Source: Limosilactobacillus sp.
GTDB lineage: Bacteria > Bacillota > Bacilli > Lactobacillales > Lactobacillaceae
Assembly (NCBI RefSeq): GCF_022482365.1
Contig: NZ_JAKVPE010000001.1
Span: 930,001-994,000, forward strand
Direction of reading: 5' to 3'
DNA length: 64,000 nucleotides
Position numbers and translations under genes: made by a program. Within the stretch, counting starts at the first letter, position 1. The number at the start of each line of letters is the position of its first letter. This document shows, piece after piece, positions 1 to 64,000 of this stretch. Below the pieces are notes generated by a model that was not told the origin of the DNA, did not search any database, and worked only from the letters and a program-made list of their open reading frames with translations.

Positions 1-116
1 ATCCACGAGCTATGTTTAATGGACATTCGTCAATGGATATCTATCGTAAGGCCTTCTACCAAGAGATATCACAGCTCCATCAACCAATAATCAATTGGTC
101 AGTATTATTTATTTGA
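1..116 (+). CDS. IS30 transposase, C-terminal end (partial)
   Basis: The last 38 or so codons of the same DDE transposase found complete at 857-1987, 29367-30497 and 45816-46946, ending in SVLFI-stop. The N-terminal part, with the helix-turn-helix and most of the catalytic core, is outside the window. Identity to the other copies is evident by eye over the whole stretch. Confidence 0.85.
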   Translation, partial: PRAMFNGHSSMDIYRKAFYQEISQLHQPIINWSVLFI

Positions 117-148
117 GTCCAGTGGCTAACTTATTCTTGAAATTTAGG
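1..148 (+). mobile_element. IS30-family element, right end only (copy 0)
   Basis: These bases match the last 148 bases of the complete IS30 copy at 29251-30529. They include the end of the transposase gene (stop near 116) and the right inverted repeat ending AATTTAGG at 148. The rest of the element lies left of the window. It faces the full copy at 825-2103 in inverted orientation, with the hsdS fragment between them. Confidence 0.9.
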
Positions 149-760
149 ACTTATTTAAGAACAATTGATAATAAAATTCAACTAAATAAGCAATTAAATG
201 CTAATTTACAAGAACTAAGACATATTCTATATAAACAGCTAATAGCACAGTCGGCTCTTAAAACGATTAGTATAAAAGAATTGTATAGCATTAAATATGG
301 CAAGACGTTACCCAAATCACAATTGTTAAGAACAGGCACTAAAGTTTTTGGTGCAAAAGGTTTTATGGGATATACAGAAAGAAAGCCCTTAGTTAATAAG
401 GCAACTGTTACAATAACGAGCCGTGGATCTGGGGCAGGATTCGTTAGTTATATTGATGAGGAAGAAGCATTTTTAACAAACAACTTATTGTACTTAATAG
501 ATAAAACTGGTTTGGGTTTATCATTCACTTATGAACTTATTAAAAGTAGTAAGCCTTCGCAGTTTGTAACCGGTTCAGCACAGCCACAACTGACTATAAA
601 TAATCTTAAGCAATTAAAATTAAAGATTCCCACTGATAGATTTATTATTGAACAGTTTAAAAATAATACCAAACGGATTGAAGATTGTATGAGTAATAAT
701 AAAATAGAGAATAATTCGCTTCAAAAACTAAGATTAGCATTTTTAAATTATTACTTTTAG
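149..760 (+). pseudogene. hsdS: Type I restriction-modification specificity subunit (hsdS), 3' part
   Basis: HsdS gives a type I restriction-modification complex its target sequence through two target recognition domains (TRDs), each followed by a conserved helical spacer. This fragment starts inside a spacer helix (IDNKIQLNKQLNANLQEL), continues through one TRD (TGTKVFGAKGFMGYTERK, TITSRGSGAG, FVTGSAQPQLTI) and ends with a second helical segment. The first TRD and the start are missing because an IS30 copy ends at 148; the apparent start codon at 95 lies in the IS. No hsdM or hsdR is in the window. The identically sequenced inverted IS ends on both sides could allow inversion of this segment. 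The family call is confident; function as it stands is unlikely. Confidence 0.8.
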
Positions 761-824
761 GCGGCTAAATTAGCATTTAGTGACTTGCAGAATATTATTG
801 TATTATTTTATCAAAAATGAGGTA

Positions 825-2103
825 CCTAAATTTCAAGAATAAGTTAGCCACTGGACTCAAATAAATAATACTGACCAATTGATTATTGGTTGATGGAGCT
901 GTGATATCTCTTGGTAGAAGGCCTTACGATAGATATCCATTGACGAATGTCCATTAAACATAGCTCGTGGATAGTGATTCATCCAATCATTAGTCGCTAT
1001 GATCTGAGCACTACTATAGTTATTTATAGCTTCACCTTTGGTAATCTCCTTGCGGAGAAACCGGTTATTGATCTCATTGGATCCACGTTCCCAAGGGGAA
1101 TACGGATCAGCATAGAAAACATGATCGTGAACTTGTGTTAACTCACTAAATTCTGAACCGTTGTCAGAGGTTATTGTCTTAAAAATGCGATAGTAAGCAT
1201 CTGTGCCCATTTTCTGGCGCAAATTTATAAAGAACTGATTTACTGCATGCGCAGTTTTACCAGCAATTTTACTCGTGATATTAACTCGTGAAAGGCGATC
1301 AGTCATTACTAGTACAACACTGTCATTACCGTTTTTCTGTCCCTGAACTGTATCCAGTTCCCAATGGCCAATTTCGGACCGTTGGTCCGCAGTTTGAGGT
1401 CGTTGAGCAATATTAGGCCCTAAGCACCTTTTAGCTTGCGGATGAGTTTGATGATGCTTACGTTTAGGTTTTTCAAAGAGGTCTAAATTGGACGTACGAA
1501 GCACACCCTCATTAATCCATTGATATAAAGTTACAACCGACTTTGGGATCAGGGTGCCATCATTCATTAAATCTCGAGCCTTATAAATAACCGCTTGTGG
1601 GGAGTAATGGTGGTCGTCAAACTCACCAAGCATTAGCTGATCAGCTAATCGTAAAAATTGCTTTGAAGAATAATATAAGCGACGACGACCAGAATGGCGG
1701 TGATGTTCAAGATATGTGGCCTGACCAGCTTCATAACTATAGATGTAGTAAGAATATTCGTAAATCTTACCATTAGATTTTTGACGACGAAGTTGGCGGA
1801 CCGTACCACGGTTGAGCTCGTTATTAATTGTTTGATGATTAACTCCTAATTGGCGACCAATTGCGCGATTGGAAAGTCCTTGCGACTTTAAAGTCGCAAT
1901 CATCACACGTTCTTCTTTAGTAAGATGAGCATTCTTTTTATGAGTAGTCAATAAAATAGTAGACATGGTATCATTTAAGTGCGTCATTTGACGGACATCC
2001 TTTCATATAGGTTTGGTTCACTTAATATGATACCTGATGTCACGCCGAATGGCGTTTTTTATTTACCACCAACTGGGTGGCTAACTTCATTCTATAATCT
2101 ACC
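825..2103 (-). mobile_element. IS30-family insertion sequence, complete copy A
   Basis: A 1279-bp element with imperfect terminal inverted repeats, right end CCTAAATTTCAAGAATAAG at 825 and left end ending CTATAATCTACC at 2103. It carries one transposase gene on the minus strand. It looks identical to copy B. Unlike copies B and C it has no flanking direct repeat: the 13 bases at 812-824 and 2104-2116 differ. That suggests recombination between IS copies after insertion. It separates hsdS from the phage-like island and cuts the 3' end of the gene at 2104-2765. Confidence 0.92.
857..1987 (-). CDS. IS30-family transposase (copy A)
   Basis: A 376-residue DDE transposase that cuts and joins the ends of its own element. 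The N-terminal helix-turn-helix (about residues 22-60, LTKEERVMIATLKSQGLS) binds the inverted repeats. The RNase H-like core has D212 (HWELDTVQ), D275 (TSDNGSEF) and E305 (ERGSNEI). Full length, no frameshift, with AAAGGA ahead of the start codon, so it should be active. The protein matches copy B and differs from copy C only at residue 71 (serine here). Confidence 0.95.
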   Translation of the reverse strand: MTHLNDTMSTILLTTHKKNAHLTKEERVMIATLKSQGLSNRAIGRQLGVNHQTINNELNRGTVRQLRRQKSNGKIYEYSYYIYSYEAGQATYLEHHRHSGRRRLYYSSKQFLRLADQLMLGEFDDHHYSPQAVIYKARDLMNDGTLIPKSVVTLYQWINEGVLRTSNLDLFEKPKRKHHQTHPQAKRCLGPNIAQRPQTADQRSEIGHWELDTVQGQKNGNDSVVLVMTDRLSRVNITSKIAGKTAHAVNQFFINLRQKMGTDAYYRIFKTITSDNGSEFSELTQVHDHVFYADPYSPWERGSNEINNRFLRKEITKGEAINNYSSAQIIATNDWMNHYPRAMFNGHSSMDIYRKAFYQEISQLHQPIINWSVLFI

Positions 2104-2765
2104 TTACCAAAAATAACTGGATAATGCTTAACTTTTGCTGACAGAAAGCCATGCTTGTCCCAGATAATTCCTGCTAAACGCTGATCTGTATTTTCACCAA
2201 ATACTCGTGAATCATCGTGTTGTATTAATAAAGAGCCATCATGGCTAAAATCTTTATTATCAATAACTAGTAATTCATAATTTTGATAAGACACATACTC
2301 ATTACTTAAAACACGTTCTGAAACCTTATTTACTAGCCGCTGTTGTTTTTGCAACAGTGGTTTTTTCTTTACACTACTTTTCCCTTGGGCTGCATCATTA
2401 ATGATCTTTTCAAGCTTTCTTGCATATGCATCCCCTGCTTTGGACGGATGAGTACTGATACCAACCTGCATTAAGCTTTTAGCAATCCGCGAGCGCGCCT
2501 GATAGTCCAGTCCATCAATATATTTAGCTATTCGCTCTGTACTTAAATGACCACCCACTCGCCGTGCTAAACGATTAATTGATGACCGTCCTGTGAAGTA
2601 ACTCTTAAAAGTATTTTCATTATATCCAATCAAATGATGGTACTTAACATTAGTCATCAATTCCATCATTTTGTCGACACATTCCGCTTGTGAACCTCCA
2701 TGACCTAAATATGGCTGCAATATCTTAGCCATTTTCGAGAATTCCTCGTTTGCCACATCTACCAC
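2040..2765 (-). CDS. Hypothetical protein, 3' end replaced by IS30 sequence
   Basis: I do not recognise this 241-codon frame. About 220 codons (2104-2765) are native. The last 20 or so (after FGKVDYRM) are read from the left end of IS30 copy A, so the natural C-terminus is lost. The N-terminal half is helical and basic (GYNENTFKSYFTGRSSINRLARRV), compatible with DNA binding; the middle is lysine-rich and the C-terminal part looks like beta structure. It is transcribed away from the early operon that starts at 3154, with an inverted repeat just upstream, a layout typical of a phage or island repressor or regulator. That role is inferred from position only. Confidence 0.5.
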   Translation of the reverse strand: MVDVANEEFSKMAKILQPYLGHGGSQAECVDKMMELMTNVKYHHLIGYNENTFKSYFTGRSSINRLARRVGGHLSTERIAKYIDGLDYQARSRIAKSLMQVGISTHPSKAGDAYARKLEKIINDAAQGKSSVKKKPLLQKQQRLVNKVSERVLSNEYVSYQNYELLVIDNKDFSHDGSLLIQHDDSRVFGENTDQRLAGIIWDKHGFLSAKVKHYPVIFGKVDYRMKLATQLVVNKKRHSA

Positions 2766-2774
2766 CTACTACTT

Positions 2775-2808
2775 TTGGTCAGTTGGTCGGTTAACCATAA
2801 CTAACCAA
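2775..2808. promoter_or_regulatory. Operator-like inverted repeat
   Basis: TTGGTCAGTT at 2775-2784 pairs with AACTAACCAA at 2799-2808 (9 of 10 positions), around a smaller GGTTAACC palindrome. It lies 10 bases upstream of the start codon at 2765 of the divergent gene. This is where an autoregulating island protein would be expected to bind. No experiment or family match supports the binding partner. Confidence 0.4.
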
Positions 2809-3153
2809 AGAATATTTTTATCAATCGGTATTAACCATCACCGACCTGAACACACCACCAATCTTTACTATCCTAATCACCGTGATGCTGCTCATGCTAT
2901 ACGCTTTCATTATATCAAGTTTTCTCATTAATACAAACGTATGTTCGGAAACGTCATACGATATGCACCATTTGATCACGGTGTTCCGACATATCAATAA
3001 TTTAATACTTATTGTTCTGTAACCAACCATCGGAAGGACGGCTGCAGTACCCAAGCGATCTTATCGTTTAGGTCTGTTTTATGCTGTCTTTTTAGTGGTT
3101 TTTAATATGCCTTCGATTCCTTCGCTTGGGAGATCCAAGAGGAGGAATTTTTT
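2809..3153. other. Intergenic control region at left end of the island
   Basis: No convincing gene. Short frames on both strands lack ribosome binding sites and family resemblance. A 9-base inverted repeat, CCCAAGCGA (3050-3058) and TCGCTTGGG (3122-3130), brackets the probable leader of the operon that starts at 3154, and a strong Shine-Dalgarno sequence (GAGGAGGAA) precedes that gene. The early promoter must lie here, but I cannot place its -35 and -10 boxes with confidence. Confidence 0.4.
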
Positions 3154-3612
3154 ATGAAGAAATACTACGACGACCGGAAACAACTCAACATGGAGATCTC
3201 AGATGCTAAAGATGGCAGCATGCGCATCAAGTTACATCAACCGACTGGCATCAAGGAAATCACGGTCACAGAAGCTGAAGGTAAAGAAATCATCGAACTT
3301 AATCGTATTGAGTACAACGATAACCACCGTGAAACTCGTCGTCATGTTTCACTTGAAGCCTATGATCCATACGGCGCCTTAGTACAAAACGATGCTGATC
3401 CATATCAAGCCGTAGTTAATAAGGAAGAAATGGACCAACTCTACCACAGCATCAATCAACTTAAACCTGAGCAGCAGAAATTAGTCATGAAAAAATTCTG
3501 GAATGATATGAAACAAGTAGATATTGCTAAGGACGATGGAGTGACCAAGATGGCGATCACTAAACGTTTCCAAACTATCTATCGACGGCTCAAGAAAAAT
3601 CTTCAAAAATAA
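3154..3612 (+). CDS. Sigma-70 region 4-like transcription factor
   Basis: 152 residues. The C-terminal 60 (about 90-150, LKPEQQKLVMKKFWNDMKQVDIAKDDGV, then MAITKRFQTIYRRLKKNL) have the pattern of sigma-70 region 4: a helix-turn-helix that reads the -35 box, followed by a basic helix. No region 2 is visible, so it is a region-4-only factor of the kind often found first in this early phage gene order. It probably controls transcription of the island. Strong SD (GAGGAGGAA), first gene of the plus-strand block. The N-terminal 85 residues are not recognised. Confidence 0.7.
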   Translation: MKKYYDDRKQLNMEISDAKDGSMRIKLHQPTGIKEITVTEAEGKEIIELNRIEYNDNHRETRRHVSLEAYDPYGALVQNDADPYQAVVNKEEMDQLYHSINQLKPEQQKLVMKKFWNDMKQVDIAKDDGVTKMAITKRFQTIYRRLKKNLQK

Positions 3613-3694
3613 TCGTTTACTTTTTTCTTTCCCATGGCCTGTAAGTGTAAGGCAGTTATTCCTTACCAAACTTAACAAGAAAGGAACGGTCAAA

Positions 3695-3898
3695 ATGGCT
3701 AACAAAATTTCTATTTCAGTAGCCAAGCATCCCCAACAAGATGGTGTTGTCAGTATGCGTCAAATCACAATCCGTGAACGGCTGCTGCGTTTACTACTCG
3801 GTCAACCACACCATCTGATGGTGATTACACCTGGCAAAGATGTTCAGCAACTGCAAATTAACGAAGTAAAGGAGGATTCATATGAGCGTAATGAATGA
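3695..3898 (+). CDS. Small hypothetical island protein
   Basis: 67 residues with SD AGAAAGGAA ahead of the start. The protein is basic in the middle (TIRERLLRLLLGQPHH) and acidic at the end, with no membrane segment. It overlaps the next gene by 17 bases, which points to translational coupling. No family recognised. Confidence 0.55.
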   Translation: MANKISISVAKHPQQDGVVSMRQITIRERLLRLLLGQPHHLMVITPGKDVQQLQINEVKEDSYERNE

Positions 3899-4199
3899 CT
3901 TCGATTTACAACTTAAGGAAGCTGAGAACCAGCTTGATCAAGCCAAGGATGCCATTCAGTCCATCCGTCAATTGCTATCAAGCAATCAGGATGCAGCCCC
4001 ATGTGATAATGAGCAACCAAAGCGCGATCCAGTTGAAGATAAAGTAACGGTTCGCAAGATGCTAGCAAAGAAGAGTGGTGAAGGCTACACCGCTCAAGTG
4101 AAAGCATTGCTTCATAAATTTGGTGCTGAAAAATTATCCGACGTAGGCCCTAAGGATTACAAGGATCTTTACTACAGTGCGGAGGGCTTGGGACAATGA
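3882..4199 (+). CDS. Hypothetical phage early protein
   Basis: 105 residues. The N-terminal 35 form a likely coiled coil (LKEAENQLDQAKDAIQSIRQ). The C-terminal part ends in a conserved-looking LSDVGPKDYKDLYYSAEGLG segment that I associate with small proteins upstream of the DUF2800 nuclease in related Firmicutes phages. Its function is unknown. SD AAGGAGGA lies 7 to 8 bases before the start. Its stop overlaps the next start (ATGA), so the two are probably coupled and may work together in recombination or replication. Confidence 0.6.
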   Translation: MSVMNDFDLQLKEAENQLDQAKDAIQSIRQLLSSNQDAAPCDNEQPKRDPVEDKVTVRKMLAKKSGEGYTAQVKALLHKFGAEKLSDVGPKDYKDLYYSAEGLGQ

Positions 4200-5335
4200 G
4201 TTCACCAAAATATCACGCTTTACTATCAGCTTCCAGTGCCAACCGTTGGCTAAGTGCTCCGCCACTACCGCGATTAGAACAATACTTTCCGCACACCACT
4301 TCAAACGCTGCCGCTGAAGGAACAGCTGCCCACGCACTAGGAGAATATAAGATCCATCGATTGCTCGGTGATAGGTTCAAGCGTCCTACTTCTGATTACC
4401 AATCAGATGAGATGGAAGACCTAACCGATGATTACGCTAGCTATGTCCTGGGACAATACCACCAAGCTAAGAAGTATGCTTCTGACGCCACCATCAATGT
4501 GGAACAGAAACTAGACTTCTCCAAGTACGTTCCGGAAGGCTTCGGTACCGGCGACTGCGTGATCGTTTCTGATCACCTGCTCCACATTATCGACTTCAAG
4601 TATGGCAAGGGTGTCCGGGTGGAAGCCAAGAACAACCCTCAGATGAAGCTCTATGCCGTTGGAGCATTAGAGATGTTTGGCAATCTGTACAACATCGATG
4701 AAGTTGAAACTACAATCTTTCAACCTCGCATGGCCAATATCAGTACCTGGACCATTAATGCCCAAAAATTGATGCACTGGGCCAATACCGAACTGAAAGA
4801 AAAAGCCGAATTAGCTTTTGCTGGCAAAGGCACTGTTCGTTATGGCCCCTGGTGCCAGTTCTCTGCCTGCAATGCCGTGCTGCGTGCTCGCTACAATTAT
4901 CATCACAAGCTCACCCGGTTTCAGCTCCGTTCACCGAGTTTACTAACAGACAGCGAAGTAGCTGAAGTTCTGGAACATATTGATGATTTAAATCGGTGGG
5001 CACACGAAGTTAAAGATTACGCTGCTGACTTGGCAATTAATCATGGTAAGCGGTGGCCGGGCTACAAAATTGTTGAAGGCCGTTCCATCCGTCGTTATAA
5101 AGATGAGAAAGCAGTCGCCAAGATTGCTGAAACTAATGGCATTCATAACATCTACCAACAAAAGTTATTGCCAATTACTAAGTTAGAAAAACAGCTCGGC
5201 AAAAAGAAATTCACCGAACTGTTCAGTCAAGAGATTATTAAACCGGCGGGCAGGCCGACTCTAGTGCCGAATTCCGATTGGCGGCAGAGTATTGGAAAAT
5301 CAAACCCAAAGGATGAATTTAAGGAGGAACCATAA
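4196..5335 (+). CDS. DUF2800 RecB/Cas4-like nuclease
   Basis: 379 residues of the DUF2800 family, a PD-(D/E)XK nuclease related to the RecB nuclease domain and Cas4. Visible motifs: N-terminal GTAAHALGE, then the catalytic GTGDCVIV followed by IIDFKYGKG, and QMKLYA (about residues 118-160). The usual C-terminal cysteine cluster is only partly present: the region WCQFSACNAVLRAR near residue 225 keeps two cysteines, so iron-sulphur binding is doubtful. It probably trims DNA ends during phage recombination or replication, with the ssDNA-binding-like protein encoded one base downstream. Confidence 0.82.
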   Translation: MSSPKYHALLSASSANRWLSAPPLPRLEQYFPHTTSNAAAEGTAAHALGEYKIHRLLGDRFKRPTSDYQSDEMEDLTDDYASYVLGQYHQAKKYASDATINVEQKLDFSKYVPEGFGTGDCVIVSDHLLHIIDFKYGKGVRVEAKNNPQMKLYAVGALEMFGNLYNIDEVETTIFQPRMANISTWTINAQKLMHWANTELKEKAELAFAGKGTVRYGPWCQFSACNAVLRARYNYHHKLTRFQLRSPSLLTDSEVAEVLEHIDDLNRWAHEVKDYAADLAINHGKRWPGYKIVEGRSIRRYKDEKAVAKIAETNGIHNIYQQKLLPITKLEKQLGKKKFTELFSQEIIKPAGRPTLVPNSDWRQSIGKSNPKDEFKEEP

Positions 5336-5336
5336 C

Positions 5337-5888
5337 ATGTCACAACAAACTAAGGTCGTTACTGGTATTAACACTCGTCTTTCTTACGCCAACATCTGGG
5401 AACCCAAGTCTATTAATGGCGGTAAAGAAAAATACTCAGTCAGTCTGATTATCCCCAAGTCAGATCAGAAGACAGTCTCCGCAATTGAGAAGGCCATCGA
5501 TGCTGCCATTCAAGAAGGCATTGGAAAGTTTGGTGGTAAGAAGCCTAACAAGGCCGCTCTGAAGCTACCTCTTCGCGATGGAGATGTGGAACGTGATGAT
5601 GCAGCCTACCAAGATAGCTATTTTATCAACGCTAATTCAATTACTGCTCCACAAATTGTGGACAAGCATGTTCAACCAATCCTTGATCGCAATGAAGTTT
5701 ACAGTGGCTGCTACGCTCGGGTTTCAATTAACTTCTATGCCTTTAACACCAACGGTAACCGTGGAATCGCCTGTGGCCTGGGTAACATCCAAAAGATCCG
5801 TGATGGTGAACCACTGGGTGGACATGCTAGTGCCAGTGATGACTTTACAGCAATTGATGATAGTAATGACGATGATTTCTTAGCTTAA
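5337..5888 (+). CDS. DUF2815 ssDNA-binding-like protein
   Basis: 183 residues of the DUF2815 family, which is found beside DUF2800 and phage polymerases and is thought to be a single-stranded DNA binding protein of OB-fold type. The start at 5337 is chosen over an upstream frame start because AAGGAGGAA sits 7 bases before it and it abuts the previous stop. The C-terminus is acidic (DDFTAIDDSNDDDFLA), as in SSB proteins, where such tails recruit partners. It probably coats DNA for the polymerase encoded next. Confidence 0.8.
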   Translation: MSQQTKVVTGINTRLSYANIWEPKSINGGKEKYSVSLIIPKSDQKTVSAIEKAIDAAIQEGIGKFGGKKPNKAALKLPLRDGDVERDDAAYQDSYFINANSITAPQIVDKHVQPILDRNEVYSGCYARVSINFYAFNTNGNRGIACGLGNIQKIRDGEPLGGHASASDDFTAIDDSNDDDFLA

Positions 5889-5896
5889 ACCAAAAG

Positions 5897-5928
5897 ATGG
5901 GCAGTCGACTTTGACTACCCATTTTTTG
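5897..5928 (+). terminator. Rho-independent terminator or attenuator
   Basis: ATGGGCAGTC (5897-5906) pairs with GACTACCCAT (5913-5922) and is followed by a T run. It lies between the DUF2815 gene and the polymerase gene and would lower, not necessarily stop, read-through within the early block. Confidence 0.7.
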
Positions 5929-5943
5929 TAGAAAGGATTTCTA

Positions 5944-7878
5944 ATGAAACAGCTTTCGATTGATATTGAAACTTATTCCAGCACCAACCTAAATCATACC
6001 GGGGTTTACCGTTATGCCGATAGTGATGACTTTGAACTCTTGCTATTCGGCTATGCTGTCGACTTTGGACCAGTTAAAGTCGTTGATTTAACCCAAGGCG
6101 AAAAGATTCCATCACAGATTATCCAAGCCCTAGATAATCCCAACATTATTAAGAGTGCTTTTAATGCTCAATTTGAACGGGTCTGTCTGTCACGCTTTGT
6201 TGGTCACCGCTTAAAGCCAACTGGTTGGCATTGTTCTCGCGTTTGGTCCGCTACTCTCGGACTACCTTTGTCACTGCGAGATGTCGGAAGCGTACTAGGG
6301 TTACCACGGCAAAAGATTACTGCTGGTAAGGAACTTGTTCGCTACTTTTGCACACCTTGCAAACCTACGAAGGCCAATCAAAATCGCACTCGTAACTTCC
6401 CCTACCATGCTCCTGATAAATGGCAACAGTTTAAGCAATACAATCAGCGTGACGTCGAGGTTGAAATGGAAATCACCCAGAAGCTCGAATGCTTCCCCGT
6501 CCCACAGAATGAATGGGAAAACTACTGGATGGATCAAGACATTAACGATCGCGGTATCCGGATTGACCAACAACTGGTTAACAATGCGATCAAATGTCAA
6601 AACGTCTTCCATGACCAGTACTTACAAACTGCTAAAGAATTAACAGGTCTAGCAAATCCTAACTCTCCATTACAGCTAAAAGACTGGCTCCAGCAGCAAG
6701 GTATTAAAACTAATTCACTATCCAAAGCATCAGTGGCACAGCTATTACAAACCACTACCGGCACGGTCCATCAAGTATTAGCTCTCCGCCAGTTGTTATC
6801 TAAATCAAGTGTCAAAAAGTATCAGGCTATGCAGAAAGCTATGTGCCAAGATGGTCGTGTCCATGGTCTTTTACAATTTTATGGTGCTAACCGGACAGGT
6901 CGGTGGGCTGGTCGCCTTGTACAAGTACAAAATCTTCCCCGTAATTCAATGCCAGACCTCGAAGAAGCTCGCGAATTAGTTAAGCAAGGCAACGTACCAG
7001 CACTTGCAATGCTTTATGATTCAGTGCCAGACGTCTTATCACAATTGATTCGCACTGCTTTTATCCCTAGCAAAAATCATCATTTCTACGTGGCTGACTT
7101 CTCAGCGGTTGAAGCACGAGTGATTGCTTGGCTATCTAATGAAAAATGGCGACAAGAATCCTTTGCCAAGAATGAAGATATCTATTGTGCATCCGCAAGC
7201 CAGATGTTTGGTGTCCCGGTGGTCAAACATGGAATCAATGGTGAACTCCGTCAAAAGGGTAAAATTGCGGAACTCGCCCTGGGCTATGGCGGTTCTATTG
7301 GTGCGCTCAAAGCCATGGGTGCCACTAAACTTGGCCTAACCGATGATGAATTACCACCACTGGTTCAAATGTGGCGTAATGCTAGTCCTCACATTGTGCA
7401 GTTTTGGTGGGACGTTGATAAAGCAGCTAAAGAATGTATTAAAACGCACCTCCCGCAAACTACCCACGGAATGAAGTTTATTTACCGGAGTGGCTGCATG
7501 TTTCTTCGTTTACGGTCGGGACGTTATCTTTGCTACCCCCAACCTAAAATTGGCATTAACCGGTTTGGTTCTGAATCGATTACCTTCATGGGGAACAACA
7601 CCGTGAAAAAATGGGATCGAATTGAAACCTATGGGGCCAAGCTGGTAGAAAACATTGTCCAAGCAACTAGTCGTGACCTGCTAGCTGAAGCAATGCGGCG
7701 GTTAGAAGCTACTGAGAATACGGTGGTAATGCATATTCACGATGAAGCCGTAATTGATGCCCCTTCCAATCGGTCACTTGACACCATGGTTCAGCTCATG
7801 ACCGAAGTTCCAGACTGGGCCAATGGCTTAATCCTCAACGCTGCTGGTTTTGTTAGCGACTTTTATAAAAAAGATTAA
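5944..7878 (+). CDS. Phage family A DNA polymerase with 3'-5' exonuclease
   Basis: 644 residues of the phage PolA type, probably the replicative enzyme of the island. The N-terminal exonuclease domain opens with SIDIETYSS (about residues 5-12), giving the metal-binding D and E. Polymerase motif A is ADFSAVEAR near 383, motif B QKGKIAELALGYGG near 436 and motif C MHIHDEAV near 596. All catalytic residues are present and the length is normal for the phage family, with no 5' nuclease domain. The neighbouring nuclease, SSB-like protein, primase-helicase and SNF2 helicase make up a near-complete replication set. Confidence 0.92.
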   Translation: MKQLSIDIETYSSTNLNHTGVYRYADSDDFELLLFGYAVDFGPVKVVDLTQGEKIPSQIIQALDNPNIIKSAFNAQFERVCLSRFVGHRLKPTGWHCSRVWSATLGLPLSLRDVGSVLGLPRQKITAGKELVRYFCTPCKPTKANQNRTRNFPYHAPDKWQQFKQYNQRDVEVEMEITQKLECFPVPQNEWENYWMDQDINDRGIRIDQQLVNNAIKCQNVFHDQYLQTAKELTGLANPNSPLQLKDWLQQQGIKTNSLSKASVAQLLQTTTGTVHQVLALRQLLSKSSVKKYQAMQKAMCQDGRVHGLLQFYGANRTGRWAGRLVQVQNLPRNSMPDLEEARELVKQGNVPALAMLYDSVPDVLSQLIRTAFIPSKNHHFYVADFSAVEARVIAWLSNEKWRQESFAKNEDIYCASASQMFGVPVVKHGINGELRQKGKIAELALGYGGSIGALKAMGATKLGLTDDELPPLVQMWRNASPHIVQFWWDVDKAAKECIKTHLPQTTHGMKFIYRSGCMFLRLRSGRYLCYPQPKIGINRFGSESITFMGNNTVKKWDRIETYGAKLVENIVQATSRDLLAEAMRRLEATENTVVMHIHDEAVIDAPSNRSLDTMVQLMTEVPDWANGLILNAAGFVSDFYKKD

Positions 7879-7897
7879 TTTTAATGGTTTACTTTCT

Positions 7898-7927
7898 GCC
7901 CTCATCTGGCTTATTGGTGAGGGCTTT
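7898..7927 (+). terminator. Hairpin with T run after the polymerase gene
   Basis: GCCCTCA (7898-7904) pairs with TGAGGGC (7918-7924), followed by TTTTTT. The upstream TGGTTTACTTT and the loop CTGGCTTAT are shared with a second hairpin at 22545-22584 whose stem has different paired bases. It probably terminates or attenuates transcription here. Confidence 0.65.
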
Positions 7928-7962
7928 TTTAGTTCTCTAATTTAATGAAAGGATCTGAATCT

Positions 7963-8349
7963 ATGTCAGAAGCAACCATAGCAATTACCAAGCTGCGCCA
8001 AGATAAACTGAATCCACACTACCGACCAATGATCTTTGTCATTGCGCCGTTTACAGAAGTAGTAAAGAGCGATGCTAAAAGTACCATGACAGTGCGCTCC
8101 AACTGCCGTTTTGTCTATCAACATGGCGGCATCCCCGTTTGTCCACAGCTTTACCTACCTCAATTTATTAACCTGCACCATTCACAGGAATTTCAAGTAG
8201 CCGCCTTTATTAACATTGTGCTACTAACCAAATGCGCCGAAGCCTGGTCATTTGGTAAGCCAACACATGATATGCGCTACTTCATCCGCTTAGCCAAACG
8301 TAAAAATAAAAATATCCGCTACTTTAATAACGAAATGGAGGCCAACTAA
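7963..8349 (+). CDS. DUF4406/DUF7768-like (deoxyribosyltransferase-fold) protein
   Basis: 128 residues. The opening strand MIFVIAPFTE, the GGIPVCPQLYLPQFIN segment and LTKCAEAWSFGK near the end match small phage proteins related to nucleoside 2-deoxyribosyltransferases. The start at 7963 is preferred to 7945 because GAAAGGA lies nine bases upstream of it. A role in nucleotide handling or modification is inferred from the fold; the substrate is unknown. It sits between the polymerase and the primase. Confidence 0.65.
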   Translation: MSEATIAITKLRQDKLNPHYRPMIFVIAPFTEVVKSDAKSTMTVRSNCRFVYQHGGIPVCPQLYLPQFINLHHSQEFQVAAFINIVLLTKCAEAWSFGKPTHDMRYFIRLAKRKNKNIRYFNNEMEAN

Positions 8350-8351
8350 AG

Positions 8352-10607
8352 ATGCATTTTACTTTATCGACGGCAGTTAATTCCGGTCAGGCTAGCAATA
8401 CGATCTATCCTCATCAACAAGCTATTACTAATACACAGGAATTAGAACAAGCTGTCCGCTATGACCATGTCTGCGGTCAATTTCAAAATAACAAACGCAC
8501 CATTGCCAACTTCATCAAAGCCGATTGCCTAATTATGGATTGTGACAATGATCATTCTGACGATCCGACTACTTGGATCAACCCTGCAAACATTGCTAAC
8601 TATTTCGATGATGTTTCCTACGCCATTACCTTGTCACGCAACAACATGAAAGCCAAGCATCATAAAGTACCCCGGCCTAAGTTTCATGTCTACTTTCCGA
8701 TTACTGAGATTACGGATGCTAAAACCTATGCTGAACTAAAACACGAAATTCAAGAATACTTTCCCTATTTTGATGATAATGCGCTTGATGCGGCCCGGTT
8801 TGTCTTTGGTGTGCCTAGTACTAAAGCCATCTGGCATGAAGAATCACAAACCGTAGACAAATTTATGATGGTTCAACATTACTTTGCTCAGCAAAACGTG
8901 GGAGCAATCCATGAAGGTCAACGTAATGCAACCCTCTCACATTTTGCCGGTCGCATCATTATGCGTCTTGGCAATACTGCTGAAGCTCGTCAGGCATTTC
9001 AGGAAGAAGCTGCTAAATGTGATCCACCACTAAGCAAGCAGGAATTAAAAACTATTTGGAATAGTGCTATTAAATTTGGCCAGCGGATGGCAAGCCAAAA
9101 GGGATATATTCCACCCGAAGAATACAACCAGCCTAATGATGAATTACAGCCGGCTGATTACTCGGATACTGGTGAATCTTATGTCTTTGTCAACAACTGC
9201 AAGAACCGGGTCTGCTACACCAACCAGTCAGGCTTCATGTGGTTTGATGGCAAAGTCTGGCAGGAATCAGAACCGCTAGCTCTTGGTGAGGTTCAGCGTT
9301 TCACCGATCAACAACTAGCTGACGCCCAACTCCGTGTCTCTCAAAGTTACCAAGTAATTAAGAACAATGGAGTCGCCAACGCCCTGCAAACAATGGGCAA
9401 GACGAAAGCCAGCCGGACCTTTAATGATGAACAACAAGCAACGTTCAAAGACTACGAAAATGCTAAAGCTTACGAAGCCTTTATTCTCAAGGAACGCAGC
9501 ACTCGAGGTATTAACGGGATCTTAACCAACTCCCGACCAAAGCTCGTCAAAGAGATTAATGAGTTTGATGCTAATCCATTTCTGCTGAATACCCCGACCG
9601 GTCCTTTCAATTTAAGGAAAGGGATGCATGGTCAGCAAGAAATTCAAGCTGATGAATTAATCACTAAATCCACATCCTGTGTTCCTGGTAGTCAAGGAGC
9701 TTCACTCTGGCAAGAAGCACTCACTACTTTCTTCTGTGGTGACCAAGCGTTGATTAATTACGTCCAAGAAATTGTGGGTCTGGTGGCGATTGGTCAGGTT
9801 TACCTGGAAGCTCTGATTATTGCTTACGGCAGCGGGAGAAATGGTAAATCAACCTTCTGGAACACCATCGCTAATGTACTCGGTACCTATACCGGTCACC
9901 TCTCGGCTGATGCCTTAACAACTGGTGTCCGGCGAAACGTCAAACCAGAGATGGCCGAAGTCAAAGGCAAGCGGCTAATCATCTCCGCTGAACTAGAAGA
10001 AGGTAAGCGACTGAACACTTCCATCGTCAAGCAACTCTGTTCAACTGATGAAATCTATGCCGAAAAGAAATACATGAAACCTTTCTCTTTTACGCCCAGC
10101 CACACCATCGTGTTATACACCAATTACCTGCCCCACGTAGGTGGTAATGATGAAGGAATCTGGCGCCGATTGATTGTGATTCCCTTTAAAGCCACGATTG
10201 CTAAACGGAATGACATTAAAAACTATGCTCAGTATCTAACCGAACAAGCTGGTCCAGCGGTATTGCAGTGGATTATTGAGGGTGCCCAGCGAATCATTCA
10301 GCAAAATTACCAGTTAACCACCCCCGTTGCCGTAACCAAAGCGGTACGATCCTACCACGCTAATAACGATTGGCTAGGACATTTTCTTAATGAGAATTGT
10401 GAACTTGACCCCAGTTATGAACAAAAGTCAGGCGATCTTTATCAAAAGTATCGCGAATATTGCCAAGGCATCGGTGAATATATCCGCAACACAACTGACT
10501 TTTACACGGCCCTCAAAAATGCTGGCTTTCAACGTCAACACAAACAAAACGGTCGTTTCATCAAGGGACTGCGATTAAAAGTTGAGGCTGATGAATTCCT
10601 CAGTTGA
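8352..10607 (+). CDS. Phage primase-helicase (AEP-like primase plus D5/SF3 helicase)
   Basis: 751 residues. The N-terminal 170 look like an archaeo-eukaryotic primase fold (LIMDCDNDHSDD near 60, KFHVYFPIT, DDNALDAARFVFG). A PriCT-like linker follows (EGQRNATLSHFAGR), then a D5_N and superfamily 3 helicase part. That part has Walker A YGSGRNGKST near 492, an AELEEGKRLN segment, HTIVLYTNYLPH and EGIWRRLIVIPF, and a small winged-helix end. It makes primers and unwinds DNA for the island polymerase. The stop codon overlaps the first octamer of the candidate origin, so initiator gene and origin are adjacent, as in many phages and plasmids. Confidence 0.9.
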   Translation: MHFTLSTAVNSGQASNTIYPHQQAITNTQELEQAVRYDHVCGQFQNNKRTIANFIKADCLIMDCDNDHSDDPTTWINPANIANYFDDVSYAITLSRNNMKAKHHKVPRPKFHVYFPITEITDAKTYAELKHEIQEYFPYFDDNALDAARFVFGVPSTKAIWHEESQTVDKFMMVQHYFAQQNVGAIHEGQRNATLSHFAGRIIMRLGNTAEARQAFQEEAAKCDPPLSKQELKTIWNSAIKFGQRMASQKGYIPPEEYNQPNDELQPADYSDTGESYVFVNNCKNRVCYTNQSGFMWFDGKVWQESEPLALGEVQRFTDQQLADAQLRVSQSYQVIKNNGVANALQTMGKTKASRTFNDEQQATFKDYENAKAYEAFILKERSTRGINGILTNSRPKLVKEINEFDANPFLLNTPTGPFNLRKGMHGQQEIQADELITKSTSCVPGSQGASLWQEALTTFFCGDQALINYVQEIVGLVAIGQVYLEALIIAYGSGRNGKSTFWNTIANVLGTYTGHLSADALTTGVRRNVKPEMAEVKGKRLIISAELEEGKRLNTSIVKQLCSTDEIYAEKKYMKPFSFTPSHTIVLYTNYLPHVGGNDEGIWRRLIVIPFKATIAKRNDIKNYAQYLTEQAGPAVLQWIIEGAQRIIQQNYQLTTPVAVTKAVRSYHANNDWLGHFLNENCELDPSYEQKSGDLYQKYREYCQGIGEYIRNTTDFYTALKNAGFQRQHKQNGRFIKGLRLKVEADEFLS

Positions 10608-10771
10608 CTGTCATCGACTGTCACACTTTAAAACTCTAAAAGCTTGATACATCAGTGTTTACCAACCCTAATGACAGTCGTGACACTCTTTTACATTACT
10701 TGTATATAGGAATAAAAATAGAAAAAAAGAGTATAGAGAAGAGTAGTAAAGCAACTGTCACGACCGTCATT
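10606..10771. other. Candidate replication origin (iteron-like octamers and inverted repeat)
   Basis: Five copies of an octamer like GACTGTCA lie in 166 bases: direct at 10606 and 10616, reversed (TGACAGTC) at 10672, and variants at 10753 and 10762. The last ones form a 16-base inverted repeat, 10670-10685 against 10756-10771, with 15 positions matching. Between the arms is a very AT-rich, purine-skewed stretch suited to strand opening. It lies directly after the primase-helicase gene. Function is inferred from structure and position. Confidence 0.55.
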
Positions 10772-10819
10772 AACCCTGACGAACCACCTATATATCAACG
10801 TTTAGGAAGGATTTTACAA

Positions 10820-11101
10820 ATGTTAGAAAAACAAATCGAAACTGCTTTTGTCAAAGCTACTCACCAACGCGGAGGTCTTTGCCTAAAGTTCATCTCGCCA
10901 TCTATGGCCGGAGTACCTGATCGATTGGTCCTCCTGCCTGATGGTCACATGGGCTTTGTGGAGATGAAGGCTCCTGGTAAACATCCCCGCCCGTTACAAG
11001 TGCAAAGACTCAACCAGTTAAAACAACTTGGTTTCCAAGTCTTTGTTTGCGATCAGCTTGATCAGATTGGAGGAATGCTTGATGCAATACAAACCGCATG
11101 A
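10820..11101 (+). CDS. VRR-NUC domain nuclease
   Basis: 93 residues, essentially one VRR-NUC domain, a PD-(D/E)XK-type fold found in phage and repair nucleases. Motifs: GVPDRLVLLPDG near 34 and GFVEMKAPGKHPRPLQ near 45. The catalytic D, E and K are all present. The start at 10820 is used because AGGAAGG lies nine bases upstream; the longer frame from 10655 runs through the origin-like repeats. The 20-base overlap with the helicase gene suggests the two proteins act together, perhaps on branched DNA. Confidence 0.88.
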   Translation: MLEKQIETAFVKATHQRGGLCLKFISPSMAGVPDRLVLLPDGHMGFVEMKAPGKHPRPLQVQRLNQLKQLGFQVFVCDQLDQIGGMLDAIQTA

Positions 11102-12437
11102 ATATCAACAATATGCAACTCGGTTTATTTTGGACCATCCCGTAGCAGCCATCTTGCTTGATATGGGACTAGGTAAAAGCGTCATTACCCTAACTGCTAT
11201 TAAACAACTTATTCAGCAGGGGAAAGTTCAACGGGTATTAGTTGTCGCTCCACTGCGCGTGGCTAAACAAACTTGGCCAGAAGAAATTGAAAAATGGGAC
11301 CACTTAAAAGGCCTTAACTATTCAGTCGTCACTGGTTCTAAGCTTCAAAGGATCAAAGCACTGCAGCAAGATGTCGACATTTATATCATTAATCGGGAAA
11401 ACTTGAAATGGCTAATTGAATCCTCTGGTAATTCCTTTGACTACGACATGTTGGTGATCGATGAACTCTCTAGTTTTAAGTCTTACCGCTCACAACGCTT
11501 CAAAGCCCTCAAACGAGTACGACCTCTGATTAAACGCGTGGTTGGCTTAACAGGTACACCGTCGTCTAATGGCTTGATGGATCTGTGGGCGGAATTCCGC
11601 GTGCTGGACATGGGCCAACGACTTGGCCGCTTTATCTCATCTTACCGGATGAACTACTTTGACCCCGACAAGCGAAACATGTATCAAGTGTTTACCTACA
11701 AACCTAAGCCCGGTGCTGAACAAAGTATCTACCGCGCCATTGATGACATCACCATTTCTATGAAGTCTAAGGACTACTTGAAGCTGCCACCATTAACTAT
11801 GAACACCGTTCCGGTAAAAATGAGTGATAGTGAGCAGGCTATCTATGATGAGCTTAACGCCCAGCTAGTAGTTTCAACCCAGGGCAAACAAATCGATGCC
11901 TTGAATGCTGCTAGCTTGTCGAACAAGCTATGCCAAATGGCTAACGGATGCGTTTATGATGACCATCAACAAATTGTGCAGATCCACCAGCGAAAACTCG
12001 ATGCACTCGAGGATTTGATTGAAGCTGCGAATGGCAAACCAGTACTCGTTGCTTACTGGTTCAAACACGATCTCTCCCAGATCAAGCAACGATTCACTGC
12101 TCGCGAGATTAAAACTGTTAAAGACATTCAGGACTGGAACGCTGGTAATATTCCATTGGCATTGATTCATCCTGCTTCTGCCGGACATGGTCTCAACCTG
12201 CAGGCTGGTGGTGCCACCTTGATTTGGTATGGATTAACTTGGAGTCTGGAACTCTACCAGCAAACTAACGCTCGGCTCTGGCGGCAAGGACAGCGTCAGA
12301 CAGTAGTCATTCACCACATTATCACCGAAGGCACTATTGACGAAAACATTCTGGCGGCTTTAAAACGTAAAGACAAAACCCAGCTAGCTCTAATCAACGC
12401 AGTAAAAGCCAACCTGAAAGGAAGTGTTGTAGCGTGA
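11082..12437 (+). CDS. SNF2-type superfamily 2 helicase
   Basis: 451 residues. Motif I is LLDMGLGKSVITL near 27, motif II VIDELSSF, motif III GLTGTPSSNGL, and motifs V and VI are HPASAGHGLNLQ and QTNARLWRQGQ. This is the compact SNF2-like helicase that follows VRR-NUC genes in many Firmicutes phages. The start at 11082 has GGAGG eight bases upstream; the longer frame from 11028 is inside the preceding gene. It probably remodels DNA during replication or recombination. Its stop overlaps the next start (GTGA). Confidence 0.88.
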   Translation: MQYKPHEYQQYATRFILDHPVAAILLDMGLGKSVITLTAIKQLIQQGKVQRVLVVAPLRVAKQTWPEEIEKWDHLKGLNYSVVTGSKLQRIKALQQDVDIYIINRENLKWLIESSGNSFDYDMLVIDELSSFKSYRSQRFKALKRVRPLIKRVVGLTGTPSSNGLMDLWAEFRVLDMGQRLGRFISSYRMNYFDPDKRNMYQVFTYKPKPGAEQSIYRAIDDITISMKSKDYLKLPPLTMNTVPVKMSDSEQAIYDELNAQLVVSTQGKQIDALNAASLSNKLCQMANGCVYDDHQQIVQIHQRKLDALEDLIEAANGKPVLVAYWFKHDLSQIKQRFTAREIKTVKDIQDWNAGNIPLALIHPASAGHGLNLQAGGATLIWYGLTWSLELYQQTNARLWRQGQRQTVVIHHIITEGTIDENILAALKRKDKTQLALINAVKANLKGSVVA

Positions 12438-12901
12438 GTATCATGTGGAACTACTTAGACAAACGACGAGCAACCATCGCAGCCTTGAAAGATTACGATG
12501 GTATGAAGTTCATCATTAACTCTTACCAAGACGACTTGAAGCTAGCCAAGGAACAAATGATTGGTGTCAGTTCGCCACGCTACGGTTTCGTACCTGGCAG
12601 CAGTAAAAAAGATAACCCAACTGAGCATCGCCTGCTGCATGGCATCGATGAGACAACCAAGCTGAATGAACGCTACCAACAAGCCCAACTTTACTTCAAG
12701 TGGTTCGAGCCAGCCTGGCAAGAGTTATCTGAAGACGAGCGCTTTGTTTTAGATGTCTGCTATCGTACTCCAAACCAGTCAATGAACGAGGGACTAACCA
12801 TCGTGATGGACAAGTACTTCATTGCGAAAACCACTGCTTACAATCGAAAGAACAAAGCACTCGATCACCTCACGCTCTTACTTTATGGATCCCATCATTA
12901 G
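12434..12901 (+). CDS. ArpU/RinA-like late transcription regulator
   Basis: 155 residues starting at GTG. It is mostly helical, with a C-terminal sigma-factor-like helix-turn-helix (ELSEDERFVLDVCYR and FIAKTTAYNRKNKALDHL). This pattern and the place, last in the early block and just before HNH and terminase, match the ArpU/RinA/DUF1492 group that switches on packaging and structural genes. It is coupled to the helicase gene by a four-base overlap. The exact subfamily is uncertain. Confidence 0.65.
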   Translation: MSIMWNYLDKRRATIAALKDYDGMKFIINSYQDDLKLAKEQMIGVSSPRYGFVPGSSKKDNPTEHRLLHGIDETTKLNERYQQAQLYFKWFEPAWQELSEDERFVLDVCYRTPNQSMNEGLTIVMDKYFIAKTTAYNRKNKALDHLTLLLYGSHH

Positions 12902-12993
12902 AAAGGTAAAACGCAGAACAAACAATCGGCTTATCTATGTTACGATGGTAGTGTAGAAAATTAGGATAAAGGCATTTGCTTTATAACATTGAA

Positions 12994-13023
12994 GCCTAGC
13001 GGTGCAAAACTGCTGGGCTTTTC
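12994..13023 (+). terminator. Terminator between early and late blocks
   Basis: GCCTAGC (12994-13000) pairs with GCTGGGC (13012-13018), followed by TTTTC. It separates the ArpU-like gene from the HNH gene and probably insulates the late block, whose promoter would lie nearby and be activated by the upstream regulator. Confidence 0.65.
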
Positions 13024-13049
13024 TTATACCCTCAGAAAGGAGGAGTGTC

Positions 13050-13427
13050 ATGCCCTACTCACCCAAGAAACCCTGTCGTTACCCTGGCTGCCCGCGACTA
13101 ACCCACAACACTTATTGTGACGTCCATGCTAAGCAAGTCAGTTCTCACTACAATCGTTACCAACGACCAAAACGTAGTCGTCCGCGCTATCATCGTGGCT
13201 GGCCAAAGATCCGTCAACGCTACTTGCTCCACCATCCCTTCTGTGAGATGTGCCTGAGCCAAGGAAGGTATACCCAAGCCACCGAGGTCCATCACGTTCT
13301 GCCTCTGGAACACGGCGGCACCAACGAGTTCAAGAACCTGATGGCATTATGTAAGCCATGCCACTCCCGCATCACCGCCCAGATGGATGATCGCTGGCAT
13401 AAAAAGCCACGTCGATATCATTACTAA
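13050..13427 (+). CDS. HNH endonuclease
   Basis: 125 residues. The C-terminal half has the HNH core: CEMCLSQGRYTQ, VHHVLPLEHGGTNEFKN, then LMALCKPCHSRI. Two CxxC-type pairs bind zinc, and the paired histidines start the catalytic motif. A basic N-terminal half with extra cysteines may bind DNA. In cos-type phages with HK97-like heads an HNH protein next to the terminase genes is needed for DNA cutting and packaging. SD AAAGGAGGAG precedes the start at 13050. Confidence 0.9.
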   Translation: MPYSPKKPCRYPGCPRLTHNTYCDVHAKQVSSHYNRYQRPKRSRPRYHRGWPKIRQRYLLHHPFCEMCLSQGRYTQATEVHHVLPLEHGGTNEFKNLMALCKPCHSRITAQMDDRWHKKPRRYHY

Positions 13428-13435
13428 ACCACGGA

Positions 13436-13500
13436 GGGGGCCATCAAATCCTTAAAAATTTTTCGCGCGGGAGCGGGCCTGGGCCTTCGTGTACAAAAAA
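13436..13500. other. Possible cos/packaging site region
   Basis: The 119-base gap between HNH and small terminase holds a sharp AT-to-GC switch: CTTAAAAATTTTTCGCGCGG followed by GAGCGGGCCTGGGCC. In HNH-terminase phages the cos site is often just upstream of the small terminase gene. This is a positional guess; no cut site can be read directly. Confidence 0.3.
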
Positions 13501-13546
13501 GCGAAATCAAACGGGGTATTAACCCCTGCCGGAAGGAGGGAGAGAT

Positions 13547-14089
13547 TTGGCTAAAGATGGTACAAACCGTGGTGGATCCCGAATTGGTGCTGGACGCAAA
13601 CCTAAATCACTTCACGATAAAATTCAAGCTGGACAAGACGCCCAAGTAATTGACCTACCAACTCCAACTAATTTGGAAGGTCATGTGATGCCGCCAGTTA
13701 AAGAGTACCTAAAAGCCAAGCAGAAAAATGGATTAGAGTTTGACGCTGCTGATATTTTTAAGGAAACCTGGAAATGGCTCGTTGAACGGGGGTGCGAAAG
13801 ATTAGTCAACACACAACTGATCGAACAATATGCAGTAAGTGTTAGTCGCTGGATTCAGTGTGAAGAGTGTATCTCAAAATTTGGTTTTCTTGCCCGCCAC
13901 CCGACGACCGGGAATGCGATTGCTTCCCCTTACGTATCAATGAGTCGCGACTATATGAAGCAATCTAGCCAATTATGGTTTCAAATTTTTCAGGTTGTTA
14001 AAGAAAACAACGCTACTACTTATCAAGGATCTACCCCACAAGATGATGTGATGGAACGCTTGCTCCGTTCACGGAAAGGAATGAACTGA
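13547..14089 (+). CDS. terS: Small terminase subunit, P27 family
   Basis: 180 residues starting at TTG, with GGAAGGAGGGA upstream. The glycine- and basic-rich start (NRGGSRIGAGRKPK) and the helical remainder are typical of P27-family small terminases, which recognise the packaging site on phage DNA and hand it to the large subunit. It overlaps the next start by one base (TGATG). Confidence 0.85.
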   Translation: MAKDGTNRGGSRIGAGRKPKSLHDKIQAGQDAQVIDLPTPTNLEGHVMPPVKEYLKAKQKNGLEFDAADIFKETWKWLVERGCERLVNTQLIEQYAVSVSRWIQCEECISKFGFLARHPTTGNAIASPYVSMSRDYMKQSSQLWFQIFQVVKENNATTYQGSTPQDDVMERLLRSRKGMN

Positions 14090-15315
14090 TGAAAATTGTT
14101 AAAAAGAAAATAGCAGACCTCATCCCCGCTGACTATAATCCACGTAAAGATTTGCAGCCGGGTGATCCCGACTACGAAAAGTTAAAACGATCAATGAAAG
14201 AATTTGGCTACGTTGACCCGATTATCTGGAACCAACAAACTGGCCGCGTGGTTGGAGGACACCAGCGATTAAAAATTCTCCTGGATGAAGGGATCGAAGA
14301 AGCCGAATGTGTAGTCGTCAACTTAAACGAAGAGAAAGAAAAAGCACTGAATATTGCACTTAACAAAATCAGCGGTGATTGGGATAAGGATAAGTTGGCT
14401 CTGCTCATGACCGACTTACAGGCCAGCGATTTGGATGTTTCATTAACTGGTTTTGACGAGAATGAGATCTCTGATCTTCTCGGTACCGAAGATGACACCC
14501 ATGATGATAATTTTGACGTTGATAGCGAATTGGATAAACCAACCTTTTCAAAGTCAGGTGATTTATGGCACTTAGGTAAACACACTTTATTATGTGGTGA
14601 CGCTACTAAAACAGAAAGTTACCAGAAATTGCTAGGTGATCATAAGGTCAACCTCGTGTTAACCGATCCACCATACAATGTTGATTACTCCAGCAAGGCT
14701 GGCAAGATCAAGAATGATCATCAAACCGACGAAAAGTTCTACCAGTTTCTACTCGCTGCTTTTCAAAATACGAATCAAGCAATGGCTAATGACGCCAGCA
14801 TCTATGTTTTCCATGCCGACACGGAAGGCCTTAACTTCCGCCGTGCTTTCCAAGATGCTGGCTTTTATTTATCTGGTTGCTGTATCTGGAAAAAACAATC
14901 ATTAGTGCTTGGTCGTTCACCATACCAGTGGCAGCATGAACCAGTTCTATATGGCTGGAAGAAAGATGGTAAACACGAATGGTACACCGGACGAAAGGAA
15001 TCTACCATCTGGGAATTTGATCGTCCAAAGCAAAGTAAGGAACACCCAACGATGAAACCAATCCCATTACTAGCCTATCCAATCATGAACTCTACTATGT
15101 CGAACTGCACGGTTCTTGATCCATTCGGCGGTTCTGGTTCGACTCTGATTGCTTGTGAACAGACTAATCGGGTTTGTTACATGATGGAGTTAGATCCAAA
15201 ATACTGTGATGTCATCGTTAATCGCTACATCAAACAAGTCGATTCGGATCAAGAAGTCAGTGTGGAAAGAGATGGTCATACAATTCCTTATAGTAATCTA
15301 AAAAAGCCGGCTTAA
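14089..15315 (+). CDS. ParB-like domain fused to DNA methyltransferase
   Basis: 408 residues. The N-terminal ParB-like nuclease domain covers about 1-110 (IPADYNPRKDL, VVGGHQRLKIL). An adenine or cytosine-N4 methyltransferase of beta order follows: DPPYNVDY near 191 (motif IV) and DPFGGSGSTLIACE near 343 (motif I). No restriction partner is adjacent. It probably protects island DNA from host restriction or marks DNA for packaging. This fusion between small and large terminase genes is known from related phages. Both domains look intact. Confidence 0.88.
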   Translation: MKIVKKKIADLIPADYNPRKDLQPGDPDYEKLKRSMKEFGYVDPIIWNQQTGRVVGGHQRLKILLDEGIEEAECVVVNLNEEKEKALNIALNKISGDWDKDKLALLMTDLQASDLDVSLTGFDENEISDLLGTEDDTHDDNFDVDSELDKPTFSKSGDLWHLGKHTLLCGDATKTESYQKLLGDHKVNLVLTDPPYNVDYSSKAGKIKNDHQTDEKFYQFLLAAFQNTNQAMANDASIYVFHADTEGLNFRRAFQDAGFYLSGCCIWKKQSLVLGRSPYQWQHEPVLYGWKKDGKHEWYTGRKESTIWEFDRPKQSKEHPTMKPIPLLAYPIMNSTMSNCTVLDPFGGSGSTLIACEQTNRVCYMMELDPKYCDVIVNRYIKQVDSDQEVSVERDGHTIPYSNLKKPA

Positions 15316-15387
15316 TGCGTCGAAAGTCCTTGCTATCTGTACCTTCTAGAGTGATGTATACAGTGATCAAACAAGGAGGTATTGAAT

Positions 15388-16008
15388 ATGGAAATTAATT
15401 TTAATGTTCATGGCCAACAGCGCAAAAAGTTAGTCGAACAGATTGCTGAATACACTCAGCAAAAGGCAGAGTACCAGTACACACCAACTTATGCATACCA
15501 GATTGGCAAATACACTATCAGCAAGGATGGCAATCTTCTATCCCCGGATGAGATTCCTGCTGGATTAGTAACACATCTTAAGCAACAGGGATTCACACCC
15601 AGCGAGACAGTCAAGTTGAACATAACATATCGCCGCAATGAGTTTACTGACCAAGATCTAGATAACCTACGCCATTTAATCTGGGCAAAAGGACAATTAA
15701 TCAAAGACGCTTGCCAACTGAACTCGTTGCCTCTCACAATCGATGACCAACAAGTAACCTTCGATTGGTTCACCGAAGTTAACACCGATGATGCTCCAGC
15801 TTATCAACAATTGATCGATAAGTTAGTGCGATACGCAAAGAGTCACCAGCGGATTATGTCCCAGCCACGGGAAGAAAGCAATGAAAAATATGCCTTTCGT
15901 TGTCTTTTGCTCCGGCTGGGATTTATTGGCCCAAGGTATAAGAAGCAACGGAAGGTGTTACTTAAAAATTTAACCGGGTCCGCCGCATTCAAAAGTCAGG
16001 AGGCTTAG
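15388..16008 (+). CDS. Phage protein of the so-called virulence-related family
   Basis: 206 residues, start chosen at 15388 with AAGGAGGT seven bases upstream. The C-terminal segment EKYAFRCLLLRLGFIG followed by RKVLLKNLTG is the hallmark of a conserved phage protein usually labelled virulence protein, although no virulence function is established. It has a beta-rich N-terminal half and no membrane segment. It lies between the methyltransferase and the large terminase, as in related phages. Confidence 0.7.
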   Translation: MEINFNVHGQQRKKLVEQIAEYTQQKAEYQYTPTYAYQIGKYTISKDGNLLSPDEIPAGLVTHLKQQGFTPSETVKLNITYRRNEFTDQDLDNLRHLIWAKGQLIKDACQLNSLPLTIDDQQVTFDWFTEVNTDDAPAYQQLIDKLVRYAKSHQRIMSQPREESNEKYAFRCLLLRLGFIGPRYKKQRKVLLKNLTGSAAFKSQEA

Positions 16009-16010
16009 TC

Positions 16011-16217
16011 ATGAACAGGATCAAAGATGAATTAGCCAAACGTGATCGTATTCGCCAACAGGTTTTACAAATTCGCAATACCGGTGAAGTAAATATGTTT
16101 GATATTGAAAACGTAAAACGACTCGCTTATTACTATAATTGCCACGATCTGATCGACTATTTAACCACTGACCGAGCCAGCTATGTCAACCTGATCTTAA
16201 CCGGTAAATTTAATTAG
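16011..16217 (+). CDS. DUF5049 family small protein
   Basis: 68 residues. The segment VLQIRNTGEVNMFDIENVKR, followed by a YVNLILTGKF end, matches DUF5049, small helical proteins that travel with the preceding family in phage packaging modules. Function unknown. It starts two bases after the previous stop with an AGGAGG sequence overlapping the upstream gene, so it is translated as part of the same unit. Confidence 0.68.
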   Translation: MNRIKDELAKRDRIRQQVLQIRNTGEVNMFDIENVKRLAYYYNCHDLIDYLTTDRASYVNLILTGKFN

Positions 16218-16223
16218 CTACCA

Positions 16224-16254
16224 AGCATTGAGTTCACTCTCAGTGCTTTTTTAG
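16224..16254 (+). terminator. Terminator before large terminase gene
   Basis: AGCATTGAG (16224-16232) pairs with CTCAGTGCT (16239-16247), one mismatch, then TTTTTT. It would set lower transcription of the head genes or end a shorter transcript. Confidence 0.7.
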
Positions 16255-16280
16255 TACTAACGAAAGGAAGTGATGCTTTC

Positions 16281-17879
16281 TTGAGAAAGTTAAAAGATTA
16301 TAAACCAACTCGCTTTATGGCTAAAGATTCTACTTACAACAAGGATGCAGCTGATTTTGCGGTTTCTTTTATTGAATGCCTCTGTCATACAAAAGGAACT
16401 TGGGCGGGTAAACCATTTGAGTTGATTGATTGGCAGGAGAAAATCATTCGTGACATTTTCGGCATTTTGAAGCCTGATGGTTACCGTCAATTCAATACCG
16501 CTTATGTTGAGATTCCAAAGAAACAAGGAAAATCAGAACTAGCGGCAGCAGTTGCCCTTTTGCTTTGCTGCGCTGATGGTGAAGAACGTGCAGAAGTTTA
16601 TGGTTGTGCTGCTGATCGCCAGCAGGCCGCCATTGTTTTTGACGTCGCCGCTGATATGGTACGAATGAACCCGGCTTTGAAGAAACGATGCAAAATTCTC
16701 GCTTCACAAAAACGGCTGATCTATGAACCCACTAATAGTTTCTATCAGGTTCTATCTGCTGACGCTTATTCTAAACATGGGTTCAATGTGTCCGGAGTTA
16801 TCTTTGACGAACTGCATACCCAACCGAACCGGAAACTCTATGACGTTATGACGAAGGGATCAGGGGATGCCAGAACACAACCTCTTTACTTTCTAATAAC
16901 CACTGCTGGTAATGATGAAAATTCAATCTGTTATCAAGTCCATCAAAAAGCAATTGATATCATGAAAGGTCGCAAACATGATCCCCGCTTTTATCCGGTA
17001 ATTTATGGTGCTGGTCGGGATGAAGATTGGTCGAGCCCCGAAGTCTGGAAAAAAGCTAATCCTTCTTTAGGAATTACAGTCAAAATGGAGAAAGTAAAAG
17101 ATGCCTATAATTCAGCCAAAGAAAACCCAGCTGAAGAAAATACCTTCCGTCAACTCCGTTTAAATCAGTGGGTTAAACAAGATGTCCGATGGATGCCGAT
17201 GGATAAATGGGATGCTTGTGCATTTCCTGTTGATCCCGATGAGTTACGTGGTCACGATTGTTACGGTGGTCTTGACCTGTCATCAACTACTGATATCACA
17301 GCATTCGTTTTGGTCTTTCCACCGCGTGATGATTCCGAAGGTTACACCCTGCTCCCCTACTTCTGGATTCCTGAAGATAATGTCGACCTGCGGGTACGCC
17401 GTGACCATGTTCCCTATGATATCTGGAAACAGCAGGGATATTTACAAACCACAGAAGGTAATGTAGTTCACTACGGATTCATCGAACACTTTATTGATGA
17501 TCTGGGAAAGAAATATCACATCCGTGAAATTGCCTTCGACCGGTGGGGAGCTGTCGAAATGGTCCAGAATCTTGAAGGAATGGGCTTCACGGTAGTGCCA
17601 TTTGGCCAAGGGTTCAAAGATATGACTCCACCAACCAAAGAGTTGATGCGCTTAACTTTGGAAAAGAAAATTGCTCACGGTGGACACCCAGTTTTGCGTT
17701 GGATGATGGACAACATCTACATTCGAACTGATCCGGCAGGCAACATCAAACCAGATAAAGCAAAATCAACTGAAAAGATAGATGGCGTTGTCGCTACTAT
17801 CATGGGATTGGATCGCGCCATTCGCAATGAAGACAGTGGTGACTCTGTTTATGATGGTCGAGGTCTATTAATGTTGTAA
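16281..17879 (+). CDS. terL: Large terminase subunit (packaging ATPase and nuclease)
   Basis: 532 residues starting at TTG, with AAAGGAAGTG upstream. ATPase motifs: Walker A IPKKQGKSELAAA near 78 and Walker B GVIFDELHTQ near 173. The RNase H-like nuclease domain begins with GGLDLSSTTDITAF near 328. Full length for the Terminase_1 family. It drives DNA into the procapsid and cuts it. It is followed by portal, protease and capsid genes in standard HK97 order. Confidence 0.94.
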   Translation: MRKLKDYKPTRFMAKDSTYNKDAADFAVSFIECLCHTKGTWAGKPFELIDWQEKIIRDIFGILKPDGYRQFNTAYVEIPKKQGKSELAAAVALLLCCADGEERAEVYGCAADRQQAAIVFDVAADMVRMNPALKKRCKILASQKRLIYEPTNSFYQVLSADAYSKHGFNVSGVIFDELHTQPNRKLYDVMTKGSGDARTQPLYFLITTAGNDENSICYQVHQKAIDIMKGRKHDPRFYPVIYGAGRDEDWSSPEVWKKANPSLGITVKMEKVKDAYNSAKENPAEENTFRQLRLNQWVKQDVRWMPMDKWDACAFPVDPDELRGHDCYGGLDLSSTTDITAFVLVFPPRDDSEGYTLLPYFWIPEDNVDLRVRRDHVPYDIWKQQGYLQTTEGNVVHYGFIEHFIDDLGKKYHIREIAFDRWGAVEMVQNLEGMGFTVVPFGQGFKDMTPPTKELMRLTLEKKIAHGGHPVLRWMMDNIYIRTDPAGNIKPDKAKSTEKIDGVVATIMGLDRAIRNEDSGDSVYDGRGLLML

Positions 17880-17907
17880 TTACGAAAAACTGAAAGGAGT
17901 TGATGCC

Positions 17908-19173
17908 ATGAGTCTATTTAATAAATTGTTCCATACCAATAAAGCTTCACCCAAAAACACCCTATCCAGCACCATGTCATTTTTCTTCGGCAGTTCGATG
18001 GCTGGCCAAAATGTGACCGAACGCACCGCAATGCAGAATACAGCAGTTTATGCTTGTGTGCGAGTCTTGGCTGAAGGATTAGCTGAACTGCCACTCCATA
18101 TTTATCAATACACCAGTGATGGTGGCAAACAGCGGGCAACTAACCACCCGCTTTATTTTTTGCTTCATGATGCGCCAAATCCAGAAATGACCAGTTTTAT
18201 CTTCCGTGAAACTTTGATGAACCATCTCTTACTGTGGGGTAATGCTTATGCTCAGATCATTCGAAACGGTCAGGGCCAGATCACTGGGCTCTATCCTTTG
18301 ATGCCAGATCGAATGGACGTTAACCGTGCTGCCAACGGTGAAATCTACTATACCTATACCCGCAACTATGATGATTACCAAGCAAACAATAAATCGAAGC
18401 AAGTCATTCTCTTATCCGATGAAGTCCTTCATATCGCAGGGTTAGGATTTGATGGTTTGATCGGCTATAGTCCAATTGCGATGGCCAAGAATGCGATTGG
18501 ATTATCCATGGCCGCCGAACAATATGGAGCCACTTTCTTCAAAAATGATGCCACGCCTGGTGGTGTTCTCGAGCACCCTAATGTAGTCAAAGATCCTGAA
18601 CGGCTTCGGAAAAGTTGGCAGTCACAATTTTCGGGATCTAATAATCACAGCATTGCTGTCTTGGAGGAAGGAATGACTTTTCACCAGCTTTCCATTCCAC
18701 CCGACCAAGCGCAATTCCTTGATACCCGAAAATTCCAACTCGACGAAATTGCCAGAATTTTTCGTGTTCCACCGCATATGGTTGGTGGCCTAGACCGTTC
18801 AACTTTCTCAAATATTGAGCAGCAATCACTAGAATTCGTAAAGTACACCCTGAACCCTTGGTGCATTCGCTGGGAACAAGCTATGAATCAACAGCTACTT
18901 TCCGCTGATGATCAACGAAAGTTCTTCGTCAAATTCAATGTTGATGGACTACTACGTGGCGATTACGAAAGCCGAATGAATGGCTATGCAATTGGACGCC
19001 AAAATGGTTGGTTGTCTGCAAATGATATTCGGGAACTTGAAGATCTTAACCGCATCCCTACTAATGAAGGCGGTGACGAATACTTGGTAAATGGCAATAT
19101 GCTACCACTCAACCAAGCTGGTAACTTCTATAATTCTCAACCATCTAAAGAAAGTGAGGAACCGAAAGAATGA
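17908..19173 (+). CDS. HK97-family portal protein
   Basis: 421 residues of the HK97-type portal family. The portal is a ring at one capsid vertex through which DNA enters and to which connectors attach. Recognisable stretches are AVYACVRVLAEGLAELPLHI near 50, a WGNAYAQIIR segment and a conserved core with FRVPPHMVGGLDRSTFSN near 285. SD AAAGGAG precedes the start. It overlaps the protease gene by four bases. Confidence 0.93.
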   Translation: MSLFNKLFHTNKASPKNTLSSTMSFFFGSSMAGQNVTERTAMQNTAVYACVRVLAEGLAELPLHIYQYTSDGGKQRATNHPLYFLLHDAPNPEMTSFIFRETLMNHLLLWGNAYAQIIRNGQGQITGLYPLMPDRMDVNRAANGEIYYTYTRNYDDYQANNKSKQVILLSDEVLHIAGLGFDGLIGYSPIAMAKNAIGLSMAAEQYGATFFKNDATPGGVLEHPNVVKDPERLRKSWQSQFSGSNNHSIAVLEEGMTFHQLSIPPDQAQFLDTRKFQLDEIARIFRVPPHMVGGLDRSTFSNIEQQSLEFVKYTLNPWCIRWEQAMNQQLLSADDQRKFFVKFNVDGLLRGDYESRMNGYAIGRQNGWLSANDIRELEDLNRIPTNEGGDEYLVNGNMLPLNQAGNFYNSQPSKESEEPKE

Positions 19174-19793
19174 AACGTTTCTGGAACTGGAGCGGTCCTC
19201 AAAATCAACGTGTCTTAACTATCAACGGTACGATTGCTGAAGATAGCTGGGTTGATGATGAAGTCACTCCCCAAGTATTTCAAGATGAATTAAGTCAAGG
19301 GAAAGGGCCAATCAATCTCTGGTTAAATTCTCCCGGTGGTGACTGTGTCGCTGCCAGTCGCATTTACACGATGCTAATGAATTATCCCGATGACGTGAAC
19401 GTCAAGATTGACGGTATCGCTGCTTCAGCGGCATCAGTTATCGCCATGGCAGGAACAAAAGTTTCCATGGCTCCAACCGCGATGATCATGATCCATAATC
19501 CATTAACCATTGTTGGTGGACAAAAAGAAGATCTTGATCAAGCTGCACAGATGCTAGCTGAAACCAAAGAATCAATCATTAATGCCTATGAGCTTAAAAC
19601 AAATCTACCCCGCGAGAAGATTTCAGCCATGATGGATGACGAAACCTGGATGAACGTTAACAAGGCCATCGAGTTAGGCTTTGCTGATGATATGCTAGGT
19701 CAAAATAAAGATATCACAGATTGTTATTCCTATTCGGATAAGCAATCGGATCTCGTTGTCCTCAATAAACTCAAACGAACAAGCAAAATCTAA
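19170..19793 (+). CDS. ClpP-like prohead (head maturation) protease
   Basis: 207 residues of the S14 ClpP-like family used as phage prohead protease. The SPGGD segment shapes the oxyanion region, the nucleophile serine is in DGIAASAASVIAMAG near 92 and the histidine is in IMIHNPL near 113. It removes the N-terminal scaffold domain of the capsid protein during assembly. The C-terminal 30 residues are less conserved. It is coupled to the portal gene by ATGA. Confidence 0.9.
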   Translation: MKRFWNWSGPQNQRVLTINGTIAEDSWVDDEVTPQVFQDELSQGKGPINLWLNSPGGDCVAASRIYTMLMNYPDDVNVKIDGIAASAASVIAMAGTKVSMAPTAMIMIHNPLTIVGGQKEDLDQAAQMLAETKESIINAYELKTNLPREKISAMMDDETWMNVNKAIELGFADDMLGQNKDITDCYSYSDKQSDLVVLNKLKRTSKI

Positions 19794-19802
19794 TATCTCT
19801 GT

Positions 19803-19829
19803 AAAGTCGCTGCAAAAGCGGCTTTCTTT
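19803..19829 (+). terminator. Weak hairpin between protease and capsid genes
   Basis: AAAGTCGCT (19803-19811) pairs with AGCGGCTTT (19817-19825), with one G-T pair, followed by a mixed CTTTG. It is a weak terminator or a 5' stabilising hairpin for the capsid message. Confidence 0.4.
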
Positions 19830-19861
19830 GTTATCACACTAATTTTTAGGAGGACTTATCA

Positions 19862-21040
19862 ATGAGTAAAATTACTGAATTACAAGAAAAGCGTGCCCGT
19901 ATTTGGAAACAAGCAAAGGATTTCCTAGATGCTAAGCAAAAGGAATCAGATGTACTCTCAGCCGAAGACAATGCCCGCTATGAAAAGATGGAGCAAGAAG
20001 TTGTCGACTTAGGTAAGGAAATCAATCGACGGCACAAGCAGGCAGAAATTGAAGTGGCACTGAACCAACCTACCTGTAAGGCCCTTACTAATTCCCCAAC
20101 TGCTGATCAGCTACCAAAGAGACAGGATGCTTATGCAAAAGATTTCTGGAAAATGATGCGTGGACATGCCGTCATGGATGCTCTTAAGGAAGGTGCGGAC
20201 CCCGATGGTGGTTTCTTAGTGCCCGACGAATTTGAAAACCAACTTATCCAAAAGTTGCAAGAAGCAAACGTGCTGCGAACGATCAGTCACGTCATCCAAA
20301 CCAATAGCGGCGAACACAAGATCCCGGTTGTTGCCAGCGAAGGAACAGCTGCTTGGCTTGAAGAAGAAGCAGCCTACACAGAGTCCAACACGCAATTTAG
20401 TCAGGTGTCACTAGGCGCCCATAAGTTAGGAACCCTAATCAAAGTGTCGGAAGAATTACTAAACGATTCCGCATTTGATTTGATGTCCTATCTCTCTGAT
20501 GAATTTGGCCGCCGACTCGGTAATGCCGAAGAACAAGCCTTTTTAACCGGTACCGGTACTGGTCAACCTACTGGCATCTTAACTGACACTAATGGTGCTT
20601 CAGCCGGATCCACAGCTGCTAAGGCCGATACGTTAACTTTTGATGATTTGATCGACCTTTTCTATTCCTTAAAGGCGCCATACCGTCAAAATGCTGTCTT
20701 TTTGATGAACGATGACACTGTGAAGGCCATCCGCAAGATGAAGGATAAGAATGACCAGTACATTTGGCAACCTTCCGTTCAGGCGGGCCAACCAGACCGA
20801 ATCCTCAATTGCCCGGTTTATACTAGTCCGTTCATGCCAACCATGGCCGCATCTAATAAGCCAGTGCTCTTTGGTGATTTCAATTACTATTGGATTGCTG
20901 ATCGTCAAGGTCGAACCTTCAAGCGTCTCAATGAACTTTATGCCGTAACTGGTCAAGTCGGTTTCTTGGGCTCGCAACGAGTAGATGCCAAAGTCATCCT
21001 CCCAGAAGCCATTAAGACTCTCGCCATGGCTGCTAAGTAG
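19862..21040 (+). CDS. HK97-family major capsid protein
   Basis: 392 residues. The first 80 or so are a charged coiled-coil delta domain (ELQEKRARIWKQAKDFLDAK), which acts as scaffold and is normally removed by the prohead protease. The rest is the HK97 fold, with GADPDGGFLVPDEF near 110, EEEAAYTES, LIKVSEELLNDS and EEQAFLTGTGTGQPTGIL. Normal length. SD AGGAGG precedes the start. This is the shell protein of the particle. Confidence 0.94.
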   Translation: MSKITELQEKRARIWKQAKDFLDAKQKESDVLSAEDNARYEKMEQEVVDLGKEINRRHKQAEIEVALNQPTCKALTNSPTADQLPKRQDAYAKDFWKMMRGHAVMDALKEGADPDGGFLVPDEFENQLIQKLQEANVLRTISHVIQTNSGEHKIPVVASEGTAAWLEEEAAYTESNTQFSQVSLGAHKLGTLIKVSEELLNDSAFDLMSYLSDEFGRRLGNAEEQAFLTGTGTGQPTGILTDTNGASAGSTAAKADTLTFDDLIDLFYSLKAPYRQNAVFLMNDDTVKAIRKMKDKNDQYIWQPSVQAGQPDRILNCPVYTSPFMPTMAASNKPVLFGDFNYYWIADRQGRTFKRLNELYAVTGQVGFLGSQRVDAKVILPEAIKTLAMAAK

Positions 21041-21056
21041 AAAGGACTGATGTAAT

Positions 21057-21335
21057 GTGGCTGCTATTACTTTGGCCGAAGCAAAAGCCTACCTAAGAGT
21101 TGATAACACAACTGAAGATGACCTCATCACAAAGTTGATTGGATCAGCAACTGCTACCGTCGAAAATGTCCTTCGTCAGCCTCTATCAGCATTCGATTCC
21201 CTTCCTGATGATATTCACACGGCAATCCTTTATACCGTGGCCTACCTTTACGAATATCGGGAAACCGCCGATTTTGATGCCATGATCAAATTTCTTCGAG
21301 CCATCTTGTCCCCTTACCGGAAGGAGGAATTTTAA
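21057..21335 (+). CDS. Head-tail connector protein (HK97 gp6-like)
   Basis: 92 residues starting at GTG. The opening ITLAEAKAYLRVDNTTEDDL and the helical remainder are typical of the gp6-like connector, which forms a ring below the portal. The ATPYRKEEF-like end (SPYRKEEF) is also common in the family. It directly follows the capsid gene, with AAAGGA upstream. Confidence 0.87.
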   Translation: MAAITLAEAKAYLRVDNTTEDDLITKLIGSATATVENVLRQPLSAFDSLPDDIHTAILYTVAYLYEYRETADFDAMIKFLRAILSPYRKEEF

Positions 21336-21719
21336 ATGCAACAGCAAAACAAACGGGTCAGTAAGATTGCTGATATTGGTGAATTAGATCGCCGTATTAC
21401 GCTGATGAAAAAGAAATATGTCGGCGAAAATCCTAATACTGGAATGTCGATGTACAAGGATGTTCGCTTAGGCGATGTGTGGGCAAAAGTTTCTGCTCTG
21501 CATGGTCAAGAATATTACACGGCGGTTACGGTCAAATTGGAAAAGCAATTGTCCTTTATTATTCGATATCGTGATGATATTGACGAAGAAACCAACATTT
21601 GGTTTGAAGGTCGTGGCTACAATATTGGCTTTATTGATGATGTCAAATATAACCATGAGTACTTGGAAATTAAGGCCGAGTATTCGAGAGGAGTTGATGA
21701 TCCGAATGAAGACAACTAG
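21336..21719 (+). CDS. Phage head closure protein
   Basis: 127 residues of the head-tail adaptor or head closure family (SPP1 gp16/HK97 gp7-like). Features are LDRRITLMKK near 16, DVWAKVSALHGQEYYTA near 47 and FEGRGYNIGFIDDVKY near 91. It plugs the portal and gives the surface on which a tail docks. SD GGAGGAA precedes the start. It is the last structural gene: the expected tail completion and tail tube genes do not follow, and its 3' end overlaps the holin gene by 14 bases. Confidence 0.88.
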   Translation: MQQQNKRVSKIADIGELDRRITLMKKKYVGENPNTGMSMYKDVRLGDVWAKVSALHGQEYYTAVTVKLEKQLSFIIRYRDDIDEETNIWFEGRGYNIGFIDDVKYNHEYLEIKAEYSRGVDDPNEDN

Positions 21720-22116
21720 TTTAACGGTAATTAATACTTGCTTTGGTGCAATTGGTGCTTTTCTCGGCTGGCTCTTAGGCGGGCTAGATGGTTTCTTATA
21801 TGTTCTCTTGATTTTTATGGTCGTGGACTATATCACCGGAGTGCTTTGTGCCATTAATGAGCATAAGCTCTCCAGCGAGATTGGCTTTCGTGGGCTTACG
21901 CGCAAAGTATTAATCCTATTGTTAGTTGGCATTGCACATTGCCTTGATATTTACCTATTAAAGAATGGTTCAGCAATCCGTACCGCTACTATTTTCTTCT
22001 ATATCTCTAATGAAGGTATTTCTCTATTAGAAAATATAAGCCGTCTGGGGCTACCCGTACCTGATAAATTGAAAAGTGTTCTCCAACAATTGCACGATAA
22101 GGACGATAATAACTAA
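21706..22116 (+). CDS. Phage holin family protein
   Basis: 136 residues with three or four membrane segments (FGAIGAFLGWLLGG, FLYVLLIFMVVDYITGVLCA, VLILLLVGIAHCLDI). The motif VDYITGVLCAINEHKLSSEIGFRGLTRK identifies the toxin secretion/phage lysis holin family, which permeabilises the membrane at lysis. The start at 21706 is preferred; 21697 is also possible but leaves only three bases after GAGGAG. No endolysin gene follows, which is unusual. It overlaps the head closure gene. Confidence 0.88.
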   Translation: MKTTSLTVINTCFGAIGAFLGWLLGGLDGFLYVLLIFMVVDYITGVLCAINEHKLSSEIGFRGLTRKVLILLLVGIAHCLDIYLLKNGSAIRTATIFFYISNEGISLLENISRLGLPVPDKLKSVLQQLHDKDDNN

Positions 22117-22121
22117 CTTTT

Positions 22122-22150
22122 GCCTGTGGACTGCGGTCTGCAGGCTTTTT
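22122..22150 (+). terminator. Strong terminator ending the late block
   Basis: GCCTGTGGAC (22122-22131) pairs with GTCTGCAGGC (22136-22145), one internal mismatch, tetraloop, then TTTTT. It ends the head-holin transcript. Confidence 0.85.
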
Positions 22151-22248
22151 GTTGTTTCTATGGTAAAATATCATCAGGTCTGAAATGGTGGGTCGCTCCC
22201 AACATGGAAGGCTTAGTGATAAGGACATGGTCGCATCACCCTTCAACT

Positions 22249-22262
22249 ATTCCTGATAACGC
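22249..22262 (+). repeat. Direct repeat DRa of a par/Fst-like locus
   Basis: ATTCCTGATAACGC, repeated with one change at 22416-22429. In par-type (Fst) type I toxin-antitoxin loci, paired direct repeats like these lie on both sides of the toxin frame and let the two RNAs interact. This copy lies just upstream of the toxin ribosome binding site. Confidence 0.55.
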
Positions 22263-22274
22263 GAGGTGATGACT

Positions 22275-22401
22275 ATGTTAATTTGGAAAGAATCGAGGAC
22301 TCGGCATTACTGCCGCCATAGTTATCGTGGCAGTCGGCCAGTTGATCATTGACTGCGCCAAAGCCTACGCGATAATAAAAAAAGCCAACCATAACGGTTA
22401 G
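22275..22401 (+). pseudogene. Type I toxin peptide frame, apparently frameshifted
   Basis: From the ATG at 22275 (SD GCGAGGTGATG) the frame reads MLIWKES and then runs into unlike residues. Moving one base after 22295 opens a hydrophobic peptide, LGITAAIVIVAVGQLIIDC then AKAYAIIKKANHNG-stop at 22401. Together these would give a 41-residue single-membrane-segment peptide with a basic tail, the usual form of Fst/Ldr-like toxins. The extra A at 22296 would silence it, unless the read is wrong or frameshifting occurs. Direct repeats and a convergent antisense RNA surround it. Confidence 0.5.
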
Positions 22402-22467
22402 CTTCATCCTCGATCATTCCTGATCACGCTTGAGGGTAACGAGATGCAGCTCGTTGCTCTCTTTTCT
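22376..22467 (-). ncRNA. Putative antisense antitoxin RNA (RNAII-like)
   Basis: A minus-strand promoter at 22474-22502 would start a transcript near 22467. The transcript ends at a hairpin, AGCTAACC-GTTAT-GGTTGGCT, with a T run at 22376-22403 (plus coordinates). The roughly 90-base RNA contains the second direct repeat and overlaps the 3' part of the toxin message. This is the convergent layout of par-type type I antitoxins. Inferred from structure only. Confidence 0.5.
22416..22429 (+). repeat. Direct repeat DRb of the par/Fst-like locus
   Basis: ATTCCTGATCACGC, 13 of 14 bases equal to the copy at 22249-22262. It lies in the region shared by toxin message and antisense RNA. Confidence 0.55.
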
Positions 22468-22470
22468 TTT
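22439..22470 (+). terminator. Terminator of the toxin message
   Basis: AACGAG (22438-22443) pairs with CTCGTT (22450-22455), followed by GCTCTCTTTTCTTTT. It is the likely 3' end of the plus-strand toxin RNA; the antisense transcript begins just inside it. Confidence 0.5.
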
Positions 22471-22473
22471 ATT

Positions 22474-22502
22474 ATGATAGCTGATCTATCCTATTTTTTC
22501 AA
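22474..22502 (-). promoter_or_regulatory. Promoter of the antisense RNA
   Basis: Read on the minus strand: TTGAAA (22502-22497), a 17-base spacer, TATCAT (22479-22474). Good sigma-70 form, pointing into the toxin locus, with no protein gene downstream on that strand. Confidence 0.55.
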
Positions 22503-22544
22503 CTTTTTAGCTGGCAGTTTTCTGTCAGCTTTTTTCTTTTACCA

Positions 22545-22584
22545 TGGTTTACTTTTCGACCTCCGCTGGCTTATCAGTGGAGGT
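22545..22584 (+). promoter_or_regulatory. Hairpin masking the ribosome binding site of the recombinase operon
   Basis: TGGTTTACTTT leads into ACCTCC (22559-22564), which pairs with GGAGGT (22579-22584). The 3' arm is the Shine-Dalgarno sequence of the gene starting at 22592, seven bases on, so the folded RNA would block translation. The leader and the loop core CTGGCTTAT recur at 7886-7924 with a different but still paired stem. Confidence 0.5.
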
Positions 22585-22591
22585 AATTAAG

Positions 22592-22825
22592 ATGACCAAA
22601 CAAGTTAAAGAAGTAACTCATCAACCACTGACGTCGATCAATACAACAATTTCGCAAAAGCAATTGCTAAATGACTTACATTATCGACAATCCAAACAGA
22701 TCATCCAGAATCTGCTTAATAAAGGCTTAATCTCGCCCACCGAATTTAAGGACATTGATGCCTTAAACAAGCAGTCATTTCCACCATTATTAGGGCCCGG
22801 AAACGTTGATACATCAGGTCTCTAG
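22592..22825 (+). CDS. Small SHOCT-like protein preceding the recombinases
   Basis: 77 residues. The C-terminal half, YRQSKQIIQNLLNKGLISPTE followed by FKDIDALNKQSFPPLLG, resembles the short SHOCT-type helical motif. Small genes with such a domain often precede serine recombinases in Gram-positive elements. It may assist or regulate recombination, but this is not established. The start at 22592 is chosen because GGAGGT is seven bases upstream; an earlier ATG at 22544 falls in the hairpin. Confidence 0.6.
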   Translation: MTKQVKEVTHQPLTSINTTISQKQLLNDLHYRQSKQIIQNLLNKGLISPTEFKDIDALNKQSFPPLLGPGNVDTSGL

Positions 22826-22860
22826 AGCTAACATACCACACTGATGAAAGGAGGTTTGTC

Positions 22861-24522
22861 ATGTCAACCATTACTAAAATCCAAAGCTACCATCGTGATG
22901 CCAAGCAACTCCGTGTAGCGGCCTATTGTCGAGTTTCAACTGACAACGTTGAACAACTTGAAAGTCTTGAGAATCAGCGTGAACACTATCAAAAATACAT
23001 TAGCAATCAACCAAACTGGCAGTTAGCTAAGATCTATTACGATGAAGGAATCTCGGGTACCAAATTGACAAAGCGTGATGCCTTAAAAGAATTACTAGCT
23101 GATTGTCATAATCACCGAATTGACCTCGTAATTACCAAGTCGATCAGCCGCTTATCACGGAATACAACCGATTGTTTACGAATCGTTCGAGAGTTACAAC
23201 AGCTGAACATCCCGATTATCTTTGAAAAGGAACATATCAACACTGGAGCAATGGCCAGCGAATTATTTCTCTCAATTCTCAGCAGTATTGCTCAGGATGA
23301 ATCTCATTCGACTGCAGGAAATTTACGCTGGTCAATCAGGCAACGTTTCGCTAGTGGTGAGTTTCGAGTATCCTCTGCTCCCTATGGATATTCAATTGAG
23401 GATGGCAACTTAGTTATCGATTCAGTGGAAGCCGGGGTTGTGCGAGAAATTTTTCAACAATTTTTAAGCGGGATGTCAGCTAGTCAAATTGCTAGAAAAC
23501 TGAATCACAGCCATGTCGCAACAAAGCGTGGTGGTCAATGGCGAAGTAACACCGTGATTAACATCTTACGAAACTGTAATTACACCGGTGATATGCTCTG
23601 CCAAAAGACTTATCGTGATGATCAATATCACCGTCATTTTAATCAAGGTGAACTCACTCAATACTTAATTGAAAACCATCATCCAAGTTTGATCAGTCAC
23701 CAAGCCTTCGATCAAGCTCAGAAAATAATTAAGGAAAATGCGCAAAAGCGCCACATTGAAGTCGGTACTCACAAGTATCAGCAACATTATCCTTTCTCAG
23801 GAAAAATCATCTGTGGATATTGCAGTACCACCTTTAAGCGACAAACCAGACCTAATAAAATCTGTTGGGCATGTCAAAAGCACTTAAAGTCTGCAAAGCA
23901 ATGCCCGATTAAAGCAATTAGTGAAGAAAGTTTGGAAGCCGCCTTCTGCAGCATGATGAATAAGTTAATCTTCAGCCAGAAGTTCCTACTGCAACCATTT
24001 CTTGAAGAACTACAAAATCAAGCTAATAGCAATTCCAATGGTGAATTAGGAAAATTGGCTGAGCAAATCAAAGCTAACGACCATAAGGCCGAAACGCTAA
24101 CCCGATTGATGCAAACTGGGCTGCTCGACAAGGCCATTTATGTTAACCAAACGGCCAAACTAGAACAAGACGCTTATCAATGCCGACAAAAGATCAAACT
24201 ACTGAATAGTCAAAATACTGATTCAGCCAACGATTTTGAAGAAGTCAGGTCTTTACTGCGTTGGTGCCAGAAAGGGCAAACGCTAACCAGCTTTAATCCC
24301 AACTTATTTCAAACTTTTGCACAGCAAATCATTGTCAACGATCCGACTGAAGTGATCTTTAAACTCAAATGTGCCTTGGAATTAACTGAAAAACTAACCA
24401 AGAAAGCCGCAGTCTATCAACAATTCTACCGTGGCATCATTAAGCAACGGTTCAATGAACCAATCAAGCAAGCCGAATATTTGTACAGCATTATCGAAAG
24501 TGAAGGTGATTTAATTGGGTAA
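22861..24522 (+). CDS. Large serine recombinase 1
   Basis: 553 residues. N-terminal resolvase domain: LRVAAYCRVSTDN with catalytic S26, then VITKSISRLSRN and FEKEHINTG. A recombinase domain follows (APYGYSIEDG, GGQWRSNTVINILRNCNYTGD). A zinc ribbon with ICGYCSTTF, CWACQK and a further cysteine lies near 330, and a coiled-coil C-terminus follows. Large serine recombinases integrate and excise elements between short att sites. It overlaps the next recombinase gene by eight bases, and the two may act as a pair. No attachment core is evident next to it. Confidence 0.92.
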   Translation: MSTITKIQSYHRDAKQLRVAAYCRVSTDNVEQLESLENQREHYQKYISNQPNWQLAKIYYDEGISGTKLTKRDALKELLADCHNHRIDLVITKSISRLSRNTTDCLRIVRELQQLNIPIIFEKEHINTGAMASELFLSILSSIAQDESHSTAGNLRWSIRQRFASGEFRVSSAPYGYSIEDGNLVIDSVEAGVVREIFQQFLSGMSASQIARKLNHSHVATKRGGQWRSNTVINILRNCNYTGDMLCQKTYRDDQYHRHFNQGELTQYLIENHHPSLISHQAFDQAQKIIKENAQKRHIEVGTHKYQQHYPFSGKIICGYCSTTFKRQTRPNKICWACQKHLKSAKQCPIKAISEESLEAAFCSMMNKLIFSQKFLLQPFLEELQNQANSNSNGELGKLAEQIKANDHKAETLTRLMQTGLLDKAIYVNQTAKLEQDAYQCRQKIKLLNSQNTDSANDFEEVRSLLRWCQKGQTLTSFNPNLFQTFAQQIIVNDPTEVIFKLKCALELTEKLTKKAAVYQQFYRGIIKQRFNEPIKQAEYLYSIIESEGDLIG

Positions 24523-26113
24523 AGTACACATTATCCCAGCCCACCAGCAAAAAGGAAATACTATTCATCAGCGGCGTAGTCAACATCCATTTGACCAACT
24601 CCGAGTGGCCGCTTATTGCCGGGTTTCGACCGACTATGATGAGCAAGCTAGCTCCTACGAAACTCAGGTAGCTCACTACAAAGAGCTAATTCAAAAGAAA
24701 CCAACCTGGGAATTTGCAGGTATCTATGCTGATGATGGAATCTCCGGAACCAACACCAAGAAACGGGAACAATTCAATAAAATGATTGCGGCCTGTAAAG
24801 CCGGTAAAATTGACTTAATTGTCACCAAGTCAATTAGCCGATTTGCTCGAAATACTATTGATTGCCTGAAGTATATCCGGGACTTAAAAGCTATCAATGT
24901 GGCGATCTTCTTTGAAAAGGAAAACATCAACACCATGGACGCCAAGGGTGAAGTTCTGATTACCATCATGGCTTCCCTTGCTCAACAAGAAAGTGAGTCC
25001 TTATCACAAAACGTCAAGATGGGGATTCAGTACCGCTATCAGCAAGGAAAAGTATTCGTGAATCATAATCACTTCCTGGGCTATACCAAGGATGCTCAAG
25101 GTAACTTGGTAATTGAACCGGAAGAAGCCAAGGTTATTAAACGGATCTTCTATAGCTACTTAAATGGAATGAGCATGAAGCAAATCGCTGATTCACTCAA
25201 AGCTGATGGTATTCTGACTGGTGGCAAAACAAAAAATTGGCGCTCTAGCAGCGTGGCTAAAATCCTAAAAAATGAAAAATACATTGGTGATGCCCTTTTA
25301 CAGAAGACTTACACCGTTGATTTTCTTAATAAAAAACGAGTGAAGAATGAAGGCATCATGCCACAATACTACGTGGAGAATGATCACCCGGCGATTATTC
25401 CCAAGTCTGTTTTCATGCAAGTACAGCAGATCATCAAACAGCGCCGAAATGGTATCACTACTAAGAACGGTAAGCATAGGCGCCTTAACGGTAAATATTG
25501 CTTCTCTCAAAAAATATTTTGTGGTAAGTGCGGTGATATCATGCAGCGAAACATGTGGTATCGACCAGAGAAAGTAGCAGTCTGGCGCTGCGCCAGTCGG
25601 ATAAGGAGAAGTAAAACTGGTCGCCGCTGCATGATTCGAAACGTTAAAGAACCCCTTCTAAAAGAAGCTACTATTGAGGCTTTTAACCAGCTCATTGAAG
25701 GGCATGAGTTAGCCAACAAACAAATCAAAGCCAACATCATGAAGGTCATCGAGAACTCCAAAGGACCAACACTCGATCAAATCAACCAACAGTTGGAAGA
25801 GGTACAGATGAAGCTCATCCAGGCTGCCAATCAGCATCAAGACTGCGACGCGCTAACCCAGCAAATTATGGACCTGCGGAAGCAAAAAGAAAAAGTCCAA
25901 AGTCGTGAAACTGATCAACAAGCCAAACTACACAGCCTTGATGAAATTAACAAATTAGTCGAATTGCACAAGTATGGCTTAGTTGACTTTGATGAACAAT
26001 TGGTTCGTCGCTTGGTAGAAAAAATCACCATCTTCCAACGCTACATGGAATTCACGTTCAAAGATGGTGAAGTAATTAGACCTGAATTATGCATATCTTT
26101 TCCTAAACCTTAA
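24515..26113 (+). CDS. Large serine recombinase 2
   Basis: 532 residues starting at TTG. It has the same architecture as its neighbour: LRVAAYCRVSTDY with catalytic S38, IVTKSISRFARN, FEKENINTM, a recombinase domain (HNHFLGYTKDAQGN, KNWRSSSVAKILKNEKYIGD), a zinc ribbon (FCGKCGDIM and WRCAS near 335) and a coiled coil. The two proteins are clearly homologous but diverged, not a recent duplication. A tandem pair of this type recalls ccrA/ccrB of SCC elements, where both are needed; that comparison is one of arrangement, not of sequence. A 23-base stretch near its 3' end (26017-26039) recurs at 28072-28094. Confidence 0.92.
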   Translation: MGKVHIIPAHQQKGNTIHQRRSQHPFDQLRVAAYCRVSTDYDEQASSYETQVAHYKELIQKKPTWEFAGIYADDGISGTNTKKREQFNKMIAACKAGKIDLIVTKSISRFARNTIDCLKYIRDLKAINVAIFFEKENINTMDAKGEVLITIMASLAQQESESLSQNVKMGIQYRYQQGKVFVNHNHFLGYTKDAQGNLVIEPEEAKVIKRIFYSYLNGMSMKQIADSLKADGILTGGKTKNWRSSSVAKILKNEKYIGDALLQKTYTVDFLNKKRVKNEGIMPQYYVENDHPAIIPKSVFMQVQQIIKQRRNGITTKNGKHRRLNGKYCFSQKIFCGKCGDIMQRNMWYRPEKVAVWRCASRIRRSKTGRRCMIRNVKEPLLKEATIEAFNQLIEGHELANKQIKANIMKVIENSKGPTLDQINQQLEEVQMKLIQAANQHQDCDALTQQIMDLRKQKEKVQSRETDQQAKLHSLDEINKLVELHKYGLVDFDEQLVRRLVEKITIFQRYMEFTFKDGEVIRPELCISFPKP

Positions 26114-26237
26114 CGAGAATGCTGCTACACCATAGTTTTATCTTTGATTGAGGGTTTCACCAAAATGGTGTACCAAAAAAGCACCTTCCGTGTTATTGTT
26201 ATAGCGACCAAACAATAACGAACACAGGAGATGCCTC

Positions 26238-27384
26238 ATGACTAACTTACACGAAACCCAACTGCGATTCAACCCTAAAATCAAAATTAAGACTGATGAT
26301 GTTCAACTTTCAAATAACGCAGGCCTGTTGTTTTACGCCGAATTTAAGCACGCAGCTGGTCTTGACCAAATTATTGATCAAGCGGCGGCACAATTAAGCG
26401 AAAAACATATTGGCCCTCATTATTCTAAAACTAGCTTACTCAATCAAATGCTGGAACTGAATATTGCCGGTTACGGCAATGATGTCGCGGCCGACGCGCT
26501 ACAACGACCCAGTCATGAAACAGGTCCATGGGACGACTGATTTAGCACCACAACCGACTATTTCTCGTTTTTTAAGTGCGCTAACTTGTGATGATGTTCT
26601 GCACTTGAACCGTTTGATTTTAACTTTGGCGCTCGATTATATCAGTACTAAACATATTGACACGGTCATGCTTGATGTTGATTCGACGCATTGTGATACC
26701 TTTGGTCATCAAGAAGCTGCTAGTTTCAATGCGCATTATGGGGTTACTGGTTTCCATCCGCTAGTGGCCTATATCGCGCAGCTGAATTTGCTTTTAGGAA
26801 TCAAGCAACGTCCAGGCAATCAGTACACCAGCACTGGTGTCAAAGAATTCTTAGCCCCGATCTTTGCGGCTTTTTGTGAATTGCCGTTTGATGTTCAGTT
26901 GATTTTACGCGGTGATAGTGGTTTTGCGACGCCTGAGCTTTATACGCTCTGCGAATTTTATGATGTAAAATATGTGATCCGCCTGAAGCAAAACGCCGCT
27001 TTAGACCAACTAGCTGATGAATTCACACCAGTAGTGCCCAAGCATTTTGATCAGAATTCGGTCATCTATGGTGAATTCAACTACGCGGCCAAGAGCTGGT
27101 CGATTGATCGACGTGTCCTAGTAAAATCGACGCATCAAGTAGGCGAACTATTCTTTGAACGGCAATATATGGTCACTAATATGACTGAAGCCGGGGTCAA
27201 ATTATTGTACTTAGCCTATCAAAAGCGTGGGGCCATGGAAAACCTGATCAAAGAAAGTAAAGCAGGCTTTTTTATGGATAAGACGAATAGCCACACCGTA
27301 GCAATTATCGAAGATTTATACCGCCAATGGACCCAAGTATTTTATTTGAAAAGCGCTTTCACAACTGTTATAGTATTAGTGTAA
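26238..27384 (+). pseudogene. IS1380 transposase, frameshifted and 3' truncated
   Basis: The first frame (26238-26540) reads FNPKIKIKTDDVQLSNNAGL through VAADALQRP. The protein then continues in a second frame from about 26505 (NDPVMKQVHGTTDLAPQPTI), with the IS1380 core DVDSTHCDTFGHQEAASFN, VQLILRGDSGFATPELY and KRGAMENLIKESKAGFFMDKTNSH. The lost base lies near 26500-26515. After NSH the family sequence is not recognisable and about 80 C-terminal residues are missing. It cannot make an active enzyme. Confidence 0.85.
27346..27374 (+). promoter_or_regulatory. Promoter of dps
   Basis: TTGAAA (27346-27351), a 17-base spacer, TATAGT (27369-27374), 37 bases upstream of the dps start. It lies inside the tail of the IS1380 frame, which marks the junction between IS remnant and native DNA to its left. 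Confidence 0.6.
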
Positions 27385-27411
27385 CCAATAGTTATGAAGA
27401 GGGGGTTCATT

Positions 27412-27894
27412 ATGACAACTTACAATTATGACTTTCCAAAATCAAAAGCACAACTCAATCAACTGATTGCCGATATCAGCCAATTAAAGGTCAACGTTCA
27501 ACAAACACACTGGTATATGCGCGGTGAAAACTTCTTCCGTCTCCATCCGCTGATGGACGAATATGGCGATCAACTAAGCGAACAGCTCGATCAAATTGCA
27601 GAACGCTTGATTGCTTTAAATGGTAGCCCACTGGCAACAACTCACGAATTCATTGAAAATACTGGCCTACCAGATGACAAAGTCGCTTTTGATCAATTAA
27701 CGATGACTGAATTCATGCAACGGCTAGTTGATCAATTCAAGTACCTACGTGACCAATACCAAAAAGGAATCGAAGTTACTGACGAAGAAAAAGACTTCCC
27801 AACTCAAGATATGCTTAATGGCTTCAAGGATGAAACCGATAAAAATATTTGGATGATCAGTGCTTATCTAGGCAAAGCACCATTCGCTGACTAA
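27412..27894 (+). CDS. dps: Dps family ferritin-like DNA protection protein
   Basis: 160 residues. Dps forms a 12-subunit shell that oxidises and stores iron with hydrogen peroxide and protects DNA in stress. The ferroxidase ligands are in QQTHWYMRGENFF near 34 and HPLMDEYGDQLSEQLDQIAER near 46-66. The length is typical. The start at 27412 has GAGGGGG upstream and fits the family; an earlier in-frame ATG at 27394 has no good SD. It is a single gene with its own promoter and terminator. Confidence 0.92.
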   Translation: MTTYNYDFPKSKAQLNQLIADISQLKVNVQQTHWYMRGENFFRLHPLMDEYGDQLSEQLDQIAERLIALNGSPLATTHEFIENTGLPDDKVAFDQLTMTEFMQRLVDQFKYLRDQYQKGIEVTDEEKDFPTQDMLNGFKDETDKNIWMISAYLGKAPFAD

Positions 27895-27897
27895 TAT

Positions 27898-27940
27898 AAA
27901 AGACCATATGGCTATAAACGAGTAGCAATATGGTCTTTTC
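27898..27940 (+). terminator. Terminator of dps
   Basis: A perfect stem of about 13 bases, AAAAGACCATAT against ATATGGTCTTTT, starting three bases after the stop codon, with a T run. Confidence 0.85.
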
Positions 27941-28237
27941 TTATGCTGAAAAAATAGCAACCAATAACACGACAATAACTCCCTGAATTATTCACCATAA
28001 GTTCTCCAAGCACAGTGTCACCCCGTTATCATGGGCGGTACTGTGTTTTTTATTTTTCACCTTTTTAGAGCAGAAAAAATCACCATCTTCCAACCTGTAG
28101 TTAACCGTTAACAAATAGTCATCCACCAGTAACTGTAACTCTTTTGAGGAACTTACCCAATTATTTATCACACTGAGCAACTCCGATTGAACATCATTAT
28201 AGTCATATAAAAAACTGTACGCTTGAATTATTTAGGG
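27941..28237. other. Scar region between dps and the cold-shock gene
   Basis: No intact gene. The plus strand has a hairpin CACAGT (28011) to ACTGTG (28040) followed by a T run to about 28057. On the minus strand an open stretch reads LLSVINNWVSSSKELQLLVD with no clear start, perhaps a gene fragment. A 23-base sequence at 28072-28094 is identical to 26017-26039 in recombinase 2. Confidence 0.45.
28072..28094 (+). repeat. 23-base copy of a recombinase-2 segment
   Basis: AGAAAAAATCACCATC followed by TTCCAAC is identical to 26017-26039 inside the C-terminal coding region of recombinase 2 (EKITIFQ). Outside these 23 bases the flanks differ. It may be a remnant of another recombinase gene or a product of recombination. 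Confidence 0.6.
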
Positions 28238-28266
28238 TTGCATACAGCGAATTAAAGTGTTAAAAT
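28238..28266 (+). promoter_or_regulatory. Promoter of the cold-shock gene
   Basis: TTGCAT (28238-28243), a 17-base spacer, TAAAAT (28261-28266). It gives a 5' untranslated leader of about 110 bases, as usual for csp genes, whose leaders fold differently in the cold. Confidence 0.55.
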
Positions 28267-28383
28267 TATTCAGATTAACACATCAGGAAGTTATAAGTAT
28301 CATTCATTTTTGCTATCTATTATTTTCTTAGATGTTAATTCAATTTGGTTACTTTGGTTTGATTCCTAGGAGGATATATATAT

Positions 28384-28584
28384 ATGCAAAATGGTACTGT
28401 AAAATGGTTTAATGCTGATAAGGGCTATGGGTTTATCTCTGGTTCAGATGGTAAAGATGTATTCGTACACTTTTCATCAATTAAAACTAACGGTTTTAAG
28501 AGTCTTGAGGAAGGGCAAAAAGTTAGTTACGATGTTGAACAAGCCGATCGAGGACCTCAAGCGACTAATGTTGTTCCACAATAA
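28384..28584 (+). CDS. csp: Cold-shock protein, CspA family
   Basis: 66 residues, one OB-fold cold-shock domain with both RNA-binding motifs, KGYGFI (RNP1) and DVFVHF (RNP2). It is an RNA chaperone that loosens mRNA structure in the cold and in fast growth. SD AGGAGG precedes the start. It has its own promoter, long leader and terminator. The sequence [16 protein letters not shown] is typical of lactobacilli. Confidence 0.95.
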
Positions 28585-28600
28585 TTTGTCTAATATTATG

Positions 28601-28633
28601 AAGAACTGCTTTTGATGGAGCAGTTCTTTTTTT
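28601..28633 (+). terminator. Terminator of the cold-shock gene
   Basis: AAGAACTGCT (28601-28610) pairs with AGCAGTTCTT (28619-28628), followed by a T run. Confidence 0.88.
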
Positions 28634-28679
28634 ATGGCTCTTCGTCAAAAAGTACTGATAGAAAAATTTGAATAACTTT

Positions 28680-29093
28680 TCAAACAGCTCGTGTCTGAGA
28701 TTGGACATGAGCTGTTCTTTTATTCTTCCAGTTGATGGCAAAGTATGAGTTAGGAAGGGCAAGCAGGATTTGAGCCCGAAAATTAAAGAAGTTACGAAAG
28801 CCATAAGCAGTTCGTTTAATAACTTTGATCTTATTGTTAGTTCCTTCGACTGGACCATTCGTGTAGTCACCATATTTAAAGCTGGTGATAATCTCTTTAC
28901 GATTCCTCCGGAGAGTCCGTTGAACTTTTTGAAGTGATTGGGGAAGCTGGGTCCATTTAATCGCGAGTAAATGATTGAGTTCATCCTTACTACGATGATT
29001 GATCGCGAGAATAAGGTCCTGATAATAACGATAAGCTTGTTTAAGATCATCATTGAAAGCCAGTAAGCGTTGAATAACTTCAACGTCGGTCAA
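28680..29093 (-). pseudogene. ISL3-family transposase, C-terminal fragment
   Basis: 137 codons matching the end of ISL3-type transposases: ITSFKYGDYTNGPVEGTNNK, then IKVIKRTAYGFRNFFNFRAQ with the catalytic glutamate in VEGTNN. About 290 N-terminal residues are missing, with no trace upstream. The remnant predates the IS30 copy B insertion next to it. Inactive. Confidence 0.8.
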
Positions 29094-29147
29094 CTGAGTA
29101 TACTCTATTGTAGCAGACTATTGAAAACGTTTACTTATTTTTGCTGA

Positions 29148-29250
29148 TTATTCCAACTTTAAATCGGCTTGACTGACCATAGTATCAACCTTCAATTCAT
29201 GGATTGTATATTCAGTTGAAATTTGTGATAAATGATGATTAACATTTATT
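29148..29250 (-). pseudogene. 3' part of a small ORF interrupted by IS30 copy B
   Basis: Removing IS30 copy B and one 13-base repeat joins this stretch to 30530-30550 and restores an open frame on the minus strand, starting at the ATG at 30550: MQEINVNHHLSQIS through DLKLE-stop, 36 codons. I do not recognise the peptide. The AAGGATAAA upstream could serve as SD. It may be a real small gene or a remnant of the neighbouring ISL3 region. Confidence 0.4.
29238..29250 (+). repeat. Target duplication of IS30 copy B, left
   Basis: ATTAACATTTATT, repeated exactly at 30530-30542. These are the two 13-base direct repeats made when copy B inserted. Confidence 0.9.
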
Positions 29251-30529
29251 GGTAGATTATAGAATGAAGTTAGCCACCCAGTTGGTGGTAAATAAAAAAC
29301 GCCATTCGGCGTGACATCAGGTATCATATTAAGTGAACCAAACCTATATGAAAGGATGTCCGTCAAATGACGCACTTAAATGATACCATGTCTACTATTT
29401 TATTGACTACTCATAAAAAGAATGCTCATCTTACTAAAGAAGAACGTGTGATGATTGCGACTTTAAAGTCGCAAGGACTTTCCAATCGCGCAATTGGTCG
29501 CCAATTAGGAGTTAATCATCAAACAATTAATAACGAGCTCAACCGTGGTACGGTCCGCCAACTTCGTCGTCAAAAATCTAATGGTAAGATTTACGAATAT
29601 TCTTACTACATCTATAGTTATGAAGCTGGTCAGGCCACATATCTTGAACATCACCGCCATTCTGGTCGTCGTCGCTTATATTATTCTTCAAAGCAATTTT
29701 TACGATTAGCTGATCAGCTAATGCTTGGTGAGTTTGACGACCACCATTACTCCCCACAAGCGGTTATTTATAAGGCTCGAGATTTAATGAATGATGGCAC
29801 CCTGATCCCAAAGTCGGTTGTAACTTTATATCAATGGATTAATGAGGGTGTGCTTCGTACGTCCAATTTAGACCTCTTTGAAAAACCTAAACGTAAGCAT
29901 CATCAAACTCATCCGCAAGCTAAAAGGTGCTTAGGGCCTAATATTGCTCAACGACCTCAAACTGCGGACCAACGGTCCGAAATTGGCCATTGGGAACTGG
30001 ATACAGTTCAGGGACAGAAAAACGGTAATGACAGTGTTGTACTAGTAATGACTGATCGCCTTTCACGAGTTAATATCACGAGTAAAATTGCTGGTAAAAC
30101 TGCGCATGCAGTAAATCAGTTCTTTATAAATTTGCGCCAGAAAATGGGCACAGATGCTTACTATCGCATTTTTAAGACAATAACCTCTGACAACGGTTCA
30201 GAATTTAGTGAGTTAACACAAGTTCACGATCATGTTTTCTATGCTGATCCGTATTCCCCTTGGGAACGTGGATCCAATGAGATCAATAACCGGTTTCTCC
30301 GCAAGGAGATTACCAAAGGTGAAGCTATAAATAACTATAGTAGTGCTCAGATCATAGCGACTAATGATTGGATGAATCACTATCCACGAGCTATGTTTAA
30401 TGGACATTCGTCAATGGATATCTATCGTAAGGCCTTCTACCAAGAGATATCACAGCTCCATCAACCAATAATCAATTGGTCAGTATTATTTATTTGAGTC
30501 CAGTGGCTAACTTATTCTTGAAATTTAGG
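29251..30529 (+). mobile_element. IS30-family insertion sequence, complete copy B
   Basis: 1279 bp from GGTAGATTATAG to AATTTAGG, with inverted ends sharing the core AAGTTAGCCAC and exact 13-base target duplications on both sides. By eye it looks the same as copy A and differs from copy C at one base. The intact duplications show that this copy inserted here and has not recombined since. Confidence 0.95.
29367..30497 (+). CDS. IS30-family transposase (copy B)
   Basis: 376 residues, identical to the copy A protein, with helix-turn-helix near 22-60 and D212, D275, E305 in the RNase H-like core. Complete frame with AAAGGA upstream. With its ends and duplications intact, this is a fully competent element. 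Confidence 0.95.
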   Translation: MTHLNDTMSTILLTTHKKNAHLTKEERVMIATLKSQGLSNRAIGRQLGVNHQTINNELNRGTVRQLRRQKSNGKIYEYSYYIYSYEAGQATYLEHHRHSGRRRLYYSSKQFLRLADQLMLGEFDDHHYSPQAVIYKARDLMNDGTLIPKSVVTLYQWINEGVLRTSNLDLFEKPKRKHHQTHPQAKRCLGPNIAQRPQTADQRSEIGHWELDTVQGQKNGNDSVVLVMTDRLSRVNITSKIAGKTAHAVNQFFINLRQKMGTDAYYRIFKTITSDNGSEFSELTQVHDHVFYADPYSPWERGSNEINNRFLRKEITKGEAINNYSSAQIIATNDWMNHYPRAMFNGHSSMDIYRKAFYQEISQLHQPIINWSVLFI

Positions 30530-30542
30530 ATTAACATTTATT
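30530..30542 (+). repeat. Target duplication of IS30 copy B, right
   Basis: ATTAACATTTATT, identical to 29238-29250. Confidence 0.9.
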
Positions 30543-30920
30543 TCTTGCATAGCTGATTTATCCTTAAAAAAGAATAATTTTTGTCATACACGTCGAGTAT
30601 ACAACTCTCCTGCGAATTTTCGATATTTTAACCGAATTAGCATAAATTCAATATTATTTTCGTTGACTCACTCCTTGGTACCAAACTGACCGATTCGTAC
30701 ATACCACAAACGCTACCATATCAAGGCTCACTTCTACTTTCACTACCATAATCAACACAACCTGCCAAACTGGACATTCGCACACTCGACTATCGAAATA
30801 GGACATAGAACACTCGACCCGCCAGCTTCAAATAGAAGAAGTGTACTATTTCCAATAGTTCAGAAGGGAAAAAGTACACTTTCAATCATCTATAAATACC
30901 GTCAGAGCGCGGTTTATCGG
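30543..30920. other. Gene-free stretch with possible IS21-type end remnant
   Basis: No convincing gene. At 30772-30790 and 30801-30818 there are two related repeats (GGACAT, then 3-5 bases, then ACACTCGAC). At about 30839-30882 there is an imperfect inverted repeat around AAGTGTACT and AGTACACTT. Repeated terminal motifs of this kind occur at IS21-family ends. The start of a small interrupted ORF lies at 30530-30550 on the minus strand. Confidence 0.35.
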
Positions 30921-32297
30921 CTATTTTTCTGTACGTTCAAGGACTGTAACGCTCTCGACATGCGTAGTCTGCGGGAACTGATCCACCGGCTGAATCGGCT
31001 TCGTCACATGGTAGCCGACCTCAGCAAAACGCTGAATATCGCGCACCAGGGTCGCCGGGTTGCAGGAAACGTAGATCACCTTTTGCGGTCCCATCTCGCC
31101 GGTTGCTTCAATCAGCGATTCCGCCAGGCCCTTACGCGGCGGGTCCACGATCACGACATCCGGCTTCAGGCCCGCCGCCTGCCACTTGGCAAACTGCTCC
31201 TCCGCCTTGCCGACGACAAACTTGGCGTTCTTGATTCCGTTGCGTTTAGCATTGTGCTTGGCATCGTCAATCGCTGCCGGGACAATCTCAACCCCGTAGA
31301 CCTGCTTGGCGTGCTTAGCCACCGCCAGCGAAATCGTTCCGATCCCACAATAGGCGTCGATCACCGTCTGACTGCCGTCCAACCCCGCATTGTCGATTGC
31401 CGTCTGGTAGAGGCGCTCAGTCTGTTGCGGGTTAACCTGGTAGAAGGACAGCGGCGAAATCGCAAAGTCGATCCCCAATAACTGGTCGTGGATCTCACTG
31501 GCGCCCCACAGCGTCTTGTCGGTGTCGCCGAGCAAGCGGTTGGTCTTCTTGTCGTTGATGTTTTGGACAATCGACTTGACTTCCGGCACCCCGGCCACGA
31601 TTCCGTCGACAATCTGTTCCTCCATCGGCAGGCGCTTCGTGTTGGTGACCAGCACCACCATCATCTCGTGACTATAGTAACCGCGGCGCACCATCACCGT
31701 CCGGATGACGCCCTTGCCGGTCCGCTCGTCGTACGGCGTCACGTGGTACTTGCGCAGAAGGTCCCGCACCACCACAATCGCCTGGTCAATCTTCGGATCC
31801 TGGATGTAGAAGTCCTCAATCGGCACCAGGGTGTGGCTGCCCCGCTTGTAGAAGCCAGTCTCCAGCTGGCCCCGCACCGTCTTCACCGGCACCTGGGCCT
31901 TGTTCCGGTAGTGGTAGGGCGTGTCCATCCCCATCGTCGGCAGCACCTTGATCTCATCGAGGTGGGCCTTCTCCAGCAGCTCCTCAATCTGATGCTGCTT
32001 AAACTTCAGCTGGGCCGCATACTTCAGGTGCCCCAGCGGCGCAATCCCGGTCTGGATGTAGGCCTTGTCCTTGACGTCGACCCGGTCCGGGCTCTTAGTC
32101 TGCCACTCCATCACCCGCCCCCAGGCAAAGTTACGCGTCACCTTGGTCACCCTGATCGTCACCTGTTCCCCGGGCAGGGCGTTGGGCACGAAGACCGGGA
32201 AGTCGTCGACCTTGACCACCCCGTTGCCCTGGTAGGTCAGATCAACCACGGTGCCCTGATAATCATTGTTTTTATGTACTGGTACTTGAACCTTCAT
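30921..32297 (-). CDS. rlmCD: 23S rRNA (uracil-5-)-methyltransferase, RlmCD type
   Basis: 458 residues. A TRAM RNA-binding domain (about 5-62) is followed by a SAM-dependent methyltransferase with VIDAYCGIGTISLA near 315, VIVDPPRKGL near 385 and catalytic cysteine in VSCNPATLVRD near 411. It methylates C5 of uridines in 23S rRNA. The iron-sulphur cysteine cluster of the E. coli RlmD type is absent, as in the Gram-positive RlmCD group, which modifies two sites. It lies downstream of dagK with a terminator between. The assignment rlmCD rather than trmFO-like or RlmC alone is by family. Confidence 0.88.
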   Translation of the reverse strand: MKVQVPVHKNNDYQGTVVDLTYQGNGVVKVDDFPVFVPNALPGEQVTIRVTKVTRNFAWGRVMEWQTKSPDRVDVKDKAYIQTGIAPLGHLKYAAQLKFKQHQIEELLEKAHLDEIKVLPTMGMDTPYHYRNKAQVPVKTVRGQLETGFYKRGSHTLVPIEDFYIQDPKIDQAIVVVRDLLRKYHVTPYDERTGKGVIRTVMVRRGYYSHEMMVVLVTNTKRLPMEEQIVDGIVAGVPEVKSIVQNINDKKTNRLLGDTDKTLWGASEIHDQLLGIDFAISPLSFYQVNPQQTERLYQTAIDNAGLDGSQTVIDAYCGIGTISLAVAKHAKQVYGVEIVPAAIDDAKHNAKRNGIKNAKFVVGKAEEQFAKWQAAGLKPDVVIVDPPRKGLAESLIEATGEMGPQKVIYVSCNPATLVRDIQRFAEVGYHVTKPIQPVDQFPQTTHVESVTVLERTEK

Positions 32298-32371
32298 TTC
32301 TTTTCCTCCATCGAAAATCTCTGCTCTCTATTATATAACGACCGCTTTTCTTCCCTCAACTGGGACGCTAA

Positions 32372-32413
32372 AAAGGGATTGTGAACGCCGCTTTTGGCAT
32401 TCACAATCCCTTT
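32372..32413 (-). terminator. Terminator after dagK
   Basis: AAAGGGATTGTGAA (32372-32385) pairs with TTCACAATCCCTTT (32400-32413), 14 base pairs. It follows the dagK stop immediately in the minus direction. Confidence 0.88.
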
Positions 32414-32416
32414 ATT

Positions 32417-33424
32417 TTACTTTTTCTCTTCTTGGTTCATCTTGTCGACACCCTCAACGAAGTCCTTCTCGACCCGCTTGAAGTCCGCCGATTCGGTGAT
32501 CGCGTCGTCCGGAATCTCGTCTAGGTTGGCGATTACCTCAATGTGCTGCTTCAGGTCGTGGAACTTCATCGGCGCGTCACCACCGTATTCCCCGTCGAGG
32601 TTGATCATCAAGCGATCATCCGGGTTCAGTGGCGTCACCTCGACGTCGGTTGCCTTGGCGTAGATGATGCCGGGGTCGCCAATGTGCTTCCCCTGCAGGG
32701 CCTTGGCCATCAGGCTCATCATGTCGACCAGACCGCTCTTCTTGACGATGATCATGGTGAACTTCCCGTCATCCAAGGCGGCGTCCGGCACGATCTGCTC
32801 GAAGCCCCCGACCGAATTCGTCAGGGCGAGGAAGAGCGTCGAGGCCTGGCCCCGGTACTCCTGACCATCGTACTTGATGTCGACGTCAACCGGCTTGATC
32901 CGTGGCAGGAGTTCCGCCCCCTTGGCAAGGTAGGCGGCGTAGCCAAAGAGCGACTTCATCTGGGATGGCACGTCGTAGGTCAGCTCCGTCAGCGTCCCCC
33001 CGGCGGCGATATTCATGAAGTAGTTCTCGCCAGCCTGGCCAATGTCGATCTTGAACTTCTTGTTCTTGCGCAAGATCAGCTTGGCCGCCGCGATCGGATC
33101 ATCACGCGGAATCCGCAGTGCCCGCGCGTAATCGTTGGTCGTCCCGGCCGGAATGATCGCCATTGTCGGTCGGTGTTCCAGCCCGGCGATCCCGTTGACC
33201 ACCTCGTTTAACGTCCCGTCACCACCGGCGGCCACGATCAGGTCAAAGCCCTCCTCGGCCGCCCGCCGTGCCTCGTTCTTCGCTGAGTTCGGCGCCGGTG
33301 TGGTCGCAAAGGCACTGGTTTCGTAACCGGCCTGCTCGTAGATCGCCAGGATGTCAACCAGGTCGCTGCGCAGGGCTTCCCGGCCGGAAGTCGGGTTATA
33401 AATTACTCGTGCTCGTTTTCGCAT
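32417..33424 (-). CDS. dagK: Diacylglycerol/lipid kinase, DagK/YegS family
   Basis: 335 residues. The nucleotide-binding GGDGTLNEVVNG motif near 69 and GTTNDYARAL near 100 are clear, and the C-terminal beta-sandwich domain is present (FLALTNSVGGFEQIVPDAAL). It phosphorylates diacylglycerol released during lipoteichoic acid synthesis, so that it returns to phosphatidate. It is cytoplasmic and membrane-associated. It sits 15 bases after gatB, as in other lactobacilli, and is probably co-transcribed with gatCAB. Confidence 0.92.
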   Translation of the reverse strand: MRKRARVIYNPTSGREALRSDLVDILAIYEQAGYETSAFATTPAPNSAKNEARRAAEEGFDLIVAAGGDGTLNEVVNGIAGLEHRPTMAIIPAGTTNDYARALRIPRDDPIAAAKLILRKNKKFKIDIGQAGENYFMNIAAGGTLTELTYDVPSQMKSLFGYAAYLAKGAELLPRIKPVDVDIKYDGQEYRGQASTLFLALTNSVGGFEQIVPDAALDDGKFTMIIVKKSGLVDMMSLMAKALQGKHIGDPGIIYAKATDVEVTPLNPDDRLMINLDGEYGGDAPMKFHDLKQHIEVIANLDEIPDDAITESADFKRVEKDFVEGVDKMNQEEKK

Positions 33425-33439
33425 GAGATCACCTCCAGC

Positions 33440-34864
33440 TTAGATGTTGGCCAGTGACTTCTTCAGCAGCTGGGTAACCATCTGTGGGTTGGCCTTCCCG
33501 TGGGTCTGCTTCATGATCTGACCCATCAGGAAACCGAATGCCCGGTTCTTCCCGTTCTTGTAATCGTCGATTGACTGCTGGTTGTTGGCCAGGACATCGT
33601 CAACGATTGGCTGCAGCTGGGCTGGGTCGGACAGCTGAACCAGGCCGTGTTCCTTGGCGTAGGCATTTGGTTCCTCGCCGTTCATGATTCCCTTGAAGAC
33701 CTTCTTGGCCATCTTAGAGGAAATCGTGCCGTCTTCGATCAGCTTAACCATCCCCGCCAGGTTGGCCGGCGTCAGCTTGGTATCCTGCAGGTCGACGTGG
33801 TTGTCGTTCATGTAGGAGTTCACGTCGTTCATCAGGTAGTTGGCCAGGCGCTTCGGGTCACCGCCGTCCTTGACCGCTTCCTCGAAGAAGTCGGACATTT
33901 CCTTGGTCTGGGTCAGGACCATGGCGTCGTAGTCGGTCAGCCCGAGATCGTCGACGTAGTGCTTGCGCCGTTCACCCGGCATGACTGGCATTTCGGAAGC
34001 AATCTCCTGAATCCATTCGTCGCTGACGTTCAAGTCCGGAATATCTGGTTCTGGGAAGTAACGGTAGTCGTCGGCCCCTTCCTTGGACCGCATGGCAACC
34101 GTCGTCCCGGTTGGTTCATCGTAACGCCGCGTTTCCTGGGCGATGTGGCCACCGGACATCAGGAGGTTCTGGTGCCGCTTTTCTTCGTAGGCCAGGGCCT
34201 TGCGGACGTAGTTGAAGGAGTTGATGTTCTTCATTTCGGTCTTGGTCCCGAACTTGTCGGAGCCCACCGGCCGGATGGAGATGTTGGTGTCGACACGCAT
34301 CGACCCTTCTTCCATCTTCACGTCGGAGATCCCGGTGAACTGGATCCGCTGGCGCAGGGCTTCCAGGTAGGCGACCGCTTCTTCTGGGGAAGCGATGTCC
34401 GGCTTGGAGACGATTTCGATCAGTGGCGTCCCCTGCCGGTTCAGGTCAACGTAGGAGTACTTGCTGGTGTGGGTGTTCTTCCCGGCATCCTCTTCGATGT
34501 GCATCTCTTCGATCCCGATCTTCTTCTTTTTGCCGTCGACCTCGATCTCGATCCAGCCGTCGTGGGCGATTGGCGTGTCGGACTGGGTGATCTGGTAGGC
34601 CTTCGGGTTGTCCGGGTAGAAGTAGTTCTTCCGGTCGAAGTGCATGTGGTGGGCAATCTGGGCGTGCAGTGCCAGCCCGGCCATGATCCCGTCACGCACA
34701 ACGCCCTTGTTCAGGGTTGGCAATACGCCGGGGTATCCCCAGTCGATCACGTTGGTGTTTTCGTTTGGCTGGTCACCATACTCAACCGGTGATGGACTGT
34801 AGATCTTGGAATTGGTCTTTAATTCAACGTGGACTTCGAGCCCGATCGTAGTTTGAAAGTTCAT
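33440..34864 (-). CDS. gatB: Aspartyl/glutamyl-tRNA amidotransferase subunit B
   Basis: 474 residues. Opens with [32 protein letters not shown] and [13 protein letters not shown] mark the kinase-like core, and the helical and YqeY-like C-terminal domains end with [10 protein letters not shown]-type sequence. Part of GatCAB, which turns Glu-tRNA(Gln) and Asp-tRNA(Asn) into the amidated forms; GatB binds the tRNA and activates the side chain. One base after gatA. Confidence 0.96.
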
Positions 34865-34865
34865 C

Positions 34866-36338
34866 TTAGTTTTGCCCCCCTAACTTTGGTGCTTTCTTGT
34901 GAAAGTCAGTGGTTTGTTCAAAGACGTAACCAGCGTTGTAGATGGTCTGCTCGTCGAACGGCTTCCCGATGATCTGCAGGCCAACTGGCATCCCGTTCTT
35001 GCTGGAGAAGCCGGCCGGAACGGACATCGATGGCAGACCGGCCATGTTAACTGGGACGGTCAGGACATCGTTCATGTACATCTTCTTTGGATCGTCAACT
35101 TCGGCACCAATCTTGAAGGCCGTCGAAGCGCCGGTAGCCCCGAGGATCAGGTCGTGGTCCTTGAAGACATCGTCAAAGTCCTGGGCGATCAGGCGACGAA
35201 CCTTGGCCGCCTTGTTGAAGTAGGCGTCGTAGAACCCGGCGGACAGGGAGAAGGTCCCCAGCATAATCCGCCGCTTGACTTCTTCACCGAAGCCTTCCGT
35301 CCGGGAACGAACGTAAACGTCTTCCAGGTTCTTAACATCCTTGGCCCGGTAGCCGTAACGAATCCCGTCGTAACGCTGCAGGTTGGAGCTGGCTTCGGAT
35401 GAGGCCAGGATGTAGTAAGCCGGAACCCCGTACTTAGTGTGTGGCAGGGTGACTTCGTCGATGACTGCCCCGAGGGATTCGAGGTGGTCGAGGGCGGCCT
35501 TGATAACTTCGTGAACGTCCTCGTCAAGGTCATCGAAGTATTCCTTCGGTACGGCAATCCGCAGACCCTTGACGCTCGTGCTGTCGTTCAAGTTGGCAGC
35601 CCAGTCTGGCACTTCCTTCAATGAGGAGGTCATGTCGTGCTCGTCGTTGCCGGCAATCAGGCTCGTCAGGTAGGCATTGTCCTTGACGGTCCGGGTCAAC
35701 CAGCCGACCTGGTCAAAGCTGGAACCAAAGGCAATGATCCCCCACCGGGAAACACGGCCATAGGTTGGCTTCATGCCGACCACGCCGTTGAAGGAGGCTG
35801 GCATCCGGATGGAACCACCGGTATCGGTCCCCAGTGCCCCGAGAACGTCGCCTGCCGCAACGGCCGCCGCGGAACCACCTGAAGAACCGCCGGGTACCCG
35901 GGTCAGGTCCCACGGGTTGTGGGTGGTGAAGAAGGCGGAGTTTTCCGTCGAGGAACCCATGGCAAATTCATCCAGGTTGGTCTTCCCAACGTTGATGAAG
36001 CCGGCCTGGTTCAGCCGTTCCACCACCGTGGCGTCATAAACTGGGTTGAAGTTTTCCAGGATCTTGGAAGCGGCCGTCGTCTTCAGGCCCTTGGTCAAGA
36101 TGTTATCCTTAACCGCCAACGGCACCCCGGAGACCAGTTGCTGGGCGCTCACGCCCGCGTTGTCAATCTCTGCTGCCCGCTTCATGGCGGCGTCCTCGTT
36201 CAGGGTCAAGAAGGCCTTGACCTGGTCGTCGTTGGCCTTGATGTGGTCAAAGGTGGCCTTCGTCAGTTCGGTGGCGCTGATCTTCTTGTTGACCAGGTCG
36301 TCATGCAACTGGGTCAGATCGGTTTGATAGAAATCCAT
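34866..36338 (-). CDS. gatA: Glutamyl-tRNA amidotransferase subunit A
   Basis: 490 residues, amidase signature family. The Ser-cisSer-Lys triad is visible: lysine in PLAVKDNI near 78, serines in [10 protein letters not shown] near 152 and [10 protein letters not shown] near 175. It releases ammonia from glutamine for GatB. Normal length. Its start overlaps the gatC stop by one base (TAATG). Confidence 0.97.
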
Positions 36339-36655
36339 TATTCGCCGTCCTCACTTTCGTCAATGATTGCTGGAACTCTAATGTAGCCGTCATCCGCGTC
36401 CGGTGCGTTCTTAAAGATCGCTTCCCGTTCTTCCTTCGATGATCTAACGGCCTTGTCTTCGCGCATGACGTTTACCCGGTCGGTTGCTGACGTCATTGGC
36501 TCGACGCCATCGGTATCAACCGCCTGGAGGTCTTCGAACATGTCGATAATGTTTCCTAATTGAGTGGTAAACTGACCAAGCTCGTCCTTCGGGAATTCAA
36601 GCTTGGCAAGTTCAGCAACGTGTTGTACCTGTTGCTCAGTGATTTTACTGGCCAT
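36338..36655 (-). CDS. gatC: Glutamyl-tRNA amidotransferase subunit C
   Basis: 105 residues, the small belt subunit that holds GatA and GatB together. ITEQQVQHVAELAKLEF at the start and EPMTSATDRVNVMREDK in the middle are the family hallmarks. The start at 36655 is chosen because it fits the family and has an AGAGGTAG sequence upstream; the frame stays open 13 codons further. First gene of gatCAB-dagK. Confidence 0.95.
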   Translation of the reverse strand: MASKITEQQVQHVAELAKLEFPKDELGQFTTQLGNIIDMFEDLQAVDTDGVEPMTSATDRVNVMREDKAVRSSKEEREAIFKNAPDADDGYIRVPAIIDESEDGE

Positions 36656-36746
36656 TCTCTCTACCTCTTTTCCAGTAATTTTGTTTGCATACATTTTATA
36701 ATTTTAGCACACTCTCGCCCGGTTTTTTACCGCCAAGGGTCCTGAA

Positions 36747-36789
36747 AACAAAATCAGTCCGTGGTTTTCACCAACGAACTGATTTTGTT
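36747..36789 (-). terminator. Terminator after camS
   Basis: AACAAAATCAG (36747-36757) pairs with CTGATTTTGTT (36779-36789), 11 exact pairs, between camS and gatC. It ends the pcrA-ligA-camS transcript. Confidence 0.85.
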
Positions 36790-36793
36790 GATC

Positions 36794-37906
36794 TTAATAC
36801 GACGTGAGCACGTGAGTCCGGAAGGTATCAGAGCCGCTGTCCCGGTAGACGATCGCCTGCATCTCGGAGTCGGATTGGATCCGGATGTCAATCGGAATCC
36901 CGTTTGGCAGGTACTTCTTGGCTGCCCGGGCGATGTACTGGGTGAAGCTGGTGATTTCAGACTGGCTGTAGAACTGGGTCGTGACGGTGATGTGCATCCC
37001 GTTCAGCTGCCCGTTTTTGTATTGTGCCTGAGCCGTAACCCCGCTCAGGTTCGGGAAGAAGCTCTGGATTTGGCTCTTGAAATTGGAGAAGCTGTCGCTG
37101 TCGGTCTGGTTGGCACTCGTGGTCGAGTTCGTCGCGCTGGCCTTTGGCAGAACCATCGTCTTGTAGTTCAACTTGTGCCAAGAACTGATCGAGTTGCCCC
37201 GGTTCTTGCTGTAGGCAAAGAAGCTCCCGCCGACCAGGCTGTCATCTGGCGCCTGCTTGTAAAGGGCGATGACGATTGGCACGTTGCCAATCTTGGAGTT
37301 CTTGCGCATCCGTTTCAGCACCTTGGCCGCGGCGATCTTCCCCTGGCGCTGGACCTCGGCGTCGCTGATCTTCTTGGTGTAGCTTGGCCCATCGGTCTTC
37401 TTCTTGTAGTTGTACTCGGAGTTGATCCCGATCCCGATGACGATCCCCTTGAGCTTCATCGAGTTCCCGTTTTCGGTCATGTAGTCCTGTTCCTCAATCT
37501 GCTGGATGTATTCCGGATTCGGGTCGCTCTTCTTCCCCTGGGCCGGGTTCAGGCCGTTGGGGTTGCTCTTGGTCTTCCGCCCCAGCCAGGATTCAACCGT
37601 GCTGGTGTTCAAGTACTGACCTTCCTGGAAGATGTAGCTCTTCGGCGAGAAGACCAGCTTGGAGACTTCGGTCAGGCCGTTTTCAAAGCTCTTCAGGTTG
37701 TACTGGTTGTCGTTTTGGCTGACGTTGACCCCCCGGGCCTTGCTGGTCTTGTAGTGACCGTTCTTGATCACACCCTGGTAGGCACCGCTGCTGTTGCCGG
37801 TGGTCGTGTAGTTCTTCGACGACTTGCTGCTCCCACAGGCGGCCAGCACGAAGGTACTCATCACGATGACGGCGGCCGTCGTTAATTTCTTTAGTTTCGC
37901 ATTCAA
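36794..37906 (-). CDS. camS: CamS family sex-pheromone-type lipoprotein
   Basis: 370 residues. A lipoprotein signal peptide is clear: basic start MNAKLKK, hydrophobic core, lipobox VLAAC with C24 as the lipidated cysteine. The mature part (FSPKSYIFQEGQYLNTSTV, ESWLGRKT) matches CamS, named for the pheromone peptide made from its signal sequence in enterococci. Its own function is unknown. It is anchored outside the membrane. It follows ligA by two bases, the usual order in lactobacilli (pcrA-ligA-camS-gatCAB). Confidence 0.92.
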   Translation of the reverse strand: MNAKLKKLTTAAVIVMSTFVLAACGSSKSSKNYTTTGNSSGAYQGVIKNGHYKTSKARGVNVSQNDNQYNLKSFENGLTEVSKLVFSPKSYIFQEGQYLNTSTVESWLGRKTKSNPNGLNPAQGKKSDPNPEYIQQIEEQDYMTENGNSMKLKGIVIGIGINSEYNYKKKTDGPSYTKKISDAEVQRQGKIAAAKVLKRMRKNSKIGNVPIVIALYKQAPDDSLVGGSFFAYSKNRGNSISSWHKLNYKTMVLPKASATNSTTSANQTDSDSFSNFKSQIQSFFPNLSGVTAQAQYKNGQLNGMHITVTTQFYSQSEITSFTQYIARAAKKYLPNGIPIDIRIQSDSEMQAIVYRDSGSDTFRTHVLTSY

Positions 37907-37908
37907 AA

Positions 37909-42236
<4,328 letters not shown>

Positions 42237-42341
42237 GCCGTAACCGTCCTCTCTTAAAAAATGATCGGCTAATATTATACCAAATATTCGGGGCCGATGT
42301 GCTAAATCGAACACCTGATTGGGAGATTTTCTCCCCGCCCG

Positions 42342-42381
42342 AAAACAAAAACAGCGCCCCGCTGGTTGGCGGCAGCACTGT
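42342..42381 (-). terminator. Terminator after the PurK-like gene
   Basis: On the minus strand ACAGTGCTGCCGC pairs with GCGGGGCGCTGT, followed by TTTTTG. It lies just after the stop at 42387. Confidence 0.85.
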
Positions 42382-42386
42382 TGTTA

Positions 42387-43559
42387 TTATTGCTTTTCTG
42401 TTCCCTGATCGGTGGCCTTTTTCTCGGTCACGGTTTCTTGCCAGACCTCGGTGTCATCAACCTGATTCTCCAGGTCAACCAGATTGTTGCTCCCGGTGAC
42501 CCAGACGAAGCCGAAAATGCTCTGGTCGTCCCCCTCCGAATCGTTGAAGAAACGGAACTGCCAGTTGCTCTTCAGCAGCCACTGGCGCTGAATGGCCACT
42601 TGCTGATACTTGCGCACCACCATCAGCAGGCCGGTCTGCAGGGGGTGAATGACGTGCAGCGGCATGCCAACCGTGGCCCGGACCTGTTCCTCGTACTGGT
42701 CAACGTTGGCCGTGGTGTCATAGACGTTGGCGATCGAGGTCAGCCCCAGCTCGATATTCTTGACGTAGAGGGTCCCGGTGGCGGTCACGTAGAAGTTGAC
42801 CGAAAAGACCCCGCGGTACTGGAGCGAATCGGCCACGCTCTGCACGATCCGCTGCATCTCCTCTAACAGATCATCCTGAACGGTGGCTGGTGAGGCAACG
42901 GAGATCAGCTGACGGTCCGAATTGAACTGCAGCTTGGCCAGCGGGTAGATCTTCGTATCCTTGCCGGCCGTGGCCGCCGTCATGGTGTACTCGGCGGTGT
43001 GATCGATCCAGGATTCCAGGAGGTAGGTCCCGGTGTCGATAAAGTCGGCCGCCCGGGTGATGTCGGACTGACGCCGGATGATCATCGACTGTTCGCCCAG
43101 ACCGCGCTGGATTGGCTTCAGGAGGGCAGGGTAGCCGATCGAATCAATCGACTGGTAAACGTCGTCCAGGCTCACCACCGTCACGTAGGGGGCAATGTTG
43201 ATGTTGACTTGATCCAGGAAGGCCCGTTCCATCAGCCGGTCCTGGATGATCTCCAAGCCGTTGATTCCCTGGGGAACGGCCGCAAACTGGCTGAGGTAGC
43301 GCAGCACCCGCGAATCGACGTTGGGGGTCTGGTAGATGATGGCATCACAACTCTGGCCAAACTGGGTCAGCTTGACCTTATCGTTGTAGGCCCCGATGAT
43401 GGTTTCGTCCGCCATCTTGGTGATCGCCGGTTGGGCATGATCATCGTAAACAATGACGTTGAAGCCGGCTTTCTTGGCAGCCGCGATCAGCGCCCCGCCG
43501 TTGCGGTTAACGGCAATAATGCCCAGGGTACTGCCCGGGTAAAAAGCAGTTCTACTCAT
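42387..43559 (-). CDS. ATP-grasp protein, PurK-like
   Basis: 390 residues with the PurK layout: a Rossmann-like start (TLGIIAVNRNGGALIAAAKK, VIVYDDHAQPA), an ATP-grasp core (GYPALLKPIQRGLGEQSMII near 153; YRGVFSVNFYVTATGTLYVK near 250) and a PurK-type end. True PurK makes N5-carboxyaminoimidazole ribonucleotide in purine synthesis. Here the family core is divergent: the usual EVSVI-like segment is ESWIDHTAEYTMT. No pur genes surround it. It is the last gene of a set with xpt and a glucosaminidase. It is either a distant PurK or an ATP-grasp enzyme with another substrate. Confidence 0.7.
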   Translation of the reverse strand: MSRTAFYPGSTLGIIAVNRNGGALIAAAKKAGFNVIVYDDHAQPAITKMADETIIGAYNDKVKLTQFGQSCDAIIYQTPNVDSRVLRYLSQFAAVPQGINGLEIIQDRLMERAFLDQVNINIAPYVTVVSLDDVYQSIDSIGYPALLKPIQRGLGEQSMIIRRQSDITRAADFIDTGTYLLESWIDHTAEYTMTAATAGKDTKIYPLAKLQFNSDRQLISVASPATVQDDLLEEMQRIVQSVADSLQYRGVFSVNFYVTATGTLYVKNIELGLTSIANVYDTTANVDQYEEQVRATVGMPLHVIHPLQTGLLMVVRKYQQVAIQRQWLLKSNWQFRFFNDSEGDDQSIFGFVWVTGSNNLVDLENQVDDTEVWQETVTEKKATDQGTEKQ

Positions 43560-43580
43560 TGAAAAACTCCCCTTACTTGA

Positions 43581-44156
43581 TTAGTCAGTCATAAATTCAA
43601 TGGAATTATTTTCCAGGGACTTGATCCGGGCCAGTGATTCCAGCCGAATGCCCCGATCCTTGATCTCCTGGGCTCCCGGCTGGAAGCTCTTTTCGATCAC
43701 GATCCCGGCACCGGCGACCTCAACCCCGGCCTGGTCGGCAATCTCCAGCATCCCCTCGACGGCCTGCCCGTTTGCCAGGAAGTCGTCAATTAGGAGGACC
43801 TTGTCACTTGGCGAAACGTACTTCTTCGAGATCGAAATCCGGTTCGTCGTCTTCTTGGTGTAAGAATAAACGTCGGCCACGTACATGTCGTGGTTAAGGG
43901 TCAGACTCTTGTGCTTGCGGGCAAAGATCACCGGAATTTTCATTGCCAGGCCGGTCATGACCGCCGGGGCAATCCCGGATGATTCCACGGTCCAGACCTT
44001 CGTGATTCCCTCATCTGCAAAGCGCTTGGCAAATTCCTGGCCGATGTGAAGCATCAGCTCAGGATCAACCTGGTGGTTCAAGAAGGCATCGACCTTCAGA
44101 ACGTTGCCAGGCAGCACGGTTCCGTATTCCCTTATTTTTTCCTCTAATTCACGCAT
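43581..44156 (-). CDS. xpt: Xanthine phosphoribosyltransferase
   Basis: 191 residues. The PRPP-binding loop [13 protein letters not shown] near 127 and the start MRELEEKI, then [19 protein letters not shown], are typical of Xpt. It converts xanthine and PRPP to XMP in purine salvage. It lies 21 bases upstream of the PurK-like gene and 19 bases after the glucosaminidase gene. No purine riboswitch was recognised in front of it. Confidence 0.95.
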
Positions 44157-44175
44157 TCTTCTTACCCCTTTTTAT

Positions 44176-44802
44176 CTATTTATCATAATTATATAACTTA
44201 TAGGTCTTGATTACCGAGATTAATTTCTGGGCATAGTTCGGGTCGGTGGCATAGCCGGCCTCCTGCAGGGCCTTGGCCGCCTCCTGGTAGGAAGTGGCTT
44301 TGACGACGGCATCGTAGTTCTGCTGGTTGGTGTCCGTCCCCGTCAGCATTAACTTGGTGTGGTCCTTGATCGAATCACTCCAGCTGTCGTAGACCCGGAA
44401 GCGCCCCGTGGTGACGACCCACTTGCCGTTGACGTACTCCTTGGTGCTCAGTTCCTTGGAGTTAGGACCGGTCCCCTTGATTCCGAAGAGGTTGTGGTAT
44501 TGCGAAGCCAGCTTGCTGGTCCCCCACTGCGACTCCAGGATCGCCTGGGCAATCGTAATCGAAGCGTAGACGTGATAGGTGTTCTGCATGGCCTGGGCTT
44601 CGGGCGCCACCTGCTTGATGAAGCGCTCCTTGGCCTCCTGGTCCTGCTTCTTCATCTGTTGCTCAATCCGCTGCTGGTTCCAGATCCGGTAAAAGTGGTG
44701 CCCGGCATAGACACCCAGGAAAATGGCGATGACGACGAGCACCCAGATAAGCGTTCGCGTCCCCGAATTGCGTTTTTTCCGACTTCTTTTTCGCTTTGCC
44801 AA
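44176..44802 (-). CDS. Membrane-anchored GH73 glucosaminidase
   Basis: 208 residues. A very basic start (MAKRKRSRKKRNSG) and one membrane segment (TLIWVLVVIAIFLGVYAGHH) point to an N-in signal anchor. The GH73 domain follows, with catalytic glutamate in AQAILESQWGTSKLAS near 88, YHNLFGIKGT and YDSWSDSIKDHTKLM. It cuts the glycan strands of peptidoglycan between N-acetylglucosamine and N-acetylmuramic acid, probably in growth or separation. No cell-wall binding repeats. SD AAGGAGG precedes the start. Confidence 0.88.
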   Translation of the reverse strand: MAKRKRSRKKRNSGTRTLIWVLVVIAIFLGVYAGHHFYRIWNQQRIEQQMKKQDQEAKERFIKQVAPEAQAMQNTYHVYASITIAQAILESQWGTSKLASQYHNLFGIKGTGPNSKELSTKEYVNGKWVVTTGRFRVYDSWSDSIKDHTKLMLTGTDTNQQNYDAVVKATSYQEAAKALQEAGYATDPNYAQKLISVIKTYKLYNYDK

Positions 44803-44875
44803 GAAAAGGCCTCCTTAAATATCCTACTAGCTTTTAATTGTAGCAAAGAACACGGCGTTTGGCCTTAATTTTTGG

Positions 44876-44917
44876 GAAAAATAAAAGATCCAGCTCCCAT
44901 TTCGGAAACTGAATCTT
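44876..44917 (-). terminator. Terminator after the butA-type gene
   Basis: AAGATTCAG and CTGGATCTT (44885-44893 against 44909-44917 on the plus strand) pair with one mismatch, followed on the minus strand by TTTTATTTTT. Confidence 0.78.
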
Positions 44918-44929
44918 CTTTCTTAAATT

Positions 44930-45727
<798 letters not shown>

Positions 45728-45744
45728 TTAACATCAACGCCTTC

Positions 45745-45773
45745 ATTATAGTGCAAGCGCTATCATTTGTTAA
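45745..45773 (-). promoter_or_regulatory. Promoter of the butA-type gene
   Basis: On the minus strand: TTAACA (45773-45768), a 17-base spacer, TATAAT (45750-45745). The -10 box is perfect and the -35 box has five of six bases. IS30 copy C inserted here: its 13-base duplication (45771-45783) includes half of the -35 box, which was kept intact. Confidence 0.75.
45752..45765 (-). promoter_or_regulatory. Catabolite-responsive element (cre-like)
   Basis: TGATAGCGCTTGCA fits the CcpA site consensus TGWAARCGYTWNCA at 13 of 14 positions. It lies between the -35 and -10 boxes of the butA promoter, where CcpA binding would block RNA polymerase. This predicts glucose repression of acetoin and diacetyl reduction. 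Confidence 0.65.
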
Positions 45774-45783
45774 ATTATCGACT
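45771..45783 (+). repeat. Target duplication of IS30 copy C, left
   Basis: TAAATTATCGACT, repeated exactly at 47063-47075. Confidence 0.9.
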
Positions 45784-47062
45784 CCTAAATTTCAAGAATA
45801 AGTTAGCCACTGGACTCAAATAAATAATACTGACCAATTGATTATTGGTTGATGGAGCTGTGATATCTCTTGGTAGAAGGCCTTACGATAGATATCCATT
45901 GACGAATGTCCATTAAACATAGCTCGTGGATAGTGATTCATCCAATCATTAGTCGCTATGATCTGAGCACTACTATAGTTATTTATAGCTTCACCTTTGG
46001 TAATCTCCTTGCGGAGAAACCGGTTATTGATCTCATTGGATCCACGTTCCCAAGGGGAATACGGATCAGCATAGAAAACATGATCGTGAACTTGTGTTAA
46101 CTCACTAAATTCTGAACCGTTGTCAGAGGTTATTGTCTTAAAAATGCGATAGTAAGCATCTGTGCCCATTTTCTGGCGCAAATTTATAAAGAACTGATTT
46201 ACTGCATGCGCAGTTTTACCAGCAATTTTACTCGTGATATTAACTCGTGAAAGGCGATCAGTCATTACTAGTACAACACTGTCATTACCGTTTTTCTGTC
46301 CCTGAACTGTATCCAGTTCCCAATGGCCAATTTCGGACCGTTGGTCCGCAGTTTGAGGTCGTTGAGCAATATTAGGCCCTAAGCACCTTTTAGCTTGCGG
46401 ATGAGTTTGATGATGCTTACGTTTAGGTTTTTCAAAGAGGTCTAAATTGGACGTACGAAGCACACCCTCATTAATCCATTGATATAAAGTTACAACCGAC
46501 TTTGGGATCAGGGTGCCATCATTCATTAAATCTCGAGCCTTATAAATAACCGCTTGTGGGGAGTAATGGTGGTCGTCAAACTCACCAAGCATTAGCTGAT
46601 CAGCTAATCGTAAAAATTGCTTTGAAGAATAATATAAGCGACGACGACCAGAATGGCGGTGATGTTCAAGATATGTGGCCTGACCAGCTTCATAACTATA
46701 GATGTAGTAAGAATATTCGTAAATCTTACCATTAAATTTTTGACGACGAAGTTGGCGGACCGTACCACGGTTGAGCTCGTTATTAATTGTTTGATGATTA
46801 ACTCCTAATTGGCGACCAATTGCGCGATTGGAAAGTCCTTGCGACTTTAAAGTCGCAATCATCACACGTTCTTCTTTAGTAAGATGAGCATTCTTTTTAT
46901 GAGTAGTCAATAAAATAGTAGACATGGTATCATTTAAGTGCGTCATTTGACGGACATCCTTTCATATAGGTTTGGTTCACTTAATATGATACCTGATGTC
47001 ACGCCGAATGGCGTTTTTTATTTACCACCAACTGGGTGGCTAACTTCATTCTATAATCTACC
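45784..47062 (-). mobile_element. IS30-family insertion sequence, complete copy C
   Basis: 1279 bp, same ends as copies A and B, bounded by exact 13-base direct repeats. One base differs from A and B (A at 46735 on the plus strand). It sits between the butA promoter and the rpsI terminator, so core genes are not broken. It is transcribed in the same direction as butA, and its outer end lies next to the butA -35 box. Confidence 0.95.
45816..46946 (-). CDS. IS30-family transposase (copy C)
   Basis: 376 residues, with the same helix-turn-helix and D212/D275/E305 core as the other copies. Residue 71 is phenylalanine instead of serine (QKFNGK for QKSNGK), between the helix-turn-helix and the catalytic core. 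The frame is otherwise intact, so activity is likely. Confidence 0.95.
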   Translation of the reverse strand: MTHLNDTMSTILLTTHKKNAHLTKEERVMIATLKSQGLSNRAIGRQLGVNHQTINNELNRGTVRQLRRQKFNGKIYEYSYYIYSYEAGQATYLEHHRHSGRRRLYYSSKQFLRLADQLMLGEFDDHHYSPQAVIYKARDLMNDGTLIPKSVVTLYQWINEGVLRTSNLDLFEKPKRKHHQTHPQAKRCLGPNIAQRPQTADQRSEIGHWELDTVQGQKNGNDSVVLVMTDRLSRVNITSKIAGKTAHAVNQFFINLRQKMGTDAYYRIFKTITSDNGSEFSELTQVHDHVFYADPYSPWERGSNEINNRFLRKEITKGEAINNYSSAQIIATNDWMNHYPRAMFNGHSSMDIYRKAFYQEISQLHQPIINWSVLFI

Positions 47063-47075
47063 TAAATTATCGACT
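47063..47075 (+). repeat. Target duplication of IS30 copy C, right
   Basis: TAAATTATCGACT, identical to 45771-45783. Confidence 0.9.
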
Positions 47076-47110
47076 GCTAGGGGATCTACTTTATTGAAAA
47101 ATTTAAAAAT

Positions 47111-47141
47111 AAAAAAGCACCAGCCGAAACTGATGCTTTTT
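47111..47141 (-). terminator. Terminator of the rplM-rpsI transcript
   Basis: AAAAAGCACCAG pairs with CTGATGCTTTTT with one mismatch. With A runs and T runs on both sides it can work in both directions. It lies 24 bases after the rpsI stop. Confidence 0.85.
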
Positions 47142-47164
47142 GGAATTGAAGCGGTAATCGAATA

Positions 47165-47566
47165 TTAACGCTTACTGAATTGAGCAGCCTTACGAGCCTT
47201 CTTCAGACCTGGCTTACGACGTTCCTTCATCCGAGGGTCACGGGTCAAGAGACCGGCCTTCTTCAGGGCGTCACGGAAGTCAGGGTCAACGCTGAGCAGG
47301 GCACGGGCGATCCCGTGGCGAACAGCGCCGGCTTGACCGGAGAAGCCACCACCATTGATGTTAGCGATAACGTCGTATTGACCGTTCGTCTTGGTAACAT
47401 CAAATGGTTGGTTAACGATGGCACGTAAGTTGGCAAATGGAATGTAGTCTTCAATTGCCTTGCCGTTCATCGTAATCTTACCTGAACCTGGTACTAAGCG
47501 AACACGTGCGGTTGCGTCCTTGCGCCGACCAGTACCACTGTATTGTACTTGTTGAGCCAATTCCAT
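47165..47566 (-). CDS. rpsI: 30S ribosomal protein S9
   Basis: 133 residues. [18 protein letters not shown] at the start and the basic tail [14 protein letters not shown], which reaches the decoding centre P site, are standard. It follows rplM by seven bases, the conserved L13-S9 pair. The start codon used gives MELAQQ, slightly longer than usual but with a GGAGGGA sequence upstream. Confidence 0.97.
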
Positions 47567-47573
47567 TCCCTCC

Positions 47574-48017
47574 TTAGATTAAGTTCGTGATGTCGAGTGC
47601 TTCAGGCTTTTGTGCAGCATGACTGTGGTCTTCACCAGCGTAAACATGCAGCTTTAAGCCCATCTTGTGACCAAGGGAGTTGTGTGGAAGCATACCCTTA
47701 ATAGCAGTCTCCAGCAGCTTCTCTGGTTCCTTAGCACGGAAGTCACCGGCAGTCCGTTCCTTCAAACCACCAGGGTAGTTTGAGTGACGGTAGTACTTCT
47801 TTTGGGAAGCCTTCTTACCAGTTAACTTAATTTGTGCGGCGTTGATAACGATGACGTTGTCACCAGTGTCAACGTGTGGAGTAAAGGTTGGCTTGTTCTT
47901 ACCACGCAGGATTGATGCGACGACGGTGGCCAGACGACCCATTGGGACATCCTTGGCATCGACAACGTACCACTTGCGATCAACTTCACCAGGTTTTGCG
48001 ATGTATGTCGTTCTCAC
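47574..48017 (-). CDS. rplM: 50S ribosomal protein L13
   Basis: 147 residues starting at GTG (48017) with GGAGGAC upstream. The reading frame is open further, but the family begins at [21 protein letters not shown]13 is an early assembly protein of the large subunit. The roughly 110-base gap to truA may hold a leader or a promoter; none could be fixed with confidence. Confidence 0.96.
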
Positions 48018-48126
48018 GATTAAGTCCTCCAATTTTGTTTTTCTTTTACATATAATAGTGTACCGAGTTATTAGATGGAAAAGAAATACCATTTGTTAGT
48101 ATACCTTTTTCTCTACTGGCCGTCAA

Positions 48127-48888
48127 TTATTTTCCATAATCTACCGAGACCAAATAGAGGCCGCTGGCCGGGGCAGTCATCCGCGCCTGTGTCCGGTCCC
48201 GCGCCGCCAGGACCCGCTTGACGTCGGACACCGGCCGTTGCTTGCTGCCGACCTCGAGCAGGAAGGCGACCATGATCCGAATCTGGTTGTAGAGAAAACC
48301 GTTGCCGGTAAAGTCAAAGACCACCTCATTGTCGTGTTCGTCACGGTCGATGGTGATTGAATAGACCGTCCGGACGTTGCTCTTGGCCTGGCTGCCCGAG
48401 GCAACGAAACTCGTAAAGTCGTGCTCCCCAATGAAGTCCTGGGCCGCCTGACGCATCAACTCGATGTCCAGCGGATACTTGAAGTGGGCGGTGTAGTTGC
48501 GCTTGAAGGGGTTAACGAACTCCCCCTGGTCAACCCGGTAACGGTAGGTCTTGCGGTGGGCGCTGTAACGAGCGTGGAAGGAGTCGTCGACCAGCTCGGC
48601 CTTTTTGACCAGAATGTCGAGCGGCAAAAGGCTGTTTAAGGCCTTGCGCATCGACTCGTTGCTCAGCTTGTACGGGATGTCGAAGTGGGCAACCTGGTTG
48701 AGGGCGTGGACGCCGGCATCGGTCCGCCCCGAGCCAATCACGGGGATTGCCGGGTCCGGGTGTTTAGCAATTTTATTGACGGCGGTCTTTAATGTCTGCT
48801 CCACCGTTCGTTTGTGGGGCTGGATCTGAAAGCCAAAAAAGTTCGTGCCGTCGTAGGCAAAGGTGATTTTATAACGATACAAGCGCAA
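48127..48888 (-). CDS. truA: tRNA pseudouridine(38-40) synthase
   Basis: 253 residues. YKITFAYDGTNFFGFQIQP opens the protein and the catalytic aspartate lies in GSGRTDAGVHALNQ near 55. It makes pseudouridine in the anticodon stem-loop of many tRNAs. The start overlaps the ecfT end by 20 bases, so they are coupled. Confidence 0.95.
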   Translation of the reverse strand: MRLYRYKITFAYDGTNFFGFQIQPHKRTVEQTLKTAVNKIAKHPDPAIPVIGSGRTDAGVHALNQVAHFDIPYKLSNESMRKALNSLLPLDILVKKAELVDDSFHARYSAHRKTYRYRVDQGEFVNPFKRNYTAHFKYPLDIELMRQAAQDFIGEHDFTSFVASGSQAKSNVRTVYSITIDRDEHDNEVVFDFTGNGFLYNQIRIMVAFLLEVGSKQRPVSDVKRVLAARDRTQARMTAPASGLYLVSVDYGK

Positions 48889-49687
48889 AAACGCCTCCTC
48901 TGATTAGAAATAGGACCACAGTCAGGACTACCATGATCACCATGGTGATGTTGTCGGCACCGTGCCAGTGCAACTGCCGGTAGTGGGTGCGCGGTGAATC
49001 GGGATCGTATCCCCGGGCCTCCATGGCCGTCGCCAGGTCCTCGGCCCGCTTAAACGAATTGACGAAGAGCGGGATCAGGACCGGCACCAGGTGTTTGACC
49101 CGCTGGAAGAGGTTCCCCTGGTGGAAGTTCATCCCCCGCGACCGCTGGGCGTTGGTGATTTTGCCCGCCTCGTCCATGATCGTCGGGATGAAGCGCAGGG
49201 CGATCGACAGCATCAGGGTCAGCTGGTTGACCGGCACGTGGATCGCCTTCAAAGGCTGCATGTACCAGTCCAGCCCGTCGGCAATCCGCAGGGTCGGGGT
49301 CGTCGCCGTCAGGACCGTCGAGGCCGTGATGATTACCATGAAGCGGTAGAAGATGATCAGCGAGTTAATCAGGCCGTCATGGGTGATCGACATGATCCAC
49401 CAGTGCCAGTAGACTCTGCCGCCACTGCTGAAGAGGATCTGGAAGACGACCGTGATGACGATCACCCAGGCCAGGGGCCGTATCCCCTGCCAATACTGCC
49501 GGAAGCTGACCCGGCTGAGCACCATGGCAAAGCCGAGACCGAGCAGGAGCCACAGACAGGTCCATAAGCTATTGGCAAAGAAAACCAGGATGACGTACCA
49601 GATGCACATCAAGAGCTTCATCCGTGGATCCAAGCGGTGCAAGACGGAATCAACCGGGACATAGGAACCAAAAACAACTTTATTCAT
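48869..49687 (-). CDS. ecfT: ECF transporter transmembrane subunit EcfT
   Basis: 272 residues with five or six membrane segments (LMCIWYVILVFFANSLW, LAWVIVITVVFQILFSS, IMVVLTVVLFLIRGGVF). The coupling segments NAQRSRGMNF near 185 and AMEARGYDPD near 235 carry the two Ala-Arg-Gly-type motifs that bind the ATPases. It forms the shared energizing module for vitamin-binding S components. It overlaps ecfA2 by eight bases. Confidence 0.94.
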   Translation of the reverse strand: MNKVVFGSYVPVDSVLHRLDPRMKLLMCIWYVILVFFANSLWTCLWLLLGLGFAMVLSRVSFRQYWQGIRPLAWVIVITVVFQILFSSGGRVYWHWWIMSITHDGLINSLIIFYRFMVIITASTVLTATTPTLRIADGLDWYMQPLKAIHVPVNQLTLMLSIALRFIPTIMDEAGKITNAQRSRGMNFHQGNLFQRVKHLVPVLIPLFVNSFKRAEDLATAMEARGYDPDSPRTHYRQLHWHGADNITMVIMVVLTVVLFLIRGGVFALVSL

Positions 49688-50543
49688 TCTTCTGCCCCCC
49701 TAAGCGCGCCGCCAGTCGATCGGCGAGGTCGCCCATCTTCATCGTCGGCGGCAATTCAACGCCCGCCTGGCGCAACTGGCGATTGATCTCAACCGCTGCT
49801 GGTAGGTTCAAGTGGTTGGCAACCAGGAAATCGGGATCGGCAAAGACTTCCTGTGGTGAGGCCGCCTTGACCAGCTGTCCCTGATTCATTACCACCACCT
49901 GGTCTGCGTACTGGGCCACCTGATCCATCTGGTGGGTAATGAGTAGGATCGTCGTCCCCTGGGCGTGCAACCGAGCCACGTTTGCCAGGAGCTGATTGGT
50001 CGAGGACGCATCCAGGCCGGCCGTCGGTTCATCCAGGATCAGGATCGCGGGCCGCATCGCCAGCACCCCGGCGATTGCCACCCGCCGCATCTGGCCACCG
50101 GATAGGGCAAAGGGCGAACGCTGGGCCAGCGACTGGGGCAGCCCCACCAGGTCGAGGGCGTCGTGAACCGCCTGTTGAATCTTATCGTCAGACCAGCCGA
50201 GGTTGGTGGGCCCGAAGGCAATGTCCTCGGCAACGGTTTCGGCAAAGAGCTGCTGCTCGGGAAACTGGAAGACATAGCCGACGTGCCGACGCAATGCGGC
50301 CATCTCCTTTGCGGACGAATTGGCACCCACGACGACCGACCCCACCTGGATCGTGCCACTGGTCGGCCGGGTCAGACCGTCAATCAGGGAAACTAGGGTG
50401 GACTTGCCGCTGCCGGTGTGACCCACGATGCCTACAAAGCTCCCGGCCTCGATCGTCAGGTTAAGGTCCTTTAAGGCCGGATGAGCGGCAATGGCAGAAT
50501 AGGTAAAGCCGACGTTTTTAATTATAATTGCTGGCTGAGCCAT
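49680..50543 (-). CDS. ecfA2: ECF transporter ATP-binding subunit EcfA2
   Basis: 287 residues, ABC ATPase: Walker A VGHTGSGKSTLVSLIDG near 38, Q-loop FQFPEQQLFAETV, signature LSGGQMRRVAIAGVLA near 142, Walker B AILILDEPTAGLDA and H-loop LLITHQMDQVA. It pairs with EcfA1 to drive vitamin uptake. Overlaps ecfA1 by 22 bases. Confidence 0.94.
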   Translation of the reverse strand: MAQPAIIIKNVGFTYSAIAAHPALKDLNLTIEAGSFVGIVGHTGSGKSTLVSLIDGLTRPTSGTIQVGSVVVGANSSAKEMAALRRHVGYVFQFPEQQLFAETVAEDIAFGPTNLGWSDDKIQQAVHDALDLVGLPQSLAQRSPFALSGGQMRRVAIAGVLAMRPAILILDEPTAGLDASSTNQLLANVARLHAQGTTILLITHQMDQVAQYADQVVVMNQGQLVKAASPQEVFADPDFLVANHLNLPAAVEINRQLRQAGVELPPTMKMGDLADRLAARLGGQKNE

Positions 50544-51346
50544 TTGACCATCTCCTCCACCGTAAAGTACCGGTCGGGCACCGCGACTCCCCGGTCGGCC
50601 AGTTCCTGACGCAGCTGCTGACCGGCCGGAATACCAACGCCGATCTTTTCCAACAGATCGACATCCCGCAGCACCTCCGCCGTGGTTCCCTGGCGAGCAA
50701 TCTTGCCTTGATCCAGGACCACCAGTTGATCGGCCATGGCCATTTCAGCGGGGTCGTGGGTGATCGAAATAATCGTAAACTGCTGCTGATCGCGGAGCCG
50801 TTCCAGCAACGACAAAACCAGCTGCCGACCGGCCGGATCCAGCATGCTGGTGGCCTCGTCTAAAATGATCACCTGGGGGCGCAGGGCTAGGATGCCGGCC
50901 AGGGCCACCCGCTGTTTCTGGCCCCCAGAGAGCATCGTCGGTTCACTCTCGGACAGGCCGGCCATGTCGACCGCTTCCAGGGCCCTTTGGATCCGGGAAG
51001 GCATTTCCTCCCGCGGAACCTGCCGATTCTCCAGTCCAAAGGCCACGTCATCGGCGACGGTCGCCCCGACGAATTGGTTATCCGGATTCTGAAAGACGAT
51101 CCCGACCCGTTGGTGGACCTTGGTCAGGTTGTCCTCGGTCACCGCTAGATCGCCGACTTTGATCTGGCCCCGCTGGGGAACAAGCAATCCGTCAATCAAG
51201 CGCGCCATGGTACTCTTACCGCTCCCGTTGCGCCCAATCAGCGCCGTCCATTGACCAGCCGGAAAGGCCAGGCTAATCCCGTCTAAGACCGGCTGTTGAG
51301 CATCCGGGTATTGATATTGAATGTCAGTTAACGTCACCGCGTTCAC
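50522..51346 (-). CDS. ecfA1: ECF transporter ATP-binding subunit EcfA1
   Basis: 274 residues, ABC ATPase: Walker A IGRNGSGKSTMARLIDG near 37, Q-loop FQNPDNQFVGATV, signature LSGGQKQRVALAGILAL near 141, Walker B VIILDEATSMLDP and H-loop ISITHDPAEM. First of the ecfA1-ecfA2-ecfT-truA-rplM-rpsI series that follows rplQ in lactobacilli. The gap before it holds the probable L17 downstream element. Confidence 0.94.
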   Translation of the reverse strand: MNAVTLTDIQYQYPDAQQPVLDGISLAFPAGQWTALIGRNGSGKSTMARLIDGLLVPQRGQIKVGDLAVTEDNLTKVHQRVGIVFQNPDNQFVGATVADDVAFGLENRQVPREEMPSRIQRALEAVDMAGLSESEPTMLSGGQKQRVALAGILALRPQVIILDEATSMLDPAGRQLVLSLLERLRDQQQFTIISITHDPAEMAMADQLVVLDQGKIARQGTTAEVLRDVDLLEKIGVGIPAGQQLRQELADRGVAVPDRYFTVEEMVKWLSQQL

Positions 51347-51389
51347 GAGTGTTACGGCCCCCTTGTGCTTAATATTTATATTTTAGCAA

Positions 51390-51560
51390 AGAATCGATCA
51401 GTGAACAGCAAAAATGGCTTTAAACTAAAAAATCACTTACCACCGGGGCGCGCGGGGTTTCCGCATTCGAGCTAGACTAGGGATTGCTCCCACCATCGTA
51501 ACGCTCTATACCATCGATGATAGTGATTCTTTATTACGTATTTAGTTTTCGCCCGACTAA
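51390..51560 (-). ncRNA. Candidate L17 downstream element (L17DE)
   Basis: The roughly 220-base gap after rplQ holds structured sequence read on the minus strand: a GACTAATTTTTTAGTC palindrome just after the stop, two CGATGGT repeats, a GGGAGCAATCCC hairpin, a GCGGAAACCCCGC hairpin and a GC-rich CGCGCGCCCCGG segment. A conserved RNA called the L17 downstream element is known from the 3' region of rplQ in lactic acid bacteria. Position and taxon fit; the exact consensus was not checked, so boundaries are approximate. Confidence 0.5.
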
Positions 51561-51564
51561 AAAA

Positions 51565-51948
51565 TTAGTCAACGAATTCCAAAATAACCATTGGTGCACC
51601 GTCACCACGACGAGGCATCGTCTTCAAAATCCGCGTGTAACCACCGTTGCGGTCAGCAAACTTTGGTGCCAGGTCTTCAAACAGGTGTTGAAGAGCGGAT
51701 TGAATCCGAATGTTGTCGCCATCTTCCTTAACGTCAGCAACGACGTTCCGCAGGAAGGCAGCTGCCTTACGACGGGAAGCAAGGTCGCCATGCTTGGCAA
51801 GCGTAATCATCTTGTCGGCAGTCTTGCGAACTTCCTTTGCCCGGGATTCAGTAGTGGTAATTTGACCATTAACAATTAAATCAGTAGTTAAATCACGTAA
51901 TAAAGCTTTACGTTGTGAACTAGTACGTCCTAATTTACGGTAACTCAT
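51565..51948 (-). CDS. rplQ: 50S ribosomal protein L17
   Basis: 127 residues. [20 protein letters not shown] at the start and the [17 protein letters not shown] end are diagnostic. It lies near the polypeptide exit tunnel. It follows rpoA, as in all Firmicutes, and a structured 3' region comes after it. Confidence 0.97.
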
Positions 51949-51980
51949 GAAGTGGTTCCCTCCTTTGCAATTGGTGTTTG

Positions 51981-52925
51981 TTAGTCATCTTGGCGGAATG
52001 ACAGGCCAAGATCGCTTAATTTAAGCTTAATTTCTTCTAATGACTTCTGACCAAGGTTCCGAACCTTCATCATGTCCGAAACAGTCCGATCAGTCAGTTC
52101 CTTGACGGTGTTGATGCCGGCACGCTTCAGACAGTTGTAAGAACGAACGGAGAGGTCCAGTTCTTCAATCGTCATTTCCAGCATCTTTTCCTTGTGGGTT
52201 TCTTCCTTTTCAACCATCACTTGGGCATTTTGTGCTTCCTCAGTCAGGTCGACAAACATGGCCAGGTGTTCGGTCAGGATCTTGGCACCCAGACTTACCG
52301 CCTCGGTAGGTGTTAATGAACCGTCAGTCCAAACATCCAAAGTTAACTTGTCGTAATCGTTACGTTGACCAACCCGTGCATTTTCGACAGTGTAGTTTAC
52401 ACGTTCAATTGGGGTATAGATGGAGTCAATTGGCAAAACACCAATGGCCAGATCATCCATCCGGGCCTTATTATCGGTAGCAGAAAGGTACCCGCGACCT
52501 TTGTCAGCTGTCAGCTTGATGTGTAATTCCGCACCATCGGCAACAGTTGCAATGTGCAGGTCAGGATTCAGGATCGTTACATCACCATCACCCTGGATAT
52601 CACCGGCGGTCGCTTCTGCAGGTCCCTTCACGTCCAGCTCCAGGTCCTTAGCGTCCTCGGAGTTGATCTTCAGGGAAACCTTCTTAAGATTTAAGATAAT
52701 TTGGGTTACATCTTCAGTGACCCCTTCAACGGTACTGAATTCATGTAAAACCCCGTCGATTTGCATGCTGGTAATTGCTGCACCCGGAAGTGAAGCCAGC
52801 AGTACGCGTCGTAATGAATTACCAAGAGTGGTTCCATAACCGCGTTCAAGTGGTTCTACAACAAACTTGCCGTAGTTATCAGTCTCTTCAACTTTGTGAA
52901 TGTTTGGCTTTTCAAATTCGATCAT
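51981..52925 (-). CDS. rpoA: RNA polymerase alpha subunit
   Basis: 314 residues. N-terminal assembly domain ([41 protein letters not shown]) and C-terminal DNA- and activator-binding domain ([37 protein letters not shown]). The alpha dimer starts polymerase assembly. It lies between rpsK and rplQ. Confidence 0.98.
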
Positions 52926-53007
52926 TCTATCCCCGTACCCCTTTCAAAACGTGGTTCGCATTTGAGACGAAAAGGCAACTGATGGAAAATACATCCACCA
53001 ATGTCAA

Positions 53008-53394
53008 TTAAACACGACGACGCTTTGGAGGACGAGAACCATTATGTGGAACTGGAGTTACGTCACGGATGGCAGTAACTTCCAAACCAGTTGCTTGAAG
53101 AGCACGGATAGCAGATTCACGACCGGAACCTGGACCCTTAACTTCAACTTCAACGGTCTTCATACCGTGTTCCATAGCCTGCTTAGCAGCAGCTTCAGAT
53201 GCCATTTGGGCAGCAAATGGGGTGGACTTACGTGAACCCTTGAAGCCTAAAACACCGGCTGATGACCAAGCAACAGCGTTACCTTGAACATCAGTAATCA
53301 TGATCAAAGTGTTGTTGAACGTTGAGTGAATGTGAGCAACACCGGTTTCAACGTTCTTTTTTGCACGACGCTTACGCGTACCCTTTTTAGCCAT
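53008..53394 (-). CDS. rpsK: 30S ribosomal protein S11
   Basis: 128 residues, with [18 protein letters not shown] near 17 and the basic end [13 protein letters not shown]. It lies on the platform of the small subunit and holds the mRNA exit region with S7. Spaced 27 bases after rpsM. Confidence 0.97.
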
Positions 53395-53421
53395 AAACTA
53401 ACTAACCTCCTTCGCTATATA

Positions 53422-53802
53422 TTATTTTGGTGAGTTGCTGATCTTCTTACCAGCGATTGCAACGGCCTTACCCTTCCGAGTCCGGGCGTTGTTCTTAGTG
53501 TGTTGACCACGAACTGGGAGACCACGACGGTGACGCATACCACGGTATGAACCAATTTCTTGGAGCCGCTTGATGTTCATGGAAACTTCCCGACGTAAGT
53601 CACCTTCAACTTCGATTTGGTCGACTTGTGCACGGATCTTTTCTTCTTGATCTGGAGTCAGATCACGAACCCGGATGTCTTCTGAAACACCGGCGTTTTC
53701 AAGAATCTTCTTTGCACGTGAGTCACCAATACCATAAATATATGTTAAGCCGATTACGATTCGTTTGTCACGAGGTAAATCGACACCTGCAATACGAGCC
53801 AT
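53422..53802 (-). CDS. rpsM: 30S ribosomal protein S13
   Basis: 126 residues. [20 protein letters not shown] opens it and [19 protein letters not shown] marks the tail that touches tRNA and the intersubunit bridge. It is a few residues longer at the C-terminus than common forms. Confidence 0.97.
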
Positions 53803-53832
53803 TTATTGCACCTCCGTTCTTATCTAATGTAA

Positions 53833-53952
53833 TTACTTACCTTGACGCTGCTTGTGCTTTGGGTTTGCAGAGCAAATAACCATAACACGTCCATGACGCT
53901 TAACGATCTTGCAGTGCTCGCACATCCGCTTGACTGATGGTCTTACTTTCAT
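53833..53952 (-). CDS. rpmJ: 50S ribosomal protein L36
   Basis: 39 codons: [20 protein letters not shown], then [19 protein letters not shown]. The zinc ligands C-x2-C, then C and H, are present, so this is the zinc-binding form. Between infA and rpsM, the usual place. Confidence 0.96.
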
Positions 53953-53991
53953 TCTTAAATCCTCCTAGAGAGTTCCTGTAACAATTACTAC

Positions 53992-54210
53992 TTACTTGAA
54001 CCGGAACGTAATCCGACCCTTAGTCAGGTCGTACGGGGACATTTCAACCTTTACCCGGTCACCAGGCAAGATTTTGATGTAGTGCATCCGAATCTTACCG
54101 GAGACGTGGGCCAGGATTTCCGCGCCGTTTTCCAGTTCAACTTTAAACATCGCATTAGGCAAAGTTTCGGTAACTTTACCCTCTACTTCGATCACATCGG
54201 CTTTTGCCAC
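53992..54210 (-). CDS. infA: Translation initiation factor IF-1
   Basis: 72 residues, a single OB fold: [20 protein letters not shown] and [22 protein letters not shown]-1 blocks the A site during initiation. A possible promoter lies at 54300-54328 upstream. Confidence 0.97.
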
Positions 54211-54299
54211 GGATTGGTTCCTCCTTGCCTAATCAAGAAATTACGTAAAAACGGTGGAAAGTGCGTCACTTCCCACTGTCAGCTAGATAAACCTTGCCT

Positions 54300-54328
54300 A
54301 GTTTAGCATAACTAACCGCACTTCGCAA
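54300..54328 (-). promoter_or_regulatory. Possible internal promoter before infA
   Basis: On the minus strand: TTGCGA (54328-54323), a 17-base spacer, TAAACT (54305-54300). It lies in the 130-base gap between adk and infA and would add expression of infA, rpmJ, rpsM, rpsK, rpoA and rplQ. Confidence 0.45.
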
Positions 54329-54340
54329 GGCATAACCTCA

Positions 54341-56313
<1,973 letters not shown>

Positions 56314-56314
56314 A

Positions 56315-56749
56315 TTACATCACCTCAGTTTTACCGCCGGCAGCTTCAATTGCAGAAACTGCAGAAGCAGAAAACTTGTTAGCCTTAACAGTTAACTTCT
56401 TTTCGAGCTTGCCGCTACCAAGAACCTTAACACCACTCTTGAGGTTCTTAACCAGACCGCTTTCAACAAGTACTTCTGGGGTAACTTCAGTACCGTCATC
56501 GAACTTGTTCAGAGCAGTCAGGTTAACAATGGCGTATTCCTTGCGGTTGATGTTGGTGAAACCACGCTTTGGAATCTGCCGGTAGAGTGGCATCTGGCCA
56601 CCTTCAAAGCCCAGACGAGTCTTACCATGAGCCTTTTGACCCTTCGTACCACGTCCAGAAGTGAAACCATGACCTGAGGAAAGGCCACGACCCTTGCGAA
56701 GACGCTTTGAACGAGAACCTGCTGCAGGCTTCAATTCATTTAACTTCAT
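56315..56749 (-). CDS. rplO: 50S ribosomal protein L15
   Basis: 144 residues. [20 protein letters not shown] and [18 protein letters not shown], then the [15 protein letters not shown] core, are typical. A late assembly protein of the large subunit. Confidence 0.97.
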
Positions 56750-56781
56750 TTAGTAGGCACCTCCTTGTTATTTAATTGTGA

Positions 56782-56964
56782 TTACTTAACTTCTTCAATG
56801 GAAACTAAGTGTGCAACCTTGAAAATTTGACCACGTGTTGCGGCGTTGTCTGGCAGGATGTTAGAACTGCCGATCTTGCCAAGGCCTAAAGCCTTAACAG
56901 TCTTCCGCTGAGTTGGTTCGCGGTGGGCAACACTGTGGATTAAGGTAACTTTAACTTTAGCCAT
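56782..56964 (-). CDS. rpmD: 50S ribosomal protein L30
   Basis: 60 residues, with [20 protein letters not shown] and [16 protein letters not shown]. The short bacterial L30 form. Between rpsE and rplO. Confidence 0.96.
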
Positions 56965-56979
56965 ATTAAGTGCCCCTCC

Positions 56980-57489
56980 TTACTTTGCTAAGTGGTCAAC
57001 TGAAACGCCACGAAGTTGAGCAACTTCTTCAGCACTCTTCAATTGCTTCAAACCTTCGAACGTTGCACGAACAACGTTAATAGGAGTATTTGAACCAAGA
57101 CGCTTGGAAGTAACATCGGCGATTCCGGCCAGGTCCATAACGTTACGTACCGCACCACCGGCAGTAACCCCAGAACCTTCAACGGCTGGCTTCAGCATGA
57201 TGCGGCCACCACCGTAAACACCAATTGCTTCGTGTGGAATCGTCGTACCAACGATTGGCACTTCAATCAGGTTCTTTTCAGCAGCAGCTTGGGCCTTCCG
57301 AATGGCTTCCGGAACTTCTTGCGCCTTACCAGTACCGAAACCAACGTGACCCTTACGATCACCAACGATAACTAAGGCAGCAAAACGCATCCGACGACCA
57401 CCCTTAACAACCTTGGTAATCCGGTTGATGGCAACAACTTGATCGTCTAAGTCCAACTTTGCTGGATCAATGAATTCTGATGATGTCAT
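56980..57489 (-). CDS. rpsE: 30S ribosomal protein S5
   Basis: 169 residues. [19 protein letters not shown] near 27 and [20 protein letters not shown] near 96 identify S5, which guards decoding accuracy and mRNA unwinding. No unusual changes noticed at the known fidelity loop. Confidence 0.97.
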
Positions 57490-57511
57490 TGCAGGTTATT
57501 CCTCCTTCTTT

Positions 57512-57868
57512 TTAGAATTTAAGTCCGTTTTCACGAGCAGCAGTAGCCAGGGCTTCAACACGGCCATGGTAGAGGTAGCCACCACGGTCGAAGACAACAT
57601 TTTCAATGTTCTTGGCAGCAGCGCGCTTGGCGATCAATGCACCAACACCACTAGCTTGCTCAGTCTTCGTCTTGCCACTAACTTCACTGTCCATTGTGGA
57701 GGCACTAGCGAGCGTCACACCCTTTACGTCATCAATTAATTGAGCGTAAATGTTTTTGTTTGAACGGTAAACACTTAAGCGTGGGCGCTCCGCAGTACCA
57801 GAAATCTTACCGCGAACGCGCATGTGACGGCGTTGACGGATCTTGTTCTTATCTGGTTTAGAAATCAC
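57512..57868 (-). CDS. rplR: 50S ribosomal protein L18
   Basis: 118 residues. The start is set at the GTG at 57868, giving [18 protein letters not shown] as in the family, with GAGGT seven bases upstream; the frame is open three codons further. It binds 5S rRNA ([20 protein letters not shown]). Confidence 0.94.
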
Positions 57869-57942
57869 AATAGTCACCTCTTATTGAATATTTAAATTGT
57901 TGTTTAATTTGATTGAGAAAACCACTAAATAACCTCAAGAGA

Positions 57943-58479
57943 TTACTTACCAGTCTTACCTTCCTTACGGATGATGTGTTCGTTCTCGTAACGAATACCC
58001 TTACCCTTGTATGGTTCAGGTGAGCGAACAGCACGAACTTGGGCAGCAAAATCACCAAGGTGTTCCTTGTTGATGGAGCTCAGTTCGATGGTAGTGTTGT
58101 CAGGAACATTGATGTCAATGTCCTCAGGCTTGTCCATTTCAACTGGGTTGGAGTAACCAACAGTCAGGATCAGCTTGGTGCCCTTGAATTGAGCACGGTA
58201 ACCAACACCGACCAGCTTCAGAACCTTCTTGTAACCATTAACAACCCCTTCAACCATGTTGTTAACGTTAGCCCGGGTAGTACCGTGCAGCATCTTCAGC
58301 TTGTTGGTATCTTCAGCACGATCAAACTTAACAACGTTGTCTTCAACAGTCATCGTGATCAGTGGTGAGATTTCACGGGATAAAGTACCCTTAGGACCCT
58401 TAACAGTTACGACGTTACCGTCTTGGGAAACTTCAACGCCCTTTGGCAGGTCAATTTCCTTGTAACCAATACGACTCAT
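57943..58479 (-). CDS. rplF: 50S ribosomal protein L6
   Basis: 178 residues, with two similar domains: [20 protein letters not shown] at the start and the [20 protein letters not shown] end. It lies near the factor-binding site of the large subunit. Confidence 0.97.
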
Positions 58480-58507
58480 ACGTACACCTCCTAACTTTTA
58501 ATTGATA

Positions 58508-58906
58508 TTACCAAACGTAAGCGATAACTTCGCCACCAACGTTCTTTGCACGAGCAACCTTGTCAGTTACAACGCCCTCAGAAGTGGAGATGATGGCAAT
58601 TCCTAAACCGTTAAGAACCTTCGGCACAGCGTCAGCCTTAACGTATGAGCGTAAACCAGGCTTAGAAATCCGCTTCAAGCCGGAAATAACCCGTTGGCCG
58701 TCTTTTCCGTACTTCAAGAATACACGGATGATGCCTTGCTTGTTATCGTCAACATATTCAACATCGCGAATGAAACCTTCGTTCTTTAAGATTTCAGCGA
58801 TGTCCTTCTTCATCTTTGATGCAGGTGCCTCAACTGATTCGTGGTGAGCCATGTTGGCGTTACGAATCCGCGTTAAGAAATCTGCAATTGGATCACTCAT
58901 AGACAT
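58508..58906 (-). CDS. rpsH: 30S ribosomal protein S8
   Basis: 132 residues, starting [18 protein letters not shown] and ending with [20 protein letters not shown]. It binds helix 21 of 16S rRNA and is a translational regulator of this cluster in other bacteria. Confidence 0.97.
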
Positions 58907-58937
58907 CGATGTTTTCCTCCTTTTGTCGGTGATTTGT

Positions 58938-59123
58938 TTACCAGCTAGCCTTCTTCAAACCAGGAATTTGTCCCTTGTGGGCAAGTTCTCGTAAGCAAAT
59001 CCGGCATAGGTGGAATTTACGGTAAACTGAGTGCGGACGTCCACAACGTGCACAACGCGTGTATTCACGACTTGAGAACTTAGCGGGACGGTTGCACTTA
59101 GCAATCATTGATTTTTTAGCCAA
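58938..59123 (-). CDS. rpsN: 30S ribosomal protein S14, type Z
   Basis: 61 residues, zinc-binding form with [20 protein letters not shown] near 24-43. The short zinc type, as usual in the spc cluster of Firmicutes. Confidence 0.97.
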
Positions 59124-59138
59124 TTTGTGGAACCTCCT

Positions 59139-59681
59139 TTATTTAGCAAATGGCATGCCGAGTTGGGCGAGCAATTCGTGTGATTCTTCATCACTCTGGG
59201 CAGTCGTAACGATAACAACGTCCAGACCACGAACACGGTTTACCTTGTCGTAATCGATTTCTGGGAAAATTAATTGTTCATGAATACCGAGGGTGTAGTT
59301 CCCACGACCATCAAAGGCCTTGTTGGAAACACCATGGAAGTCACGAACCCGTGGCAGGGCAACGTTGATTAACTTGTCCAAGAAATCGTACATCCGTTCA
59401 CCACGCAGGGTAACCTTGGCACCAATTGGCATTCCTTCACGCAGACGGAAGCCGGCGATGGACTTCTTAGCCTTGGTGATCAGTGGCTTTTGACCGGCGA
59501 TCAGGCCAAGTTCTTCAACGGCTTCATCCAGGTTCTTGGAATTGGTAGTAGCATCACCAACACCCATGTTCAGAACGATCTTGTCAACCTTAGGTGCTTG
59601 CATAACTGAAGAGTAGTTGAACTTTTCAATTAAAGCTGGGCGAATTTCACTTTCGTATTTAGCTTTCAAACGGTTTTCCAT
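59139..59681 (-). CDS. rplE: 50S ribosomal protein L5
   Basis: 180 residues, with [20 protein letters not shown] near 32 and [20 protein letters not shown] near 115. It binds 5S rRNA and contacts the P-site tRNA. Confidence 0.97.
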
Positions 59682-59709
59682 TAGTTATTTTTCCTCCTTT
59701 CCTTAAAAA

Positions 59710-60018
59710 TTAGTCGAGGGTCTTGCCAGACTTCTTGGCAACGCGAACCTTCTTGCCGTCAACGAACTTGTAACCGACGCGGGTTGGTTCGTTAGTTGAA
59801 GGATCAATCAGCATAACGTTAGAAGCGTTGATTGGGGCTTCCGTGTCGATAATCCCACCGTTTGGGTTAGCGTTGTTTGGCTTCTGGTGTTTCTTAATCT
59901 TGTTAATGCCTTCAACAATGACCCGGTTGTCAGCAGCGAAAATCTTCTTAACGCTACCTTCCTTACCCTTGTCCTTACCGGCGATAACGCGAACTTTGTC
60001 ACCTGTCTTAATAAACAT
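59710..60018 (-). CDS. rplX: 50S ribosomal protein L24
   Basis: 102 residues, opening with a KOW motif ([20 protein letters not shown]). It starts assembly of the large subunit and lies by the exit tunnel. Confidence 0.97.
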
Positions 60019-60051
60019 GTTGATTGTGCACCTCCTTATTTTTGGTAATCT

Positions 60052-60420
60052 TTACAGAACTTCTGGAGCCAGTGAAACGATCTTCATGAAGTCGTCACCA
60101 CGGAGCTCACGAGCGATTGGGCCAAAAATACGGGTACCCTTAGGGCTCTTGTCATTGTTAATCAGAACAGCGGCGTTTTCGTCAAACTTGATGTATGAAC
60201 CATCCTTACGGTGCAGACCATGCTTAGTCCGTACGACAACGGCCTTAACAACGTCACCCTTCTTAACAACGCCACCTGGTGTTGCCTGCTTTACAGTAGC
60301 AACAATAATGTCACCAATATTACCAGTCTTAACTCGGGAACCGCCCAAGATCTTGATAACCAAGATTTCACGCGCACCGGAGTTGTCAGCGACTTTCAAC
60401 CGACTTTCCTGTTGAATCAC
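60052..60420 (-). CDS. rplN: 50S ribosomal protein L14
   Basis: 122 residues, with [20 protein letters not shown] and the [13 protein letters not shown] end. It forms an intersubunit bridge. First of the second half of the spc-like series here. Confidence 0.97.
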
Positions 60421-60484
60421 GGTTAGGTCCTCCTTCCATTTACAAATAAGAATTAAGAATACGAATTTAAGAGTTATCTGCTAA

Positions 60485-60751
60485 TTAAAGGGTAGCAGCC
60501 TTTTCGACAATCTTTACAAGACGGAAACGCTTCTTAGCTGACAGAGGCCGAGTTTCCATGATTTGTACAGTGTCGCCGGTCTTAGCTTCGTTGTTTTCAT
60601 CGTGAGCGTAGTACTTCTTTGAGTAACGTACACGCTTGCCGTAGACAGGAGCACTCTTGTAAGTGTCAACTACGACAGTGATGGTCTTGTCCATCTTGTC
60701 AGAAACAACGCGGCCTTGGTAAACCTTACGTGCATTACGTTCTTCACTCAT
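60485..60751 (-). CDS. rpsQ: 30S ribosomal protein S17
   Basis: 88 residues, OB fold: [20 protein letters not shown] and [21 protein letters not shown] primary 16S rRNA binder. Confidence 0.97.
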
Positions 60752-60775
60752 GCGCTAATCCTCCTTTTCGTATTC

Positions 60776-60982
60776 TTATTTGTTTAATTCTTGTTGACGA
60801 AGAACTGTCTTAACCCGTGCAATGTCCTTACGTACTTGCTTCAGACTTGCAGTGTTTTCCAATTGGCCGGTTGCTAACTGGAAACGTAAGTTAAACAATT
60901 GTTCCTTCAATTCCTTCTCACGATCAAGTAGCTTGTCAGTGGTTAATCCATTCAGTTCTTGTACGTAATCTTTACTTTTCAT
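60776..60982 (-). CDS. rpmC: 50S ribosomal protein L29
   Basis: 68 residues, with start chosen at 60982 ([18 protein letters not shown]) with a GTAGGTGG sequence upstream; a GTG-like start four codons earlier is less likely. It overlaps rplP by 11 bases. It lies at the tunnel exit. Confidence 0.95.
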
Positions 60983-61406
60983 TAGATTGTCCACCTACTT
61001 CCTCACGTTGTACGATCTTAGTGCGAACTGGCAACTTGTGACCGGCAAGACGTAAAGCTTCGCGAGCGACTTCTTCAGAAACGCCCCCTACTTCAAACAT
61101 TACCTTGCCGCGCTTAACTGGGGCAACCCAGCCTTCTGGAGCACCTTTACCATTACCCATCCGGACACCGACACCCTTGCTGGTGTAGGAGAGTTGAGGG
61201 AAGATCTTGATCCAAACCTTCCCACCACGCTTCATGTAACGGGTCATGGCGATACGGGCAGCTTCGATTTGACGGTTGCTGATCCAATGAGAATCAAGGG
61301 CTTGCAAACCAAATTCACCAAAGGTAACAGTCTTGCCACCCTTAGCTTCACCACGCATGTGACCACGTTGAACCTTACGGTGCTTTACTCGCTTTGGTAC
61401 TAGCAT
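60972..61406 (-). CDS. rplP: 50S ribosomal protein L16
   Basis: 144 residues: [20 protein letters not shown] and [20 protein letters not shown]. It helps to place the A-site tRNA. Confidence 0.97.
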
Positions 61407-61409
61407 GTT

Positions 61410-62075
61410 TTACTTCCCTCCTTGTTCATCATCGTTAGCTTCCTTCTTGGCAGGAAGAACTTCACCACGGTAAATCCAGGTCTTGATACCTAAGACACCG
61501 TAAGTGGTGTGTGCTTCGTCCCAAGAGTAGTCAATATCTGCACGAAGAGTATGAAGCGGAACAGTACCGTCTGAGTATGATTCAACCCGAGACATGTCGG
61601 CACCATTCAGACGACCAGCAACCTGGGTCTTGATACCCTTGGCACCGGCACGCATTGCCCGCTGCATAGCTCCACGCATTGCCCGACGGAAAGCAATCCG
61701 AGCTTCCAGTTGACGAGCGATGCTTTCACCAACCAGGTGTGCATCCAAGTCTGGCTTCTTGATTTCCACAATGTTGATGTGGACACGCTTGCCAGTTAAC
61801 TTGTTTAATTCCTTCCGAAGTGCTTCAACTTCTGAACCACCCTTACCAATTACCATTCCTGGCTTGGCAGTGTGAATTGAAACGTTGACGCGGTTTGCGG
61901 CACGTTCAATTTCAACGGTTGATACAGAGGCTTCAGCAAGTCGCTTTTCAATGTACTTACGGATCCGAAGGTCTTCGTTCAGGTAGTCGGCAAAGTTTTG
62001 GTCAGCGTACCACTTTGCGGTCCAATCGCGAATGACTCCGACACGAAAACCATTAGGATTGATCTTTTGACCCAC
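61410..62075 (-). CDS. rpsC: 30S ribosomal protein S3
   Basis: 221 residues, with KH domain ([20 protein letters not shown] near 72) and [20 protein letters not shown] at the start. It is part of the mRNA entry channel. Confidence 0.97.
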
Positions 62076-62087
62076 TATTCATTCCTC

Positions 62088-62435
62088 CTATCGTTCTGTA
62101 ACAACCACTGTGATGTGACTAGTCCGCTTGTTAATTGGTGAAGCAGAACCCTTTGCACGTGGACGGAACCGCTTTAAGGTTGGTCCTTCGTTCGCATAAG
62201 CTTCGCTAACAACCAATGAAGCCCGGTCTAAGTCAAAGTTGTTTTCAGCGTTTGCAACAGCAGAATTTAATACTTTTTGAACATCTGAAGCGGCACCACG
62301 GGTGGAGAACTTCAGAATAGCGAATGCTTCGGCAACGCTCTTACCACGGATTGCGTCTAAAACCAGACGAACCTTCCGGGGAGCAACCCGCACCATCTTG
62401 GCGGTTGCCTTAGCAGATGTGATGTTTTCAGCCAT
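62088..62435 (-). CDS. rplV: 50S ribosomal protein L22
   Basis: 115 residues: [20 protein letters not shown] near 14 and the beta-hairpin [20 protein letters not shown] that lines the exit tunnel. The tunnel-hairpin sequence looks ordinary. Confidence 0.97.
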
Positions 62436-62451
62436 TTCTTAATTCCCCTCC

Positions 62452-62730
62452 TTACTTACCAGTCTTCTTGTCATCAGTGGCGTGACCACGGAAAGTCCGC
62501 GTTGGTACGAATTCACCTAACTTGTGGCCAACCATGTCTTCTTGTACGTAAACTGGTACGTGCTTCCGACCATCGTAAACGGCAAAAGTGTAGCCGATGA
62601 AACTAGGGAAAATGGTGGAACGACGTGACCAAGTCTTGATGACAGTCTTCTTTTCAGAACCTTCTTGAGCCTTAACCTTCTTCAGCAGTGAAGCATCAGC
62701 GAAAGGTCCCTTCTTCAAACTACGACCCAT
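62452..62730 (-). CDS. rpsS: 30S ribosomal protein S19
   Basis: 92 residues, with [20 protein letters not shown] and [20 protein letters not shown]. It sits on the small-subunit head with S13. Confidence 0.97.
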
Positions 62731-62764
62731 TTAGTGTACCTCCTCTCGGGTATTAAAACGTCAA

Positions 62765-63610
62765 TTAACGAGTATGTGGACCGCGCTTCCGACCACGAAC
62801 AATGAACTTGTTTGAACGAGCCTTGTGTGAACGGGTCTTCTTACCAACGGTCTTCTTACCCCATGGAGACAGAGGAGATGGTAAACCAACTGGTTGCTTA
62901 CCTTCACCACCACCATGTGGGTGATCATTAGGGTTCATAACAGAACCACGAACGTGTGGACGTTGACCAGCGTAACGGGTCCGACCAGCCTTACCCTTGA
63001 TTAAGAGGGCGTGTTCGTCGTTACCAACAGTCCCGATAGTTGCACGGCAAGTAGCCAGAACCATCCGAACTTCACCAGAAGAAAGACGAACCAGAACGTA
63101 CTTTTCTTCCTTACCAAGCAGCTGTGCGGAGGCACCAGCTGAACGGGCGATTTGGCCACCCTTGCCTGGCTTTAATTCAATGTTGTGAATGATGGTACCA
63201 ACTGGAATGTTCTTCAATGGAAGAGCGTTACCAACCTTGATATCAGCATCTGGACCTGACTGAACGGTCATGCCAACCTTTAAGCCCTTAGGAGCAATGA
63301 TGTATGACTTAGTACCGTCAGCGTAAACCAGGAGCGCAATGTTAGCAGTCCGGTTAGGGTCGTATTCGATGGCCTTAACAGTTGCTGGAACATCGTCCTT
63401 GATCCGCTTGAAGTCAATGATCCGGTATTGACGCTTAACTCCACCACCACGGTGACGAACAGTAATGTGTCCGTAACTGTTACGGCCGGCGGTGTGCTTT
63501 AATGGGGCCAGTAATGACTTTTCAGGGGTCGTCTTCGTGATGTCCGCGAAGTCGTAGCCGTTCATGTTCCGGCGACCGTTAGTAGTAGGTTTATACTTAC
63601 GAATTCCCAC
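62765..63610 (-). CDS. rplB: 50S ribosomal protein L2
   Basis: 281 residues: [38 protein letters not shown] and the conserved [15 protein letters not shown] near 225, with the histidine near the peptidyl-transferase centre. Confidence 0.97.
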
Positions 63611-63635
63611 TGTGTTTTCCTCCTTTTTTTAATGA

Positions 63636-63932
63636 TTAGTTTTCACTGTTGTCGTTGAACAGCTTGATTTCGTCTGAATCAGCAGAGAGCGTAACGATTG
63701 CCTTGCGACGGCGCTTCGTGTAGCCAACGTAACGGCCTTGACGCTTCTTCTTACCCTTCAGGTTCATGATGTTAACCTTAACAACCTTAACACCGAAAAT
63801 TTCTTCAACGGCGTTCTTAACTTGCGTCTTGGTTGCTCGTAAATCAACATCGAACGTGTAACGCTTGTCGTCCATGCCGGCCATTGAGGCTTCGGTAACA
63901 ACTGGACGTAAAATAATGTCGCGTGCTTCCAT
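63636..63932 (-). CDS. rplW: 50S ribosomal protein L23
   Basis: 98 residues, with [20 protein letters not shown] and [20 protein letters not shown]. It is the docking site for trigger factor and SRP at the tunnel exit. Start overlaps the rplD stop by one base. Confidence 0.96.
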
Positions 63933-64000
63933 TATGCGAGCACCTCCTCTACTTGAGAAAGAGCAGACTTGGTGATGACAACCTTCTGTGCATCAGCAAC
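63932..64000 (-). CDS. rplD: 50S ribosomal protein L4, C-terminal end (partial)
   Basis: The last 22 codons read [20 protein letters not shown] then LA-stop, the usual end of L4. The gene runs off the right edge. Its place before rplW confirms the S10 cluster order. Confidence 0.9.

Follow-up and report, generated by a model that had tools for sequence, protein, structure and literature searches.

A tandem pair of large serine recombinases as the proposed integration and excision machinery of a probable capsid-forming phage satellite in Limosilactobacillus

Results

Two large serine recombinases (LSRs), Rec1 and Rec2, are encoded in tandem in the 64,000-nucleotide stretch of Limosilactobacillus DNA analysed here (the window). 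We propose that a mobile island of 38.8 kb, probably a phage satellite that makes its own capsids, relies on them for integration and excision, and from genome comparison put the probability of this reading at roughly 60%. Both enzymes would be needed, acting as one unit, most likely a mixed complex, to recombine two sites, the ACATGC core within the rlmD 3' coding end and a site on the island. The left half of the island site would be an rlmD 3' end and the right half a conserved arm beginning CACGAGCTNAG...; since the left half is itself the 3' end of the gene, insertion would restore rlmD. A SHOCT_2 protein probably turns the pair to excision. After excision, a primase, polymerase, terminase and HK97-type head, all encoded by the island, would replicate and package it, and its tails would come from a helper phage. 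Its cargo includes anti-phage genes.

Recombinase pair

As predicted earlier from the DNA, two complete recombinase reading frames overlap by eight bases, and each encodes Resolvase (PF00239), Recombinase (PF07508) and zinc ribbon (PF13408) domains above cut-off, with the catalytic serines placed at S26 and S38 by the motif YCRVST. With these features and a length of about 500–550 aa, both proteins belong to the integrase type of LSR, and both match the integrase family phrog_95. The coiled coil anticipated for Rec1 appeared as long helices at about residues 355–470 of its predicted model. Rec2 has a non-native end of ~10 codons, starting at about base 26080; in relatives the protein has 525 aa and its gene is followed by a hairpin and a T-run, as judged by eye. 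The foreign junction at this end is common to the window and the related genome G017, and a transposase gene comes next.

Rec1 and Rec2 are identical at 183 of 503 positions (36.4%), which agrees with the earlier description of them as homologous but not recent duplicates. In a tree of 142 rows, the Rec1-type (61) and Rec2-type (81) proteins were parted by a single branch with a support of 100, at which, according to a program warning, long branches meet. Because this branch divides position-specific clades, the two are regarded as old paralogues, and a recent duplication of one LSR is ruled out by the same tree. The original prediction had named the placement of one recombinase in a separate nested element as an outcome that would count against it; the conserved order SHOCT–Rec1–Rec2 rules this out. 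By these comparisons, the pair is ancient, position-faithful and one conserved unit.

Both LSRs were full in 44 of 54 non-lactobacillar loci and in 10 of 15 loci of the other set counted, and the catalytic motif was kept in 58 of 61 Rec1 rows and in all 81 Rec2 rows. The dN/dS ratio was 0.07–0.16 for Rec1 (defined in three of five comparisons) and 0.03–0.04 for Rec2 (four of five). Rec2 was the better conserved protein in all nine relatives in which both are full or nearly full (for example, 88% v 69% for Rec1 in G017, and 91% v 78% in G048); since Rec1 evolves faster, it is possibly accessory. Damaged or cut pairs also occur: Rec2 is broken in G015, the contig of G024 ends in Rec1, and Rec1 lies in two pieces at six non-lactobacillar loci.

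The faster evolution of Rec1 raises the alternative that a single LSR, most likely Rec2, is the true integrase, the other being a helper, a relic or an enzyme acting on another site. Loci with a full Rec2 and no full Rec1 (L022, L023, L026, L043, L047, L048 and L084) and a stop in the Rec1 of G045 point the same way, as do single-LSR phages and the girC/girX system, in which, according to the available account, a lone LSR with a small factor is enough and girAB is dispensable (PMC5595907). The retained catalytic motif and low dN/dS of both proteins, together with the majority of full pairs, argue against this alternative, which we consider somewhat unlikely.

Integration site and island ends

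The earlier advice to derive attachment sites from related strains proved practicable, as attL and attR could be read by genome comparison and have the core ACATGC in common. attL lies at G000:C1:922138-922154 in the window's own genome, i.e., at window position -7862; the core-to-core distance is 38,817 bp, and the island extends 7.9 kb to the left of the window. The target ORF, which we take to be rlmD/rum, has an intact reading frame because the island provides its 3' end. Compared with G017, the window was 97–100% identical in each 40-bp bin from 30601 to 30960 and then 62–90% identical inside rlmD; compared with G034, which has no pair and an RlmD 97% identical, identity was 57–77% from 30761 to 30960 and 82–100% beyond. 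Displaced rlmD 3' ends break off at ACATGC and run on into CACGAGC (G026, G048, L022, L025, L026, L028, L029). A dyad scan for the crossover dinucleotide scored both AT and TG.

Two other island ends, one just past rec2 and one at 30589, where a 24-bp motif occurs that recurs across several species, were dropped because the shared stretch continues into rlmD and stops at ACATGC. hsdS/hsdM, considered as a target by analogy with the triplet recombinases of integrative and conjugative elements (ICEs), was rejected, the HsdS piece being cargo inside the island.

The attL pattern was detected in 11 of 50 genus genomes (reversed control pattern, 0 of 50), occurring in 8 of the 12 with a close Rec1 against 3 of the 38 others (p = 1.2e-4). 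The exact pattern is missing from 4 of these 12, and no attL was found in the fetched flanks of G023 and G045 even at ≤7 mismatches. In the window genome, G042, G017 and G008, the left half of attL resembles the rlmD end by its last bases only. A search of the islands for two recombinase families, PF00239 and PF00589, found the pair to be the sole member in four of five complete islands (G026, G048, G017 and G042), with one additional member, beside hsdS, in that of G000. It is very improbable, given these four islands and the association of attL with the pair, that the sites belong to another integrase and that the LSRs are merely resident in an rlmD hotspot. Other junction types do lie near the rlmD stop codon (G012, G014, G038, G047), and the same attL occurs in islands without the pair (G008, G028, G033), but LSR-free islands are expected as passengers. 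What holds of the predicted two-recombinase island is a conserved pair with readable sites and, in four of the five complete islands checked, no competitor from the two families; the likeness to SCC, also invoked at the time, is mechanistic only.

Gene content of the island

The island encodes the gene set of a cf-PICI-like satellite: TerS, TerL, HNH, portal, protease, capsid and connectors (Table 1). Insertion sequences are also present inside it. Tail genes were found neither among the window ORFs scanned nor, in searches with Javan630 tail proteins, in 44 close viral-database loci. The head completion gene overlaps the holin gene, and therefore no space is left for a tail module between them. 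The same succession recurs in all eight genus relatives with head genes and in 44 of 44 viral-database loci (those with capsid at least 75% among the best 80 loci), a count of loci that are not independent because many are related by descent or come from identical strains.

On this gene content, the probable identity of the island is a phage satellite that forms its own capsids. Were it instead an old defective prophage whose tail and lysin had been deleted, tail genes would likewise be missing, and the insertion sequences and the absence from the window copy of an amidase present in 23 of the 44 relatives could be explained; moreover, a search of the window's own genome with the single tail family tried, PF10145, gave 0 matches and revealed no helper. 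Such decay is nevertheless unlikely in view of the identical tailless junction across the loci above, the dN/dS of the head genes, mostly 0.01–0.06, and the repeated insertion at the same rlmD core in several species with differing cargo.

Table 1. Features of the island and its target gene; positions are those of the window.
Feature	Position	Strand	Remarks
Island part within window	1..30963	.	attL outside window
HsdS piece, type I restriction specificity	95..760	+	Defence cargo next to attL; cargo continues left of window
Cargo ORF	2040..2765	-	No Pfam match
Sigma-region-4-like regulator	3154..3612	+	Weak match; first gene of conserved element body
Small early gene	3882..4199	+	Conserved; no Pfam match
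DUF2800 (PD-(D/E)XK-like)	4196..5335	+	
Enc34-type ssDNA-binding protein	5292..5888	+	
Family A DNA polymerase	5944..7878	+	
DUF7768	7945..8349	+	
P4-type primase/helicase	8352..10607	+	
VRR-NUC-like nuclease	10655..11101	+	Match below cut-off
SNF2 helicase	11028..12437	+	
Conserved ORF	12434..12901	+	No Pfam match
HNH endonuclease	13002..13427	+	
Small terminase	13547..14089	+	
DNA methyltransferase	14089..15315	+	Weak ParB-like N-terminus
Amidoligase-like	15382..16008	+	PHROG match
DUF5049 protein	16011..16217	+	
Large terminase	16281..17879	+	
Portal	17908..19173	+	
ClpP-type head protease	19170..19793	+	
HK97-type major capsid protein	19862..21040	+	
Head-tail connector, Ad1/gp6-like	21057..21335	+	
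Head completion protein	21336..21719	+	Last head gene
Holin	21703..22116	+	Start codon inferred
SHOCT_2 protein	22544..22825	+	PF20612; candidate directionality factor/helper, upstream of Rec1
Rec1, large serine recombinase	22861..24522	+	553 aa, ATG start
Rec2, large serine recombinase	24515..26113	+	532 aa, TTG start; end replaced at foreign junction
Transposase (PF13701)	26238..27384	+	Split over two frames; at foreign junction ending rec2
Ferritin-like (Dps-like) gene	27394..27894	+	Right-hand cargo
rlmD/rum (presumed), 23S rRNA uracil methyltransferase	30921..32297	-	Target gene
attR region, inside 3' coding end of rlmD	30955..30971	+	Core at 30958-30963 = island right end

Conserved neighbours of the pair

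The SHOCT_2 assignment (PF20612) scored 57.6 bits against a cut-off of 24 (E 1.4e-15). This neighbour was present in 10/10, 42/44 (the non-lactobacillar set) and 31/31 loci with both LSRs full, and its gene lies upstream in 48 of 54 relatives outside lactobacilli with enough upstream DNA. The helper role suggested for it originally is reasonable because it is a conserved neighbour of the pair, and it is the probable directionality factor.

A small protein is encoded between Rec1 and Rec2 in 53 of these 54 non-lactobacillar relatives and in all 44 non-lactobacillar loci with both LSRs full. It has a recombinase-domain fold that is catalytically empty. The gene is absent in Limosilactobacillus, where the C-terminal ~40 aa of Rec1 are homologous to the C-terminus of the relatives' middle protein. 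We tentatively suggest a multi-subunit LSR system of a new kind, in which two catalytic LSRs, the empty LSR-domain protein as a DNA-binding subunit and SHOCT as the switch may depend on one another in a single obligate complex; it would operate in phage-related elements from Bacillota and in a Gardnerella phage. Lactobacillar tailless, head-making, defence-carrying satellites might then have simplified it, the C-terminal docking tail of the empty subunit having moved onto Rec1.

Discussion

Tandem LSRs are already known from phage Φ1207.3 (Phi1207.3), SCC and ICE triplets; a limited literature search found no description of the present family. In streptococcal Phi1207.3 and its kin Phi10394.4 and Phim46.1, the serine recombinases orf56 (412 aa) and orf57 (521 aa) have a one-nucleotide overlap at one end, and the authors already propose their cooperation (PMC4260502). 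Like our island, these elements have tandem serine recombinases and enter a gene of the chromosome at a short core, whereas the target there is comEC with a GA core and the element is presented as a prophage that has a lysis cassette besides structural genes; the available account mentions neither a middle protein nor rlmD 3'-end replacement (PMC4260502). The island has the two adjacent, co-oriented full LSRs of such phage-related elements but is not a complete phage with a tail module.

SCC, which inserts in rlmH, and the island both use the 3' end of a gene for an rRNA methyltransferase. The LSRs ccrA and ccrB are described as always occurring together, with fused cassettes also known (PMC5595907), which resembles the present pair. 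Phage head genes, the SHOCT gene and, in relatives, the middle protein set the island apart, and SCC membership was rejected, since the CcrA/CcrB/CcrC NCBIfam equivalog cut-offs of 700–900 bits were missed by a wide margin (best 135.7 bits against 900).

PICIs usually have a tyrosine integrase and are small. The island differs in its LSR pair, family A polymerase, large early region and the 25–39 kb span of such islands. It resembles capsid-forming PICIs, described as relying on a helper for tails, in having its own terminases, HNH, portal, protease, capsid and connectors and no tail (PMC10690885, PMC11389934). The gin element of Bacillus cereus is similar in its serine recombinase with a small directionality factor and in its girAB LSR operon, but this operon is dispensable and gin lacks phage-related proteins (PMC5595907). 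LSR clades are position-specific in streptococcal ICE triplets too, and in streptococci a 23S rRNA uracil methyltransferase target of this kind goes by the name rumA; ICEs are, however, conjugative, those at rumA use a single LSR, and all 42 ICE integrases described have a catalytic PF00239 domain (PMC4701971). That domain is lacking in the middle protein of the island's relatives. The island itself has only two PF00239 proteins, not the three catalytic serine integrases of a triplet, and no relaxase appeared among the window ORFs scanned with Pfam.

To our knowledge, the reason why some elements keep two or more LSRs is still open, cooperation having only been suggested in the Phi1207.3 account. 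As the sequence gives attB, attP, attL and attR, the partners have been identified and a fused version occurs in nature, the matter can be put to a test on plasmids. If the island is indeed a satellite, it would represent a lactobacillar lineage of capsid-forming satellites that are moved by LSRs, carry defence genes and enter the chromosome at the 3' end of rlmD, and may provide lactic acid bacteria with a new set of integrases.

A tandem pair of large serine recombinases

The two ORFs of the original prediction were recovered as claimed, and both encode large serine recombinases (LSRs), here Rec1 and Rec2 (table below). Each carries the three Pfam domains predicted for it above cut-off, and the motif YCRVST holds the proposed catalytic serine, S26 in one protein and S38 in the other. 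Both proteins match PHROG integrase family 95; the CcrA/B/C equivalog models gave weak matches, far under their cut-offs. The top Foldseek matches of the predicted Rec1 model (mean pLDDT 78.6, pTM 0.38) are serine integrase complexes (E 3.5e-20, TM only ~0.29). Homology without recent duplication, also claimed, is borne out by an identity of 36.4% across 503 aligned positions and by a quick IQ-TREE analysis of 142 rows, in which a single branch of support 100 separates Rec1-type from Rec2-type proteins; as the program warned, long branches meet at this split.

Coordinates of the features discussed (plain numbers, window positions; the source genome is a single 2.34-Mb contig, C1, of which the window covers 930001-994000)
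Feature	Position	Remark
Conserved leader	~3015-3153	ahead of first element gene
Island body	3154-22116	early, packaging and head genes
SHOCT_2 gene	22544-22825	upstream of rec1
rec1	22861-24522	
rec2	24515-26113	overlaps rec1 by 8 bases
Altered rec2 end and genes after it	26080-29250	transposase, ferritin-like, cold-shock
376-aa transposase ORF, four copies	-1014..116; 857-1987; 29367-30497; 45816-46946	
attL, source genome	C1:922138	
attR, source genome	C1:960955	38,817 bp core to core
Second head-gene island, source genome	C1:163809-177360	locus L254, ~3809-17360
Island in genome G008	C1:1546668 to ~1557310	att-flanked, ~10.6 kb
Island in genome G028	C2:12037 to ~16520	att-flanked, ~4.5 kb
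Repeated ~30-bp matches, source genome	C1 ~904750	against contig C65 of genome G034

A Rec1 query of 194 genomes, the source genome included, found a match in 69, and 12 of the 194 carry Rec1 at 69-100% identity. Rec2 lies beside this close Rec1 in 10 of the 12; the G015 copy is fragmented, and in G024 its place falls beyond the contig. Rec1 of G045 contains one stop. A Rec2 scan of 84,980 species, with Rec1 having no part in the selection, returned 304 relatives. The best 80 were retained, 17 of them lactobacillar loci and 63 from other hosts. In 54 of the 63 the sequence extends over 2.6 kb upstream of Rec2; 52 of these hold some Rec1 (44 a full one), 53 a small ORF between the recombinases, the middle ORF, and 48 SHOCT. 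Where both LSRs are full (n = 44), the middle ORF is present in 44/44 and SHOCT in 42/44. Both are full in 10 of the 15 usable lactobacillar loci, all ten with SHOCT and none with the middle ORF; the pair counts are partly non-independent, because some lactobacillar loci are the same records as genomes of the first set. Each species was represented by one genome, and related loci entered more than once. The tree split and the locus counts together indicate that the pair is the product of an old duplication and moves as a unit. The dN/dS ratio was 0.07-0.16 for Rec1 (defined in 3/5 comparisons) and 0.03-0.04 for Rec2 (4/5).

The genes after rec2 are common to the window and genome G017, and an altered Rec2 C-terminus is identical in both, so that the islands of these two species appear to have a recent shared history.

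A catalytically empty middle protein

In the related phages Javan630, Erysipelothrix phi1605 and Gardnerella AB1, the gene order is SHOCT (70-71 aa), Rec1, a 136-138 aa middle protein and Rec2. The PF07508 match of the middle protein is weak, below cut-off in 3 of the 4 scanned, and PF00239 had no match in the scanned proteins. All top ten PDB matches of its AlphaFold model (pLDDT 84.9, pTM 0.62) are LSR-DNA complexes (probability 1.00, TM 0.51-0.56), at a best E of 3.8e-3 and with no match below 0.001. These matches make it an LSR recombinase domain plus a C-terminal tail helix, devoid of the catalytic domain.

The middle gene is absent from Limosilactobacillus, where Rec1 ends in ~40 residues that match the middle-protein C-terminus (17/46 identical, E 1e-8, one comparison). 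A separate middle gene is retained in four tailless relatives (L211-L213 and L240), i.e., 4/31 viral loci with both LSRs full. These two observations indicate that the body of the protein was lost by deletion or fusion and its tail kept on Rec1, where it could serve as a docking element.

Attachment sites in the rlmD 3' end

Genes downstream of rlmD vary widely across 21 other genomes (14 in one comparison and 7 with rlmD in another). The original prediction proposed reading attachment sites from relatives, and comparison of rlmD 3' ends across species gave the island ends. Between the window and G017, identity is 97-100% in each 40-bp bin of 30601-30960 and 62-90% thereafter; the reverse pattern was found for G034, which has the nearest RlmD (97%), no Rec pair and one distant LSR match at 31%. 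The displaced rlmD 3' end of G026 halts at CTCAACATGC and gives way to the CACGAGC arm of the element. The junction lies at ACATGC in the rlmD coding end; 11 sites entered its alignment, the G022 contig beginning at the core. An rlmD end is clearly recognisable in the attL left half of G026, G048 and loci L022, L025, L026, L028 and L029; in the window genome and in G042, G017 and G008 the resemblance is confined to the last bases of this half. Dyad scores place the crossover at AT or TG, and TG would be favoured because the rlmD core of G008 reads ACGTGC.

The attL pattern TCNACATGCCACGAGMT occurs in 11/50 genus genomes (12 sites), its reversed control in 0/50. It is present in 8/12 genomes with close Rec1 vs 3/38 others (p = 1.2e-4), and was not found in the genomes G023, G032, G045 and G024; with up to 7 mismatches permitted, the left flanks retrieved for G023 and G045 still gave no match. 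The three others are G008 and G028, each with an att-flanked island and no Rec1 match in the genome, and G033, which has an element body without recombinases and a Rec2-like gene beyond its attL. In viral contigs the pattern was found in 17 stretches, 7 of which run into the element arm (L157, L158, L160, L162, L168, L169, L171); the other 10 are other DNA.

Islands measure approximately 36-38 kb in G026, G048, G017 and G042 and 25 kb in G033. Within the former four, Rec1 and Rec2 are the only PF00239 proteins, and no PF00589 protein was found; G022, with an island spanning several contigs, was included in this search. The source-genome island has one PF00589 gene, adjoining hsdS.

Several further arrangements were observed at this locus. 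The G008 and G028 islands lie between an element attL and rlmD and are possibly passenger cassettes moved in trans. Loci L022, L025 and L015 belong to one 1.56-Mb MAG contig with three Rec2 copies and att-type junctions between element ends; these are probable tandem island arrays, and L026 (from G033) also has a Rec2-like gene past an attL. In G012, G014, G038 and G047, displaced rlmD fragments end closer to the stop codon, with other replaced ends, and another integrase family seems to use this gene end too.

A tailless head module and variable defence cargo

The island body encodes a sigma-like regulator, DUF2800, an ssDNA-binding protein, a family A polymerase, a P4-type primase and a helicase; then HNH, both terminases and a methyltransferase; and finally portal, ClpP protease, HK97 capsid, connector, head-completion protein and holin. 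This order is identical in relatives. Head genes are present in 8/10 fetched relatives (missing in G020 and G023), in all eight with the holin directly after the head-completion gene, which in G045 matches in two pieces. Among the best 80 of 89 viral capsid relatives, 44 have a capsid of at least 75% identity, and all 44 show the same adjacency (a gap of at most 50 bp in 42, and of 144 and 160 bp in the other two). Javan630 tail proteins had no match in these 44 loci vs a tail-gene match in 21 of the 36 more distant ones. Head-gene dN/dS is mostly 0.01-0.06 and reaches 0.14 (up to six relatives, several dS saturated). Capsid-forming satellites are a known kind of element.

The left arm holds defence genes that differ from island to island in the selection of cargo proteins scanned. 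The window genome carries Abi_2 and type I HsdR/HsdS, whereas G026 has AbiH, NgoFVII-type restriction and Hachiman HamA/HamB; HamB occurs with a type II methylase in G022, and G048 has a type I methylase plus a PDC-S06 protein.

Other features were noted in passing. The leader, with an inverted repeat cagtacccaagcga ... ttcgcttggga, recurs in five islands and is possibly a regulatory RNA or operator. One of the four copies of the transposase ORF, presumably IS30-like, sits in the cargo, in the region of hsdS. The second, smaller head-gene island of the source genome has PF00589 integrase and PF04860 portal matches and, by eye, regulator-, HNH-, terminase-, protease-capsid- and connector-like ORFs; no tail is apparent, and the island resembles a classical capsid-forming PICI. 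The matches near C1 ~904750 resemble a CRISPR array by eye.

Proposed mechanism and relation to known systems

Comparison with relatives shows that the element has paired LSRs and att sites, replaces the 3' end of rlmD, and carries a tailless head module with defence cargo. We hypothesize that Rec1 and Rec2 form a mixed complex on attB and attP and exchange strands inside ACATGC, and that SHOCT_2, as its synteny suggests, switches this complex to excision between attL and attR. Directionality factors of small size that act with LSRs are known, e.g., GirX (PMC5595907). The excised circle would replicate and enter island-made heads, which would require helper tails by analogy with capsid-forming PICIs, whose heads are reported to depend on helper tails (PMC10690885); with one tail family tried, no helper phage was identified. 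Recombination between like arms could account for both the probable tandem islands and the recombinase-less ones.

Tandem LSRs and a proposal of their cooperation were already published for Φ1207.3 (PMC4260502). In streptococcal ICEs, LSR triplets form position-specific clades, and all 42 integrases have a catalytic domain (PMC4701971). In a literature search that barely covered subscription journals, no description was found of the empty middle protein, of a link between SHOCT and LSRs, or of this lactobacillar family. What is unusual in this element is the combination of features, together with explicit att sites.
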